Below are positions 1 to 64,000 of a stretch of DNA of 64,000 nucleotides, one piece after another (the stretch's first letter is position 1; each line of letters starts with the position of its first letter). A program made the translations under genes and the position numbers. The notes under the pieces were generated by a model. That model was not told the DNA's origin, did no database searches, and was given only the letters and a program-made list of their open reading frames with translations. The stretch comes from Spirogloea muscicola (lineage: Eukaryota; Streptophyta; Zygnematophyceae; Spirogloeales; Spirogloeaceae), in contig WELB01000027.1 of NCBI GenBank assembly GCA_009602725.1, positions 178,972-242,971 on the forward strand. Direction: 5' to 3'.

Positions 1-99
1 TCCGCCGCCGCCGCCGGGCGTTGCGGGTCCGCCGGAGGAGGCGCGCAGCGGAGTGGAGGGCGGCGTCTGAGGGCTCGCTTGCAGTTTCGGTCCAAGCAG

Positions 100-126
100 A
101 AGCGGCGGCGGCGGCGGCGGCGGCGA
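100..126 (+). repeat. (CGG)n array in RPS24 5' UTR
   Basis: A pure CGG trinucleotide run lies just upstream of the RPS24 start codon. Similar arrays occur at nearly all other gene starts in the window. Confidence 0.9.
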
Positions 127-127
127 C

Positions 128-1377
128 ATGGCGGACGCCAAGGCGTGCACCGTGCGGACGCGCAAGTTCATGACCAACCGCCTGCTGTCGCGACGGCAAT
201 TCGTGAGCGCCCTACGCCGCCGCCGCCGCCGCCACGTCCCGCCGACACCTCCGCCATGGCTCCGCCGACAGCGCCAGCTGCCCGAGCCTCCACTGGGCGC
301 ACGGCACTGACTCTCGCTCCTCTGCGCGCGCCCCGCAGATCATTGACGTGCTTCATCCGGGGCGGCCGAACGTCTCCAAGGTCAGACACAGCATACACGC
401 CATGTCGGTCTGTCCATGGAGTCATTGCCGAGGTCGTCTACGCACTATCGTTGGCCCTCGGCCGTTGGCACTCGTCGTCGTCTCTTGACAGCGCCGCTGT
501 GGCGCCTTGACTGCCCATCCTCTTATTGAGGACTAGGTGGTGGGCTTGCCAACTTGAAACCGCCTGTCAACACCTCTCAAGCTTTCGCTTGCCCCCCCCC
601 CCCAAACCCCACTGGACAGGCCGAGCTCAAGGAGAAGCTGCAGAAGCTATACGACGTGCGGGACGTGCAGACCATCTTCGTGTTTGGCTTCCGCACGCAA
701 TTTGGTGGTGGGAAGTCCACAGGCTTTGGCCTCATCTACGACAGCCTGGAGACGGCAAAGAAGTTCGAGCCCAAGTATCGGCTCATCCGGGTGCGCTTGG
801 CTGCTTACCTTGTCGCACTGGCTTTCACCACACTGCTTGTGAGAAGCTGTCAGCTCTGTCACAATCTGGATATAAGGGGCAGCTCTCTCACATGACGAAA
901 GGGGCTTGTTGCTTTCCCGCATGCAGAACGGGCTCGCTACTAAGGTTGAGAAGTCGAGAAAGCAGATCAAGGAGCGGAAGAATCGCACAAAGAAGATCAG
1001 GGGAACCAAGAAGGTATGCCGGCCTCCAGGCCTTCATCACCTCCTTGCGTTCAATGGCTAGGGCAATGAGCACCGCAGTTCCTTGCATAGGGCCCGCAAC
1101 CTCACTGCTCGTGAGGCTTCTCTGGTCATAATCTCACAGGGAGCTTAGCTACCTCTGTGGAAGTCTGGCCAAGCAGACAGAATTGGCCTTGCTTCTCACA
1201 GTGCTGAGCAGCAGTTCAAATTTCTCTCCCTCTCTCTCTCTCGCCCTCCCTCCCTCCCTCCCTTCCTCCCCATCTCCCCCCGCCTGCTGTCTGTTAGTGT
1301 GACACTTGCTTGTACTGCTGTCTCCTGTGTCCCTCCAGGCTAAGGGAGCTGGTGAGGCAGCCAAGAAGAAGAAGTAG
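128..1377 (+). CDS. RPS24: 40S ribosomal protein S24 (eS24)
   Basis: Small ribosomal subunit protein eS24, cytosolic. Five coding exons read cleanly: 128-202, 339-380, 620-790, 927-1013 and 1339-1377, all joined in phase 0 with GT-AG introns; together they give 137 residues, the usual family length. Family hallmarks visible are [11 protein letters not shown] at the N-terminus, IIDVLHPG in exon 2, [20 protein letters not shown] and IYDSLE in exon 3, and a lysine/arginine-rich tail in exons 4-5. The start is the ATG that opens [14 protein letters not shown]; it follows a (CGG)n run in the 5' UTR. The donor of intron 2 is the weak GTCAGA. The gene ends tail-to-tail with PABP. Identification is secure from conserved sequence. 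Confidence 0.97.
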
Positions 1378-3148
1378 AGGAGCTAGCTGTCGAACAGTGC
1401 CGCCATGCATTACTTGTCTGATTCGGCCTTCTCTTTTGCCAGAAGTACTCAGGTGCACCGCTTTGAAGCAGGTTTTGCTTCAGTGGCGAGCTTGAGGTCA
1501 AGCTCAGAGCATCTTGGTGCTATTAAGAAAGTTTTCTAGAACATGTCTTACTTAGAATATGAGGGTTTTTTGTCAGCATAAATGGCAATGCTCCATGTTC
1601 AGTGAAACTCAGCTCCTTTTGGAGCCAGTGTTACCTGCGACTTACAGTGAAAAGTCTGTCCAGGATGAGATGTTGGATACTCAATGAATTCTGCTGGGTG
1701 AGCCCTTCTTGATCCTACTGGGCATTGCCAACCTTCAGATTGACATGTCTGAGAGCATTGTCACACCATGACAAGCACGTGTTTGTTGTTGCCTAGACCA
1801 CATACATCAAGAGAGCTTCATGATTTGAAGCGGTGGCTGTGAAGGCTAGCCCGAAAAGAATGGACAAGGTCTTGGGAGAAGCCACTGTGTTAGTGATAGG
1901 ACAATGCAAACCACTTAGCAGAACAAATGGCTATCACAGAAAGCAGTCAGTAAGCGCGAGTCAACAGCCGCTTATAGCAACAATAACGAGTAGCAGCAGG
2001 AATGAGAAAGCAGCAGGAAATGAGTTGCCCGTATTGCGTACTCAGGCGGGCGAAGATTATCTACAATCACATCGCTCGGCTGTCTGGCCCATCAAGCGGC
2101 TGTGAGCACTTGACTTTGGGCAACTGAGCCATCATCGCTACTCAGTCGCTGCCACTCCCTTGCAGCTTGCCGTTGAGTCAGCAGCACTTGACCTCCAACA
2201 ATAATGCTGCTAGAGGCATGCTGCTTATAGCTTACTTCCTCCATGGCACTCCACAGTCAGGTCGCATGACCTGGGCATCGCTGAATGAATTGGCTGTATG
2301 AGTAGCGTAGAGTGGAAATCAGTGCGATGATCGTCCAGACAGAGTTCTCAATACTGACCGCAGTAGACATTCGCTCTGACAGGTATAGGGCCGGAAGCCT
2401 TTCATTGGATACGACCTTCGTTCTGAAAGCTTCACCCCGCATTGTTCGTCTGTCGTGGGTTCAGAGATTGAATCTGAGGTATGCACGTGTTCATCCAAGC
2501 CGCAGGGTCAGTCAAGAACAAAAAAACCAAATGCGGGATGTCACATTCACATAGCAACTTTTGATTCAGGCCACCAGTAAGGATGTGGTTAGCACTGATG
2601 TCCTCTTTGGTGCAAAGGGTGCTGATGACCCTTCAATCATGCAGGAGAAGCATGCAATTCACAACGTCAAAAGTAAAACATCTGAAAAATTAAGAAAGGC
2701 GCGGAGGGACAGATCAACAAGAACGCTAGTAAAAGTAGTATGGTTAAGATGAAGTAGTTTGGTGACAAACTTTGTGAAATTGCTGCAGTAACACAACTGC
2801 AAACAGTGTAGTCCTAAGGAGAATGATAGGAACAAATCCTGCCTACATGGAACAACCCCACAGAGCAATTTGCAGCGCAGGGCACAGTTGACGCAGAAGA
2901 GGGAGCTCTGAAGCCCAAATGCAGGCATTCTGCCAAGTATGCCCTACCAGATTGAACTATTGCAACCTGCTCTAGCAAGTGGGGGAACGCCCAGAAGGCA
3001 CACGTACTCCCAGCTCAAAAAACATCCACCGAAGAAACAAGAAAAGGGAACTCTAATACGCTCCTAAGCAAGCTGGTCCCAGCTCCAAAAACTCCTGCTC
3101 CAGATGAGGCTGAGGTTGTCCGACCAAGCCCCGCACCGGTCCCGATCC
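1378..3148. other. RPS24/PABP convergent intergenic region
   Basis: About 1.8 kb between two convergent stop codons. It must contain both 3' UTRs. The only other structure I recognise is one degenerate copy of hairpin repeat R1 near 1822-1875 (GGTGGCTGTGAAGGCTAGCC then GAAAAGAATGGACAAGGTC). Short open frames here show no conserved domain. Confidence 0.6.
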
Positions 3149-6100
3149 CTACGTTGGCTGGCTGTCGTTCAGACTAAGAGCAGCCAGCTGATCAACTGCC
3201 CCACCCTGAGCCATGCGGAGGACTTCCATAGCTTCGTTGACCTTGCTCTTGAGAGCATCGGGAGACTCAATCAGGTGCAGAACTTCAGTCTGATCCATCT
3301 CCAGGAGCATTCCGGTGACCTTTCCAGCGTGCTCATGCTCCAGCTGATCGACAAGCGGATAGAGCTGCTCTCCCAACATCTGCACATGGACAAAAAAGAC
3401 CTGGACAGCTTAACATCCTATCTTACGATTTCAGTGAATATTGAAGTCCATCAACTCTTATGAGTAACCTAGCCACAATGCTCAATGTCAACAGCTAAAA
3501 CCTTCTGTATACTGCTAACTGCAAAGTGTGGCCAACAGCACCTGAAGCACTGACAAGAACTCTCATCAATTATATTTGTTCAGACAAAGACCAGGTGGAA
3601 AGAAGCAAGGAAGGAGAGGAACGTGCAAGTACCGCGCGTTGCTGCTCCGGTGGAGCTGAAGCGAGAGCCGATGCCAGAGCGCTAATAGGCACAAGCTCCT
3701 GGCCAGCCAAGTCTAATGGCACGGGCAGAAGAACACCTCCTGGTATGCCCTGATTGGCAACAAGCCCGTCTTGACCATTGCGCCCAGCTGGTCCATATCG
3801 CATCTGTCCCTGGCTCTGGCGACGGGTCAACATCTGCAGTGCATAGAGGTAGAGGGATGCGTGAAGAGTCCAAGCAGCAGCCTCAAGAGCTGCAACTAGC
3901 TGCTACAGTATCTTGCAGCATATTGTACAATGAGGCTTAGAAGTAATCTGCTGCAAGGACCAACTCCTGCTGTCATTGTTGGGCGCAATGCAAGCAACTG
4001 CCACATGGTAGAAGTGGAGGGTCGTTTCAAGTGACAAGATTACCTGCTGCTGGGGCTGGCCGGGCTGAGGCTGCTGCTGCTGCTGAGGATTGGCACCTCG
4101 TCGGCCTCCCATTCGCTGATTCTGCTGATTCTGGCGAGGGACGACCGGCACATAGAAGTTCGGCATCTGCGTCCCACCAGGGCGCATTGCTCCCAGCATC
4201 TGCTGCTGGTAGCCAAAGTTTGCAGGCTGCAGTGCAGGAGAAGGGGAGTCAGACCAGAATCCAGTGACTGGTAGCAGCCATTTCCCATTGGCAACCCAGT
4301 AGCAAACGGCTTCCCACAAAGAGCTGCATTGCCCACAGTGATGTGCTTCATTGAAAGATTTAGTGCCTCAAAGCATTTCCCAGTACGACATATTTGAATC
4401 ACCTGTGGTGGAATCAGGCCAGGGGGGGGCTGCCCATAGAAAATTTGCTGGCCCATCCCAGGGGCTGCAGGATGGTACATAGGCATGTTGCCTGGAACCC
4501 CTGCACTGACTCCCATTGGAGTAAGCCCTCGTGGCACACTGAATTGGGCCTGCAAATTGAATTTGACATGAGTTAGCCTCAGTACATATCGTGGTAGTGA
4601 TGATGACGGGAAGGCATACCACTCAGAGATAGATTGTCTCAGACTGTGAAAACATACAACCGGAAGTATGGCTTTCCTCGATAGGCACAACCATAGAGAT
4701 GTCCAACCTGTAAACGTTGCCTCCTATCCTCCTTCCTCTGTGCTAAAGCAACATAAAGTGGCTTCGAGCCTACCATCTTTCCGTTCATCTCGGTAACCTG
4801 CACCAGTGAAACTGCCTGAGACTCTAGGCCAGAAGATTTACTTAAATGCGTCACAAGTACAACGTGCTGAAAGGTGAGGAGGAAAAGTGACACCCGTTCT
4901 GCAAAATACGTTAGCAAAACCTTTTGCAAAGACAAGGTGGTCAAGATGCATAGATGCAACTGCTGCGATACTTACAGCACGTGTGGCTTCCTCTGGGGTC
5001 GCAAATGCAACAAAGCCAGAGCCTCGACTCGTGCCAGAAGGGTCCCTCATGATCTGCAGAAGACAGAAGAGCCTATGAGGTGCTGCTTCCCAGATCACGA
5101 TAGAACAGCAATATATTTTGCACCAGCTTAACAACGATGCAGCAAGAAAACCTGGATTGCATGCACAGGTAGCACGTCTGAGAATATGGAGATTAGGTTT
5201 CTGAAGTTTTAGAGATCTAACCTTGCATGAAGTGATGGTCCCAAACTCAGCAAAAAACTCGCGCAGTTTCTCATCATCCATGCTGTCTTCAAGATTCTTG
5301 AGGTACAGGTTGACTCCCTGATACTTCTCCACCCTCTCCTTTCTGTCCTGCTCGAATTTCTGTCGAAGCTCCTGCTCCCTCTCACCTTTCTTCTGAGCTC
5401 TACCAACATACCACTCCTTGTCATCGAACTTTTTACCATTCAAGCCTTCTACAGCCTTCGCAGCATCATCCGCGTGCTCAAAGTTGACAAAGCCAAAGCC
5501 CTTGCTCTTTCCGTCTGGATCCTTCATGACAACAGCGCTGCTAATGGGCCCATACGCCGAGAAAGTGCTCTTAAGGTCGTCATCAGTGGTATTATCACCA
5601 AGGTTCTTGACATACACATTACTGAAGGTGGCCCCGAGCCCCTGATCCCTCTCCTGGCGCCTCACAAATGGCCCTACAAAGACTTGCTTGTCTTCCAGCA
5701 GCATCCCGTTGACTTTCTCTATAGCATTCTGCGCTGACTCGTCCTGCTCAAACTGCACAAAACCGTACCCCTTGGACTGGCCCTGGGCATCCTGGGCCAC
5801 CTTGCAGGATAGGATGGGACCAAAGGCTTGGAAGGTATCATACAGTGCTTTGTTGTCGATGGTCGTGTCGAGGTTCTGCCAGCAAGGCAATGATAGCATA
5901 TCAGGCGCTAAGCACAAGAAAGTACTGTGGCAACTGTGACAGCAAGATAAGAAGATCTTACGACCTCTGGTAAATTCATGCTGGCATGCTACCACATGCT
6001 CAGGAGTCACAGGTACATGTGGCCACCTTGATGAAAATATTTGCAGTGCCGCTTTTGCGAAGGCTGGGGTCCCGATGGGAGAACATGATACGAATGGGTT

Positions 6101-6710
6101 TCCCATTGATGGGCGTGAAGTTGAGCAGCTCCATAGCCCTTCCAGCTGCAAACACATGCGGCACTTCAGAGGACAACCACCTCGGCCCTAACAACAACAC
6201 TGGCTAAGTAAATGGGAACCTTGGGACCGTCATATGACTCCTCTGTACAGGGCAGAGCCGAGCTTCGTACCGCAAAGGGCGCTACATGCAAAGCCGAGGC
6301 AGCCTATGGCAGAACCTGGAGCAGGGAGAGTTTCCTTGCTGTAGCTAGGCCTTTGCTGAGTGCCCATGCCACAACACTCCAACCTACATGTTGCTAACAA
6401 CCAACAGGGCCATCCCGACGGACTGCGATGCGTAGTCCGTGGCACTGCCTGCACACCAGTGGCCAGTGCTCACCGTCCTGCGCGCTGTTGTAGTTGACGT
6501 AGGAGTAGCCCAGGGACCTCCGCGTCACCAGGTCGCGGCAGACGCGGATGGACACGACGGGCCCGACCTGGCTGAATATCTCGTACAGCTGCGCCTCGGA
6601 CACGTTCGCCTCCAGATCCCCGACGTACAGCGAGGTGCTCGAGTGCTGCTGCCCGGGGCCGCTGCCGGCGACGCCTCCGCCGAGCTGCCCGCCCTGCTGC
6701 ACGGGGCCGC

Positions 6711-6759
<49 letters not shown>

Positions 6760-6774
6760 AGCAACGTGCGCCAT
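3149..6774 (-). CDS. PABP: Polyadenylate-binding protein (cytoplasmic PABP)
   Basis: Poly(A)-tail binding protein acting in mRNA stability and translation initiation. Nine minus-strand exons: 6774-6474, 6145-6027, 5875-5222, 5053-4976, 4797-4708, 4549-4403, 4226-4044, 3833-3633 and 3379-3149, summing to 2004 nt (667 residues). Order: a 16-glutamine tract at residues 6-21, RRM1 ([19 protein letters not shown]), RRM2 ([17 protein letters not shown]), RRM3 ([19 protein letters not shown]), RRM4 ([31 protein letters not shown]), a Q/P/G/M-rich linker, then the C-terminal MLLE domain ([20 protein letters not shown]) that recruits PAM2 proteins. The second and third RRMs share one long exon. The start is the ATG before AHVAQQQ. 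It is head-to-head with Misato, about 790 bp apart. All family parts are present; it looks functional. Confidence 0.97.
6712..6759 (-). repeat. Coding (CAG)16 in PABP exon 1
   Basis: Sixteen uninterrupted CAG codons (CTG on the plus strand) encode glutamines 6-21 of PABP. Pure repeats of this kind are length-unstable, so allele length may vary. Confidence 0.95.
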
Positions 6775-6948
6775 CTCGGCTCAACGTCTGCGCACGCCCT
6801 GGATCGTCCTTCTGCAGCCCTGTTTCTCTGCTTTGGTTGATTTTTTAATTTTTTTTTGGATGTGGTGGCTCCTTGCCTGCGCGCCGCCTCGCAAGGCGCT
6901 GCCGCGCACGAGCCGAGTGAGAAAAAGGCGCACCGNGGCGACGGCGGC

Positions 6949-6979
<31 letters not shown>

Positions 6980-7560
6980 CTAGGGCGGGAGGGGCCGGGG
7001 GGTTGTGGTGGTCGAGGGGCGACAGCCATGGCGGCCGCCGGAAGGGCTTATGTCCTCCCCCGGGCCCCGCGGAGGCGGCGGCCCGACCGTCCGATTGCGT
7101 CCCTTCCCCGCTCGATTGCCGCCGCGTGGCGAGCTCCGAGGCGGGAGGCTATTTCCGGCCCGCTCTGACGGGGGCTAGGCACCCATGCAGGCTTAAACCC
7201 CAAACCCTTGCGGGCTAGCCCTCCCTGCCCCAAGGGTTTAGCTACAGTCGAAGCTGCAGGCCGTCGCGGCGCAGGCTTGACGAACGAAAGGCTTCAGGCT
7301 GCAGGCTCAGTTGGGCCCATTGAGAGACGGTTGAACGGGAGACGGACGCTCCAAGCTGCCATCGCTGCAAGTGGGCGTGCCTGCGTACCCGTCATCTCCT
7401 CCTCGTCCGGGATGTACGCGGAGCCCAGCTTCCGGCAGCCTCCCAGCTGTGAGCGCAGAGGCTCTCCCGTGCCGTCGTCCACTCGCTTCAAGCGCAGTGC
7501 CAGGCCTCGCCCTCCCCTTGCGGCTTCCGTGGGACTGTCTGGGTCAAAGCTGCGGCGCCC
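6775..7560. promoter_or_regulatory. Bidirectional PABP/Misato promoter region
   Basis: About 790 bp separate the divergent start codons of PABP and Misato. The region holds a GGC array at 6937-6980 next to a single N (6936) and very GC-rich flanks. It must supply both promoters and 5' UTRs; no TATA box is evident. The shared-promoter role is inferred from gene orientation alone. Confidence 0.55.
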
Positions 7561-10440
7561 ATGAGGGAGGTGGTGACGCTCCAGGTGGGCAGCTACGCCA
7601 ACTACATCGGCGCCCACTTCTGGAACTTCCAGGTACGAGCCCGCGGCAGACTCGCCTCAGACGCCGCTGCGTCTCACACTGAGGCCATCTTATCAAGCCT
7701 GGATGACGTGAATTGGTCGTGGGTATGGGACAGGACGAGCTTCTTGGACGGGAAGGCTCGCCAGACGAAGGGGAGGCCGTCAACGACATTGACTCAGGAG
7801 TTCTGTACAGGGTCGGCGAGACATTACGAGTGAGCACAAGCCAATGCACAAACGACGGCCAGCCATTACATTGTACCTTCTGCTTCTGGGCCACACCTTA
7901 ACCTGAGCTGTTGACAGTGCTGGCCGCTCATCTGCCCATTTGTATAAGCTGATGATCTACGGTGTGATGCACCGAGAAAGGGGGAAGCTACGTACACACC
8001 ACGACTCTTGCTCTTTGACCTCCGTGGTGAGCATCCTGAGTGTGGAACCCTGCAGTTTGGAACTCTGCTGGTTATCATTCAACACACTGTGTGCGCGCCT
8101 ATTGCAAGTCAATTTGAACTGCGTCAATTTCGCTGTAGAGGCTCTGCTGCCACAGGTCAACATAGTTCAGAAGACAGATTGCAGCAGGGCAAGTGATTAT
8201 CGGGCACAGTGATTGGCAAAGAGTTCTAATGTCGCATGTCAGGCAGCCTTGGCTCCGTACGGGGAGCTGGATCACTGTATGGCGCAGCACCTGCAGCCAA
8301 CCTGTCCTCCATCCGAACATGGTAATATCATGCTCTGCAGGTTCCATCGGGCCGTCTTTGAACACTTTCTCTCGTTGCTCCATCACTACGACTTGCTTGT
8401 ATATACAACGTTTGAGTTTTTGTGGTGGATGGATGGATCCTGATTGCAAAAGTACAAGGGATGTGCTTCAGGGGGGGCGCGAAAGCTGTGTACAAATCAG
8501 AGCCTGTCGAGAGAAGTCTGTACCTGCAAAGCCTCGACAATGAGGAGGACAATGGTTGTGGACAGAGCAGCAACATGGACGGGGAAAGGCTATCTGATAG
8601 GCCAGCAAGCACTGGGATGTCACCCACAGCGCGACCGGAGAGCGAGGAGCGCAGCATTGTGAAGGGCCTTCATGAAAGTGTGAGTTACTGGACGGACTAC
8701 CTTAAGGTGCACCTGCACCCCCGCAGTGTCGCGGAACTTGGCGGGGCCTGGCAAGGTGACCCGCTCAGCTATGGGGCTGGCAAGGGTCTGCTCGACTCTG
8801 GTGAAAGCATGGAGGATGTCCGTGACAGGTTGCGGTTCTTTGTGGAGGAATGCGACAACCTGCAGGGCTTCCAGTGCATCCTAGATTGTACAGGCATCTT
8901 CACAGCACCAGCCGAGAAACTCCTCACTGTGATAGAGGACGAGTACCAGACGGTACCCCGCCTTTCATTTGCATCCAAGCCGCCGATGGCACAGCTGAAG
9001 AACATGCGGGCCTCGAGGTCCCCTGCAGAAGAGCTGACTGCCAGCATCACATTCTGCAGCTTGTCACACCTAAGCCACCTTTTTGTACCCATGGACCTTT
9101 CTTGCATTGGCAGAGGTAAGTGAAATCTTTAAGATGCCTTATCCACCTGCGTGGAAGGCGCATACAGGCTATTGAGGTCTGGCTGTGTACATCGGCATGC
9201 ATGTAGTAGGTCTGTACTGGCATGCACCTACAATGGCTATGAGGAAGAAATCGATTTCAGTTTTACCATGCTTCTGCAGGTACTCGATTCCCGTATCTTC
9301 TAGTCAATGACGACAAGCCATATGAGAGCAGCGCAGATTATGCTAGTGCAATAGAGACAACGACGACTACGTTCAGGCTTCGGGCATCAGATATGGGCAA
9401 CCATGGCCAAGTCCCTCTTGGAGCTGATAATATGAGCAGCCTGGTCAGTAAGTTGGCCACACAGCCATCAGCCAACATTGGAGGGGCTTACGCTGCCGTC
9501 CCTGCGCCCCCTGTCTCGACTGTTGCTGGTATGTGTGACATACTAAATCCGAACACACTTCTGGATGCTGCTTCTCGCTGTGCTTGTTGAGCGCTTAGGA
9601 TTATGAGGCATCTTCCTTAACAAGTGCTAAAGTCAAGAGCCAGTAATCTGTCCACGCTGCCTATGCTCATCAGAGTAGGACTGATGTGCAAATTCCACCT
9701 ATGCTTAATTGCAGGCTCTGGCAGGTTGACCATGGACTTGCATCAGCTAGTACCATTATCTGATGGCCTCTGTGACTGGCCTCCCAGTAGCTCACTCGCA
9801 CAAAGTTTAGCTGTTCGGGGTGCAAGGTTGGCAGGTGAGGCTTGTCTTGTTTCTGTCAAAGGGGGCTTCACTGCTTCATTCGTCCTTCTTGAGTGGCAAT
9901 CTTGCTGGTCAAGAGAGGAGCGCTGGCATCTCATCAGCATGCCATGTAATTGCTGCTCTTCTTTCTATCTTCAATGCTCATTACCATGTGGTGGTCTTTC
10001 TTCGTCTTATAGGTGCTAGAAGGGCAGCCCTTGTCCCACAAGCCTATGGGGCTCTACAAGCCAGTCTTTCTGGCCACTCTGTCCGGCACGTGACTGTGTC
10101 GCGGCAGCCCTTACCCATCCCGCTACCATTCCCACCAATCTTTGCACCAACTGTGAGCAGTCGTGGGGATGTTGTTAGCCGAAGTGGGCCAACTGCTGGG
10201 CAAGCTAAAGGAGGACTTGAGGTCCTTTCGCTCCCTGCATTAACCTGCATGAGCTCAGGCTTGGAGGTCGTGCCCATCATCAAGAGGAGGTTGGAGGCAC
10301 TGGAGAAGTACGCATCCAGTAGGGCTGCACCTGGCATGTCAGTCGTCCGTGATTGGGGACTCGAAGGAAGTGACATTGAGGAGATGAGAGAGCGTTTGGA
10401 AAGCATGCTGCACGCTTATCATCACGATTTTGACGACTAG
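7561..10440 (+). CDS. MSTO1: Misato/DML1 family tubulin-like protein
   Basis: Homologue of Misato (DML1), a tubulin/FtsZ-like protein linked in animals and yeast to mitochondrial distribution and morphology. Eight exons: 7561-7632, 7734-7829, 7981-8026, 8243-8321, 8472-9115, 9280-9528, 9715-9834 and 10013-10440; total 1734 nt, 577 residues. Conserved family blocks are EVVTLQVGSYANYIGAHFWN at the N-terminus, GVLYR, YTPRLLLFDLRGSLGS, the LKVHLHPRS block, RFFVEECDNLQGFQ and PLPIPLPFPPIF near the end. The order matches the human protein throughout. Exon 3 is a 46-nt small exon with a poor pyrimidine tract (acceptor AAAG|GGG), so its left edge is the least certain junction. The ATG chosen opens directly into the conserved REVVTLQ block. 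Confidence 0.92.
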
Positions 10441-10639
10441 ATCGTACTGGCATGATTGCACTTAGTGGTTTGGCACAAGATCTTGCTAGGCTTCTTGTCT
10501 GAGCCGCGCGCCAGTGTATTGGCTCCATGGCAGCCTTGTGGTCACATCAATGAATGGTATGCCTGCGTAGCGAGCTTGATCAGGAATCAACTTTCTCAGA
10601 AGGAGGCCGTGGCTGGAATGAAAATAGGCTCATCCTAAA

Positions 10640-11100
10640 GGGGCGAGGGCTGGTAAAGCCAGCTCGAAGAAGATGGACAAGTCTGAAGGGGACGGAAAGT
10701 GCCGAAACACATAGCTTAGCAAGTACCACGAAGGATGGTCACATAGAAGCAGCCGTAAGTCAGAAAGACTAGCCACCGGAAAGCAGTCGCCTCAGCTTAG
10801 CGGCGGTAGTAAAGAGGCTGGGAATGGAGTAAGCTCTTCCACATGGGCGAGGGCTGTGGAAAGCCAGCCCAGAAGAATTGGACGAAGCTCAGTGAATTGG
10901 CGTGTTCTGTCTCAACGCCTATGCGCAAACCAGTCAGCGAAAGAAGTGGCTACTGCAAACAGCCCTTGTGAGCTTGGTGAGCTTGGTGTCGTTGGGGAAG
11001 AAGTGAGCTCTTTCAAAGGCGGGATGGGCTGTAAAAAGCCAGCCAGTAAGGATTGACAAGGGTCGAAGGGGCAAGAAGCGCTGGAAATCAAGTTAAGCAA
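10640..11100 (+). repeat. Cluster of hairpin repeat R1 (three copies)
   Basis: Copies near 10645-10690, 10845-10890 and 11020-11070 share the plan GAGGGCTGTGAAA-GCCAGCCC followed by GAATGGACAAGGTCCGAAGGGG-like sequence. The first part can fold as a short hairpin (GGCTGG...CCAGCC). Copies are imperfect and separated by unrelated sequence. No gene is evident between 10441 and 12374. Confidence 0.7.
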
Positions 11101-11279
11101 TTACCATGTAGGATAATCACTTAGTAACCTCTAGGTAGCAGCCATTAGTCAGCCAATCTAGCCGCCGGAATGCAGTCCCCTTGACAAAAGCCAGAGGCTG
11201 CAGCTACAGCACAGCCAGCACGCAGGTGCAATGCTTGGGGCAGCCACCTGCTGCGGTCGGCGTTATGCAGGAACAGCTC

Positions 11280-11640
11280 TTTCAATGTAAAGTCATGGCT
11301 GTGAAAGGCGCGCGGTGCGCATGAAATTTTAGGAGGCCAATTCGAGCCTTACAACGTCCTGGTAATGGGGCAACTAGCTGGCTAAGGGGGCCTCTAGTAC
11401 TCACGAGTGAGCACATAGACATTCGACAAGCTGAGCTGAGGAGCCAGAGCACCACCACGCAAGCCAAGAGCCTGGCCTAGCCCCTGGCGCCCAGCACGCT
11501 GGTGTATAGCGAGTAGTGCCCGGGAGCGATGCAGACTGAATGAAAGCAGCACTATAAGAAGAAAAGCAATGTAAGCAAGCAATCACTGCTTGCTTGTGAG
11601 AGGCCAGCCCAAAAGAATGTACAAGGAAGGCGCTAGAAAA
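11280..11640 (-). repeat. Nested remnants: LINE-like 3' end, its tail and R1
   Basis: On the minus strand this stretch encodes a fragment (about 11400-11582) resembling the C-terminus of the 373-residue LINE-like frame at 21231-22352: HRSRALLAIHQRAGR then SLSNVYVLTREY. The plus-strand flank at 11300-11350 matches the element's 3' tail (GGCGCGCGGTGCGCATGAA). An R1 copy follows at 11585-11625. It is an old 5'-truncated copy. Confidence 0.65.
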
Positions 11641-12374
11641 CACATAAATTACACACAGACGAAGTGTGCCCCACCATACCTGCCTTCGTCCACTTGCGCT
11701 TCGCCCGCGCTCTTCCGTCATTCGAGGCCGGGAGGCCCACGTGAGCCAGTGCTGGCCTCAAGGGCCGTCGATCTGGAGGGCTTCCGCCAGCCTGGCGGTC
11801 TCGTGGCCGTCCGATGGGAAGGCTGGCCAATGGGAGCTCAGTCCCCACGTCACGGCGGCTGCCGGCCGCGGCGCCGCTCGCAGTGGGCATTTCATTGGCC
11901 GAGGCCCGCTCGGCCGCGCGCGAGCCGTGCGATGCAACGCATCCACGGCCAGCGGTGCCCCCCGGAACGTGGCCTGCCCCTCCCCCTCCTCCCTTCCCGC
12001 CCTCTCTCCCCTGTTCTCCCTGATGGCTCTGTGGTGCCGCCTCTCCTTTCTGCCCTGACGCGTGTGACTCTTTCCCCGGTCAGTGGATGCCCGCCACCCA
12101 CTGTTGGCCATTTCCCAATAAGAGCCGACGGCGACAGACGAGCCGGAAGCGGCAGCAAAGCCACCCTTTCTCCCCCTCTCAGGATCTGTGAACGCCAGCC
12201 GTCTCTCTCCGCTGAATTGTAGTTGCTCTTGTTGTTGGTAGACGAGCCCATCTGTGTCGCAGCAGTGTCGCGCGCTGCGAGGGTGATCGTCCCGACCATC
12301 GCCGCCGCCGCCGTCGCGCTTGCGAGATTGGCTGTGTCCCCGGCTGTGCGGTCGCCGCTGCCGCTGCCGCCGCC

Positions 12375-15300
12375 ATGGCCGCGCGTGCCGTGGCGCTCCT
12401 AGCCCTCCTGGCAGCCGCGTTGGCGGTCTCAGCTGTGGCGGAGGTCTACTTGGAGGAGAAGTTCGACGGTGAGAATGCCGCTCCCGCTGGTGCCTTGCCA
12501 CCAGGGCACGGACGCTGCAATGCCGACTTGGTCAAGCGTTGCTTCGTGAGGCCATGCATTCTTGCAAGCTTGTCCTGTGCTGCAGGTAATCTGCAGCTAA
12601 GGTGGAGTAGGACATGACTTCCAGCCTTCCTCACCATTGGACACACTGATCAACTGGATTCGATACACGCACTGGCATTTCCTCTCAGATACATGGGAGA
12701 ACCGATGGACGATCTCCGACTGGAAGAAGAGCTCTGGGGATGCTGGTGATTGGGTCCACACAGCCGGCAAGTGGTATGGAGACGCGTCGGATAAGGGTGA
12801 GGGGCTTCCCATTTCCCAAACGCGAGAGCTATTCTGCATTCGGCCTTCCCGGCACATGACCTGGCGCTTGGTATACATTGGGCTGAAGTTGTTTCTAAGA
12901 TTTCTGGACTCTGGATACTCTGGATTGCCTCTGCACCGCTTAAGATCAACGGGCTGCAGGATTGGTGGGCTCTGTAGAGATCATTCAGGCCCGCCTTGCA
13001 CAACACATAGAGTTCCTTGTTCGAAGGTCTGACTTTTCGCAAGGCTGACCTCTCCAAGGTTTCATCACTCACACAGCTTCGGAATGTCTGGTGCAGGCAT
13101 TCAGACAACCCCTGACGCTAGATTCTTCGCCATCTCTAGCAAGTTGGACAAACCGTTTGATAACACAGACAAGGATCTTGTTCTGCAATATCAGATCAAG
13201 TGGGAGAAGAAGATTGACTGTGGTGGTGGATATGTAAAGCTTCTGAGTGGAGATGTTGACCAGAAGAAGTTCAGCGGCGATACTGAATATAGGTCAGTGG
13301 GAGCGTAACTGTTATGCAGGATAGGCCCTCATTCTTATCCATCCGCAATGTTTGCTCTCTGCACTGACTGCAAATTGTGCATACATGACATTCTCCCATG
13401 GACAATGCCTTAAATGGACCATACTCACGACGCCTGAGGCTATTCATCAGTTTGTTGCATTCATCAGCTTGCTACATAAAAGTAAGAGTATATTCAAGTG
13501 CCTGTTATTGCAGCATTATGTTTGGCCCTGATGTCTGTGGAGCGTCCACCAAGCGCGTGCATGCTATCATTACCTACAAGGGCAAGAATCTTCTGATCAA
13601 GAAGAACATCGAGTGCGAGACGGACCAACTTTCCCATGTGTATACCTTCATCTTGAGCCCAAACAATACATACCGAATTCTCATCGACAACACTGAGAAA
13701 GGAGCAGGCAGCTTGTACGATGACTGGGACTTCCTTGAGCCTAAGCAGATCAAGGACCCCAGCGCGAAGAAGGTCTGCAGACATGGACGCCAATATTTCA
13801 GCACAGCTCTGCATATGAATCATTTTATGATGTTGGAGGAGATGCCTGTCAAGTAGTGCTACCGGCCAAAGCTGGGCATAAATACAAGGTGATGAGTGCA
13901 TACTGAAAAGCTAATGTGTCCTGCAGCCCTCTGACTGGGTGGATGATGAGTACATCGCCGACCCCGAGGACAAGAAGCCCGAGGTGAGAACATCATGTAT
14001 AAAGGGTTTTACTTCTGTATATGCTCACAATATGTGGTAAGGCTTTTGAGCAGCCGCTGCATCTTCATGTGAGGAGGATCTTACGCTCGCCAAGTCAGCC
14101 TAAAGCTCGCCACATGTTTAGGCAAGACTAGCCAAGGCCTGGCCCAGTTGCCTCTCTTGAGCATTTCTGATGCACTTTGACCTCCCTTTGATCAGGGTTA
14201 TGACGATATTCCTGCTGAGATTGTGGACCCCGAGGCTAAGAAGGTATTGTCTGTCTCTGCATCTTATCTAAGAACCACGGGTTTAGGTTATCCGACTCAA
14301 GTGCGCCTCCCTTTTGTCTGTAGTCGACCTACTCACGGAAGTCAGTCATAGCAGTTGCCAATCAGAAGATTAAAGGCTCACTTTTCTTCTGGACAGTATT
14401 ACCTGCTTGCTGCCTTGATATCCATTCCTCAAATGATTTCCTTTCCTGCTGCCTCAGCCTGAGGATTGGGATGACGAAGACGATGGCGAGTGGGAGGCCC
14501 CTCTGACCCCCAACCCAGAGTACAAGGGCGAGTGGAAACCAAAGGTAAGTGGGACTTTGCTCAAGCAGCTGATCGTAGTCGCACTTTGGGGTGAGCCAAG
14601 CAGATTGTAAGCTGGCCTGACCTCTGGTTACCTGCTGCCGGTAGGAACAAGACCCAACTTGTCTCCAAGCAGAAGCATCTCATAGCTTGCACACAAATGG
14701 CTTACGATACCTGTGTCCCCTTCTGTACAGAAAATAAAGAATCCCGAGTACAAGGGCAAATGGTCTGCACCTCTCATTGACAATCCCAGTAAGACGCGAA
14801 CATGTAGTTCTTGTGCCAGATCAGCAAGTCTTCATGCTGGCCTTTACCAACAAAGTGCTAGGCTGCTTGCTTGCAGTCAGTGGCTCTGCTAAGCAGATTC
14901 TTGGATAGGCCAGAGGCACCATCCTACTTACACTGGCTTGTGCATCATGGAGTGACTACAGTCTGTCACCAGGCATCAGCTTTTGGAGTTTTCCCTTTGT
15001 ACACTAGCTGTTGAAGTATCTGGACCACAGTGTGCGTAGGGTAAACAGCAGGCCTTGTTGCATGCCCTTCTCAGCAGGATTTGCATGATTGAGTGTGCAG
15101 ATTATTTGGATGATCCGGCTGTTTACAAGCTACCTCCTCTTACCTACGTTGGCCTTGAGCTCTGGCAGGTAAGATATTTACAGCAAATACGAATCTGTAA
15201 GTTCTTCAGCTGCTTGCTTGTAACATGCATTCGTGACACCAGAAGGTGCAAGATTGATTGGTTGCAGTTGTCGTTGCATCCAACAAGTGTCTCTTGATGT

Positions 15301-16612
15301 TCCAGGTCAGTTGTCTGGCATCAAGCTCTGACGTACTATTGCTACCACATGAAACCTGACGAAAGCTGACTTGGTGCGCGCAGGTCAAGTCAGGCTCCAT
15401 CTTTGACAACTTCTTGGTCACAGATGATGCTGAGTATGCCAAGACGTTTGCAGAGACTACATGGGGCACGCTCAAAGATGTAAGATACAATCTCTACATC
15501 TTCTACCTGTATTTGACAGGAACATGGCAAGTTAGCATGTCTATGAAGCAGGAAGAGTGTCGCCTAGCTCCCGCAGCCGATGGTGAATGCAGAGAGTGCA
15601 CATCACGCAAATGGCAGCTATGTCTAGCGGTGATGAGTGTAAGTAGCCCGCATTTGCAGCATAACTGACTTTGTTCTGTTTGTGGGCCAGGGTGAGAAGA
15701 CTATGTTCGATGACACAGAGAAGGAGCGGGAAGCTGCTGAGGAGGTGTGTTCGCATTCGTCTGTCCACTAGTCATGGCTGCTGTTTTGCTGCTAAGGGCT
15801 CTTGATTGAAGCTGCTTGATAAGGTAGTCACAGCTCTGCCTAGGAAGGCAGCAGTCTCAATGCAATATGACAGGGGTGATGCATGTCAATATCTTGATTG
15901 CTGAAGTTGGCAGCTGGGGTCTAATTGCATAATTGTCTTTCTCCTTTGCAGGAAGAGCGGAAGAGGAGTGCTCCTCCCGAGGACGACGATGATGAGCCAG
16001 TAAGTCATCAACCAGTCTGTATGGGTGCTTGTTGGCCTGACTTGCATGCTTGCCACAGTGCCCATGGTCTGCTGAGTACTGCCCACATAGTCTTGGAAAG
16101 TGCTGCAAGGGGCTTGGTCAGGGCGTTAGGAGTGAAGTTTAGGGTTCAAACCTAAACCCTCCAACCCTCTTGCAGTATATGAGACTGCATTCTAGTACAG
16201 AAACATAGTCTGAGTGGCTAGACATCTAGGTATGTTTTGACATTGCTTCCTTCAGATGGACTAGCCACAGGATTGACCTTTTGACATTGCAATGTCTTTA
16301 ACTGCAGGAGGACTTCCCCGACGAGGATGACGATGAGCCGCCTCTGGCCGAGGTACGCAATAGACTCTCTAGCTTTGATTTGCATGAGCAGCGTGATCAA
16401 GAGAGACCTCGAGGGTGTCAATCCCTATTTGGTTGTAAATAAGACAGACTCGCTGCCGTTCTTTCTTGGCTCCACAGCATTACCCATCATTGTGTTACGC
16501 TAGCTGGCCTCTCCATGAGCAGATTCAGCTCACCCGCACACGTCCTGCTTCATGCAGAGCATTACTAACTCCCTTCCCTTCCCATCAATGGCAGGGCCAT
16601 GATGAGCTTTAG
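12375..16612 (+). CDS. CRT: Calreticulin with C-terminal HDEL
   Basis: ER-lumen Ca2+-binding lectin chaperone for N-glycoproteins. Fourteen exons: 12375-12468, 12689-12796, 13097-13292, 13514-13772, 13927-13983, 14196-14243, 14458-14544, 14731-14788, 15101-15168, 15384-15479, 15691-15744, 15952-15999, 16308-16352 and 16595-16612; 1236 nt, 411 residues. Order: hydrophobic signal peptide ([20 protein letters not shown]), N-globular lectin domain ([36 protein letters not shown]), P-domain repeats ([35 protein letters not shown]), [16 protein letters not shown], then an acidic tail and HDEL. The P-domain is split over several tiny exons. The final exon is 18 nt and codes only GHDEL plus stop. HDEL and the absence of a transmembrane segment separate it from calnexin. 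Convergent with PIG-Y. Confidence 0.97.
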
Positions 16613-17726
16613 AGCTATAGCACGGGAGATGTTTGAGACTGGGCATAAATCTGCTCTTCTTAATAGCGCGCAGCACCTTGACAGGCAGCTACCTCCTTCT
16701 CTTTGGCGTAGTTATCATTGCCAAATGAGGTATCACTGTGGAGCATTGGGTAGTGCTCTACTAATTGATTTGACCCGTGATTTGTGATCATCCGGCTGTC
16801 AAATACTTTTGAGTTAGAAGTTATTTTTGCAGAGTATTTCTTGCTGGGAGTACTTTGCTTTGCTTCTGATTTGGTAGGTGGCTGCTGCAGATCCTAAGAG
16901 AAGTCTGACGTCTTTGCAAGTCATAAGAACGTCGTCACCACATAAATTTTTCAGTGCACTGTTTCTAAGTACCTTCCATGTGCATACAATCTAAAGCTGC
17001 TGGACATTAAAAGATGTGACGTAATATATACCAATTTTACAACGTGTACCTGTCATCATTCTAATTGAGACAAGGAAGTCCAGTGTGGACCTGTGTAAAC
17101 TGGTGCAAGTTTGATCAGGCATGTACATAATGTAAATGTATCATACACATTGAACAGTCTGTGCACGATGTCGAGCATTCTTTCAGTGGACCATAGCAAA
17201 CACAGCAGGCATCCCCTTCACCTATCGGAGACAACCCTCTTAGATGGGGATAGATTCCCGGCAGCTAGTCTGTCGGATCTGCGGCTCCTCACTCGTAACT
17301 ACTGAGTGATCCATCCTCCCCTTGTGCTGACATGACATCTTCAGGCCCCTCTGTAGCTGCTAAACGCTTGTCAGCCCCTCCGAACCCTTGTCAGTTCTTT
17401 TTGGGCTGGCTTATCACAGCCCTTGCCCCCATTTGGAGTGCCACTTCTTCTTAGAGCCTTGCGTGCCTTCGCAACCTGCCGCAACCGTTAAGCCCGGATG
17501 TGTGCCCGCCAACTTTTAAGAGCCACGGAGATGACTTCGATGTCGCATGCCAATTGCGAAGTATTTTTAAACTCAAGCAAACCACACGTAGTCCTGCTGA
17601 GCCAGTTATGCAGGCTACGGCCTGTTAGTGGAAGCGGAGCATGGTGGATCCAAGTTCGCTGTGCAGAGGCCCCTCATGGGCATGCAAGATGAGCCGGCGT
17701 GAGCTAATTGTGCTGGCATTTGCTTA
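16613..17726. other. CRT/PIG-Y convergent intergenic region
   Basis: Contains the calreticulin 3' UTR. At about 17205-17325 lies a fragment of the LINE-like 3' end (translation ends SLSDLRLLTRNY, followed by a conserved GTGATCCATCCTCC flank). At 17375-17460 there is an inverted R1 copy (TTTTTGGGCTGGCTTATCAC). Nothing else recognised. Confidence 0.65.
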
Positions 17727-18275
17727 TCACGCATGCTTGAATGATTTCATACTGAGCCAGTGGATGTACACTGCGGCCAGCGTGACGGGCAACGTCAGCG
17801 GGACGAGCAGGCAGTAGTACCTGCAGCCAGAACCCCTCAGAATGCGAGGCTTGAGATTGAGCCCCAGCAAGCCCAGTGGGCCTCTCAGCCTTGCCAACAT
17901 GCACTCTTGTGACGCAACTCACAGACTGAGCTACAAATGGTGCAATAACAGGGGCTCCTGCCCCACAGCTAGCAATACAGCCGTAATTAAAACATGAATG
18001 GAAGACATTCCACCAGTCAGGCTCTGGCGGCACGGGCGCCCAACACCCACCTGTCGTCCGCGACGGCGGCGAGGAGCGGTGCCGCCGGGGAGCCGGCGAC
18101 GAGCTTGGAGGCCGCCATGGCGTACAGGGCGGCGAGCAGCGCCCCAGCTCCGAGCGCCACCAGGGCGACGCCCGCCGCTCGCGGCGGCAGGGGGACCGGC
18201 ACTACAGGCTCGCCAGGGGGCTCGTCGCCGCCGCCGCCGNCCGCGGCCGCGGGGCCGCGCCGGCGGCGAGTCCAT
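17727..18275 (-). CDS. PIGY: PIG-Y, GPI-GlcNAc transferase small subunit
   Basis: Small ER membrane subunit of the complex that adds GlcNAc to phosphatidylinositol, the first step of GPI-anchor synthesis. Two minus-strand exons: 18275-18051 and 17820-17727. Exon 1 carries a hydrophobic helix (ALVALGAGALLAALYAMAAS) and ends ...ADDR; exon 2 opens YYCLLVPLTLPVTLAAVYIH and ends WLSMKSFKHA, the signature C-terminus of plant PIG-Y. A single N at 18240 sits in a CGG run inside exon 1; with that N counted as one base, the ATG at 18275 and the conserved frame disagree by one, so the N probably stands for a wrongly sized repeat. The start is therefore provisional. The conserved half of the protein is unambiguous. 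Confidence 0.86.
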
Positions 18276-19480
18276 GGCGCCTTCCGCCGTGTTAATCTCG
18301 TAAACTCGAATATACTTTGATCATCGAATGCATTCTATTCTTTTGCGCGGAAGGATCTACTGTAACCTTCACAGCAAGTCAAGAACAGCACAAGTAGGAG
18401 GCGGGAGGTTAAGGGCTCAGCAGGCCCTGGCCCCTTTTGCCTAACTGGTCTTCACTGGCAAGAGCTGCGGCCTCCCCTTGCAAGGTGCGTCCAAGAACGT
18501 GTTACAAGTGCCACTACGTGAAATGATGGGTAATTGGGTCGGGACTAGCCTGCTTCACTCCCTGCAGGTACCGCTGCTGAGAAAGCATATGTGAAGTGGT
18601 GCTGGCTTGTGCTGAAGCACATGCATGTTGATGACCTCTGAAGAGGCCTCGTGAGGTTGTCAAAGGTTGAGGTGTACAAAACGTCAGCCCGATGGCCGCC
18701 CATCATTGCAACTGCTTTGTGCCCAAATATAACTTGCACCAACGAGGCACCAGCCAGCACTGGACATAGATGGCTATGGATTGCAATACACCGCTGGATA
18801 GGCAGACTTGCAGGCTCATAGCAGAGGGTGGATTCCTAGCCGCCACTGTCCACACGGAGCAACACCCTCCGTTGCCTGTCCAACTTGAATGTGCTCACTC
18901 GTGGGTTCTAATGCCCTCCTTCAGCCGCGCTTTCGCCCTGTACCCTCACCGTTTGCCCCTCCAGACTTAGCCAACCATGTTAAGTCAATTCTCAGCATTT
19001 TCCTTACATGAATACTGCAATTGGCTCAGCTTGACCCCCCCCTTTATGTGCACTGCACGCCATCTCCCGTGAGGGATAATGTAGAGGAGCAAAGACTAGA
19101 CAACGCAATGGAGGTTCGTTGAGGTCCTCCAGCACCTCTACAGATCCCGGAAGGCATATCAGATACCTCCAGGCCTGCAAATGGTGGGAGGTCGTACAGG
19201 AGTTTGACGTCAAGAGCTCAGAGGAAAGAAGTGGCTCCCCTGGAGCGCATGCCCAAATGGGCGGACAGATCCGCCTAAAACGTCAGTCCTAGAAGGGACC
19301 CACCAAACGAGTCGAGGAAGCAGAACTGTTCTTGAGGGGCTTCGAGTTACATGGGGTGAGCACTCCTAGAGGCACCTGCCGCATTCTTTAATAAGAAAGA
19401 GCGCATGGTGTCAAAGTATGAACTGGAGGCCGAGCCAAAGAAAGATTGAGAGTGAGAGGAAGTAAGAGAGTGCTTTTCCA
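18276..19480. other. Gene-free stretch after PIG-Y
   Basis: No conserved coding sequence found. Around 18880-18940 a short piece (GTGCTCACTCGTGGGTTCTAATG) matches the 3' coding end of the LINE-like family. The rest is anonymous sequence. Confidence 0.5.
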
Positions 19481-20060
19481 TCAGCGATCAGGCGGACGGT
19501 GGCTGTGGAAGGCCAGTCCAGGAGGTTGAAGGGACAAGGGGGAAGCCCCAATGTGGGTGGGCGAGCCACTAAGTAGCACAAATGAGTAGCTGCCAGAAAC
19601 AGCCATTGCTTCTGAAGGACCCATGTCCACTCTTTTGGGCTTGCCTTTCACAGCCATCGCCTCCATCTTGAAGAGCTTTTCCTGAAGAAGAAGCCAGTGT
19701 CCTACATGTTAGAAGCACGTACTTTTGAGCGTGTGTGACTGTTATTGTGAAGGCCTGGGCCAGTCACAGCCGTCCCGGCCCCTGGCAAACCGGCTATCGG
19801 CAGGGGTACTGCTGTTTGGCCGTTCCTTTGGGCTGGCCTCTCACAGCCGCCAGTCACTTTGGCAGCGCTGTTGTTGCTTTATTTGACTGCTTGTATTCCT
19901 ACTTGCGGCTGCGAACCAGGGGTCACTGAGCGGCCATTCTTAGTGATCGCTTCATTTCCTGCGTGCTATGCAGTTGACGTCTCTTCCGAACCCTGTCAAG
20001 CTTATGTGGGCTTGCCCTTTGCAGCCCTCGCCCATTGGAAGAGCGACTTCTTTCCCCTTT
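19480..20060. repeat. Cluster of R1 copies, both orientations
   Basis: Plus-orientation R1 near 19495-19545, and inverted copies near 19615-19680, 19805-19860 and 20005-20045 (each with GGGCTGGC-TTTCACAGCC and a following CATTTTGGAAGAGC-like flank). They have diverged from each other, suggesting repeated insertion over time. Confidence 0.65.
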
Positions 20061-20269
20061 AGCCTGCAATCACGCTGTTACCGTAGCACCCTTAGCATAG
20101 GCTTACAAATGACCTAGCCCCAACCTTTGCCAGCTTTTAACTAAGTAGCGTGTTGCATTGATTTGGCCTCCCGAAACATGCGCACTGCGCGCCTTACCCC
20201 CTTCTGACCGGAAACTGCTCAGGGAGGAAGCGACTACCCGTGCAAGCACACAGGGAACCAAGAAGTGGC

Positions 20270-20770
20270 TATTTGTGAGAAGACGCTCCGCCAATGGAAG
20301 GCAATGGCTGTCAGGTGCCAGCCCAAAAGAATGCACAAGCAAAGAATGACTCCTCAAGTAGAGGGCGATGGCTTTGATTGGCCAGCCCAGAAAAGAAGGA
20401 ACATGCAAACATCTGAAGGGCGGGGAGGCGCCAAAACCACGAACCAACATTCACTGACCTGCCAGTAAGAAGTAGATGATTTGAAAAAATTTCGTGTAAT
20501 GAAAAGAAGGGAAGGCCAAATGGCCAAGTACAAAGGCGCATCTGAAGAACCTACATAACCTACAGCAGATTGACCCGCTCAGTAGCCACGGGTCAAAACA
20601 TAAAGGCCGCCTAATCGATGCCTGAATACTAGATGGCCTGAAAGGGGCGGGGGCTGTAAATGGCCTGCCCAGAAGCAATGAACAAGGTCCAGAAAAGAGA
20701 ATTTCGTGTATTTGAAACAATCGAAGGCCAGTATGGCCAAGTACAAAGGTAAGCACATCTTATGACGTAG
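20270..20770 (+). repeat. R1 and R3 repeat copies
   Basis: R1 copies lie near 20305-20340, 20365-20420 and 20640-20695. Between them, 20480-20640 is a copy of repeat R3 (TTTCGTGTA...GGCCAAATGGCCAAGTACAA...GACCCGCTCAGTAGCC...ATCGATGCCTGAATACTAGA), partly repeated at 20700-20760. R3 recurs at 24715-24770, 25240-25395 and 26160-26255. Confidence 0.7.
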
Positions 20771-21189
20771 CAGCTAGCATCTAGCAGCTACTGGGGCTGC
20801 TAGTGGAGTGAGGCAGCAGCAGTGCCAGGAGGAATGGAGGGGTGGGGGGGGGAAGCGGGCTGTGAAAGGGGGCTGTGCCACGATTGTGCCAAAAGGGCCC
20901 AAAGGCGCCAAAACACACAGCCATGCAAGAGTCCATTCCTTTTTGGGTGGCCTCTCACAGCCACCAGTCAATCTGGCCGCGCCAGATTTTTATATTTTGT
21001 ATAGCTCATTTAATGCAAGAGACTACGGCGAATGGGAGCACAGTAACCCCCTGTCAGCAGCCGCCAGTCGGAGTGACTTGCAGCTGTAGTAAGAAAGTAG
21101 CAGAGAAGGCGGCTGCGGCCACGGAGCTGGGAGCGGATCAGATCGCCTCGCCCCTACCAGCATAGGCGGCCTTGGGTGCCGTCCGCTGG

Positions 21190-22495
21190 CTCGCCTGTCC
21201 CAAGCAGCTCACCTGGGTTGCTGGGCCCAAGTGGCCTCCACCATCTCCAGTCGCTTCATCCTGAGGGGCCAGGCTGTTTTAGCACCCGCTATAGCGGGTG
21301 TTGCAACAGGGACCAGGCCCTTCCAGCTTTCCCTAACCGCAGCACTGCATGACCTCTCGTGCTCCCTACCAACACTTGCCGAGGGTCATGCAGATTTTGC
21401 GGCATGGGCACGCTGTTCCGATAGGAAAGCGCAGGCTCACTACACACACGCTGCGGACGTGCAGGCCGCCTCCGACTTGAAGGGACTGCTCAAGGACGAT
21501 AGACGTGGCCTTACCCGGCTCCTTTCAATCGGCTCCCCGGGCGCGTCGGAGTGGCTAAACGCTCTGCCGATCTACGAGTCCCTTCGGCTTTCTGACAACC
21601 TTTTCCGCACGGCGCTCCACCACCACCTTGGCCTCCCCCCCCCTTGCTTGGCTGGCATCCGCCAGTGCGAGTGTGGCCACATTGCCGACGACAAGCTCGC
21701 CTTAGCTTCGCACATGCTGAGGTGTGTTGAGGGGGGTGAGCGCATTGCCTCCCACGACCTACTAAGGGATACCATGTTTGGCATTGTGCGAGAGGCGGGA
21801 TATCATCCGGCGATGGAGGTGTCTGGGATCATGCCAATCTCCTCAAGGCGCGGCAAGCCATACGTGCGGCGTCTGGACGTGGTCGCTACCCCGCGGGGCG
21901 GTGGGCCTCGTCTGCTCTTGGACGTGGTACTGATCGACGCATACAAGGCTGGCGCACCAACGTCAACCGTGTCTGGCTGGGCCACGTCCAGCGCGGAGCG
22001 CAAGAAGGAGCGGCACTACCATGATCATCCTCGAGGGGACCATCTTTACCCGTGTGCCATGGATATCTATGGAGGCTACGGCGTGAAATGGTCCTCCCTG
22101 ATCCAGCATCTGGCCCGGCTGGTTGATGCGCGTCGTCGAAGTCGGGGGGGCAGCTTGGGCCACTCCAGCATTCCGCAGGCCTTAGTTGCATATTATAGAA
22201 TGCGGCTCTCGCTTAGTTTGCAGCGCTCGCAAGCATTGGCTCTTCATCAACGTGCAGGGCGCGCTCTAAGTCAGGCCTCCGGCTTTCGTGGCGGCGCTCC
22301 AGCTCCCCAAGTTAGCTTGTCAGATTTGTTTGTGCTCACCCGTGGGTACTAATGTCATCTTAGGTACCTTAGATTAGGTCTCCGTATTATATAGCATTGT
22401 TTAGTCTGCACTCGACTCTGCCTGAACAATGTATTGGCTTGAATTGGCCTCCCTTTCAATTCATGCGCCCCGCGCGCCTTCTCTCGCCCAGAGAC
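21190..22495 (+). mobile_element. LINE-like retroelement, 5'-truncated, longest copy
   Basis: A 373-codon open frame (21231-22352) plus 3' UTR. Visible parts: a CxC...H...C zinc knuckle (QCECG ... SHMLRC, about residues 147-170), then a block RLDVVATPRGGGPRLLLDVV resembling a PD-(D/E)XK-type nuclease core, KKERHYHDHP and a conserved C-terminus RMRLSLSLQRSQALALHQRA ... VLTRGY. No reverse-transcriptase motif lies in this copy, so it is the 3' part of a longer element. The 3' UTR ends in GCGCCCCGCGCGCCTTCTC (22472-22490). At least eight shorter pieces in the window end at the same point. The shared 3' end and 5' truncation favour a non-LTR family; the exact clade is not resolved. The long open frame suggests this copy is among the younger ones. 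Confidence 0.72.
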
Positions 22496-22749
22496 GGTTG
22501 GGAGGTGAGGTGGGGGGCGCAGGCGCGCCGTCGGCGCCGGTTGGCCGGGCGGGCCGCCCCGGGAACGTGGCCACACGTGGGTGCCGGCCCGCCGCCCATG
22601 CACGAGCGGCACCGGAGAGCCGGCGGCGACGGCACCATGTCCGCCGCCTTTAAGCCGGCCAAGTGGCACTCGCTCACGCCGTCTTCTGACGGTGGAACCC
22701 AGACGCCTCGGGGTCAACTTGCCACGCTTTGGCTGCTACTTCTGGGTCT

Positions 22750-22885
22750 CGTTGGGGAAAGGCGCGCGGTGCGCATGGCAATGAAAGTGGAGGTTGAAAC
22801 TCGGAGAAGGGGTGCCTGGGGTGCCTCTTTCCTGGCTGCAAGTTGATCCGACTTGCGGCTGCTGACTCGGTGGTACTAAGCTCCC
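22750..22885. repeat. Fragments of LINE-like tail and 3' end
   Basis: 22757-22785 holds the inverted tail (GGCGCGCGGTGCGCATGGCA). 22845-22882 is a plus-strand remnant of the coding end (GATCCGACTTGCGGCTGCTG ACTCGGTGGTACTAA). Both are short, old pieces. The GC-rich stretch 22495-22750 has an open frame but no domain I can name. Confidence 0.6.
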
Positions 22886-22959
22886 ATCCGCCGCTGTCTC
22901 TTGCATAGCTGTGTGATTTTGGCGCCTTTCGGCCCTTTTCTTCATTGTTTGTGGACCTT

Positions 22960-23850
22960 GCTCATATGAAATGGCCTGGCTTCACAGCCCCCGCCCCATT
23001 TGGAAGAGCTCATTTCTGGGAAAGACATCACTTCTTCTACTTCTGGGGTACCTCGGCGGCCCACTTCCCCCCGTTCCGGCGCCCCGTTAGGCCTGAAGCT
23101 GGATCCGGAACCCGATCCCCGTCGCCGCGCCACCCACGAAGCAGCCCCTCTTCTCACCCCAACGGCTTGGATGGGCCCGCGCGCCGCGATCCACGGCTGC
23201 GGGCTCGCCCCAAGGAGAAGCGAACTCGGCGAGGTGCCAGATACGTTTCCCAGCTGTATCTGCCGCACGCCCAGGCAACTGCAGCAGCGGCGCCAGTTGG
23301 GCGCGAGCCGCCCATCCTGGAAAGCCGCGCCCGGGGTTGGTGGCCCCGTGCACTCCTCACCTGCCCCGACGAGACGAAGTATCGCTCTCACCAAGAGGGC
23401 GGTGGTCTTCTCTCGGTGGCCCTTCTTCATAGCCGCTTAGTTTCTTTTTGTGCTTGTTTTTCTTAGTGCTTCCCCTGGCCCCTTCGTCCTTTTGTTCATT
23501 CATTTTTGGGCTGGCTTTTACTAACCCCTATCCTCAATGGGCGAGCCCTACTTTCTTCGTAGAGAGAGAAGGCGCGCGGGGCGCATGAATTGAAAGGGAG
23601 GCCAATTCAAGCCAATACATTGTTCAGGCAAAGTGGAGGAGGACAGAGAGTGGGCTGGGTTTAGGGTCCTCCACGCGCATTAGCTGCAAACGGCTCAGGC
23701 CCCAATGACTGCGCACGAGCATACACTCAAAGTGCTTGGGCCTAGACAAGAAGCCGTTTCCGAAAGGCAGTAATGTCTTCCGAAGGGGGCGAGGGTATAG
23801 AAGGCAAGCCGAAAAAATTGGATCGGGAAGGGCCGTGACTGTGACGGGCA
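22960..23850. repeat. R1 copies and LINE-like tail insertion
   Basis: Inverted R1 near 22975-23030 and 23495-23560, plus-strand R1 near 23790-23850. At 23562-23632 is a minus-strand LINE-like tail (AGAGAGAAGGCGCGCGGGGC ... GCCAATACATTGTTCAGGC). The GC-rich block 23040-23400 between them gave no recognisable protein. Confidence 0.65.
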
Positions 23851-24440
23851 GGCTCAATTGGGCTGACGAGCGTTGCGGAGGACACTGCGAGATTATCGTC
23901 ATGCACTGGGCGTGCCGAACCTTCAGCTTGCTCTTGTCACCTAGGTGATAATGGCCCCTCTATCTTGAGAAGGACTACAGGGAATACTACTGGTGAGGTG
24001 TTGAATTGTGTGGCTGATGCTTGGACGCTCTTGTTCATGTGCTACAACACTGCACATACCCTGCAGTCTTGGGCGGCACCTCAGACAGAATGACTTCACA
24101 TTAGCATGAAGGAGAATACACACCGTGGAGTACCGAACTTGTCAGATACATTCTTTCCAACTTTGGAATAAGAGCGCGTGGGTGGAGGTGGGGCTGTTGA
24201 CAAGCATTGACAAGCACGACTGATCAACGCGACAAATATGGTGCAGCCACGACTACGTTGCCCAACAAGTTGCAAGCCACACTGCACCTCAAGCTCAGGG
24301 TGCCGAGCCTCGTCATCGTTAGGATGTCGTGTCGAGATCGCCCGCCCTCTGACTTCCGGAACACGTGACGCACCTGCGGGCCCCTCGCCTTGCTGGGCGA
24401 GTGTGGCTTGATGTCAAATGATACTAATACTTTAAGAGGC
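23851..24440. other. Anonymous intergenic stretch
   Basis: About 590 bases with no conserved coding sequence and no recognised repeat. Confidence 0.4.
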
Positions 24441-25120
24441 TTCTTCGAAGGCCAGCCCAAAAAGGAAGGGACAAGCTCCGAACAAAAGGAAGGACCAGAA
24501 AGGCGTGAAGAGAGAGAAGGCGCGCGGTGCGCGTAAGATGAAAAGGGTAGGCATCTTAAGAAGTAGATTCTAAGCCATTACACTGTTCAGTCAATCTTTT
24601 TCTATTACACTGTTCAGGCACGAGCTAGGGGGAAAGGTGGGGCAAGTCCAAATGAAAGATAGAGGTTCCAATGTAAGGCAATGGCTATGAAAAATTGTGC
24701 GCCCATAGAGGAGAAAAAGATTCGTGTAGTTGAAACAAACGAAGGTCAAATGGCCAAGTACAAACAAAGTGCTCGCCCATAGAGAAGAGTGGCTGGCAAA
24801 GCCAGCCCAAAAAGAATGGACAATATCCCAAGCCAAAGAAAGGTGCCGAAAAAGAACTACACTACAGTCCATGCAAAGGCAAGCACACCTAAGAACTACA
24901 TAACCTACAGCAGAATGAGGAGAGGAGAGGGGCTGTGAGAAGAGAGGCCAGCCAATTGAGAAGAAAGTGCTCGCCAGTTGAACGAACAAGACAAGTTAGC
25001 ACATTCTGACCAAAGGGCCGTGAACAATGAGCCAGTCTCACAAAAGACCTTTTGTCCATTTCTTAGGGCTGGCCTGTCACAGCCATTGCCGTCATTTTGG
25101 AAAAGCTGTCTTCACAAAAA
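24440..25120. repeat. Dense R1/R3/tail mosaic
   Basis: R1 at about 24445-24490, 24780-24835 and (inverted) 25055-25110; a diverged LINE-like tail at 24505-24600, in which the ACACTGTTCAG end occurs twice; R3 pieces at 24715-24770 and 24880-24920. Nested insertion is the likely cause. Confidence 0.65.
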
Positions 25121-25237
25121 GAGAAAAGCATTGCGAGCGAAGCCCCTCGGGCAGCTTCAGACGGACGGAAGTAGAAGAAGCGCTTTTTCTTGGGGCCAAA
25201 AGCGCTGAAGAAAGCGCGGCCAGATTGACTGGTGGTT

Positions 25238-25395
25238 GAGAAGAATTTTCGTGTATTTGAAACAAATGAAGGCCAATTGGCCAAGTACAGAGGCAAGCAC
25301 ATCTAAGACCTACATAACCTACAGCAGAATGACCCGCTCAGTAACCGCGGGTCAAACCATAAAGGTGGCTAATCGATGCCTGAATACTAGATGTC
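25238..25395 (+). repeat. Repeat R3, most complete copy
   Basis: About 158 bases: TTTTCGTGTATTTGAAACAA, GGCCAATTGGCCAAGTACAG, AGACCTACATAACCTACAGC, GACCCGCTCAGTAACCGCGG, ending ATCGATGCCTGAATACTAGA. It matches 20480-20640 over its full length and 24715-24920 and 26160-26255 in part. No coding capacity or terminal inverted repeats seen. Family unknown. Confidence 0.7.
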
Positions 25396-25521
25396 AGATA
25401 AGAAGCCCTTCTGCCACCAACTAGAGCACGCCCAGCTTTCTGGTGCAAGGCATTAATTAGCCTGGGCACGCTGCAAACAGGCCGAAACTCGTCGTCGCAA
25501 GTTGAGAGAGGCCAGCCCAAG

Positions 25522-25690
25522 GGAGAGAAGGCGCGCGGGGCGCATGAATTGAAAGGGAGGCCAATTCAAGCCAATACATTGTTCAGGCAGAGTCGAGTGC
25601 AGACTAAACAAGGCCACATAATACGGAGACCTAATCTAAGGTACCTAAGATGACATTAGTACCCACGGGTGAGCACAAACAAATCTGACA
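25522..25690 (-). mobile_element. LINE-like 3' end and tail, minus strand
   Basis: Reverse complement of the 3' end of the element at 21190-22495: tail at 25522-25592, then the 3' UTR (AATACGGAGACCTAATCTAA, GGTACCTAAGATGACATTAG), then the coding end (CCCACGGGTGAGCAC) to about 25690. 5'-truncated copy. Confidence 0.75.
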
Positions 25691-25848
25691 AGCTAAAGGG
25701 AAGGAAGGAAAGAACGAGCGCCGCGACAGGGAGACTGAAGTGGCTAGCAAGTAAGAATTTCGTGGCTAGCAAGAAAAAGAAAGAAAGGGGTCTCTCATCA
25801 GTAACCTATAGTCAGGAGATGCAGATCAGAACCTCTCTCGCTAGGAAG
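25631..25848. repeat. 218-bp duplication, copy 1
   Basis: Starts CTAATCTAAGGTACC and ends CTCGCTAGGAAG. It is repeated 288 bases downstream at 25919-26136; the two copies translate identically over about 60 codons. It spans the boundary of the LINE-like fragment and the following purine-rich sequence, so the duplication is later than that insertion. Confidence 0.9.
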
Positions 25849-25919
25849 TGCGGCCTGTAGCGGACGTACGACGCACTGGCGGCCGTGAAAGGAGGAGTAA
25901 GTAAGTACACACACAATCC
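25844..25919. repeat. 76-bp duplication, copy 1
   Basis: GGAAGTGCGGCCTGTAGCGG through ACACACAATCC; repeated at 26256-26331. It overlaps the edges of the 218-bp repeats, giving an interleaved A-B-A-x-B layout. Confidence 0.88.
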
Positions 25920-26136
25920 TAATCTAAGGTACCTAAGATGACATTAGTACCCACGGGTGAGCACAAACAAATCTGACAAGCTAAAGGGAAGGAAGGAAAG
26001 AACGAGCGCCGCGACAGGGAGACTGAAGTGGCTAGCAAGTAAGAATTTCGTGGCTAGCAAGAAAAAGAAAGAAAGGGGTCTCTCATCAGTAACCTATAGT
26101 CAGGAGATGCAGATCAGAACCTCTCTCGCTAGGAAG
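25919..26136. repeat. 218-bp duplication, copy 2
   Basis: Second copy of 25631-25848 (offset 288). By eye the two are indistinguishable, so the event is very recent or an assembly effect. Confidence 0.9.
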
Positions 26137-26255
26137 AAAATGTGTGTATATTAAGAGATGGGGAGGCCATGTGTGGCCAAGTACAAAGGCAAGCACATTG
26201 GACAAATGTACGTCACCTGCTGCTAAGCTGACCCGCTCAGTAACCACGAGTCAGC

Positions 26256-26331
26256 GGAAGTGCGGCCTGTAGCGGACGTACGACGCACTGGCGGCCGTGA
26301 AAGGAGGAGTAAGTAAGTACACACACAATCC
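26256..26331. repeat. 76-bp duplication, copy 2
   Basis: Second copy of 25844-25919 (offset 412). A partial R3 copy (26160-26255) lies between the second 218-bp copy and this one. Confidence 0.88.
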
Positions 26332-26389
26332 AGCGGTGGCGGGATAGCCGGAGGCTGCCGCTGGAGCCGCCTGATCAAGATGGCCGATC

Positions 26390-26455
26390 TGAATGGGGCT
26401 GGCTTTTCCAGCCCCTATCCTCAATGGGCGAGCCCTTTCTCTTCGCCGCCCATCC
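26390..26455 (-). repeat. R1 copy upstream of EIN2
   Basis: GGGGCTGGCTTTTCCAGCCC followed by CTATCCTCAATGGGCGAGCC. This is the cleanest hairpin: GGGCTGG/CCAGCCC arms around a 5-nt loop. It lies about 250 bp upstream of the EIN2 start, so it may fall in its promoter or 5' UTR. Confidence 0.75.
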
Positions 26456-26591
26456 CTCGTGCCCGAATGCAGAGATTTTATTTGTCCCACGGGCTTGACG
26501 CACCCGCCACCCCGCCCCGCATTCCCTCCTACACACCACCTCCTCGGCCATGGCTGCCCGGCCCGCCCGGCGGCGCCGCGCGCGGCGCGCG

Positions 26592-26593
<2 letters not shown>

Positions 26594-26656
<63 letters not shown>
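26594..26656. repeat. Poly(T)63 run before EIN2
   Basis: An unbroken run of 63 T between a GC-rich CGCGCGCGTC-like sequence and GGCGGCGGCGGCGG, 41 bp upstream of the EIN2 ATG. The base composition is alien to its context and a second such run borders an assembly gap at 54726. Probably an assembly or sequencing artefact. Confidence 0.85.
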
Positions 26657-26657
<1 letters not shown>

Positions 26658-26697
26658 GCGGCGGCGGCGGTGGCCCGCTCGTCGGAGCCCCGCAGCC

Positions 26698-29600
26698 ATG
26701 CCGCGCCGCGTGGCGGCGTCGCTGGGCCCGGCCTGCCTCGTCTCGCTCGGCTTCCTGAACCCCGCGGCGTGGGCCGCCATCGTCGAGGAGGGGCCCCGCT
26801 TCGGCCTCGACCTCCTCTGGGTGCTCCTCGCCTCCAACGCCGTGGCCGTCGGCCTGCAGCTGCTCGCTGCGCGCCTCGGCCTCGTCACTGGCAAGACCCT
26901 CGCCGAGGTCGCCTTCCGCTCCTTATCTCCGCTGAATCTCCGTCGAGATTTGGGCTGTCTCACCTAAGCGCCACGCTTTCTTGGCCGCTGCCAGTGCCAC
27001 TGAAGGTATTGCTCGGGCCGCTTGCGTCGTCCTGCCTCCTGGATTCAAGATGTGAGCATGTCGCACAAAGCCTCTGCTCGTGACTGATGAGATGCCCGCG
27101 TGCAACCGCGCTTTGGCTCACAGATGTGCCGCGAGGAGTACCCGTGGCCTGTCCCTGTCTTGCTATGGGCGTCCTGCGAGGTTGCAATCGTGGCCCTGGA
27201 CTGCATGATGGTGAGTGCCTGCGGCTCGAGCTCAGCACCTCTCCTAGCAGCACTATCGCTTTAGTGACTGCCACTCCCTCAACCTAGTTGAAGCCACTTG
27301 CTGACTCGCAAAGGCTTCACAGGTGCTTAGAAGAGACGAAGCGCCGGTGGGACTGTGGTCTGCGTGGGCTACTTGGCTGGCCGCCATCCTGTCTCGTGAA
27401 GCCGCGCGAGAGGGCTGCTGTCCTCTATCCGACAATCATTGTCTGGCACTTCATCACTGGCAGCTCTGAAGTATGGGTGTGTGCGTGTGTGCCCTGGGTG
27501 CCCTAGGTCCTGGGCGCTGCCATAGGGCTGAAGCTGCTCTTCAGTGTGCCCATGCTGGCCGGTGTCCTCATCATGGAGCTGGAACCAATCCTTACTGTCG
27601 CCCTGCCGCACAACGTGCTGGTATTTTACCAGAGATTCTCTTGCCGGTGCTGAAAGTGCATCCTTGAGGATGAGCTTTTGCAATTTGCTCATGCCATTGG
27701 TTTGGAAACGAACACTGCCTATTGCATGACGAGCAGGAGCACAAATGTGAGCAGGGCAAGGTTAGCAGTGTAAGTGCAGTCCGCCAATGCTAAGAAGCAC
27801 TGGAGCTCCTCTGCAAGCAGGGATTATCCTGGTTCTCTTTAGTAGCTGCAGATTGCATATCCTTGAACGAGCAAGCTCTAAAACGTTGCAAACTTCTGTC
27901 TCGTGCTTATTGACAGACCCCTAGTTTTTCGGTGAAGGCGGGGGCCACTGCTTTAGTCATCATCACCATGTGCTTTCTGAACCAGCTCGTGCGAACAGGC
28001 TCTCCTTTCCTTGAGCTGGACTCGGACTTTTCTGTCTTGGTCCAGCAAGACCGTGTCTGGACGGCCATGGCCTTTTTGGGCTTGAACGTCCTCCCGCAGA
28101 ATCTCCATCTTCACTCCTTCCTGCCGCAAGTAGGCCAAACTCCGGGATGAACCTGCTTCACAAGAGCTCTTCATAAATGATACTTCTCTTTCTTGCTCAA
28201 TCTCTAGTAGGCATGTCAAATGAAATTCCCTGCACTTAAGGACCTGGCAGTAAGCCTGACACTCTGCTCGCTCCATATTTTGTCGAGCCACACCTTGCTC
28301 AGCCCGTTGCGCTTCTTGCTCTTGTCGGCAGGTTAATTAGTGCACATCACTCTCTCCTGCCTTCTTCCCTGCCATGTGACCTCCTAAGACTTGTATTTCT
28401 ATGTTCACACAGGCCCCTCTGGAAAAGTACAGCCTTGTTAGCAAGCTTTATGTACAGAATGCTGTGGATATCTGTCTCTCCCTGGGCGTGGGCTTACTTG
28501 CCAATGCAGCAGCCCTTGGGATTGCATCTACAACGTTCTATGCAGGAGGGTCAGAACCCTCGAATGGCTTTATCAATCAGGTGCACTTGCTAACTTGTAG
28601 GTACTGTTCACGGCCATCAGCATGTGAGATTTGTGAGCGCATGTCCTGCCCCTGATTGTGGCAGGTGCTGCAACAGCGTACCATTTTTAATAGGGGCAAG
28701 CAACTCACGGGCTTGTCCAGCTTTCAGTGGCTGACTCCTCTAGATCACTTGCCTTGACTGTCGTGACCTTTGGTATGATATCCTACCCAGGTGTGGGGCA
28801 GCACCCTTGCCCCCGCATTTGGCGTCGCGCTTGCGACCATCGGCATCATCTCGTACTTGACGCAAGCGCTGTCTGGCCAAGTTGTGTCCAAGGGCTTCAT
28901 AGGCATGCAGAGCAAGCCTTGGCTACGGCGGAGTCTCGTTCGCACAGCCGGCGTCATTCTTGCCTGCACATCCCTTAACAGCCTTGGCGGCGTGGATCGC
29001 ATGCTGCAGTTGTGCCAGGTCAGCTTGCGATTCGCACCTCCAGCACTGCAAGTCTTTCGTCATGCAACAAGCAACACAAGTTGTAGCTGATTGCCACTTG
29101 GTGAAGCTGACAAAATGCTATTGGACTTCAATGCTTGGTCCTCAGGTGGTTATGTCTTTGCAGTTGCCGCTCACTCTCATCCCTCTGATCAAAGTCACTT
29201 CGTCGAAGGTCTACATGGGGCACTTCCAGATTTCACGCTTGGCAGCGGCAGCGGCCTGGACGGTGGGCATTATTATCTACGTGACAAACATCATTGTTCT
29301 CTATGAGAACATAGTCTACGACGATGGATCCTCGCTGTCCGGCGACCTGCGGTCAAATCAGGTGGTGTGGGCGACCTTGGCAGGCTCAGTGCTAGCCGGA
29401 GAGTTTGTGCTGGCAGCCTGGATGGCCGCCTCTCCGCTCCGACACACGGTTGGGACGCAGCAGCGAGGCTCTCTTGAGAGTAACAGTGAGGATCAAGCGT
29501 TTGTCCTGAAGGCGGTCAGCAGGAAAGAGGCTATTCCAGAAAACAAGGAGGAGTCAGGGCTGCGATTGCGAGGACCAAGGGCCGCCAATGGCCTGCGCGG

Positions 29601-32600
29601 CGAACAAAGTAGCTTTGACGCACGTCAAGGTGCCGAGCAGCCCTCCACTGAGGAGTCCCTGGAGCCGGTGGTCCCTAAGGAGGTGCAGGAGGAGCCACTT
29701 TTGCTTGTCCCTGCTCTTGATGGCGACATGCAGGCACTTTATGGTGCTTTTGATGGCAGCTCTGACAGGTTGGCAGTAGGCGACTCTGAGGTGTCCCAGC
29801 ACAACGAAGGGTGTGATATAGCGGCAATACCCGAGATGCCTGTGGGGCAACTTGAGACGGGCACAGCACCTGATCAAGAAGCTCTTCATGGTGACCAAGT
29901 ACTGGCAGGTTCTGGCAGTATTGGTGTTGGTAGTTCAGAGCTATTGGAGCTGAAGGAGCCACAGCAGGTGCAGGATGCAGCATCGGCAACTTTGCCAGCC
30001 GCAATTGATAGAGGAGCCTTGGACGATGCCTGCGAGCCGAGTTTGCTGGAGGTAGGAACTCTGGGCCATGGCAAGGACAGGTTGCCTGACGTGCCTTCAC
30101 GTGCAATTGAGGACCATGTTGATGGCTTACCAGCGGCCATTCAGCAGGCCGACAGTGTGGACGCGCAGAAGGCCCCCCTGGTCATCCTTGACAAGCCACA
30201 GGAGAAGACGAGGGCCAGTGAAGAACGGCCAAGCATGGGCGTAGACGAGACTGTGGTGCAGGGAGGGGGCCTGGAGCAGGCCAAGTCGAGGAGCACGGCG
30301 CTCCATGAGCCAGGGTACGAGCCGAGCATGAGCCTGCTTGACATTCTAATCTCAGAGGCGCACAAATATGGGCAGATCAAGGAGTGGGTTTTGAGCTCCG
30401 CTCTGAAGAGGCACAACAGAAAGGAGAGCGTGGAACAGGTGGGCGATTTGGATGCTGGCCTAGCGGACGCGCTCGAGCTGCATGTCGAGGTACTTGTCCC
30501 TGCCGCAGGTGACGAGCAAAAGTACGCCGTGAGCTCTGCTGAAGAAAAGGTCACTGCATCGGAGGAGCTTAATCAGTCTCTACCTGTGGAGGTAATGGCT
30601 GTGAGCTCTTCGGGAGGGCAATCTCCATCCTCCACAACATCAGAGAGCCAGGAGCCAAGCGCTGCTTCAGTAGCGGATTCATCGCTTTTTCTTCCAGAGC
30701 AAGTGAGCCCCCCCGATGTTAGCAATCACCCGCTGTGTTTGCTGACTGAGATCTCATGCATGCTGGATGCCTGCGTCCTTGATCATGAGCTGCCTGAGCA
30801 GCCTGAGCAGTGGCTCATGTGAAAGTTGACAACTTATGGCAGGATGTGCCGCCTGGAGCGAGGAAATCAGACAAGCTTTCAAGCTCGGCTCCAGCTTGGG
30901 TTCCAAGTGTACCTTCAGCATCTGCAAACCTTGTGACAAGTGATGAGGTGGAGCTCCACGACACCGACATGGACGCCGATGTCGACCTGGAGGACAGCGG
31001 GAACTGGAGCTCAGCAGTAGCAGGCGTGCTGAGCGAGGATCCTACGTCGCCACCAAGGGCGGGCGCGTCTCCAGCACTCATGCAAACAGGCTCTGCAGTC
31101 AAGTCCCAGCCCAGCTGGAGCGTGCAACCTGTGGCGGAGCGGGAGAGGTTGGCACCGGAGGGTGTTTTGGACCCCGGGAGCCTATCGCGCCTCTCGGGGC
31201 TGGGACGTGGCGCGCGGCGGCAGCTTGCGGCTGTGCTCGACGAGTTCTGGGGCATCATTTTTGACTTGCATGGGCAGCCTGTGGCTGCCAATAGTGGCGG
31301 CAGCGGCAGCCAGCAGCAGCACCTGGCGCTAGGACGAGAGGGAGGCAACGGCAGAGCTGGCGCCCAATTGGTGCCGCAGGACCAGCAGAACTTGGCAGGC
31401 ATGCCGGGGCTTGCGGCATACAAGCACAGCGGCGAGAAACCTTCAGCGGCAGGGTTCTCCGGGGCGTTTGGTCGCCAGGCCCCACACACCATCTCGGCGT
31501 CTACCCTCCGGCAGTTTGCCAGTGTCTCACGGTTGCCGCACTCTGACGGGCGTGGACATCACAACCATGCTGCCGGGGAGAATGGCAGCCTCTCGGTGCC
31601 CAACCTGTTCAGTTTGCCGGGCTATCCGGGGAGTGGCGATGCCATCGCTGCGTTGGACCGTGGGCAGGGCGCCGAGGTGCCCACCTACCAGCTGCAGCGA
31701 CGAGCCACGTCGATAACATCGGCGAGGATGGGTCTGGACTTTGGCAGCCACAGCTATGGCGATAGCAACCTCAATCTCCATGACGTACAGAGGGATGCAC
31801 AGCTGTCGTACTCCCGGGGCTCCATGGGGAGTCCCGGGAGTATGGCCATGTACGGCAAGTCGGACAATGTCGGGGCCAACTCCAGACAATTTGACAACGA
31901 CGTGGAGTATGCGATTGAGGCCCGAGCGCGGCGGCAGGTGCAGGAGCTCATGGAGGCCTACTTGCCATTCTCGAACAGGGCCACACCCATTTCGTTTGTG
32001 GTAGAGCCGCCAGCGCGCTCCTACCACCAGGACAAGGGCCGTAGTTCGTTTGAGAGGGATCGGCTGCAGGGAGATGGCGGCTGGGATGGCGGGGCGCTCG
32101 GTGGGCACCTGGGCTACCATGAACGTCTGTCAGAGGCAGACCCCATGCAGAGCTTCCAGGCTGACAGTGTGAAGGGATCAGCCGAGGGGTACAACCCAGA
32201 GATGGAGCAGCAAGCAGCGCATGCGAGGGCTCATGCCCGTCGACAAGCGCCTGGCTCGCATGACTGGAGCGACGGCGAAGGGGCAGCTCGGCCTGGGTAT
32301 GGGAACCTCGCTGGGGGCCCCCTGTCCTTTGACGATCTGGCGCCATCCCAGCAGATGCGCGACGCTTTCTCCCTGCAGCACCCGTCCTCGTCCGCCGAGC
32401 TCAAGTCGTTCTGGTCCAAGCAGCCTCACGAAACTCTCTTCGGCCCTACGCACGATCAGTTACAAGCATCAATCCTCAAGGTAATGCCGAGGCTATGGAC
32501 AGAGTGCACATGCAGGCAGGTCAATAGGTTTGCTACTATCATTGGCTGCATATGAAGCCTCACGGTATACACAAGGCTTAGCAATAGAGCTGACAGAGCC

Positions 32601-34045
32601 GCATCGGCTTCAGAAAGCGGCACTATGTGTAGGGTCAGAGTGACTATCTCGGGCCATTTTTGAAGGGCGGACTCATTGGCGTGTGCCCATCATAGTTCCA
32701 GCCTTCGCAAGGCATCAACTCACCCGCCTGCCCTGTGTGTTTCTCAGGGTCAAGCAACCGGCACGTGGTCACAACCTGCAGCTGCGCAGCATGAGCTTGA
32801 CAAGCAGGAGAAAGACGAGTTGCTCATGAGGCAACTCCGAAGCTGCCTGCACCAGCTACTCAAGATCGAGGGCTCCAGCTGGCTGTTCCGATACGAGTGC
32901 GGTGCAGACGAGGACGTGGTTGCGGCAGTAGTTGATCAGGAAAGAAAGCTGTACCAGGAGGCTGTACAGCTTGTGGTGAATGGCCAGATGAGCAGCGGGG
33001 AGGACAAGGGCCTCACAATTCTTAGCTTTCACAGGAAGCCCAAGGCCAGCAGCGACAGCATTGGCGGCAAGGATGCGCTCCCCCTTCTCTCGCCTGCTCA
33101 GCAGGCCCTTGCCATGGAGGCGGTGCTACTGGCAGCCTCCATGTGGGGCTGCGGGGAAGCGTGCCTCTGGTCCCCAACGCTCCTGGTCAATTTTGGAGTC
33201 TGGTGTGTGCACAGGGTCCTCGAGCTAGCCCAGATGGAGAGCCGGCCTGAGCTGTGGGGCAAGTACACCTATGTTCTCAACAGGCTGCAGGTAGTTGTCC
33301 ACATTCGAGATTGCTGCTTAAGTACCTCATCAGTTTATGCAAAGATTGCTGCACTATACCACAAATGTTGCAATATGATGCTGGTGCAGGCAGGCAGTCT
33401 TAAGTCCACAATGACCTCAGAGGTGCTTGATGTTCGACAATCTCTGCTGGATCTCATAGATTCTGTGATCACCTTGGAAGCTCAACCTGAGCACGTGCTG
33501 TAGGAGGCGGGCAAGGTCCACGAGCAGTCGGCCAACTTTGACCTTGCTGACTACAATCATGGCTTGGCACGTCTGCGATTCTGCAGGGTATCCTGGACCC
33601 CGCATTTTCCAAACCACGCACCGTGCCTGCCCTGTGCAAGTGCTTTGGCGATAAGGTGGGCCAGGACGCCGTATGTGCCCAGCAGTGGGGATCGCAACAC
33701 TCGCTGGCCCAGTCCATGGCCGGCGGCTTCCGGCAGGGTGGCGCCACACCAGCGTCTTCCACGCCATACTCGCGGAGCAAGGGCCCGCCAGCATCCGTGT
33801 TCCTGGACATAGTGAAGGAGGTGGAGACGGCGGTGGGTGCCCGGAAGGGCCGCACGGGCACTGCAGCGGGCGATGTCGCCTTCCCCAAGGGCAAGGAGAA
33901 CCTGGCATCCGTCTTGAAGCGGTACAAGCGGCGGCTAGGGAACAAGCAGCCCGGTGGGAGCCTCACGACGATGACAGCGTGTGCCAGTAGCACAGGGCCA
34001 CCACAGCGCCGCGGGCAGCAGCACCAGTCGTGGGTCCGCATATGA
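26698..34045 (+). CDS. EIN2: EIN2-like NRAMP-fold ethylene-signalling protein
   Basis: Homologue of ETHYLENE INSENSITIVE 2: an ER-membrane NRAMP-fold domain plus a cytosolic C-terminal end (CEND) that in land plants is cleaved and enters the nucleus. Ten exons: 26698-26907, 27124-27210, 27507-27620, 27917-28129, 28413-28580, 28791-29018, 29146-30702, 30843-32480, 32748-33290, 33587-34045; 5217 nt, 1738 residues (Arabidopsis 1294). N-terminal block: [20 protein letters not shown] and [86 protein letters not shown] and the NLS-like [16 protein letters not shown] metal motifs are altered: DPG is NPA, and the helix-6 histidine position reads PQN. Two huge exons encode a low-complexity linker. The exon 7 donor could instead be at 30591; the later one keeps more coding-like sequence. 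Start ATG precedes [10 protein letters not shown]. Confidence 0.94.
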
Positions 34046-34780
34046 CAGCAACGATCCAGCAGCGTGCACGAGCCAGCGAGCTGCGGTTGTGCTGCGCAAG
34101 CCATCTCCCTCGCCCCTCTGCCACTAGTTTCTGTACACAGCTTTTTGTAAAGCTTCTTCTTCCTGCCTTGCTCCCCACTGAGGAACAACAGCAGCAGCGT
34201 GTGCCCATGTGCTGCCACTCGTACAGTTGGCGACAGCCTCCCACTCGCATTGGTAGTGGGGCTTCAGGTACGCCACATCCTAGTGCGTCTGTTGCAGGTT
34301 GGTGGATGATAGAGTTTGCCCTCTCGGCGGGAAACTGCCGGATTTTGCTCGCGTTGCTAGCAGCTTGTTCAGACCAGTGGTCGAACTAACAGTCCATCGG
34401 GTGCTGCTGCGCACCGGCTTCAGTCCAGCCCCCACAGTAGTGGCACACTGCTCGGCCGGGGCCATGGCACCCACGCTTCTTCATTGTAGACGCCGTACAC
34501 ATTCTTTTGCTTTTTAAGAAGCTCAGACCCAAACACGCATGCCAGTAGCAATGGCAGCCTATCCGAATGCGACATCAGACTTCGCGCTTGCGCTTGCACA
34601 TTGTAGACAGCCAAATCTGGTAAAAGACTTGGGGGCTGACGCAGTGACCTGGCAACTCCCCTATGGCAGTCAGTCAGTCAGCCGAGGGTGAGTGGGCCGT
34701 GTAAAAACATGGCAAGCCGAGCCCTTGGCAGCCCTTGACCTGTTGAGTGCCCACCTGGCCCCTCTGGAGCTCCTGTCATG
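34046..34780. other. EIN2 3' flank
   Basis: About 735 bases with no conserved coding sequence; the proximal part should be the EIN2 3' UTR. Confidence 0.45.
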
Positions 34781-35010
34781 AACAAGTACAAGGACCACCC
34801 GGCGGCCCTTCCCGGTGGCTCGGTGCCTTTGGGTCTTGTGTCCTGCTACCGTATGCGCTTGTCTATGTCCCTACAGCGGTCCCAGGCGATTGCTTTGCAT
34901 CGCCGGGCTGGTCGCGCCCTTGCAGCAGCCTCTGGTTTGCGCAGCGGGGTTGCTCTTCCTCCCCTCAGCTCATCTGACTTCCTACTGCTGACTCGGGGGT
35001 ATTGAGGGCG
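34780..35010 (+). mobile_element. LINE-like 3' end fragment
   Basis: Encodes a C-terminus parallel to the copy at 21190-22495: YRMRLSMSLQRSQAIALHRR, AGRALAAASGLR, SSSDFLLLTRGY then stop at 35005. 5'-truncated; only the last 70 or so codons remain. Confidence 0.75.
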
Positions 35011-35495
35011 CCCTGTCTGCCTAGCCTACGGCTCCGTCATGAACACCTGTATGCATCTGGCTGGCAGTTTACAGCCGATTTTTTAATATCAGCAGCCGCT
35101 TGACTGTCATGCAGCTTCTACTGGTGGATGCAACTGCAACAAAGCACTGAATGACGGTCCAATGGCGGCTCCTTCAAGCACCCGGGTAGGAGAAGCTGCA
35201 AGCTGCCGACAAAGTTTGGCAGGCAGCGACTCCCCATGGCCTGCAACTGAAGCCCGTCACTGCTGCAGCCACAGTCGCTGCGGTCGTCACTGCTCCGAGG
35301 CTGCTGCAGTGGCTGTGCAGGCCCGCACTGCCTTCGCCGATCCTCCTCCGCACACGCGTGGCGATCCAGACCTGATCCACGACAAGTGCAGCAGAGGGCC
35401 GGCGGCCCAGTTTGGGCACAAAACGGTGCTGGGCAGGTTGGGGACCGGCGAATGTGGCAGCGCCCCAGTAAAGCTGGAGAGCGGCGGGCGTGGCC

Positions 35496-36070
35496 TCAGG
35501 CTTCAGCCTGAGCTTTGCGCGCGTGCACGCGTTTCCCCCACCCGGCGGTCTTGATGGCCTCCATGTACTGCGACACGAGCTCCCGGCAGTTCTGCGCGGC
35601 GCGGGTGCAGCGGAGCACGCGATCCGGAGCCGTCAGAGCAGACACCGCCAAGCAGCAGGCCACGGAGTGAAACAAAGCTAAGCAAGGCAAAGCAAAGATG
35701 TAAGTTAGCTGAGTCAAGTGAGATCATCGAGTTAGCTAAGATAATGATCTACGGTAGAACACCGTTCTAGTTAACTTCGCCGCCGCTGTCCCCGCCGCCG
35801 CGGTCGTAAGGGAGTTTGCGATGCAGGGGTCGGGGGTTCGAGACGGCGCTCCCGCGCGGGGCCGCGCACCTGCGTGTGGTTGACGCCCTCGAGGTGGTAG
35901 CAGGCGCGGAGGCGGTCGCGCAGGAGCTTGGCGGCCTCGGCGCGCACCAGCGCCTCGCGCGCCACGTGCTCGCGCTGCTCCAGGAACGCCGCCGGGTCGT
36001 CGTGCCGCACCGCCGCGTCGAAGGAGTCCGGCGGGCCCTCCTCGAACCGCGGCGCGCCGCGGAACACCAT
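35496..36070 (-). CDS. NDUFB10: NADH dehydrogenase complex I subunit NDUFB10 (PDSW)
   Basis: Accessory subunit of mitochondrial complex I, of the PDSW/NDUFB10 family. Two minus-strand exons: 36070-35870 (67 codons) and 35591-35496; total 98 residues, close to the roughly 105 of plant homologues. Visible family sequence: PRFEEGPPDSFDAA, EQREHVAREALVRAEAAKLL, RDRLRACYHLEGVNHTQ, then NCRELVSQYMEAIKTAGWGK. The ...GVNH...C...LV..Y and GWGK pattern matches plant NDUFB10. The ATG at 36070 gives MVFRGAPRFEE, matching the usual short N-terminus. A CGG array and a single N (36138) lie just upstream in the 5' UTR. Convergent with EIN2. Confidence 0.89.
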
Positions 36071-36139
36071 CTCTCCCTCTCGCCTCGCCCCGCTCGGCGC
36101 CTCGCCCGGCGGCGCCGCGGCAACGGCGGCGGCGGCGNA

Positions 36140-37080
36140 TGGCTTCCCCATTCAAGACACATTCCTTCGTCTCTGGGGTGGTATTCCCTTGCTCTTCTCC
36201 AGAAGCTCCAACCCACACGGAAAGCCGTCCACTGGTTGTCGCCAGTGGGCACGTCGCTTCTTGGGCCAGCCACATGGGCTTCTAACCCCGGCAGTTTGTC
36301 AAAGGTGGACCTGATCCTTCAACACAAAGGCAAGGGAGGTCGGATTCCAGCAGCAGCAGCCATGGTGCAGTAGCAGCAGCAGCAGCAGCAGCCAACATAG
36401 CACCAGCAGCTACTACAGCAGCAGCAGCATGAGCACCACGGCCAGCAAGAGCAGGAATACAGCCAGGCGACTCAGCATCACCGTCATCCTCTGACTCTTC
36501 AGGATCCTTCCCATGTCGAGGAGCTCCCCTTTGCCATCCGTTGCCATGCTCGTCGACGCGTGCCAAATGTCGAGTCGATGGTACGGTCGGCACCACAGGG
36601 CTCCATGGAATGACCCTCATCTCGTGTGATATGAAGCAGGTACGCTCCCCCACAATGAGCTGAGCCAGTCCTGCACTTTCCTCCAGCCCAATACAGAGGC
36701 TACTCTGGCACTGGTGCTACTCTTCGCACAGTCCAGGATTGGAACCAAAGCTCCCATGGCAATCTCAACAGCACAAAAACAGTCGGCCACAAAACGGCTA
36801 ACACACCCATGCAAACGACACACAGTCTGTACAGGCTGTTGTTGTTGATATGGCAAGAATCACCATTCAGAGCATCAAGGACAAGAATCTCAAACTCGGC
36901 CTCGAGCACATTGTCAACCTTCACCTCCCAACCGCCGCTGACTTGGACTCCAGGCATTTGTCAATACATTAGTGCTGCATTGACATTGCAGCCATGTAAC
37001 TTCGTTACACCTGGTCAGGCCTGGCCAGCTAGGCGCCTAGCTCAGTCACCGTCCGGCTCAGAAAAGACGGTGACGGTAAT
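36140..37080. other. Anonymous region with CAG/GCA repeats
   Basis: Contains imperfect CAG/GCA trinucleotide repeats at about 36350-36435. Open frames on both strands (for example minus 36957-36700, with a hydrophobic stretch CVVCMGVLAVLWPTVFVLLR) match no family I know and are not annotated as genes. Confidence 0.4.
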
Positions 37081-37636
37081 ATTCCGGGTCCTGGGCATTC
37101 GGTTAGCCCTATTCTTGCGCGACGCCGATGGTCAGATCCACACCCGGCGCGCTGACCTAGTCGCCATCCCGCCCGGAGGCGGTCCGCGTATCATCGCGGA
37201 TGTGGTGACCGCCGATTGTGTCGACTCCGCTAACCCCTCCAAGTCGGCGTCGACCGCTGGGCATGCGGTCGCTCTGGCGGCCCGAGGCAAGGAGCGGAAG
37301 TATGCAGACCACCCCCCCGGCGACGAATTCGCGGCCCTTGCCATCGACGTCCATGGGGCTTATGGCAGCGGCTGGCTGGATCTCATCCAGCGGCTTGCCC
37401 GGCAGGCCATTGAGCGGCGGCCGGGTCTGCCAGGGGGGCTGCCCGGCTTCAATGCGGCCGGCTTCCTGGCCCAGGTCTTCCGGATGCGGCTCTCCGTGTC
37501 CCTCCAACGCTCCCTCGCTCATGCCGTTCACTCGCGTGCAGGCCGCGCTATCGCGGCTGCTTCTGGGTCGCGTCTGAATGCTACTTTTCCAGCTTCGAGC
37601 TACTCTGACCTGATGTTGCTCACCCGCGGGTATTGA
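37080..37636 (+). mobile_element. LINE-like 3' fragment with nuclease-like domain
   Basis: Parallel to the C-terminal 180 residues of the copy at 21190-22495: RRADLVAIPPGGGPRIIADV, KERKYADHPPGDEF, AIDVHGAYGSGWLDLIQRLA, FRMRLSVSLQRSLAHAVHSR, DLMLLTRGY and stop at 37636. The shared aspartates and the following KER segment fit a PD-(D/E)XK-like core. 5'-truncated; it differs from the other copies enough to belong to an older or separate subfamily. Confidence 0.75.
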
Positions 37637-37704
37637 GCTTCCTGTGGTTTCGTCGTGTCTTCTTGTCTAGATGCCTAGCTGTGTGTTTCTTCGCACTTTG
37701 GCTT

Positions 37705-37838
37705 TGGACTTGGTCCATTCTTTCTGGGCTGGCTTTGCCAGCCCCTCTTCTCTATGGGCCTGCCTGAACAATGTAATGGCTTGAATTGGCCTCGCTTTAA
37801 TTTCATGCGCACCGCGCGCCTTCTCTCTCTCTATGGGC
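37705..37838. mobile_element. LINE-like tail inserted into an R1 copy, with TSD
   Basis: An inverted R1 copy (GGGCTGGCTTTGCCAGCCCC, 37725-37744) is interrupted by a 68-bp tail (37760-37827: CTGCCTGAACAATGTAATGG ... GCGCACCGCGCGCCTTCTC). The insert is flanked by an 11-bp direct repeat TCTCTATGGGC at 37749-37759 and 37828-37838, after which R1 resumes (GAGCA). This is a target-site duplication. Confidence 0.88.
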
Positions 37839-37891
37839 GAGCAATTTCATTTGCTAGCCCCCCTTCTCTGTGGGCGAGCACTTCCTTATTA

Positions 37892-38032
37892 GGGCCAGTT
37901 CACACCGGATCGGTCGGTCGCAAATTGCCTCGTATTGGCCTCAACTTTGGCATGATTTTGACCCCAGCCGTCCATACAATGCGCGAGACGTACTCCTCGG
38001 CGGAGTCCGACCGACCCGGTGTAAATTGGCCC
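37892..38032. mobile_element. 141-bp MITE, PIF/Harbinger (Tourist) type
   Basis: Terminal inverted repeats of about 26 bp: left GGGCCAGTTCACACCGGATC, right (reverse complement) GGGCCAATTTACACCGGGTC, both continuing GGTCGG. The element is flanked by TTATTA at 37886-37891 and 38033-38038. A TTA-containing target duplication with GGGCC termini is typical of PIF/Harbinger MITEs. No coding capacity. A plain non-autonomous DNA transposon; no transposase relative is in the window. Confidence 0.85.
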
Positions 38033-38235
38033 TTATTAGGGCAATGACGAATAGCCCAGCTCAACAAGCAGGCCCGCCGCCTGGCTGTGCCGCCCGCGTT
38101 GTGCACGTGCCTCTTCGACGTGGCACTCGAAGTGTCGTCGTGTGGACCTTTTTCTTTTCAACGGCTACTTACAGCTAGGAGACACATAGGCTAGCTATCA
38201 ACTTAAGTGAGTGACACACCAGCTGTCGGCTTCCC

Positions 38236-38264
38236 AGGGTTTAGGGTTTAGGGGTTTAGGGTTT
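38236..38264 (+). repeat. Interstitial plant-type telomere repeat
   Basis: AGGGTTTAGGGTTTAGGGGT then TTAGGGTTT: about four TTTAGGG units, one with an extra G. It supports an Arabidopsis-type telomere in this organism and is too short to be a chromosome end. Confidence 0.85.
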
Positions 38265-38494
38265 CCTCTTAGCCTGTTGTATATTGGGATGTGCTAACCC
38301 GTGGGTAGTACACGTCACACTTGCACCTGCTTCTTTCCTAGCCAGCTTAGCATCTTTCCCCTAGCATAGGGCTTCCTTTCAAATAGCCCAAATTTTGGCA
38401 CTATTTTTTGCCTGATGAAAGGCAACGTCTTCACTTAAGCCATCGTTCCATTGCATGCGCTACGCGCGCCCTCCTATTCTTACCAGCTTACCAG

Positions 38495-38498
38495 CGGC

Positions 38499-38537
<39 letters not shown>

Positions 38538-41500
38538 GCGGCGGCGGCTACTCGCCGTTTGCAACGCCCGACCAGCTGCAGCTGGAGCTGCAGCAGCTCG
38601 CGACGACTGGCGGCGCCGTCTCTTCCTCGTCCTCCGCCAGCTACCTCGCCTCTGCCGTCCCCCCGCAGCCGTCGGCGTCTCAGCCGCCACCGGACGTCCT
38701 CGCTCAGCTGCAGAGCATGCAGGCCACGCCGCACAAGCCGCTGCTGCCGCCGCAGCAGCCGCAGTCGCAGCGCTACCAGCCGCAGCCGCAGCCGCCATTG
38801 TACCTCGGCGGACACCCGTCGCAGTATGACACTGCGGCGGCTGCAGCAGCGGCATTGCAGCAGCAGCACCAGCAGTTCCTGCACCAGCAGGCGGCGGTGT
38901 ACCAGCTGCCGCCGGCTTCGTCGCCGCCACGGCTGCCCCCCGTGCGCACCGGCAAGGCGCCATCGCCGCCGCCGCAGCAGCAGCTGCAGCAGCAGCGGTC
39001 TCTGCCCCGGCAGCAGCCGAAGCGGTCGCCGTACACGTCGCCGTCGCAGTCGCCCCCCATCTCGCCGCAGGTGCAGGCCATGCAGCGGCTCGCCATCAAT
39101 GGGGGCGACCTGCCGGCTGCGCCGCAGCACTATGGCCTCGTGGCCAGCGCCAGCAACGGCGGCAGGGCTGCCGGCAGCTACAGCCCGAACTCGCAACCAA
39201 AGCAGCAAGCGCCAGGGAGGGGCGGCAGCGACGGCGAGCCGGCACTGAAGATACCGCCGCTGCCGGACCTGGAGGGCCTGCCCGGCGCCGCCGCTGGCGG
39301 CGGCGCCGCCGGCGGTGGCGCGCTGGACGGCGGCGGCCCTGTGCGGCCCGTCAGCTCGCAGCTGGAGCAGCTGCTCATCAACTGCGCGGAAGCCATCGAC
39401 CGCGCCGACCTCACCGCCGCGCACAGCATCATGCAGGCGCTCAACTCCATGGTCTCCCCGCACGGCACCGCCTCCCAGCGCATGGCCTACTACTTCCTTG
39501 AGGGCCTCGCCGCGCGCATCGTCGGCACCGGTGCCGCCATCTATCAGGTGCCTGCGCGTCGCCACAGATGCCGCTGCCTCTGCGCTGCCACTGCAAGTCC
39601 TTCTCACCATTGATGGCTGGCTCAGCTTCCCGCCATAGAGGTGTCAGGTAGAACATGCTACTTGCTCCGTTGGCTTGTGAGCGTGTCATATACTGACAGT
39701 CCACGTGCTGTGAATGTCCAGCCCGCGAAGCACATTCAGCTGATGCTGACTCTCTGCCCTTGCCCGCCACTTGCAGGCTCTGCAGAGCAACGCCGGCCAG
39801 GAGCCAGGGCCAGCGAGCAAGGACATGCTGCAGGCGCTGCTGGCCTTCTTGGAGGCCTGTCCGTATGCCAACTTTGGCCACGTGGCTGCCAACGGCGCGA
39901 TCCTGGAGGTGTTCGAGAATGAGCCGCGAGTGCACATTGTCGACTTTGGCATCACGCATGGCACGCAGTGGCCGACGCTCATCGAGGCGCTCGCCATGCG
40001 GCCGGGCGGGCCGCCCAACCTGCGCATCACAGGCATTGATGCGCCCCTCACTGGTCTAAAGCCCTCCAGCCTCCAGGTGCGCCCCGGTCGTGCATGCCCC
40101 TGCACCTCTGATGCTAAGTCAGTGATATCACTACCCATTCTGTAATGATAATCTGGAAAATGAGACGAGAAGGTTGTAAGTCACACAAGGCAATATATAA
40201 GCTGGGCGCTCCGTTGACGTTGTTGTTAGCCATCAGCTAACGCCCCAATTGCTCTGGATCTGCACTCGTATTTTGCGCTCTGCAGGAGACAGGCCGGCGG
40301 CTGACGAGCTTCGCAAAGCTGATGGGCGTGCCATTTGAGTTCTGCCCGATCACCGAGCACCTTGACAGCCTGCAATTGTCGCAGTTCGAGCTGCGCAAAA
40401 GCGAGGTGCTGGCCGTGAACTGCATGCTGCGCCTGCACCAGCTGAATCCGGGGGAGACGTCCAGCCACAGCAGCCCGCGCAACAATGTGCTGAAGCTTAT
40501 CCGCGCCATGGAGCCACGCATCGTGACCCTCGTTGAGCAGGTGCTTGCCCGTCCTCTATCTACATTGGCAACTTTAGATGGTTTTGACGTTGCCAAGGTG
40601 CGGCTCATATCATACAAAGTGCATACAAGCTGGTATGGTGGCTTTCTACTACTTAGATCCTACACCTGAAGCCCAAGTTATCATCCTAAAATACTAGAAT
40701 TGTGAGCCCTTATTCTAGGTACTTCCTTGAATCCTGCAGCATGCATTCGACAAGTTCATGTGTTGGTGTCTTTGTCAGTTGTTGCATTAGTGGAGCTTGT
40801 CAGGGCTGCCTTTGAGGTCAGCAGAGGCGAGTGAAGGAAATCTGGCGATGTGACGTCGAGGCATGGGCTGCCTCTGAGCACCTCCCTCTGTCCACAATAT
40901 TAAGGACTCAGTTACTGAATATTTGGATGCAATGCTCGCTTCTGCTGAACCGTTGCTATGGCTTGTTCCTGTGCCACGTGTGGCACGCAGCACTCAGATG
41001 ACAACCTGCCATATTTCACCTCGAGATTCCGCGAGGCACTGCACTACTTCTCAGCGCTCTTCGACAGCCTGGACGTATCGCTGCCATGGCACAGCACCGA
41101 GCGGGTGCTCATTGAGGAGCGCGTCCTCGGCCGCAAAATCGTTAACATTGTCGCGTGCGAGGGTGCTGAGCGCATCGAGCGCCACGAGCGTCACCAGAAG
41201 TGGCAGGTGTGTTTCACTGAGCACTTTGAACATCTCTGCCTGTCACTCTGCTGTGCAGTGGCTGTGTGGAGTTACCAGGCAATCCAACTTGCTCTGCGTC
41301 TCGTTTTGACTGATCTATTGGTTGAAGGATTTCACTCTGGTGTGAGCCTCTCCGTCAGCTGGACATCAGCCATCAGTCGTGGGAAGCATCCCTGTTAAGC
41401 GGCACGCTCTCAGTTCATTGACATTACCCCTGTGTTTGGCAGTACCGCATGCGGCGGGCAGGCTTTGAGCTGCAAGCTTTGAGCGCAGACGTGATCGACA

Positions 41501-41670
41501 ACATGCAATCGCTGCTCAAGCGCTACAGAGAGGGCTACGGCCTCATGGATGACCAGAAACTCATCATGCTGACGTGGCGGGGCCAGCGCCTGCTCGCGGC
41601 GTCTACCTGGCGACCAGCGCAGCCGGCGCAGGTCGCGGCCATTGCGCAGGTGGCTCGCGAGGGCGGCTGA
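38495..41670 (+). CDS. GRAS-family transcription regulator (PAT1/SCL-like)
   Basis: Plant-specific nuclear GRAS regulator. Exons: about 38495-39547, 39777-40076, 40286-40540, 40991-41206 and 41443-41670. The first exon encodes a low-complexity Gly/Pro/Gln-rich N-terminus of about 290 residues, then leucine-heptad region I (LEQLLINCAEAIDRADLTAA). The VHIID block is RVHIVDFGITHGTQWPTLIE, followed by LRITGID, the PFYRE-like VLGRKIVNIVACEGAERIER and the SAW end LTWRGQRLLAASTWRP, so the GRAS domain is complete. ACEGAERIERHE and the SAW sequence recall the PAT1/SCL branch. The 5' end is unresolved: the frame is open upstream without ATG to 38408, the first in-frame ATG is 38717, and a fair acceptor precedes 38495, so an upstream exon is likely. 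A (GGC)n array codes a glycine run at 38500-38545. Confidence 0.94.
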
Positions 41671-42630
41671 ATGGCCTGCCGCTAGAAGGCTTTGCCTTGT
41701 TTGCTGTGTTGATTAGATGGCGGTATATATCTTCCCACATCAGATTTCCTTCATCTTGAAGCTCTTCTACCTTCTTTGACAATCATACACTTTTTCTCAT
41801 ACTGCCGTTCTCCCCCTTGCCTTCGCTGGAACAGTATCTGCCGACTTAGGCAGTTTGTGATACGGACGAGCACAGCCATCAACGACCAGATGCTTGGGCG
41901 TCAAACGAGCAATCGTGAATTCACAGAAGCAATGGCCAGGCGCAGCGAGCCCAGCTTTGTCTAAAAGTCTATGTTGTATCCGTCAGCGACTGCCAGGTTG
42001 TGAAAGCCATGGGGTCACCTGTAGCTTGAGGGAACCAGAGGAAGTACTGAAGCCCAGCTTGACCCGTTTCAGTCCTGTCATGTTTAGCTGCACATAGCTT
42101 GTGAAGGACAGCCGTGGTGCACTCTGACTGCAGGCATCACGAGGAATTGCTTGCAACCTCCAAAATGACTCACGGCACAGTGGAGGAGTCAAAGAGTCCG
42201 GTTGGAGGGTGGAAATCCAAGTTTTGCAGGAGCTGAAGCTATAACGGCCCCCAGGCCACCCGCGGCATCTAGTATTGTCCGTTGCATAGAGATGGCCCGG
42301 AGATCGAGGAGCTCCGCAGCTCGGCCCTGTTACCAATTGGCTGATTCATGGCAGCAAGTGCCACCATGATCAGGGTGGTGAGCAATATCAAGGCTTTGGC
42401 AAACTCATGCCCCGAGTGGTGCCCAGATTGTGAAGCAGAACCGTGGGTACTGCTTCAGGCGTGGAGGCGCTGCTCAGCTCAGAGCAAGAGAGTCTCAAAA
42501 GCGTGCATCTTTGCAGAGTGAAACATGTCTGCATAAGTTACGACATGGAAGGTCCGCGCAGGCACGGCCTGCGGCATGGGCCCTGCCGGTGGAGCGACGG
42601 TTTGGGATGCATTTCTCAAGTGGGGCTGGC
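41671..42630. other. GRAS 3' flank
   Basis: About 960 bases holding the GRAS 3' UTR and anonymous sequence; no conserved coding sequence or recognised repeat. Confidence 0.45.
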
Positions 42631-43345
42631 CTCTAGTGTCCATTCCTTTTGGGCTGGCTTCTCCCAGCCACCAGTCAATTCGGCCGCGCTTATCTCTAGT
42701 GGGCAGCCCGCGAAGTTTGGGCTGGTCAGAAGTGGGCTGGCTGACCACTTGAGGTGGACACTCATCAGTAGCTGCCTGTCTCTTCCGCGTCATTTCCAAG
42801 CACCGTGCCCGAGCAAGCTGACAAGCGGCCACCGGCGAGGGGGGCTCGGCACGTTTCAGGCGAGCGGTGCCTGTGAATGGCCAGTCCGCACGAGCTGGCG
42901 TGTCGGACAAGGCAAGGCAGGGCGGGTGGAAGACGAGCTTCGCTGTCATGACCGAGGGGCCAGCGGCAGCCCAGTGAGACCGGCTGCTTCGCACGCTCTC
43001 CGGGGGGCGACAAGGCGACAAGGGCGGGGGGCAGCTGCTGGTGCGCCACCTTCATTTGGATGGAGGTGGGAAGGAAGAAACTGCGCTCCCATAGGAGGTA
43101 GGGGCTGGGAAAGAAGAAAGTGCTCGCCCATTCAGGATAGGGGTTGGAAAAGCCAGCCCAAAAAAGAATGAACAAAGTACGAGAAGGGGGCTGGGAAAGC
43201 CCTCCCCCCCTTCCGAAGACCTTACTTTCACAGCCATCGCCGTTGGCCTCCTGTTCATTTGAGAAGAAGACGCGGCCAGATTGACTGGTGGCTGTGAGAG
43301 GCGAGCCCAAAGGAATGGACAAGGTCCGAAGGAGCCGGATGGTGC
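42630..43345. repeat. R1 cluster
   Basis: Inverted R1 near 42640-42690; plus copies near 43085-43130, 43135-43185 (GGGGTTGGAAAAGCCAGCCC then AAAAAAGAATGAACAAAGTA) and 43285-43340 (GTGGCTGTGAGAGGCGAGCC then AATGGACAAGGTCCGAAGG). The best R1 consensus can be read here. Confidence 0.7.
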
Positions 43346-43382
43346 AGAAAGCAAGGTGCTGAGTGCTAAGACGGCAGCAAGG

Positions 43383-43629
43383 GGACTCTCAGTAACCTCT
43401 AGTCAGGGGATGCAAATCAGAATAGCTAGCAGCTACGCGCACCGCGCGCCTTCTCGCTGTAGTAGACGAGCTTTCATTAAGCAGGAGGCGGCCAGCCCCA
43501 GAAAGCGGACTCTCAGTAACCTCTAGTCAGGAGATGCAAATCAGAACAGCTAGCAGCTACGCGCACCCCGCGCCTTCTCGCTGTAGATGACGAGCTTTCA
43601 TTTTACAGGAGGCGGCCAGCCCCAGAAAG
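43383..43629. repeat. Two-unit tandem repeat, about 124 bp per unit
   Basis: Units at 43383-43506 and 43507-43629, each running GGACTCTCAGTAACCTCTAG, GATGCAAATCAGAA, the LINE-like tail end ACGCGCACCGCGCGCCTTCT, CGAGCTTTCATT and GGCCAGCCCCAGAAAG, with a few differences. The CAGTAACC...GATGCA part also occurs in the 218-bp duplication at 25631, so these share an origin. Confidence 0.82.
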
Positions 43630-43734
43630 TGGGAGCTCGTTTTCGAAGGACGGGAGGGGGGGGGGGGTTCCTGGCAACGGGGGGCTGCGCACCTGGGGGG
43701 GAGGTGACGCCAGCGGCGGGTGGCGGCGGGGCGC

Positions 43735-44080
43735 NNNNNNNNNNNNNNNNNNNNNNNNNNNNNNNNNNNNNNNNNNNNNNNNNNNNNNNNNNNNNNNNNN
43801 NNNNNNNNNNNNNNNNNNNNNNNNNNNNNNNNNNNNNNNNNNNNNNNNNNNNNNNNNNNNNNNNNNNNNNNNNNNNNNNNNNNNNNNNNNNNNNNNNNNN
43901 NNNNNNNNNNNNNNNNNNNNNNNNNNNNNNNNNNNNNNNNNNNNNNNNNNNNNNNNNNNNNNNNNNNNNNNNNNNNNNNNNNNNNNNNNNNNNNNNNNNN
44001 NNNNNNNNNNNNNNNNNNNNNNNNNNNNNNNNNNNNNNNNNNNNNNNNNNNNNNNNNNNNNNNNNNNNNNNNNNNNNNNN
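43735..44080. other. Assembly gap (346 N)
   Basis: Run of 346 unknown bases following a G-rich, GGC-repeat sequence. It may hold the promoter or a first exon of the downstream ABCG gene. Confidence 0.99.
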
Positions 44081-44490
44081 GAGGAGCCCCGCGCCGCGGC
44101 GGCGAGGCCGAGGAGCCGAGCTTCCGCCGCGCCTTGGCCCTCCCGCCGCTGGTCAGCTTCCCCGGGCCCTGGCCCGGTCCCTCCGCCTCCGAGGCTGGCG
44201 GCCGCTCCGCCGCCTGCCTCGGAAATGGCCTTGCCACTGCCGTCACCGTCTGTTGGGCGGCCTCGGCCCCTGCCGCGTCCACTGGCGCCATCGGTGGCCA
44301 ACAATCTCGTGCCGCATCGCCTGTCCTGCGAGCCCCTACGTGCCGTGTCATGGATGCCATGCCCGGATGGCTTCCTGAGACCAACGACCGTTCGGGAACA
44401 CCAGTTAGACCCCGGCTCCCGCTCCTTGGCCTCCGCTGCTGACTGGCCAGCTCTGTGTGCCTCCCCGCTGCGACTATATCTCAGGTTACA

Positions 44491-47400
44491 ATGAGCGGCA
44501 GCCGTCTGGACGGCCCTGCGGCTGAGGCGCTTCCCGGCCATGCCGCCGAGGGTGTTGTCGGGCTGGACAGCGCCAACGGTACCAACGACGCGGACTACGA
44601 GCTTGAGAGGGACAGCTCGGCCAGGCTTTCGTTCTCTCCGGGAGGCCCTGTGCAGATGCCCATCAGCCCCATGCCATCATCCTGTGAGAACCTTCTCCCT
44701 TGGACTCCTTCGGCGCTTGCTTCTTGCGGTCTCGCATTCTGTGTGGCATCCTCCTGCTCTACACCAAGCAGAGCAGTACTGATGCATATTTTCCAATTAC
44801 AAGTGCTCATCATTTACATTTGCCATTGCCAAAGTGCATTGTGCATCTTGTCTGTGTTCTTGAGGACGTTCTATGCCTTGTGAGATCGTGCATGTATCTT
44901 CCTATGCCATCATGTCCACATTTTACTGCATTATTGTAGTATTTAGAGGAGCGTGCAGCTCACGTGGGCACACTGTTGCACCTTCGTATGTGCAGTAGGG
45001 GAGGATGACAATGACGGCAGGGGTTTCAAAGATCATGCAAACGGTCATGCAAATGGCCACGCGAATGGTTACGCAAATGGTCATGCTGATTCGTATGCTA
45101 TCACCTTGGACGACCCCAATGCTGGTTCCTTGAACCGACGGGACAGGCCTTTGCCTATTGCTGTCAAGGTATGCAGTCACAGCTGCACTCTATCATCTGT
45201 TGGTTCAGCCGTCACTCAGCTGTGTTTGATTGCAGCAACTTGCACTGTTGCTAGGATGAGCTTATATGTTTCCATATCAAGTTGCTCAGCTTGTGATGCT
45301 GCTCATTGCTGTATATGTCTTAATTGGACAGTTTGAAGATGTCAAGTACACGGTGACAGTGCAAGCTCCACCAAAGTGGTGGAATATAGCAGCGCAGCTG
45401 CAGAAGAGCAAAAAGGGTGGCGTACAGAAGGAAATTTTGCACGGGTTGACAGGCAGCGTCCTGCCTGGGGAGGTTCTTGCAATGATGGGGTATGAGCTTT
45501 GGTGCTGCTAGCTTCACATGCAGACGTGTTGCATGTGGAGTCTGTATCAAATGTAGGTGGGCTGCAGCGCCAGTGATATTGCGGTTTTCACAGTGGCCTG
45601 CGATTGTCAAAGACAGGTCTTGAAGTTGTTGTATACATCTCCACTTCAGCAACTTCATTGCTGCAGAGTCATTGTTGTTGATTGTCTGTCCTAAGCCAGG
45701 TTGGGGTCATCTGTTCCGTGACAGGCCATCTGGTTCGGGCAAGACAACCTTCCTCAATGTCCTGGGTGGTCGTTTTGGAGCTGGCAAAACCTCAGGAGTA
45801 GTCTCCTATAATGATGCACCTTATAGCAAGTCTCTGAAAAGAAGGTGAGCTCATATGCACTTCACAGTGACTTCGGCATTGTCTTATCCCTGTCCTCGCC
45901 ATCTCTGAAATCACTTGTCAAAGTTACCAGCTTGTTCCCGTTTGCAGTCATGGTGATTGCTCTGGCAAACAGAAGAAACAGGAAACAGCAGAAAGTGCCT
46001 GAGCTTTGCATTGCTTCAAAATGTTCTGTGCAGGCTTGGCTTTGTGACCCAGGATGACATTCTCTTTCCACACTTGACAGTGCGGGAGACTTTGATGTAT
46101 GCTGCTTTGCTCCGCCTTCCGAAGAAGTTGACCCGATCCCAGAAGATCCAGCGTGCAGATGACATCATCAATGAGCTAGGACTGGAAAGGTGCACCTGCC
46201 TTTTTGGCACCTTGGCACCTGCTGCATTTTGCAAAATGTCTGATGTCTGATGTCTGATGTCTGATGTCTGATGTCTGATGATGGTTCTGGAAGGATAGAT
46301 TCTGGAGGCCTCTATGATGTCGATTCATATTCTGCGAATTGGTGGCATATAAAATCAGGGACTTCATGGACATTGTGGACTGTTCTGAGCTTTGTGACCC
46401 TACCTGCTGTGAGCAGGTGTCGCAACACCATCATCGGCGGTCAATTCATGAGAGGTATCTCCGGAGGAGAGCGTAAGCGAGTAAGCATTGGGCATGAGAT
46501 TCTGATCGACCCTTCTTTGATCATGCTGGATGAGCCAACATCCGGACTGGACTCCACAACCGCCTTGAGGATCATGCATACTCTACAGAACCTTGCACAG
46601 GTGAGTTCCATGCTAAGCTTATGCTCCTATGTCTCCCTTGAGTTGCCTGCCCTCAGCAGTACATTAGTGAAGACTCTCTTAGGTATTGTTACCATTCAGT
46701 TTCTGCTTCTACCTATATCACTAGTAGGAGAATTGTTCTGCAGCAATTGGGGAGACAATGGCATGGTAAAGCTTCTTACATGCTTGACAATTGGCCTCTG
46801 CAGCACGGGCGCACAGTGATCACAACAATTCACCAGCCTTCAAGTCGGGTTTTCCACATGTTTGACAAGCTCATCCTACTGAGCGAAGGCAATGCCATCT
46901 ACTTTGGGAAGGGCAAGCAAGCCATGAACTACTTCGCTGGCCTTGGCTTTTCGCCCATGTTTGCCACCAATCCAGCCGATTTCATTCTGGACCTAGCTAC
47001 TGGTACTACGCAGGACATAACTGTGCCTGAGAGTCTTATGGGAAAGATGAAAGAAACGACCGTGCCCCTTGCTGACCAGCAGAAAGAAGTTCGGGAGGTA
47101 TGTGCATCGTGCTTCAGCCCTGCAATGTCGTTAGTTGCTTATCTAGTTCGCTTCAGAGATGGCTTTTCAATCTTTTCTGCGTTTGACTTATTTCAAGTAC
47201 GTATTTCGCAGTGAAAATCTGAATAAATTGTTTGGTTGCTGTGCAGTATCTGGCAACAGCGTTCCTTGAGAAATTGCTACCAGGGGAGAAATCACTTGTT
47301 CACAACATGCCCATCGTTAGTGAAGGAGCTCGCAGTGCTATTCGTGAGAAGAGGGAGTGGAGCTCAACTTGGGTAGAGCAGTACAGAGTGCTTGTGGAGA

Positions 47401-49041
47401 GAGGCTTCAAGGTATACAAGCTTTCTGCCTGCCAATGTGTTGCAATCTTTGGTGCAGGACAAGGAGGAGTTGTTGGAATACAGAGTACTGTGATTGTATG
47501 GTCCTCAGTCCTCTTCTTGCTGACTGTTGCTGCAAATGTTTCGGCAGGAGCGCCGCCACGAGTACCTCAGTTTCTTGAGGATCTTCCAAGTCCTTGCCAT
47601 ATCATTGATTTGTGGAAGTCTGTGGTACAACTCTAACCACAGTAACAGTCAAAAGCTACAGGAGCAGGTGAGCTGCCATCTGTCAACTTGAGCTTATTAC
47701 ATAAACTATGAGGAAGCATGGGATGTGCAATCTCTTGCTGCTGCAGTGCTATGAAAATTCAAAGATGTTGTGGTCAGCTGACAGCTTCTTGACCCATGTA
47801 CAGGTTGGTGTGCTCTTCTTCACGTCCATCTTCTGGGGCTTCTTCCCTCTCTTCACGGCCATCTTCACCTTCCCTCAGGTACAAGCAGCAATCCTTGTAT
47901 GCTCACAGCATGGTCCATCTTATCTGCAGATTCAAGCGCAGCCTCGTGGCATATGCATGTTGCTATTGGAACACACCCCCCCCCCGGCGGGGAAAACAAT
48001 ATGGGTGCATGCTTGTTGCAGAAATTGCTAAGCCTCTTTAAGGGCAAGTATAAGAACGATCATGATAAACTAAGGGTTGTCATTATCCTCTCTTTACAGG
48101 AAAGATCAATGCTTATGAAGGAGCGTGCTTCAGACATGTACAGACTGAGTGCGTACTATGTCAGTCGGACAAGCGCTGATGTACCTATGGAACTCATTTT
48201 ACCATTGATTTTCATCTGCATCGTCTACTGGATGGCGAATCTCAAAGCAGATGCTGGCCTCTTCTTCTTGACTGTTCTTGCAGTCTTTGTGGATGTCTCT
48301 GTTGCTCAGGTGAGGCCAGATTTTATGCAAGAGTCATGTGACCAGATTGGGTGGCACCACTGCATGAAGTATTGTGTGAGGACCATACTCTATGAATCAG
48401 GAATAACCATGCACCTCTTCACCTATGTGATGCAGGCAATGGGTTGGTTCATTGGAGCAGCAGTCATGCAAGTAAAACGAGCAACCACTTACGCCTCTGT
48501 CATCCTTCTCACTTTCATGCTTGCTGGTGGATACTATCTTCAGGTATGCTGCAATTGATTGCCTTAGTGTCAAAAGTAGTATAATTTGTGTCCTGAAGAG
48601 AAACAGTTGTTACTTTTATTTTGATAGTCATTGTCGGGCATAGTAGGAAATGCTCAGAAAGATAGAAATTACTCATAGAAGAGCTGGTCGATTCTCATTC
48701 CACTGCACATCAATCATTTCTTAATCAAATGCAGCTGATATGACTACTTCCTCTGTCTTGTTGTGCAGCACATACCCCCTTGGATTGAGTGGATCAAGTA
48801 TCTCAGCTTCAATTACTATGTCTATAGGTTGATGCTGAAAGTGCAGTACAACCCCTCTGACACCTACTTCTGTGGTCCCACGAACAATGTCCAAAGCATG
48901 ACCTGTTCACTCAGTGGCGCTCCAGCTCTTCGAAAGGTCTCATTAAACGGCGGGGGTACTGAGGCCTGGGCGCTCTGCCTCATGTGGGTGGGTTACAACC
49001 TCCTGGCATACATTGCGCTGAGGCGGATGAAGTTGAAGTAG
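44491..49041 (+). CDS. ABCG half-size transporter (WBC type)
   Basis: ATP-driven membrane exporter with nucleotide-binding domain first, then six membrane helices. Thirteen exons: 44491-44683, 44996-45168, 45332-45489, 45725-45844, 46034-46189, 46417-46600, 46804-47097, 47247-47411, 47548-47667, 47804-47878, 48100-48309, 48436-48543, 48769-49041; 2229 nt, 742 residues. Walker A is [10 protein letters not shown]-loop VTQDD, signature ISGGERKR, Walker [14 protein letters not shown]-loop TTIHQPSS. Membrane part: [20 protein letters not shown], the [20 protein letters not shown] elbow, [14 protein letters not shown] and the C-terminal [16 protein letters not shown]. The sequence recalls plant ABCG14/21/22/25-type half transporters, whose substrates include cytokinin and abscisic acid; the substrate here cannot be told. 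Near the N-terminus is a short Ala-Asn-Gly-His repeat. Start ATG opens MSGSRLDG; an upstream exon in the gap is not excluded. Confidence 0.95.
46237..46280 (+). repeat. TGATGTC tandem repeat in ABCG intron 5
   Basis: About six near-perfect head-to-tail copies of the heptamer TGATGTC inside the intron between ABCG exons 5 and 6. A minisatellite-like tract, likely length-variable. Confidence 0.85.
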
Positions 49042-49780
49042 AAGCAGATCAAGTGCTTCAACGAGCCGTGCTCAACTGCTTGAGATTTGGCTGCTCTATT
49101 CCAGTACCCTTCTGGCATGTACTGCTCAAGGTGGACATACGTGAGCCCATCAGATACTTCATGGCAATCGTCCTGGGCCGCTGGCTGCAATGTATGTTAA
49201 CTTTCATTTGAGGGGAAGCTCAGAGTCCAGCAGTGCAGTATTTGTAGCCATGGCCTGTGAGATGTCACATAATAGAGGCTGTACTAAGAGGTGGTGACTC
49301 CCAAGCAGTCAACTCATGTCTGGAGAGTAAGATTGCAAGGGGGTTGTGAGCTCATCCTGTTCTATTCTTAGCTCCTTCAATGGGACTGATTTCCCCAATA
49401 TTTGGGGAGGTATGCCACATCCTCGCTACAAACTTGTAGTCACAAGCTGGAGAATGGATGACTATTCATGCTCTTCACTACCACCTCCACAAACTAGGAA
49501 GAGCTTTCAAACGTCCTTTTGGCACTTCCTGCAGAAAGTTGGTGCTCAGTGTGCAAGATTTGTAGCAAAGCCCAGAGAACTATCAGCCTCTACGGCGTAC
49601 ATGTCATTCATTATGTGTTTGAGGTGGTGTAACTTGAGCAACCTTCTGTACATCTGGCGTTATTGTCTGGTTCATCAGTGCTAATCAAGCCAGTGGAATT
49701 GCATACTATGCATGAAACATATCCTTTCCCTTCCTGAGTTGGCCTCTAACAACCATTATCACGCCCCGCCCGCCCGTGCA
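49042..49780. other. ABCG 3' flank
   Basis: About 740 bases with the ABCG 3' UTR and no conserved coding sequence or recognised repeat. Confidence 0.45.
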
Positions 49781-50290
49781 CAGAATGTGGCAACAGAGAG
49801 CGTAGCCTAGCAAGGGGCGTACAGGTAGTAGTGCGCAGGCAGGCTGTAAGGGGGGACCCACGAGTGAGCAGACGAGCACAGCCACAAAAGCCAGTCGCCC
49901 CAAGTGTGCTCTGTGAAAGAAGAAACGACGCTTTCAAGGAGAGGGCAGTGGCTGTGATAGGGCAGCCCAGGAAAAGGAATGACAGAGTTCGAAGGGGCCA
50001 TGGAAAGCTCTGAAGCAGAAATTGAATCGAGTAGCTGCGGAGCACTTGGTAACCCCTGTAGAGCAGCCGTAGGTCGGAGAATATAGTCTCGGGGTGAAAG
50101 GGTCAAGCCAAGCCAATGCACAGCTTTTGCAAGAATCAGAGTGCGAATGGGACCGCACTAAGCAAAAAGAAGAAGAAAGTGCTCGCCAATTGGGGATAGG
50201 GGCTGGAAAAGCCAGCCCAGAAAAGATTGAACAAAGTACGTGAAGGGGGCCAGGATCCTCAATGGGCGAGCTCTTTCTTCTCTTCCTAAG
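49780..50290. repeat. LINE-like end remnant and R1 copies
   Basis: Minus-strand remnant at 49840-49890 (GGGACCCACGAGTGAGCAGA). R1 copies at about 49935-50000 and 50195-50245 (GGGGCTGGAAAAGCCAGCCC then AGAAAAGATTGAACAAAGTA). At 50255-50285 a short sequence repeats the TCCTCAATGGGCGAGC flank seen beside other R1 copies. Confidence 0.65.
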
Positions 50291-50787
50291 CGAAACGCCG
50301 AAGTGGGTGGCGCTGGGTCAGGTCGCCGCGCTGTCAGCAGCCGCCAGTGGGACGGCGAGAGGGAGCCGCCTGCAGGCCGGGGCGGGAAGGCGCGGGGCAA
50401 GTGCAGGGGGCTTATCGTTAGCGGCGCTATACAGCCCCCCTTGGATTCCTCCTAACCACCTCCATTAAAAGGAGGCGGGTCGCACGTACGGCACTCGGTG
50501 GCGCCGGAAGCCCACCCGGGGTGGTTCTCAAGGCTGCTCTGAGACGGGCCCCGTTAATGTTATTCGGTTACCGCTAACAGTCTCTGCCGGCGGTCAGCCA
50601 GCCCCTGCCCGATCAGCGCAGCTTTGCCCGTCCGCCCCGCGACCCGCGCCGCAGTCCGCGGCGCGCCCGCCGCCTCCGCCGCCGCCGCCNCAGGCTGCTC
50701 CCGCAGCGCTCGGCGGCGGCAGTCAGGCCTTGGCCTGCCGGCGGCTGACCTCGGGCGCGGCTCTGGCGTGGGCCCTCGCCTCGCCAG

Positions 50788-53751
50788 CTCCACGCCCGGC
50801 TGCTGCACCTCGCCGTCGCGGCGCGGCGCCTGGAAGCCGTGGAGCTGCTCCTGCACCACGGCGCGCTCGCCGACGCCACGGACGACGTGAGCAGCTCGGG
50901 CTGCGCCACTCCGCCTCTCACCATCACCGGCCACAGCCGCCGACTCGTCTGCCTGTCTGCCGCACCTCAAAGCCTGCGGCTATACTCCTGCTCGGCTCAC
51001 ACACTCTACATGGAGGTTACTTAGCACCAAATGCCTGGCAATTCCTGGTGGCGATGGTCTACGCCTTTGTTCGCAGCCCAGTCGTGTCAGCTTGGCTGGT
51101 TGCGCTGCTGCGCGCCTGCGGGGCCTTGCTCGTTCGGGCTCATCTGCGTGCCACGTCAAGCCGATGGCGCCTACACAGCTTCCTGGTCTAGGACTGATGA
51201 ACTGCGACGGCCATGGCTGGGCAGCATGGCGACACCGCGCTGCACTACGCAGCGAGGGCCGGGAACCCGGACGTGGCCCGGGCTCTCCTCGAGCACGACG
51301 CCAACTACACACTCCGAAACCACGTGAGCTTGCTTCCCAATCAACGTGAGGAGCTTACTTGGCTACTGCATCTTAGGAAGAGGCGCTGTGCAGCAACGAG
51401 GGGGTGTAGTTGGGCCAAGCTGACATCAATGGAGGTACCTGGTGACGCAGTCTGTGCTGTAGGATAGGACGTCTAAGGCACGCAGCCCTGACTCCACCTT
51501 TGCTGTCGAAGGCTGGGTGCATGCCGATGCACGTCGCTGTGGAGGCCGGCGACCTGCGCACCCAGGAGGCGCTGCGGCACCGCGCCCTGGAGGCGCCCGC
51601 CGAGTTCAAGTACGTGCAGGGGCAAGAGTGGCACGCATTCGAGCCGGCCGCAGCGTGCGCGCTGGCCTACGAGCTCGGCGAGGGCGCCAACTTCTCGGCC
51701 ATGGTCACTGAGAGCGGGTCGACGTACATTGTCGATTTTGTCCAACGGATACAGGTGTGCCGGTCAAGAGGGCCATGTTTCCTTGAGAGTATCATATTTA
51801 TCTGAATTGATTGCTCAACACGATTTCCGAAGCAAAAGCTTGTGTACAAGCACATAATAGATAGACGATAAGAAGAAGCACCTTCATCTACTTTCCATTA
51901 TTGTGATGCTCAAAGGATGGGAAGAATGTGTAGGTGTGTGCAATTCGTAGGGATGCTATCCAGCATGACGCCAGCTGATGCCTGCAGATCAACCTGACGA
52001 CGCTCTACGCGCGGTCCATTGCTTGGAAAGTGGGCGGCGGCGCGTACAATTTCCCCGAGCGGCCGTTCCAGGGGCTCCATCCTGGCACCGCGAACTCCCG
52101 TCACCTGGCCATGTACCACTCGTTCTTGCACGACCCAAACCACGGCCTCTTTGGCCTCGCCGCGTCCCCGACTTCTGCCTCCGAGTGGCCCCAACCGGCT
52201 TCCTACCCCACAGATGGCAACGCCGTGGACACTGCGGCAGGGCGACCGCATGATGTTTTCGACGAGCTGCGCGAGCCTTACCAGCGCCAATCAACACCAT
52301 CGCTGGGTGGACCTCCAGACGCTACAATTGCAGGCTCAGACTATGGCAGGCAGGCGAGCATCAGTGGAGGAGGCATTCCGTACTCCATCGCGCGCGTCAA
52401 TTCTGGAGTTCCTCCCTTGCTCGTCGATGAGACTGCTCCAGACACTCCAAGGGACCTGAGGTTACAGAAGCCGTCACGTTTGAAGGAGGCAGGACCAGCA
52501 GTCTTGCCTGGCCGCCAGCCTCCGACTGACTGGGAGCAACACCGCGAGGCTGCACTGGCATCCTGTGCCAGTGCAGGATCTATTGATCTACTTTCTGCTG
52601 GGGAAACTGAAACCCCTCGCCTAGGATCTAGGCGAACGAGTGGGTCAACGTCAGCACCTCCTCCTACAAATGCTTCAGATGTAAGGGCCCCGGTGGTCAT
52701 TGAGCAGCTCGCGTCACACCCCGGCTACTTCGACCACCTTGACCCTGAGTCTGACGAGCTGCACGAGGTTGCGGTCCTCTTCCTGACGGGCATTGAAAAG
52801 CGTGACGAAGATGGCTTGACTACCATATTCAAAGAGAGGGGAAAGAAGGGCAGGCCCGTCTCAATCACTGCTGTACACCACGTTAACATGCCGCCTGCAC
52901 GCCTCATTGCCTTTCAGCACTACCGGTCAGCAAAAACGCTCCGAGCTAGAGAAAGCCATTATAGCACTTGGTGGAAAAGCTGCAGCAGTCCTGGCATTGG
53001 ACATTCGACTGACTGTCTGCAGCATTTGAGCGGTAGACTCGGCTGCACGTACTTGCTGTCATGTTCTGTGTCCACTTGGTTCAGGTAGTCCTGACTTTGT
53101 GCGTTGTCAATGCACAGAGCGGACCGTGCTCGTGTTCGTGGAAGTGCAAATGAGAAGCATGCCTGGCACGGCGCTTCCCTGGAGAGCTTGATCAGGATAA
53201 TCAAGCATGGGTTTGTCCTTGCTCCAGAGCGACGACTTGGCCAACTGTATGGCCGAGGCGTGTATCTCGCTCCAGAAGAGTGTGCATACACAAGCGCCCA
53301 GTTTGCACCTGTTGATCAGGTTGGCGAGCAGGTAATTTGACGGGGGTGATGTGTGGCAGCTAGCAGCTGCTGCAGCTAGAGCGCATCTAGGCCTTGCAAG
53401 ATCAGAAATTCCCGCTTTGACCAAGAGTCACCCTGGCCTGCTGTTGTCTTTGCTTTGTGCCACTCTCTTGACAGCTACAGAGCAGCAGGAGACGGCTTCA
53501 GAACGTGGCTGGTTATCTGGGGTTGAGTGCTGCTCTTGATGTTGCCGTGCCTGCAGCATCTCCTCCTCTGTCGCGTCATCCTCGGAGCAGTGGAAGAGAT
53601 ACCGTTCCAGTCATCCCAGTTCGAGCCCAGCAGCCCCGCCTTTGACAACGGCGTCGACAAGCTCGACGACCCGAGCCGGTACATTATCTGGGGGAGGCAT
53701 GTAGCAGAGTACATCCTGCCCACGCACATTGTGAGCTTCCGGTACTCGTGA
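50788..53751 (+). CDS. Ankyrin-WWE-PARP protein, RCD1/SRO-like catalytic fold
   Basis: Six exons: 50788-50886, 51225-51323, 51512-51754, 51988-52925, 53118-53331, 53557-53751; at least 595 residues. The first two exons are 99 nt each and code one 33-residue ankyrin repeat apiece (LLHLAVAARRLEAVELLLHH; HGDTALHYAARAGNPDVARA); a third starts exon 3 (MHVAVEAGD). A WWE domain follows across exons 3-4 (EWHAFEPAAACALAYELGEG ... YIVDFVQRIQINLTT). After a disordered linker comes the PARP fold: KHAWHGAS, GRGVYLAPEECAYTS, LLLCRVILGAVEEIP, FDNGVDKLDDPSRYIIW. The histidine is present, but the usual catalytic Glu before Y-I-V-Y reads Arg (SRYIIW), as in RCD1-type proteins that lack classical activity. No RST domain is seen. 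The 5' end is missing: a single N and CCG array at 50671-50690 precede it and no in-frame ATG is visible. Confidence 0.88.
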
Positions 53752-54079
53752 CAATCCGGATACTGGCGAAATGCCCACCATCTTGCAGTGATCTCCTTTC
53801 GACCACATTAGCAGCTCCAAAGTAACACCTCTTAAATAGCACAGCCAGGGGAGCCGTGCAGACTTTCGGCAGCGTGGGCCCCCAATAGTGAACAGCATAA
53901 GTGAGCTAAAGAGGAGCGCATCGCAGGTGCGCTTGCGCCTCGCTCCCGGCTCTGCCACTCGCCACTTCAGACTCAGCAAAAGGGCCGCCGTGCCCGCCGC
54001 CTTGCTCTTTGCACTGCGTGCGGTGCGGTAGAGCCCAACCCAGTGTAGAGCCCAACTGGGACAGCGCTTCTGGGGCCCC
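53752..54079. other. PARP 3' flank
   Basis: About 330 bases with the PARP 3' UTR; nothing else recognised. Confidence 0.45.
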
Positions 54080-54137
54080 CAGCTTTGCACAGTGACCACT
54101 GAGCTCACCAGCTTTGCACAGTGACCACTGAGCTCAC
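54080..54137. repeat. 29-bp perfect tandem duplication
   Basis: CAGCTTTGCACAGTGACCAC TGAGCTCAC occurs twice in tandem at 54080-54108 and 54109-54137, upstream of the ALY gene. Confidence 0.92.
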
Positions 54138-54328
54138 GGGCGGGTCCAGACGAAGTGGGGCGGCCGGCTGCCTCGGCAAGACCTGGCGGCAGCTCGGCGA
54201 GGCAGGGCGTGAGCGGAGGCCGAGCAGAGGGGGCTCTAGCGTGCGCGCTCGCCACAGCGCAGAGCCGCCGCCTGCGGCTCTGGACGCCGGCGGCGCTAGC
54301 CGGGCCCGCCGCCGCCGCCGCCGCCGCC

Positions 54329-54725
54329 NNNNNNNNNNNNNNNNNNNNNNNNNNNNNNNNNNNNNNNNNNNNNNNNNNNNNNNNNNNNNNNNNNNNNNNN
54401 NNNNNNNNNNNNNNNNNNNNNNNNNNNNNNNNNNNNNNNNNNNNNNNNNNNNNNNNNNNNNNNNNNNNNNNNNNNNNNNNNNNNNNNNNNNNNNNNNNNN
54501 NNNNNNNNNNNNNNNNNNNNNNNNNNNNNNNNNNNNNNNNNNNNNNNNNNNNNNNNNNNNNNNNNNNNNNNNNNNNNNNNNNNNNNNNNNNNNNNNNNNN
54601 NNNNNNNNNNNNNNNNNNNNNNNNNNNNNNNNNNNNNNNNNNNNNNNNNNNNNNNNNNNNNNNNNNNNNNNNNNNNNNNNNNNNNNNNNNNNNNNNNNNN
54701 NNNNNNNNNNNNNNNNNNNNNNNNN
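54329..54725. other. Assembly gap (397 N)
   Basis: Run of 397 N starting directly in a CCG array and ending directly in a poly-T run. It probably covers the first exon of the ALY/REF gene. Confidence 0.99.
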
Positions 54726-54849
<124 letters not shown>

Positions 54850-55962
54850 GCGGCGGCGGCGGCGGCGGCGGGGCCGCCGCCGCGCGGCCTCGAGACGGGC
54901 ACCAAGCTCCACGTCACCAACCTCGACTACGGCGTCTCCACCGAGGACCTCACGGTGCCCGCCGCCGCAGCCGCCGCCGCCGCCGCCGCCGCGTCCCTTC
55001 AGTGGGCGCGCCTCGTGCTCACGGCGCTGCCGTCGCCGCCGCCGCAGGAGCTCTTTGGCGAGATCGGCGAGCTCAAGCGCTGCGAGGTGCACTACGACCG
55101 GAGCGGCCGCTCCAAGGTGACCCACCTCCTTGCCTTGCGCCTGGCTCGTCAGGCAGCGCCGGAGCCAGCGGCGGCGGCCGTCGCGGCAGCCCGGGGAGGC
55201 CCCGCCGCAGGCCAGCCGCTTGGGCCACGGCAGCGCTGCTCCGAGGAGACGTCCATGGGGCGGCCTCGACGGCCTTGCCGAAGATCTGGGCGCCAGCGCC
55301 AAGCAGGAGGTCGTTGGCAACTGAGCTCCTGCGTCACTACGTCGCAACTGCCTCTGTCTGCAGGGTCTGGCCGACGTTGTCTACGCCCGCAAGGCGGACG
55401 CGCTCGCCGCCATCTCGCGCTACAACAGCGTGCCGCTGGACGGCAAGGCCATGACTATCAAGATGGTCCAGACGATGAGCCGGCTGCCCTCCGACGCCGT
55501 GCCAGCGCTGCAGCCGATGCTGTGAGCCTCTCCTGACGTTCCCTTTCCATTCCTTTGTTGTGACTGCTGGCTCTCTTTTTGGCTCGTTGCTCGCTTTGTC
55601 GCACAAGCCGTGTCGCAAAGATTGCCGGAGCTTGTCAGCTTGTCTGTGCTTGCATTGAAATGAAGCGCTTTCTTTGGGTCTTGAGAGTGTGCTGCTGAGC
55701 CTGTGCGAGGTGTCATGCTTGCGTCGGCAGGGTTCCAGTATACCCGCAGGGGCGATCACGTGGCTCAGCAGGCGGGGCTGGCGGCGGCAGGAACCGCGGT
55801 GGCGGCTTCGGCGGCGGCGGGGGTGGCGGCGCCGGTGCTGGCGGTCGCGGCGGACGGACCCGCGGCGGGCGCGGGGATCGCAAGAAGGACGAGCCGCCCA
55901 AGTCGGCTGAGGAGCTGGACAAGGAGCTGGAGTCGTACCACGCGGAGGCCATGCAGACCTGA
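54850..55962 (+). CDS. ALY: ALY/REF mRNA export adaptor (THO complex subunit 4), 5' incomplete
   Basis: Nuclear adaptor of the TREX complex that hands spliced mRNA to the export receptor. Visible exons: about 54850-54954, 55048-55116, 55364-55521, 55731-55962. They encode the RRM ([78 protein letters not shown]), then an RGG/Gly-rich region ([20 protein letters not shown]) and the conserved C-terminal UAP56-binding motif [18 protein letters not shown]. The N-terminal UAP56-binding motif and start codon are not visible and should lie in the 397-base gap; in the current assembly the reading frame meets a stop at the poly-T edge. Intron 1 is only 93 bases and mostly CCG repeats. Convergent with the P450. 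Confidence 0.92.
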
Positions 55963-56631
55963 CCGGCAGGCCTCTCATTGCCTCACTGATGCTGTCGCCC
56001 CAGCTCGCTCGCTGGTTCAGAGGGGGCTCAGATTGGCAAGCGTTGTTGCCATGTATCCCGGCTCTTGCCCATTCTGCTGCTGTGGGCAAGAGCTCCCTGC
56101 CTCCCTCCTTGTCTCCCACACTTGTACTTTGAAGTACTATTCAACTCACATTTTCCTTTCCAGAGTCAGATGCCAAAGAGAGCTGTCATCAGGTTGGAGC
56201 CTTTGGCGCAATGGGTGCTATCAAACGATTGCACCGAGCTGGAACGAGGGGTGCACATGATTGCGCTTTCTGATACCGCCGGGTCCTTATGAACAGCCAT
56301 CCCACTTTTTGGAGGAGGACAGGGGTACTTAGCGGTGCCACACAATGTTGAGGATTTGCATCATAGATATAGATTTGCACAAATGTCAATAAAATGCTGG
56401 AAATTTTTGTCAGAGGAGGAGTATAATTCACTGGGGCACACATGAGGTTGCTGTTTAATTTGCTACTGATGCCACTGCCTGCACCATGACACCAAAGCCA
56501 GCTGCAAGTATGGACCTGTACTACCTGCCTCTTGTTAGGCCAATAGAGGCATGATAGGCCAGACAGCATGCTATCATAGGCGTCCGCTGACCTGGGATGC
56601 AGTGGACCTGCTCGCTGGGGGTTCGTCTCAG

Positions 56632-59600
56632 TTATGGCCGAGGAACCAAAGTCACAAACACGCCATGCTTTGGCTTCAACACAATGCCAGCCTCTGTTGC
56701 CAGGGGCTTGCCATCCTCCTGTCCAGGCGCATCGGGAACGAGGCGGAATGTGAACCTCTGGTACAGCCTGATCAAAGTCAGCCGCGCCTCCTCCATGGCA
56801 AACTTGTAGCCGATGCACATGCGGGGGCCAGAGCCAAAGGGGATGTAAGCGTAAGGGTGCCGCATTTTGGCTTCCTCGCACGCGGGGTCAAAGCGCTCCG
56901 GCCGGAAGGACTCTGCTTGGCAAGAAAGTCGCCATGGTGCAAATTAGTTCAGCTCAAGCATGGTGGAAGAGAAATTAGCGACTATCTTACCCTGACATCC
57001 ACTTTGCCAAGCAACAAGCATTACACATACCCACACTCCCATGAGTCTATCACCATCTTGAGAGAATTGCATCTCTGTGGCAGTCGGGACTCAGGAATGA
57101 TCAGATGCAGGAATGATGACAATAGTAGCACAGCAGTGTACCTGGATCTGGGAAGAGCTTGGGGTTATGGTGCATCGCATAGACAGGGACAAAGACAGGA
57201 ATTCCCTTGGGAATCATCAGCTGGCCAGCAGTGGTGTCCTCATTAGCCATGCGCGAAAGGACGGCGCCTGTTGGATAGAGCCTGAGTGTCTCTTGCACCA
57301 CCTGCAAGCATAAACAAAGTCACAAACACAGATCACAAGCTAACAACACCAAAGCTCACATGACAATTGCCCCCCTTCACACCGCATCTCTATGGAGCTC
57401 ATGAATCAAAGGTCAACTTCCAAGAGCTTCGTCACTGCTCATGCTGGTGACGGGCTACAGAAGCTTCAAGGCACATTGTGCTGCTGCCACCACTGCCCAC
57501 CTGTTCGATATAAGGAAACTTTGACAGCTCTTCAAAAGTGGGGTGTGTAACTTTGCCACCGTCTCCATCTTTTTGGTCCCCATCACCCTAGAGTTCGACA
57601 AAATCCTTACGTCAAGCATTGGAAATGGAAGTGCCACAATCGTTGATACGAGAAGCTTGTCTTCTACCAACGTAGCCCTCCCAGCACCTATCACACATGC
57701 ATCCCCTACAATTAGGCTGTTGATTATTCGTAGATGAAAACCAAAGAGCAGAGGGTGTGTAGATGACCTGAGCTGGAATTGGAATTCTGTAATTATCGAT
57801 TTCGGCCAGCACTTTCTTCTCTGCTTCCGGATGCTTGGACAGCAAGTAGATGGAAAAAGCCACGGTGTTGGCTGTTGTGTCTGAGCCAGCACCCATAAAC
57901 TCAGTGACCAGAGAGGTAACCTCTGCATCCGTCAAGCTTCTGCCTGTGTCCTTCGTCCGGAGACTGCCACAACAGAAGGGGTCAGACTCAAGACTGCCAC
58001 AATCTTGCAGTGCCAGGTGCATGGAATCCCGCTCGGCAAGCAAGGGCCCACCCCTCAGAAGTCAAGCCAGCAACCGTAGTGTGAGGAGACGAAGCATGAA
58101 GAAGCTAATGAATGTGATGCTGTTCAGCATCCACTTGTCATTTGTCTGAGGATAGCCTTACCTGGTGAGTATTGAGACCAGGTCCTGCCTTGTCTCATCT
58201 GGATTTGCTCGACGATCCTTGATAATTGATAAGCTTGCACCTGCTGTGTAAATCACTCGCTGCTTAGCAGCATATTCTAAGGTTCCAGGTATCTTCCCCA
58301 ACATTTCCTGGGCTGGGAAGACAAACTTTGAGCCCATAAAGAGGCCAATCAGGTTGCTAAGCCTCAACTCTGTGGTCCGGCGGATGTTCACCGAAAGCAT
58401 CTCCAGGAGTCTTTTCTGCAAGACTTGCAGTAGCACAATGCAAATGCTCAGTACAAAACCCTGCAGCCAAAGTAAATAAACAACTGATCGGACTCTCTTG
58501 TTGTCACCTCTGTATATTAGCCAAATGTGTTGACAAGGTGCTTACATCTGTTCCCTCTTCCTGCATGCCAAAGTGAATCCCAAATGCGGCAGTGCCGATG
58601 ACATCCAAGGTCATGGCCTGTACGAGCGTCAGCATATCCACATGCTTGCCCTCTGGAGTGCTTGCAAGACAATCACACAAAGTAGAAGCCGCCTTGTGCA
58701 TTATTTCGCTGTAGTTCCGGAGCCTGTGTGTGTGAAAGAGAGGTAGAACTGTGCCACGCACACTCGTCCAGTAAGCTCCCCTGCAAAAGTTGACGCGCAG
58801 ACATGATAACTTTGAGAATTAGTGGCAGCACAACAGACCATTCAAGCCGATGAGAACAATGTGGTTTAAATCATAACCCAACAAATGCAGAGCAATGAGC
58901 ACTACAATGCCATGTCAGACCTTGAGTCCTATACTTGGGGGTATTAACAATGTTAAATTGGCAAGAACATCAGAGAGGAAATCCTGGACAACCAAGTCAC
59001 ATACTTGCTGAAAACCATTCCTGATTGGGCATTCCGCATGACAAAAGGAGGGGTAGGTCTATCATGAAAGGCACGGAAGTTCTTGACACAGACATCCTTG
59101 ACTGCATCAGGATCTGCTACTACAATAAGATCCGTATTTCCCATCTTGTACTGCACAGAAGCAAAGCGGCTGCCCCTCGGCATTAAAATGGTACTCCATG
59201 CATGTTAGATGGCAACACCGTGCTTCAAGAAGTCAAACCAGCAAATTCAGACCTGACTGTGCTGTTTACTTGTGGCAGGAAGAGACAACAAGGACTGACC
59301 AGCCTTGATGGTAACGGCATGCATGGCTGCTTACATGCTGCCAAAGTCAAAGCTGAGTAGGACAGACCGTCAAAGTCATAATACCTTGAAGTAATCTCCG
59401 TACTTCAACAGCCATCGGAGGTGACAATCAGGATAGCCCTTCGCTCGTAACTCCAACAAGTTTCCAAGCAGCCACTGACCAGGAGGCCCCTTCAGTTTCT
59501 TGGCTGGGCTATCAAGCTTCTCTGCTTTGGAAGCAAAGAAGAATTTGTAGAGCAAGTACGCAACAGCTGCAATAATAGGAGGACACTTTGTGAGGAGCAC

Positions 59601-60188
59601 GCATTACTATCTATGAGAGTGCAGTTGGGGTGCTTAGTATCCTCTCTGCAGAATTCAGTAGTTAAGAATCTGGGATGGAACTTTATGCAAGTTACACACA
59701 CAAACATGGGAGTGTAAGTATGACTTGCGTTGCCCATTTATGCCAGCTTCGCAAGAGCGTTGAGCTCATAGGTAAAGCCTGCAGAGCTAACGTCCATTGC
59801 TATCTCATCCACACAGCAGTCAAGGGCCTCTAGATTACTCGACTGAAGGCCAACGATGACAAAGTAGCAGGCAGTCACAACCTTTGTCATCTGCCAGAAA
59901 TTCGCCTCAATTCCACATAGCAATGACAAACTTTCACCACAGCAGACAGAAGCAAGCAGCCAAGATTCTCCCAGCTTACTAAGTCTGGCTAATTGCACAT
60001 ATCATGCATGCGACTATTGGTGTAAGTCCAAGCTTACCTATAGCACAGAATTGAGCACCGATGGTTGCCATGGGAGTCGCGACCAGGGCGCCTTGGAGGT
60101 CCTGAACGTGGTCTGACACGCTGCTAGCGGCAAACCTGTGAAACTGCACTATGTGCTGCCAGGTGCTCTCGTTCGCCACAGTCGCCAT
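56632..60188 (-). CDS. Cytochrome P450, CYP711/CYP3-clan-like
   Basis: Heme monooxygenase, probably ER-anchored. Nine minus-strand exons: 60188-60038, 59566-59385, 59150-59005, 58780-58546, 58415-58162, 57963-57768, 57587-57501, 57301-57142, 56912-56632; 1692 nt, 563 residues from the ATG at 60188. Order: membrane anchor (CAIAVAYLLYKFFF), proline-rich hinge KLKGPPGQWLLGNL, I-helix oxygen motif FMGAGSDTTANT, K-helix ExxR in QETLRLYP, PERF motif FRPERFDP, heme loop FGSGPRMCIG and ending VFVTLVPRP. PGTLEYAAK, HPYAYIPFG and GIVLKPKHGV resemble CYP711 (MAX1) and the wider CYP3/thromboxane-synthase group, by memory rather than alignment. The frame stays open upstream of 60188 to about 60370 without ATG, so a longer N-terminus from another exon is possible. 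Confidence 0.93.
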
Positions 60189-60534
60189 GGCGAAGCCCCA
60201 CCAGAGCAGCTCCAAGTAGGCGTTATCCGCAGGCAGCAAATCTAAGCCTCCGCTTGCTTCAAGCACCTTGCCGTATGCTGCCAATTGCGCGCTTTCAAGC
60301 CTCCAGTTCACCCAAGCCGCTGCACCGCCAAAGGGCTCTGCAGCTCCTCCTTTAACAACGTGCCGCTACGCTCTTTGACGGCAGCCGCGTCAGCGCGTCC
60401 TCGGAGATCCGGGTGTGGACTTCGGGAGCTGCAGGCACCCGCGCCGCGGACGCGGTGGCCAGCGCGAGTGGCGCCGCCAGGCGCGGAGCGGCGTGGCCGT
60501 GCGCCGACAGACGGCGTGGCCAAGCACGGGAGTT

Positions 60535-61520
60535 GTTTCCCCGAAGGCGGACGGTGGCTGCGAAAGCCAGCCTAAAACCAAAAGCAGCTCTGCCAGAGGT
60601 GACGAGGGCGCTGTGAAAAGCCAGTTCCCTAATGAACGAACGAGAAGGCCGATGGTCGGATAGCGGGGAAGGAGGCTGCCCGCAGCGATGTGACAGAGTG
60701 AAGGTGCTCGGTGCGCATGAGGTTATCGAAGAGAAACAGCTCTATCACCGTAAGGCAAGGCCTGTAAGAGGCCCCAAAGGAATGAACAAGGTCAAAAGGG
60801 AGGCCAAGCCAAAGCCAATAGTGCCATTGTAAGAGGAAAGGAAGTTCCAAGGGCTAACGTAACAAAATCAAAGAAGTAAGCTCTTCCAAGGCTCTTCCAA
60901 GGGGGCGAGGGCTGTGAAAGAAGGACTCTTCCAGTAGAGGGCGATGGCTGTGATTAACCAGCCCAGAGTGAACAAATTTCGAAGTGGCTGTGAAAGACCA
61001 GCCTAACAGAGAAAAGCTAAACTGAAGAGGGACTCTAGTACTCACAAGGGAGCAAGATAGTGGCTCTCCCAAATGTGAGAGCCAGCTCAAAGGAGAAGGG
61101 GGGAGCCAGCTCAAAGGGGGGAGAAAGACTCTTTAATGGGCGATGGCTGTGATTGGCCAGCCCAAGAAAAGGAATGAACGAAAACCCAGAAAGAAGTAGT
61201 CGGTCTCCCAGAAAGAAAGAGAAAAAGCTCGTCCAGATTGACAGCACCGGCTGTGAGAGGCCAGCACTTTCTTGTGAGAGGCCAGCCCCAAAGAATGGAC
61301 AAGGTCTGAAAGAGCCGGATGGAGCAAAGGATAGGGGCTGGAAAAAGCCAGCCCAAAAAAGAATGAACAAAGGACGAGAAGGGGCCAGGGGAAGCACTAA
61401 GAAAAACAAGTACAATAAGGAACTAAGCAGCTACGAAGCACTAGGTAACCCCTGCTAAGAAGAAAGTGCTCGAGGATTGAGGATAGGGGCTGGATATGCC
61501 AGCCCAAAAAAGAATGAATC
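60535..61520 (+). repeat. Long R1 cluster
   Basis: About eight R1 copies in one orientation, near 60545-60615, 60745-60800, 60905-60975, 60985-61010, 61140-61185, 61245-61310, 61330-61385 and 61485-61520. The best are GGGGCTGGAAAAAGCCAGCC and GGGGCTGGATATGCCAGCCC followed by AAAAAAGAATGAAC. This is the densest R1 stretch in the window; no gene is evident. Confidence 0.7.
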
Positions 61521-61734
61521 TGCTAAGCAGCCTCAGGTCAGCTGGAGTCCGCATCGGTCACGTCCAGCCCCCACGAGCCCTGGCGGTTTGCGATCAACCC
61601 GGTTAGCACCCCCAGGCCCCACTTCCCTTTCGCCAGTGCCTCCGTGCCTCAGTTCCTGCGCCAGCTTCTCGCTCCTCTATTCCCTTCTTTCTTGCGCCAG
61701 CTTCTCTTGTATTCCCTTCTTTCTAGCCCCTTGC

Positions 61735-62140
61735 TTAGTGAATGCTAAGGTTACTAAGTGATCCATCCTACCGGCAAGAAGAAGGGCTCGCCCATTGAGA
61801 ATATGGGCTGGAACAGCCAGCCCAAAAAAGAATGAACAGAGTACAAGAAGAGGGGGGGGGAAGCCAGGCGAAGCCCTAAGGCGAAGCAGCAGAAATGACA
61901 AGCACACAAGAAAACACAAAGCAGCTACTAACCACTCAGTAACCCTTGCTAGGCAGGTGCCCCTCTCGGGGCCTCCGCATACCTGTGTAGATTTGGCGTC
62001 TTCCGGCCCTTTGGACCTTGTTCATTCTGGGCTGGCCATTCACAGCCCCTTTTTTTTGGAAAGAAAGTGGCTCTCCCAATTAGGGCTGTGAAAAGCCAGC
62101 CCGAAAAGAATTGACAAAGGTTCGAAGGGGCTAACTGACG
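61735..62140. repeat. R1 copies and LINE-like flank
   Basis: 61750-61768 (AAGTGATCCATCCTACCGG) matches the sequence after the LINE-like end at 17305. R1 copies at about 61790-61835, 62015-62055 (inverted) and 62080-62125. Confidence 0.6.
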
Positions 62141-62173
62141 GAGGAGCCTAAAAGCGCTAAGGCAGAACGGCTG

Positions 62174-62434
62174 TAGGATGGACCACTTGGTAGCTACGAG
62201 TGAGGAGACTCGAATCTTTCAAATCTGACAGACTAGCAGCCGGAAACAATCCCCCTGCCGAAAGCCAGAGGCTGCAGCGAGAGCACGGCCAGCACGCAGA
62301 CTCAAGGCGTGGGCCATGGACCGCTGGAGGGACATTGACGGACGCATGCGATAAACCTGGGCGAAGTCAGCCGGCTCACCTCGCCTGCGGGACACATCGC
62401 GGCGCGCAAGCCTGGCTAGCGCAGGTCGAGCCAC
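62174..62434 (-). mobile_element. LINE-like 3' end fragment, minus strand
   Basis: Encodes YRMRPSMSLQRSMAHALSLR, AGRALAAASGFR on the minus strand. The plus-strand left edge GGATGGACCACTTGGTAGCT is the reverse complement of the flank after the copy at 17205-17325, so the two belong to one subfamily. 5'-truncated and decayed. Confidence 0.7.
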
Positions 62435-62483
62435 TGGGACCCAGCCCCGTGCACATCCACGCCCCCCTTCGGAAAGAGCTCAC

Positions 62484-62539
62484 CTCTTTCTGGGTCTTTC
62501 AATTCATGCGCCCCGCGCGCCTTCTCTCTCTTTCTGGGT
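62484..62539 (+). mobile_element. 32-bp LINE-like tail with 12-bp TSD
   Basis: Only the last 32 bp of the element 3' end (62496-62527, containing CAATTCATGCGCCCCGCGCG) is inserted, flanked by CTCTTTCTGGGT at 62484-62495 and 62528-62539. An extreme 5'-truncated insertion. Confidence 0.87.
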
Positions 62540-62899
62540 GACGGCATGGAGGTGGTCACGGCGGCAAGCGGCGGCCAGGTGACGGTACGCCCTGCCCCAC
62601 GGTGGACCCGCGGCCGCGCCCGGGGCCGGCGCCACCAGGAGCTGCCCTGGCGCCTGCGCGGCCCCTCGGATGGCTTCAATCGGAGGGGGCAATGCTCGCA
62701 TGAAGCGCCATCCGTGCGATGCCCGAGATCGAGGGCTTGGCGGCGCCGTGCTGCCGCCACGTGTCGGGCCCCGGCCCGGGCTTGCCCACGAAGCAGCCCG
62801 GGCCTCGAGTCATCAGCGCTGTGCCACGGAGGGAGGTGTTCCCGGAAGCAGGGTTGGCGGTGAGCCAAATGAACCCCCGGCACCCAAGATCGGTGAGCG

Positions 62900-63135
62900 A
62901 ATGCCGCTTCGAGCCCATTCCCCCAATGGGGCTTGCCGCTCCACTTGGCCACTCGGGCCCTCCATCTGCTGTTGCTCACACGTGGATACTGAGCAGCCAT
63001 CTGCATCTCCCTCTGCACCATCTTGCACTTTGTAGTGTAGTCCTTTTTCAGCACCTCTTTCTTTGGCTTTGAACATTGTCCATTCTTTTTGGGTTGGCTT
63101 TGCCAGCCCCTCTTCTCAATGGGCGAGCACCTTCT
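62900..63135. repeat. LINE-like end remnant and R1 copy
   Basis: 62930-62995 keeps the coding end (CTGTTGCTCACACGTGGATA CTGAG). 63085-63135 is an inverted R1 with its usual flank (GGGTTGGCTTTGCCAGCCCC then TCTTCTCAATGGGCGAGCAC). Confidence 0.65.
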
Positions 63136-63303
63136 TCCATCAATCAATTCAGTCACACACGCCATCGCTCCAGCCCCCGCCTGTCCGTGAGTGTCAGCCT
63201 GCGCCTCCTTCCACCCCCTCCATTCAATCCATCGCCCCGTCCTCCACCCACGGCCACTCTCGCCGCGGCGCCCGCTCCGCGCTTGCCGCAGCTCCGCGCC
63301 GCC

Positions 63304-63304
63304 T

Positions 63305-63338
<34 letters not shown>

Positions 63339-63339
63339 G
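63304..63339. repeat. (CCG)n array
   Basis: Twelve or so CCG units. By analogy with other gene starts here it may mark the 5' UTR of a gene running rightwards from about 63.3 kb. Confidence 0.88.
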
Positions 63340-63802
63340 CAGCGCTCTCACAGGCGGCTTGTCCGGCGGGCAGTTTCAGCGCCTCTTAGCCGCGCCTCAC
63401 CGCCTCTCGCCGGTTCGGCGGCGCATCGCGTGCGCCTCTGACGCCATCCACGGCCGAGCGCGTCGGTCACTCTGTCAAGCGCTGAGTTCCGGGCTGCGTG
63501 AGGCTCGTGAGACTGCAGCTTAAGCGGCTCCAACAACCAGTGGTACAATCAGTGGGACAATCAGGCAAGTCAGCTAGTGAGGATGTCGTTCTGCAGCAGG
63601 GATGGCAGGACTTGACCATATCATAAAGGTCTCCAGTTTCAGTAACGTCCGAGACTTTGCAACGGTGCAGTGGCAGCGGCAAGCTCGCATATATATAACC
63701 TGATCATTCTGACCTGCTGGTTCCAGCGTAACAAGCTATACTGGGTATTCTTGCTGATGCCTTGTTGTAGCAGTTGCACTGATGTCAGTACTGCTCGTGC
63801 AG

Positions 63803-63895
63803 GACGTTTGTGCCACCATGGTGCTGTTTCGACAGATCTCAAGAAGGCTGAGCGGAGTGGAAGAGCTTCTGACTCCAGAAGAGGATGCAGTAAAG
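63803..63895 (+). CDS. Possible internal exon of an unidentified gene at the right edge
   Basis: A 31-codon segment between a fair acceptor (GTGCAG|GAC) and a GT donor (AAG|GTAGC) reads DVCATMVLFRQISRRLSGVE then ELLTPEEDAVK, which looks like an amphipathic coding exon. With the CCG array at 63304 it suggests a plus-strand gene whose remainder lies beyond the window. I do not recognise the family; the call rests on codon-like character and splice signals only. Confidence 0.3.
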
Positions 63896-64000
63896 GTAGC
63901 ACTTCTGACTAGGTTCTGGTCTACAGCAGCCAGTGTGGGTTGAGTGTTGTCAACGTCAGGCTGTCGTTTTGGCATCCTTGGTACTTCTTCTTGCTTCTCT

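Follow-up and report, generated by a model that had tools for sequence, protein, structure and literature searches.

An EIN2 gene of the alga Spirogloea muscicola: gene structure, replaced metal-site residues and a second homeologous copy

Gene structure and identity

The window, a stretch of 64,000 nucleotides on one contig of the Spirogloea muscicola assembly (called C27 here, with other contigs numbered likewise), carries on its forward strand a predicted gene in which an NRAMP-like membrane domain is followed by a long linker and by the C-terminal part (CEND) of EIN2. The features are as follows, in window positions.

26698-34045, forward strand: EIN2 gene, ten exons, 1738 aa plus stop; the window lies on C27
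26698-26907, 27124-27210, 27507-27620, 27917-28129 and 28413-28580, forward strand: exons 1-5, script-checked
28791-29018, 29146-30702, 30843-32480, 32748-33290 and 33587-34045, forward strand: exons 6-10, script-checked
26908-27123, 27211-27506, 27621-27916, 28130-28412 and 28581-28790, forward strand: introns 1-5, GT-AG, phase 0
29019-29145, 30703-30842, 32481-32747 and 33291-33586, forward strand: introns 6-9, GT-AG, phase 0
26698-29460, forward strand: NRAMP-like membrane domain, aa 1-445, in exons 1-6 and the start of exon 7; from Pfam Nramp and an alignment to MntH 5kte
29461-30702, forward strand: rapidly evolving low-complexity linker within exon 7, dN/dS 0.58 against the C28 copy
30843-32480, forward strand: exon 8, linker with a 26-residue EIN2 block (aa 971-996), the candidate S645-like site QPSWS (aa 948-952) and RDAFSLQ...SFWSKQP (aa 1365-1387); from block identity to an approximate Arabidopsis EIN2 sequence, with frame and acceptor kept in C28
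32748-33290, forward strand: exon 9, CEND core including WCVHRV (H1560) and a 19-residue block; from identity to the approximate Arabidopsis EIN2 sequence, dN/dS 0.20
33587-34045, forward strand: exon 10, C-terminal 152 aa with a 35-residue stretch (NLS block) and the stop; from identity to the approximate Arabidopsis EIN2 sequence, dN/dS 0.06

Splice sites were picked by visual inspection of the reading frame, then verified by script, and all nine introns proved to be GT-AG and phase 0. A preliminary description of this DNA had placed ten exons between the same end points, correctly according to the checked model of 1738 aa. It had also placed most of the extra length in two large exons of low-complexity linker; linker is present in both exons 7 and 8, but the final membrane helices are encoded in exon 7 too, and exon 8 contains a strongly conserved block. 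At the DNA level, a full-length EIN2 gene is supported.

The protein was compared with a single land-plant sequence, an approximate Arabidopsis EIN2 of 1293 residues, one fewer than the 1294 aa of the actual protein (AT5G03280). Blastp gave three strong and collinear matches, at aa 3-439 (E 1e-47, 29% identity), aa 975-1007 (E 2e-11, 70% identity) and aa 1337-1720 (E 1e-65, 39% identity), the last being the CEND with its conserved core and an 11-residue motif. The real protein scored 233 bits, against 32 bits for the best of 200 shuffles, and because of these E values and shuffle scores the match cannot be attributed to chance. Identity to the approximate Arabidopsis sequence is concentrated in islands, with 27 of 38 aligned residues identical at aa 971-1010, 45 of 64 at aa 1540-1605 and 40 of 51 at aa 1655-1705, and falls to 23-26% outside them (aa 441-970, 1011-1360 and 1361-1420). 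H1560 corresponds to H1143 in the numbering of the Arabidopsis protein.

The NRAMP-like domain and the EIN2-type C-terminus proposed from the letters alone are borne out by Pfam (E 1.6e-62) and blastp (E 1e-65), and their join is predicted by the DNA-level model. The four blocks quoted in its favour all lie in the spliced protein (17 residues at aa 1447, 18 at 1568, 20 at 1672 and 11 at 1696), and an excess of about 440 residues over Arabidopsis EIN2 comes to 444 against the 1294 aa of the latter. The list of blocks was incomplete, as the strong 26-residue block at aa 971-996 had been missed. The wording that nearly every block of land-plant EIN2 is kept holds for the conserved islands but not elsewhere, where identity to the one sequence compared is 23-26%. 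Within the NLS block, LKRYKRRL is exactly as quoted in PMC12290401.

Several searches with the C-terminal part were negative. For exons 8-10 (the last 879 residues) Pfam had no match with an E value of 0.1 or below, and the only PDB hit to exons 9-10 was weak (E 0.38) and is attributed to chance. An AlphaFold model of exon 9 from a two-row alignment reached a mean pLDDT of 39 and was set aside. Scans with single proteins, which reach close relatives only, gave 23 pattern matches for exon 9 in a bacterial and archaeal collection and 11 for exon 10 in viral contigs, with none confirmed in either case. In the Spirogloea genome itself (153 Mb in 471 contigs searched), a CEND query gave four matches among the best candidates scored, at two loci, C27 and C28.

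The membrane domain and its metal site

Pfam Nramp matched the first 453 residues with E 1.6e-62, covering profile positions 1-356 of 357, and the domain is homologous over its whole length to Deinococcus MntH (5kte) and to ordinary NRAMPs encoded on C6, C24 and C186. Instead of 12 clear helices, a crude hydropathy scan of the whole protein yielded 11 peaks, among them two overlapping pairs, and missed TM6. The NRAMP part is 29.3% identical to the approximate Arabidopsis EIN2 (156 bits) and 29.2% identical to bacterial MntH (164 bits), so that the plant protein is no closer than the bacterial one. In a tree of six sequences, the EIN2s, the Arabidopsis one included, stood apart from MntH and two NRAMPs of the same genome with support of 98/99, on long branches.

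In NRAMP transporters, residues of the TM1 motif DPGN and the TM6 motif MPH have roles in metal and proton binding. Alignment to MntH places NPAA (aa 21-24) at DPGN and LPQ (aa 196-198) at MPH in the C27 protein, and the corresponding residues of the C28 copy are SPAA and LPQ. All four ligand positions considered in TM1 and TM6 are changed, the former aspartate being Asn in C27 and Ser in C28. By contrast, MntH has DPGN and MPH, and tblastn showed LDPGN and IMPHN retained in the ordinary NRAMP on C6 and IMPHN in those on C24 and C186, where TM6 was looked at. The EIN2 protein also has GIISYLT where NRAMPs of the same genome have GQSSTIT or GQSSTVT, and the GQSSTxT motif has been called crucial for metal transport (PMC13211123).

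The metal and proton residues of NRAMP transporters in TM1 and TM6 are thus replaced in both EIN2 copies, which is new here; a literature search found no paper joining EIN2 with DPGN. Arabidopsis EIN2 keeps the TM1 aspartate (DPGK) and the TM6 histidine (VPH), and the algal copy would then differ more from a transporter than its Arabidopsis counterpart does.

A second copy and constraint along the protein

C28 carries a second EIN2 copy with collinear flanks, 90% identical in DNA over 8 kb. If a shifted exon 8 donor is assumed, it encodes 1734 residues with no internal stop, of which 1582 of 1726 aligned residues equal those of C27 (92% protein identity). Exons differ by 1.4-8.4% and introns by 4.9-24%. 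The C28 copy keeps GT at eight of nine donors and AG at all nine acceptors in the aligned place. At the exon 8 donor position it has TT with one extra base adjacent; 21 bases upstream, a G replaces the T of C27 and creates CAG|GTACAA in phase 0, which is probably the donor used in C28. That the copy is broken by the TT donor and the extra base was considered less likely, given the full 1734-aa frame obtained with the upstream site. A homeolog that keeps the frame lends independent support to the C27 gene model.

This comparison bears on whether two adjoining genes, one NRAMP-like and one encoding a CEND only, have been wrongly fused, so that this alga would have no full-length EIN2. The Spirogyra EIN2 is reported as apparently lacking the membrane part (PMC12290401), the linker between the two parts is long and fast evolving, and the gene model is a DNA-level one. 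However, a single open frame in exon 7 runs through the last membrane helices and on for some 400 linker codons, and the introns after exons 7, 8 and 9 are 140, 267 and 296 bases long, with all three junctions GT-AG and phase 0 and kept in C28 except for the one apparently shifted donor. Indels between the copies measure 9 and 3 bases in exon 7 and 9, 6 and 9 bases in exon 8, apart from one single-base indel at the extreme end of exon 8, beside the altered donor. We regard a false fusion as very unlikely, and the NRAMP and CEND exons would belong to one transcript and one polypeptide.

Over 1729 codons, dN between C27 and C28 is 0.041, dS 0.149 and dN/dS 0.28, and the ratio differs along the protein: 0.18 in the NRAMP part, 0.58 in the exon 7 linker, 0.23 in exon 8 and 0.13 in exons 9-10. 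Within the latter, exon 9 has 0.20 and exon 10 has 0.06, the lowest value apart from that of exon 2, whose 29 codons show no amino-acid change. The low values at the ends and the high value in the linker indicate purifying selection on both ends and a loose linker. The presence of two intact-looking homeologs, one with a probably shifted splice donor, and the uneven constraint along the protein are new here.

A third collinear block exists. Window positions 44085-45727 match three places, namely C27 itself, C28 (86%) and C180 (84%), and on C180 the flanks are collinear on both sides of EIN2. A tblastn search for EIN2 in 40 kb of C180 found no similarity, and the stretch at the place of EIN2 reads N; loss of a third copy was for this reason dropped as an explanation.

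Many genes of this genome occur in threes. An ordinary NRAMP occurs on C6, C24 and C186 (with another NRAMP at a single place, on C60), and the EIN3 domain at three loci, on C4, C45 and C13, with seven matches. An ETR1-like sensor lies on C176, C110 and C104, its best exons 78-81% identical to an approximate Arabidopsis ETR1 sequence and with VLCGATH kept, a motif that contains the copper ligands. A second, more distant sensor set (53% identical) lies on C70, C1 and C159, and the sensor search gave 25 matches in total, several of which hit the region that follows the sensor, on further contigs. Ethylene-receptor-like sensors and EIN3 thus occur in the same genome as EIN2. PF14381 (EDR1/CTR1) was found on six contigs with 21 matches, a domain-level result that does not single out CTR1. 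A search for the RTE1 family gave no match in the genome, nor in any of 14 controls, so that it does not speak for absence. The genome of S. muscicola is reported to be triplicated (PMC7994812), and three EIN3/EIL proteins are reported for the species (PMC9136324).

The assignment of the DNA to an alga was sound, in view of the triplicated genome, the three EIN3 loci and the agreement of the published gene name SM000027S09592 with C27. Contamination by a land plant might be suspected from the C-terminal block, with its 40 of 51 aligned residues identical to the approximate Arabidopsis EIN2, but the long matches reach only 29-39% identity, and the collinear homeolog on C28 and the third collinear flanking block on C180 leave it a negligible probability. 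We conclude with high confidence that this is the S. muscicola ortholog of EIN2, with at least two intact-looking homeologs derived from genome triplication.

It is very probably the published SmuEIN2, listed as SM000027S09592 and shown as a tip in Fig. 4A of Karim et al. 2025 (PMC12290401), and hence already in print: the number of contig C27 agrees with scaffold 27, and the species fits by its triplication and three EIN3 loci. In a literature search, the locus tag turned up in this paper only.

Possible mode of action and comparison with known EIN2 proteins

The preliminary description had proposed mapping the CTR1 phosphosites and had assumed the same mechanism as in Arabidopsis. In Arabidopsis, S645 sits in PPSFRS. 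It is a CTR1 phosphorylation site and a reported cleavage site, although cleavage there is debated (PMC4283510). The candidate for an S645-like site is QPSWS (aa 948-952), located 21 residues before GSLSRL and also present in C28; it is a weak one, as PS[FWY] arises in 223 of 10000 shuffles of the same 50-residue stretch. For S924, no collinear counterpart was found in the pairwise alignment to the approximate Arabidopsis EIN2, in which the linker is not reliably alignable; SVPNLFSL (about aa 1106-1113) was discarded by eye, its order relative to the adjacent blocks being wrong. The S924 site is not regarded here as a defining feature of EIN2. A literature search found no paper treating EIN2 S645, F646 and cleavage together.

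The assumed mechanism is partly supported: the NLS block and the last 50 aligned residues are strongly conserved relative to the approximate Arabidopsis EIN2, but S645 has a weak candidate and S924 no counterpart in that alignment. In moss, the ABA response is restored by constructs that lack the membrane part and also by a PpEIN2A altered at two NLS arginines (PMC12290401), from which it follows that a kept NLS block alone does not prove nuclear action. That an NLS-bearing C-terminus is older than land plants is supported and already published (PMC12290401, PMC10518463). CEND cleavage and nuclear entry in this alga are plausible.

In the mechanism that we propose, the membrane domain would serve for anchoring and docking in the ER, with no transport function, and the C-terminal part, controlled by receptor and Raf-kinase output, would act on its targets through the conserved core and the last 50 or so residues. 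Its release by cleavage followed by nuclear entry is plausible, the alternative, put forward for ABA signalling in moss, being that it acts from the ER surface together with receptor and Raf kinase. In the latter case, the ER surface would be the main site of EIN2 action, where it would join ETR-type receptors and B3-Raf kinases in signalling osmostress (ABA-like) rather than work through CTR1-gated cleavage and nuclear entry, and the NLS-like block would be kept for receptor binding. Besides the rescue by the NLS-arginine mutant, moss PpEIN2A that has lost its last 80 residues fails to rescue the ABA response, EIN3 is reportedly dispensable, and NLS-dependent binding of ETR1 is cited (all PMC12290401). 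The lowest dN/dS save that of exon 2 falls in exon 10, and of the two CTR1 sites of Arabidopsis one has a weak candidate and the other no counterpart found in the alignment. Their absence is weak evidence, however, in a linker that evolves fast; EIN3, which the nuclear route requires, is represented by its domain at three loci, and moss CEND without the membrane part was located in both the ER and the nucleus (PMC12290401). Action mainly at the ER surface is a serious possibility, though not the one we would bet on.

A broader reading, offered as speculation and held with low confidence, is that the NRAMP part of zygnematophycean EIN2 had already given up metal transport and that the ancient fixed core lay in roughly the last 50 residues, together with the NLS-like block. 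The original EIN2 would then have been an ER-anchored partner of receptor and Raf kinase, and the CTR1-gated cleavage sites a later refinement of land plants.

EIN2 homologs have been reported in Zygnematophyceae and Chara (PMC10518463), and Mesotaenium and Klebsormidium seem to have none (PMC12290401). If transcripts agree with the gene model, Zygnematophyceae, as sister group to land plants, would have possessed the architecture of membrane part plus CEND, and other members of the group would have lost or shortened it. The change in the metal site and the uneven constraint offer concrete ways to test which portion of the protein carried the ancestral function.

Compared with Arabidopsis EIN2, the Spirogloea protein has the NRAMP domain, the LDEFWG block, the CEND core and the NLS block in the same order and is 444 residues longer. 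Relative to the published SmuEIN2 entry, the present analysis covers the domains, metal site, homeolog and candidate phosphosites, which the passages of PMC12290401 on this gene do not describe. The EIN2 of Chara braunii (CHBRA353g00160) is likewise an algal protein with a TM domain and CEND; it has been tested in moss and is functional there (PMC12290401).

Divergence between the two EIN2 copies

The EIN2 copies on C27, the contig holding the window, and C28, the contig with the homeolog, have diverged unevenly. Intron 2 (window 27211-27506) differs by only 4.9% in the homeolog comparison, the remaining introns by 11-24%, and exon 1 (window 26698-26907) has a dS of 0.017, compared to 0.149 over the whole gene. 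Either tracts of gene conversion or a conserved element may lie behind the low divergence of intron 2 and exon 1. At window 26594-26656 lies a stretch of 63 consecutive T, the end of which is 41 bases 5' of the EIN2 start codon; its counterpart on C28 contains T runs of at most two. The exon 8 donor of the C28 copy reads TT, not GT; 21 bases upstream of the TT site, C28 offers CAG|GTACAA as a donor that keeps the phase (about 6598-6625 of L021, a stretch of C28).

Neighbouring genes and frames with similar ends

Domain matches in the window identified the following features, the first of which is presumably poly(A)-binding-like:

4838-6187, -, frame with four RRM stretches
8416-9123, +, Tubulin_3 domain
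38387-39613, +, exon of the GRAS family (E 4e-14), ~4 kb beyond the 3' end of EIN2
47782-48558, +, ABC2 membrane domain

Across 38.5-42.5 kb, identity is 88% with C28 and 93% with C180, the contig with the third collinear flanking block. Three further frames resemble one another at their ends (RMRLS.SLQRS ... LLTRGY):

21093-22352, +
34739-35005, +
36659-37636, +

A Pfam scan of two of the three gave no match. In appearance, the three resemble the tail end of a mobile element dispersed in the genome.

An ETR1-like stretch elsewhere in the genome

On contig C103, an unusually long open frame of 5750 residues holds a stretch (161367-161597) that is 41% identical to the region after the sensor in Arabidopsis ETR1.
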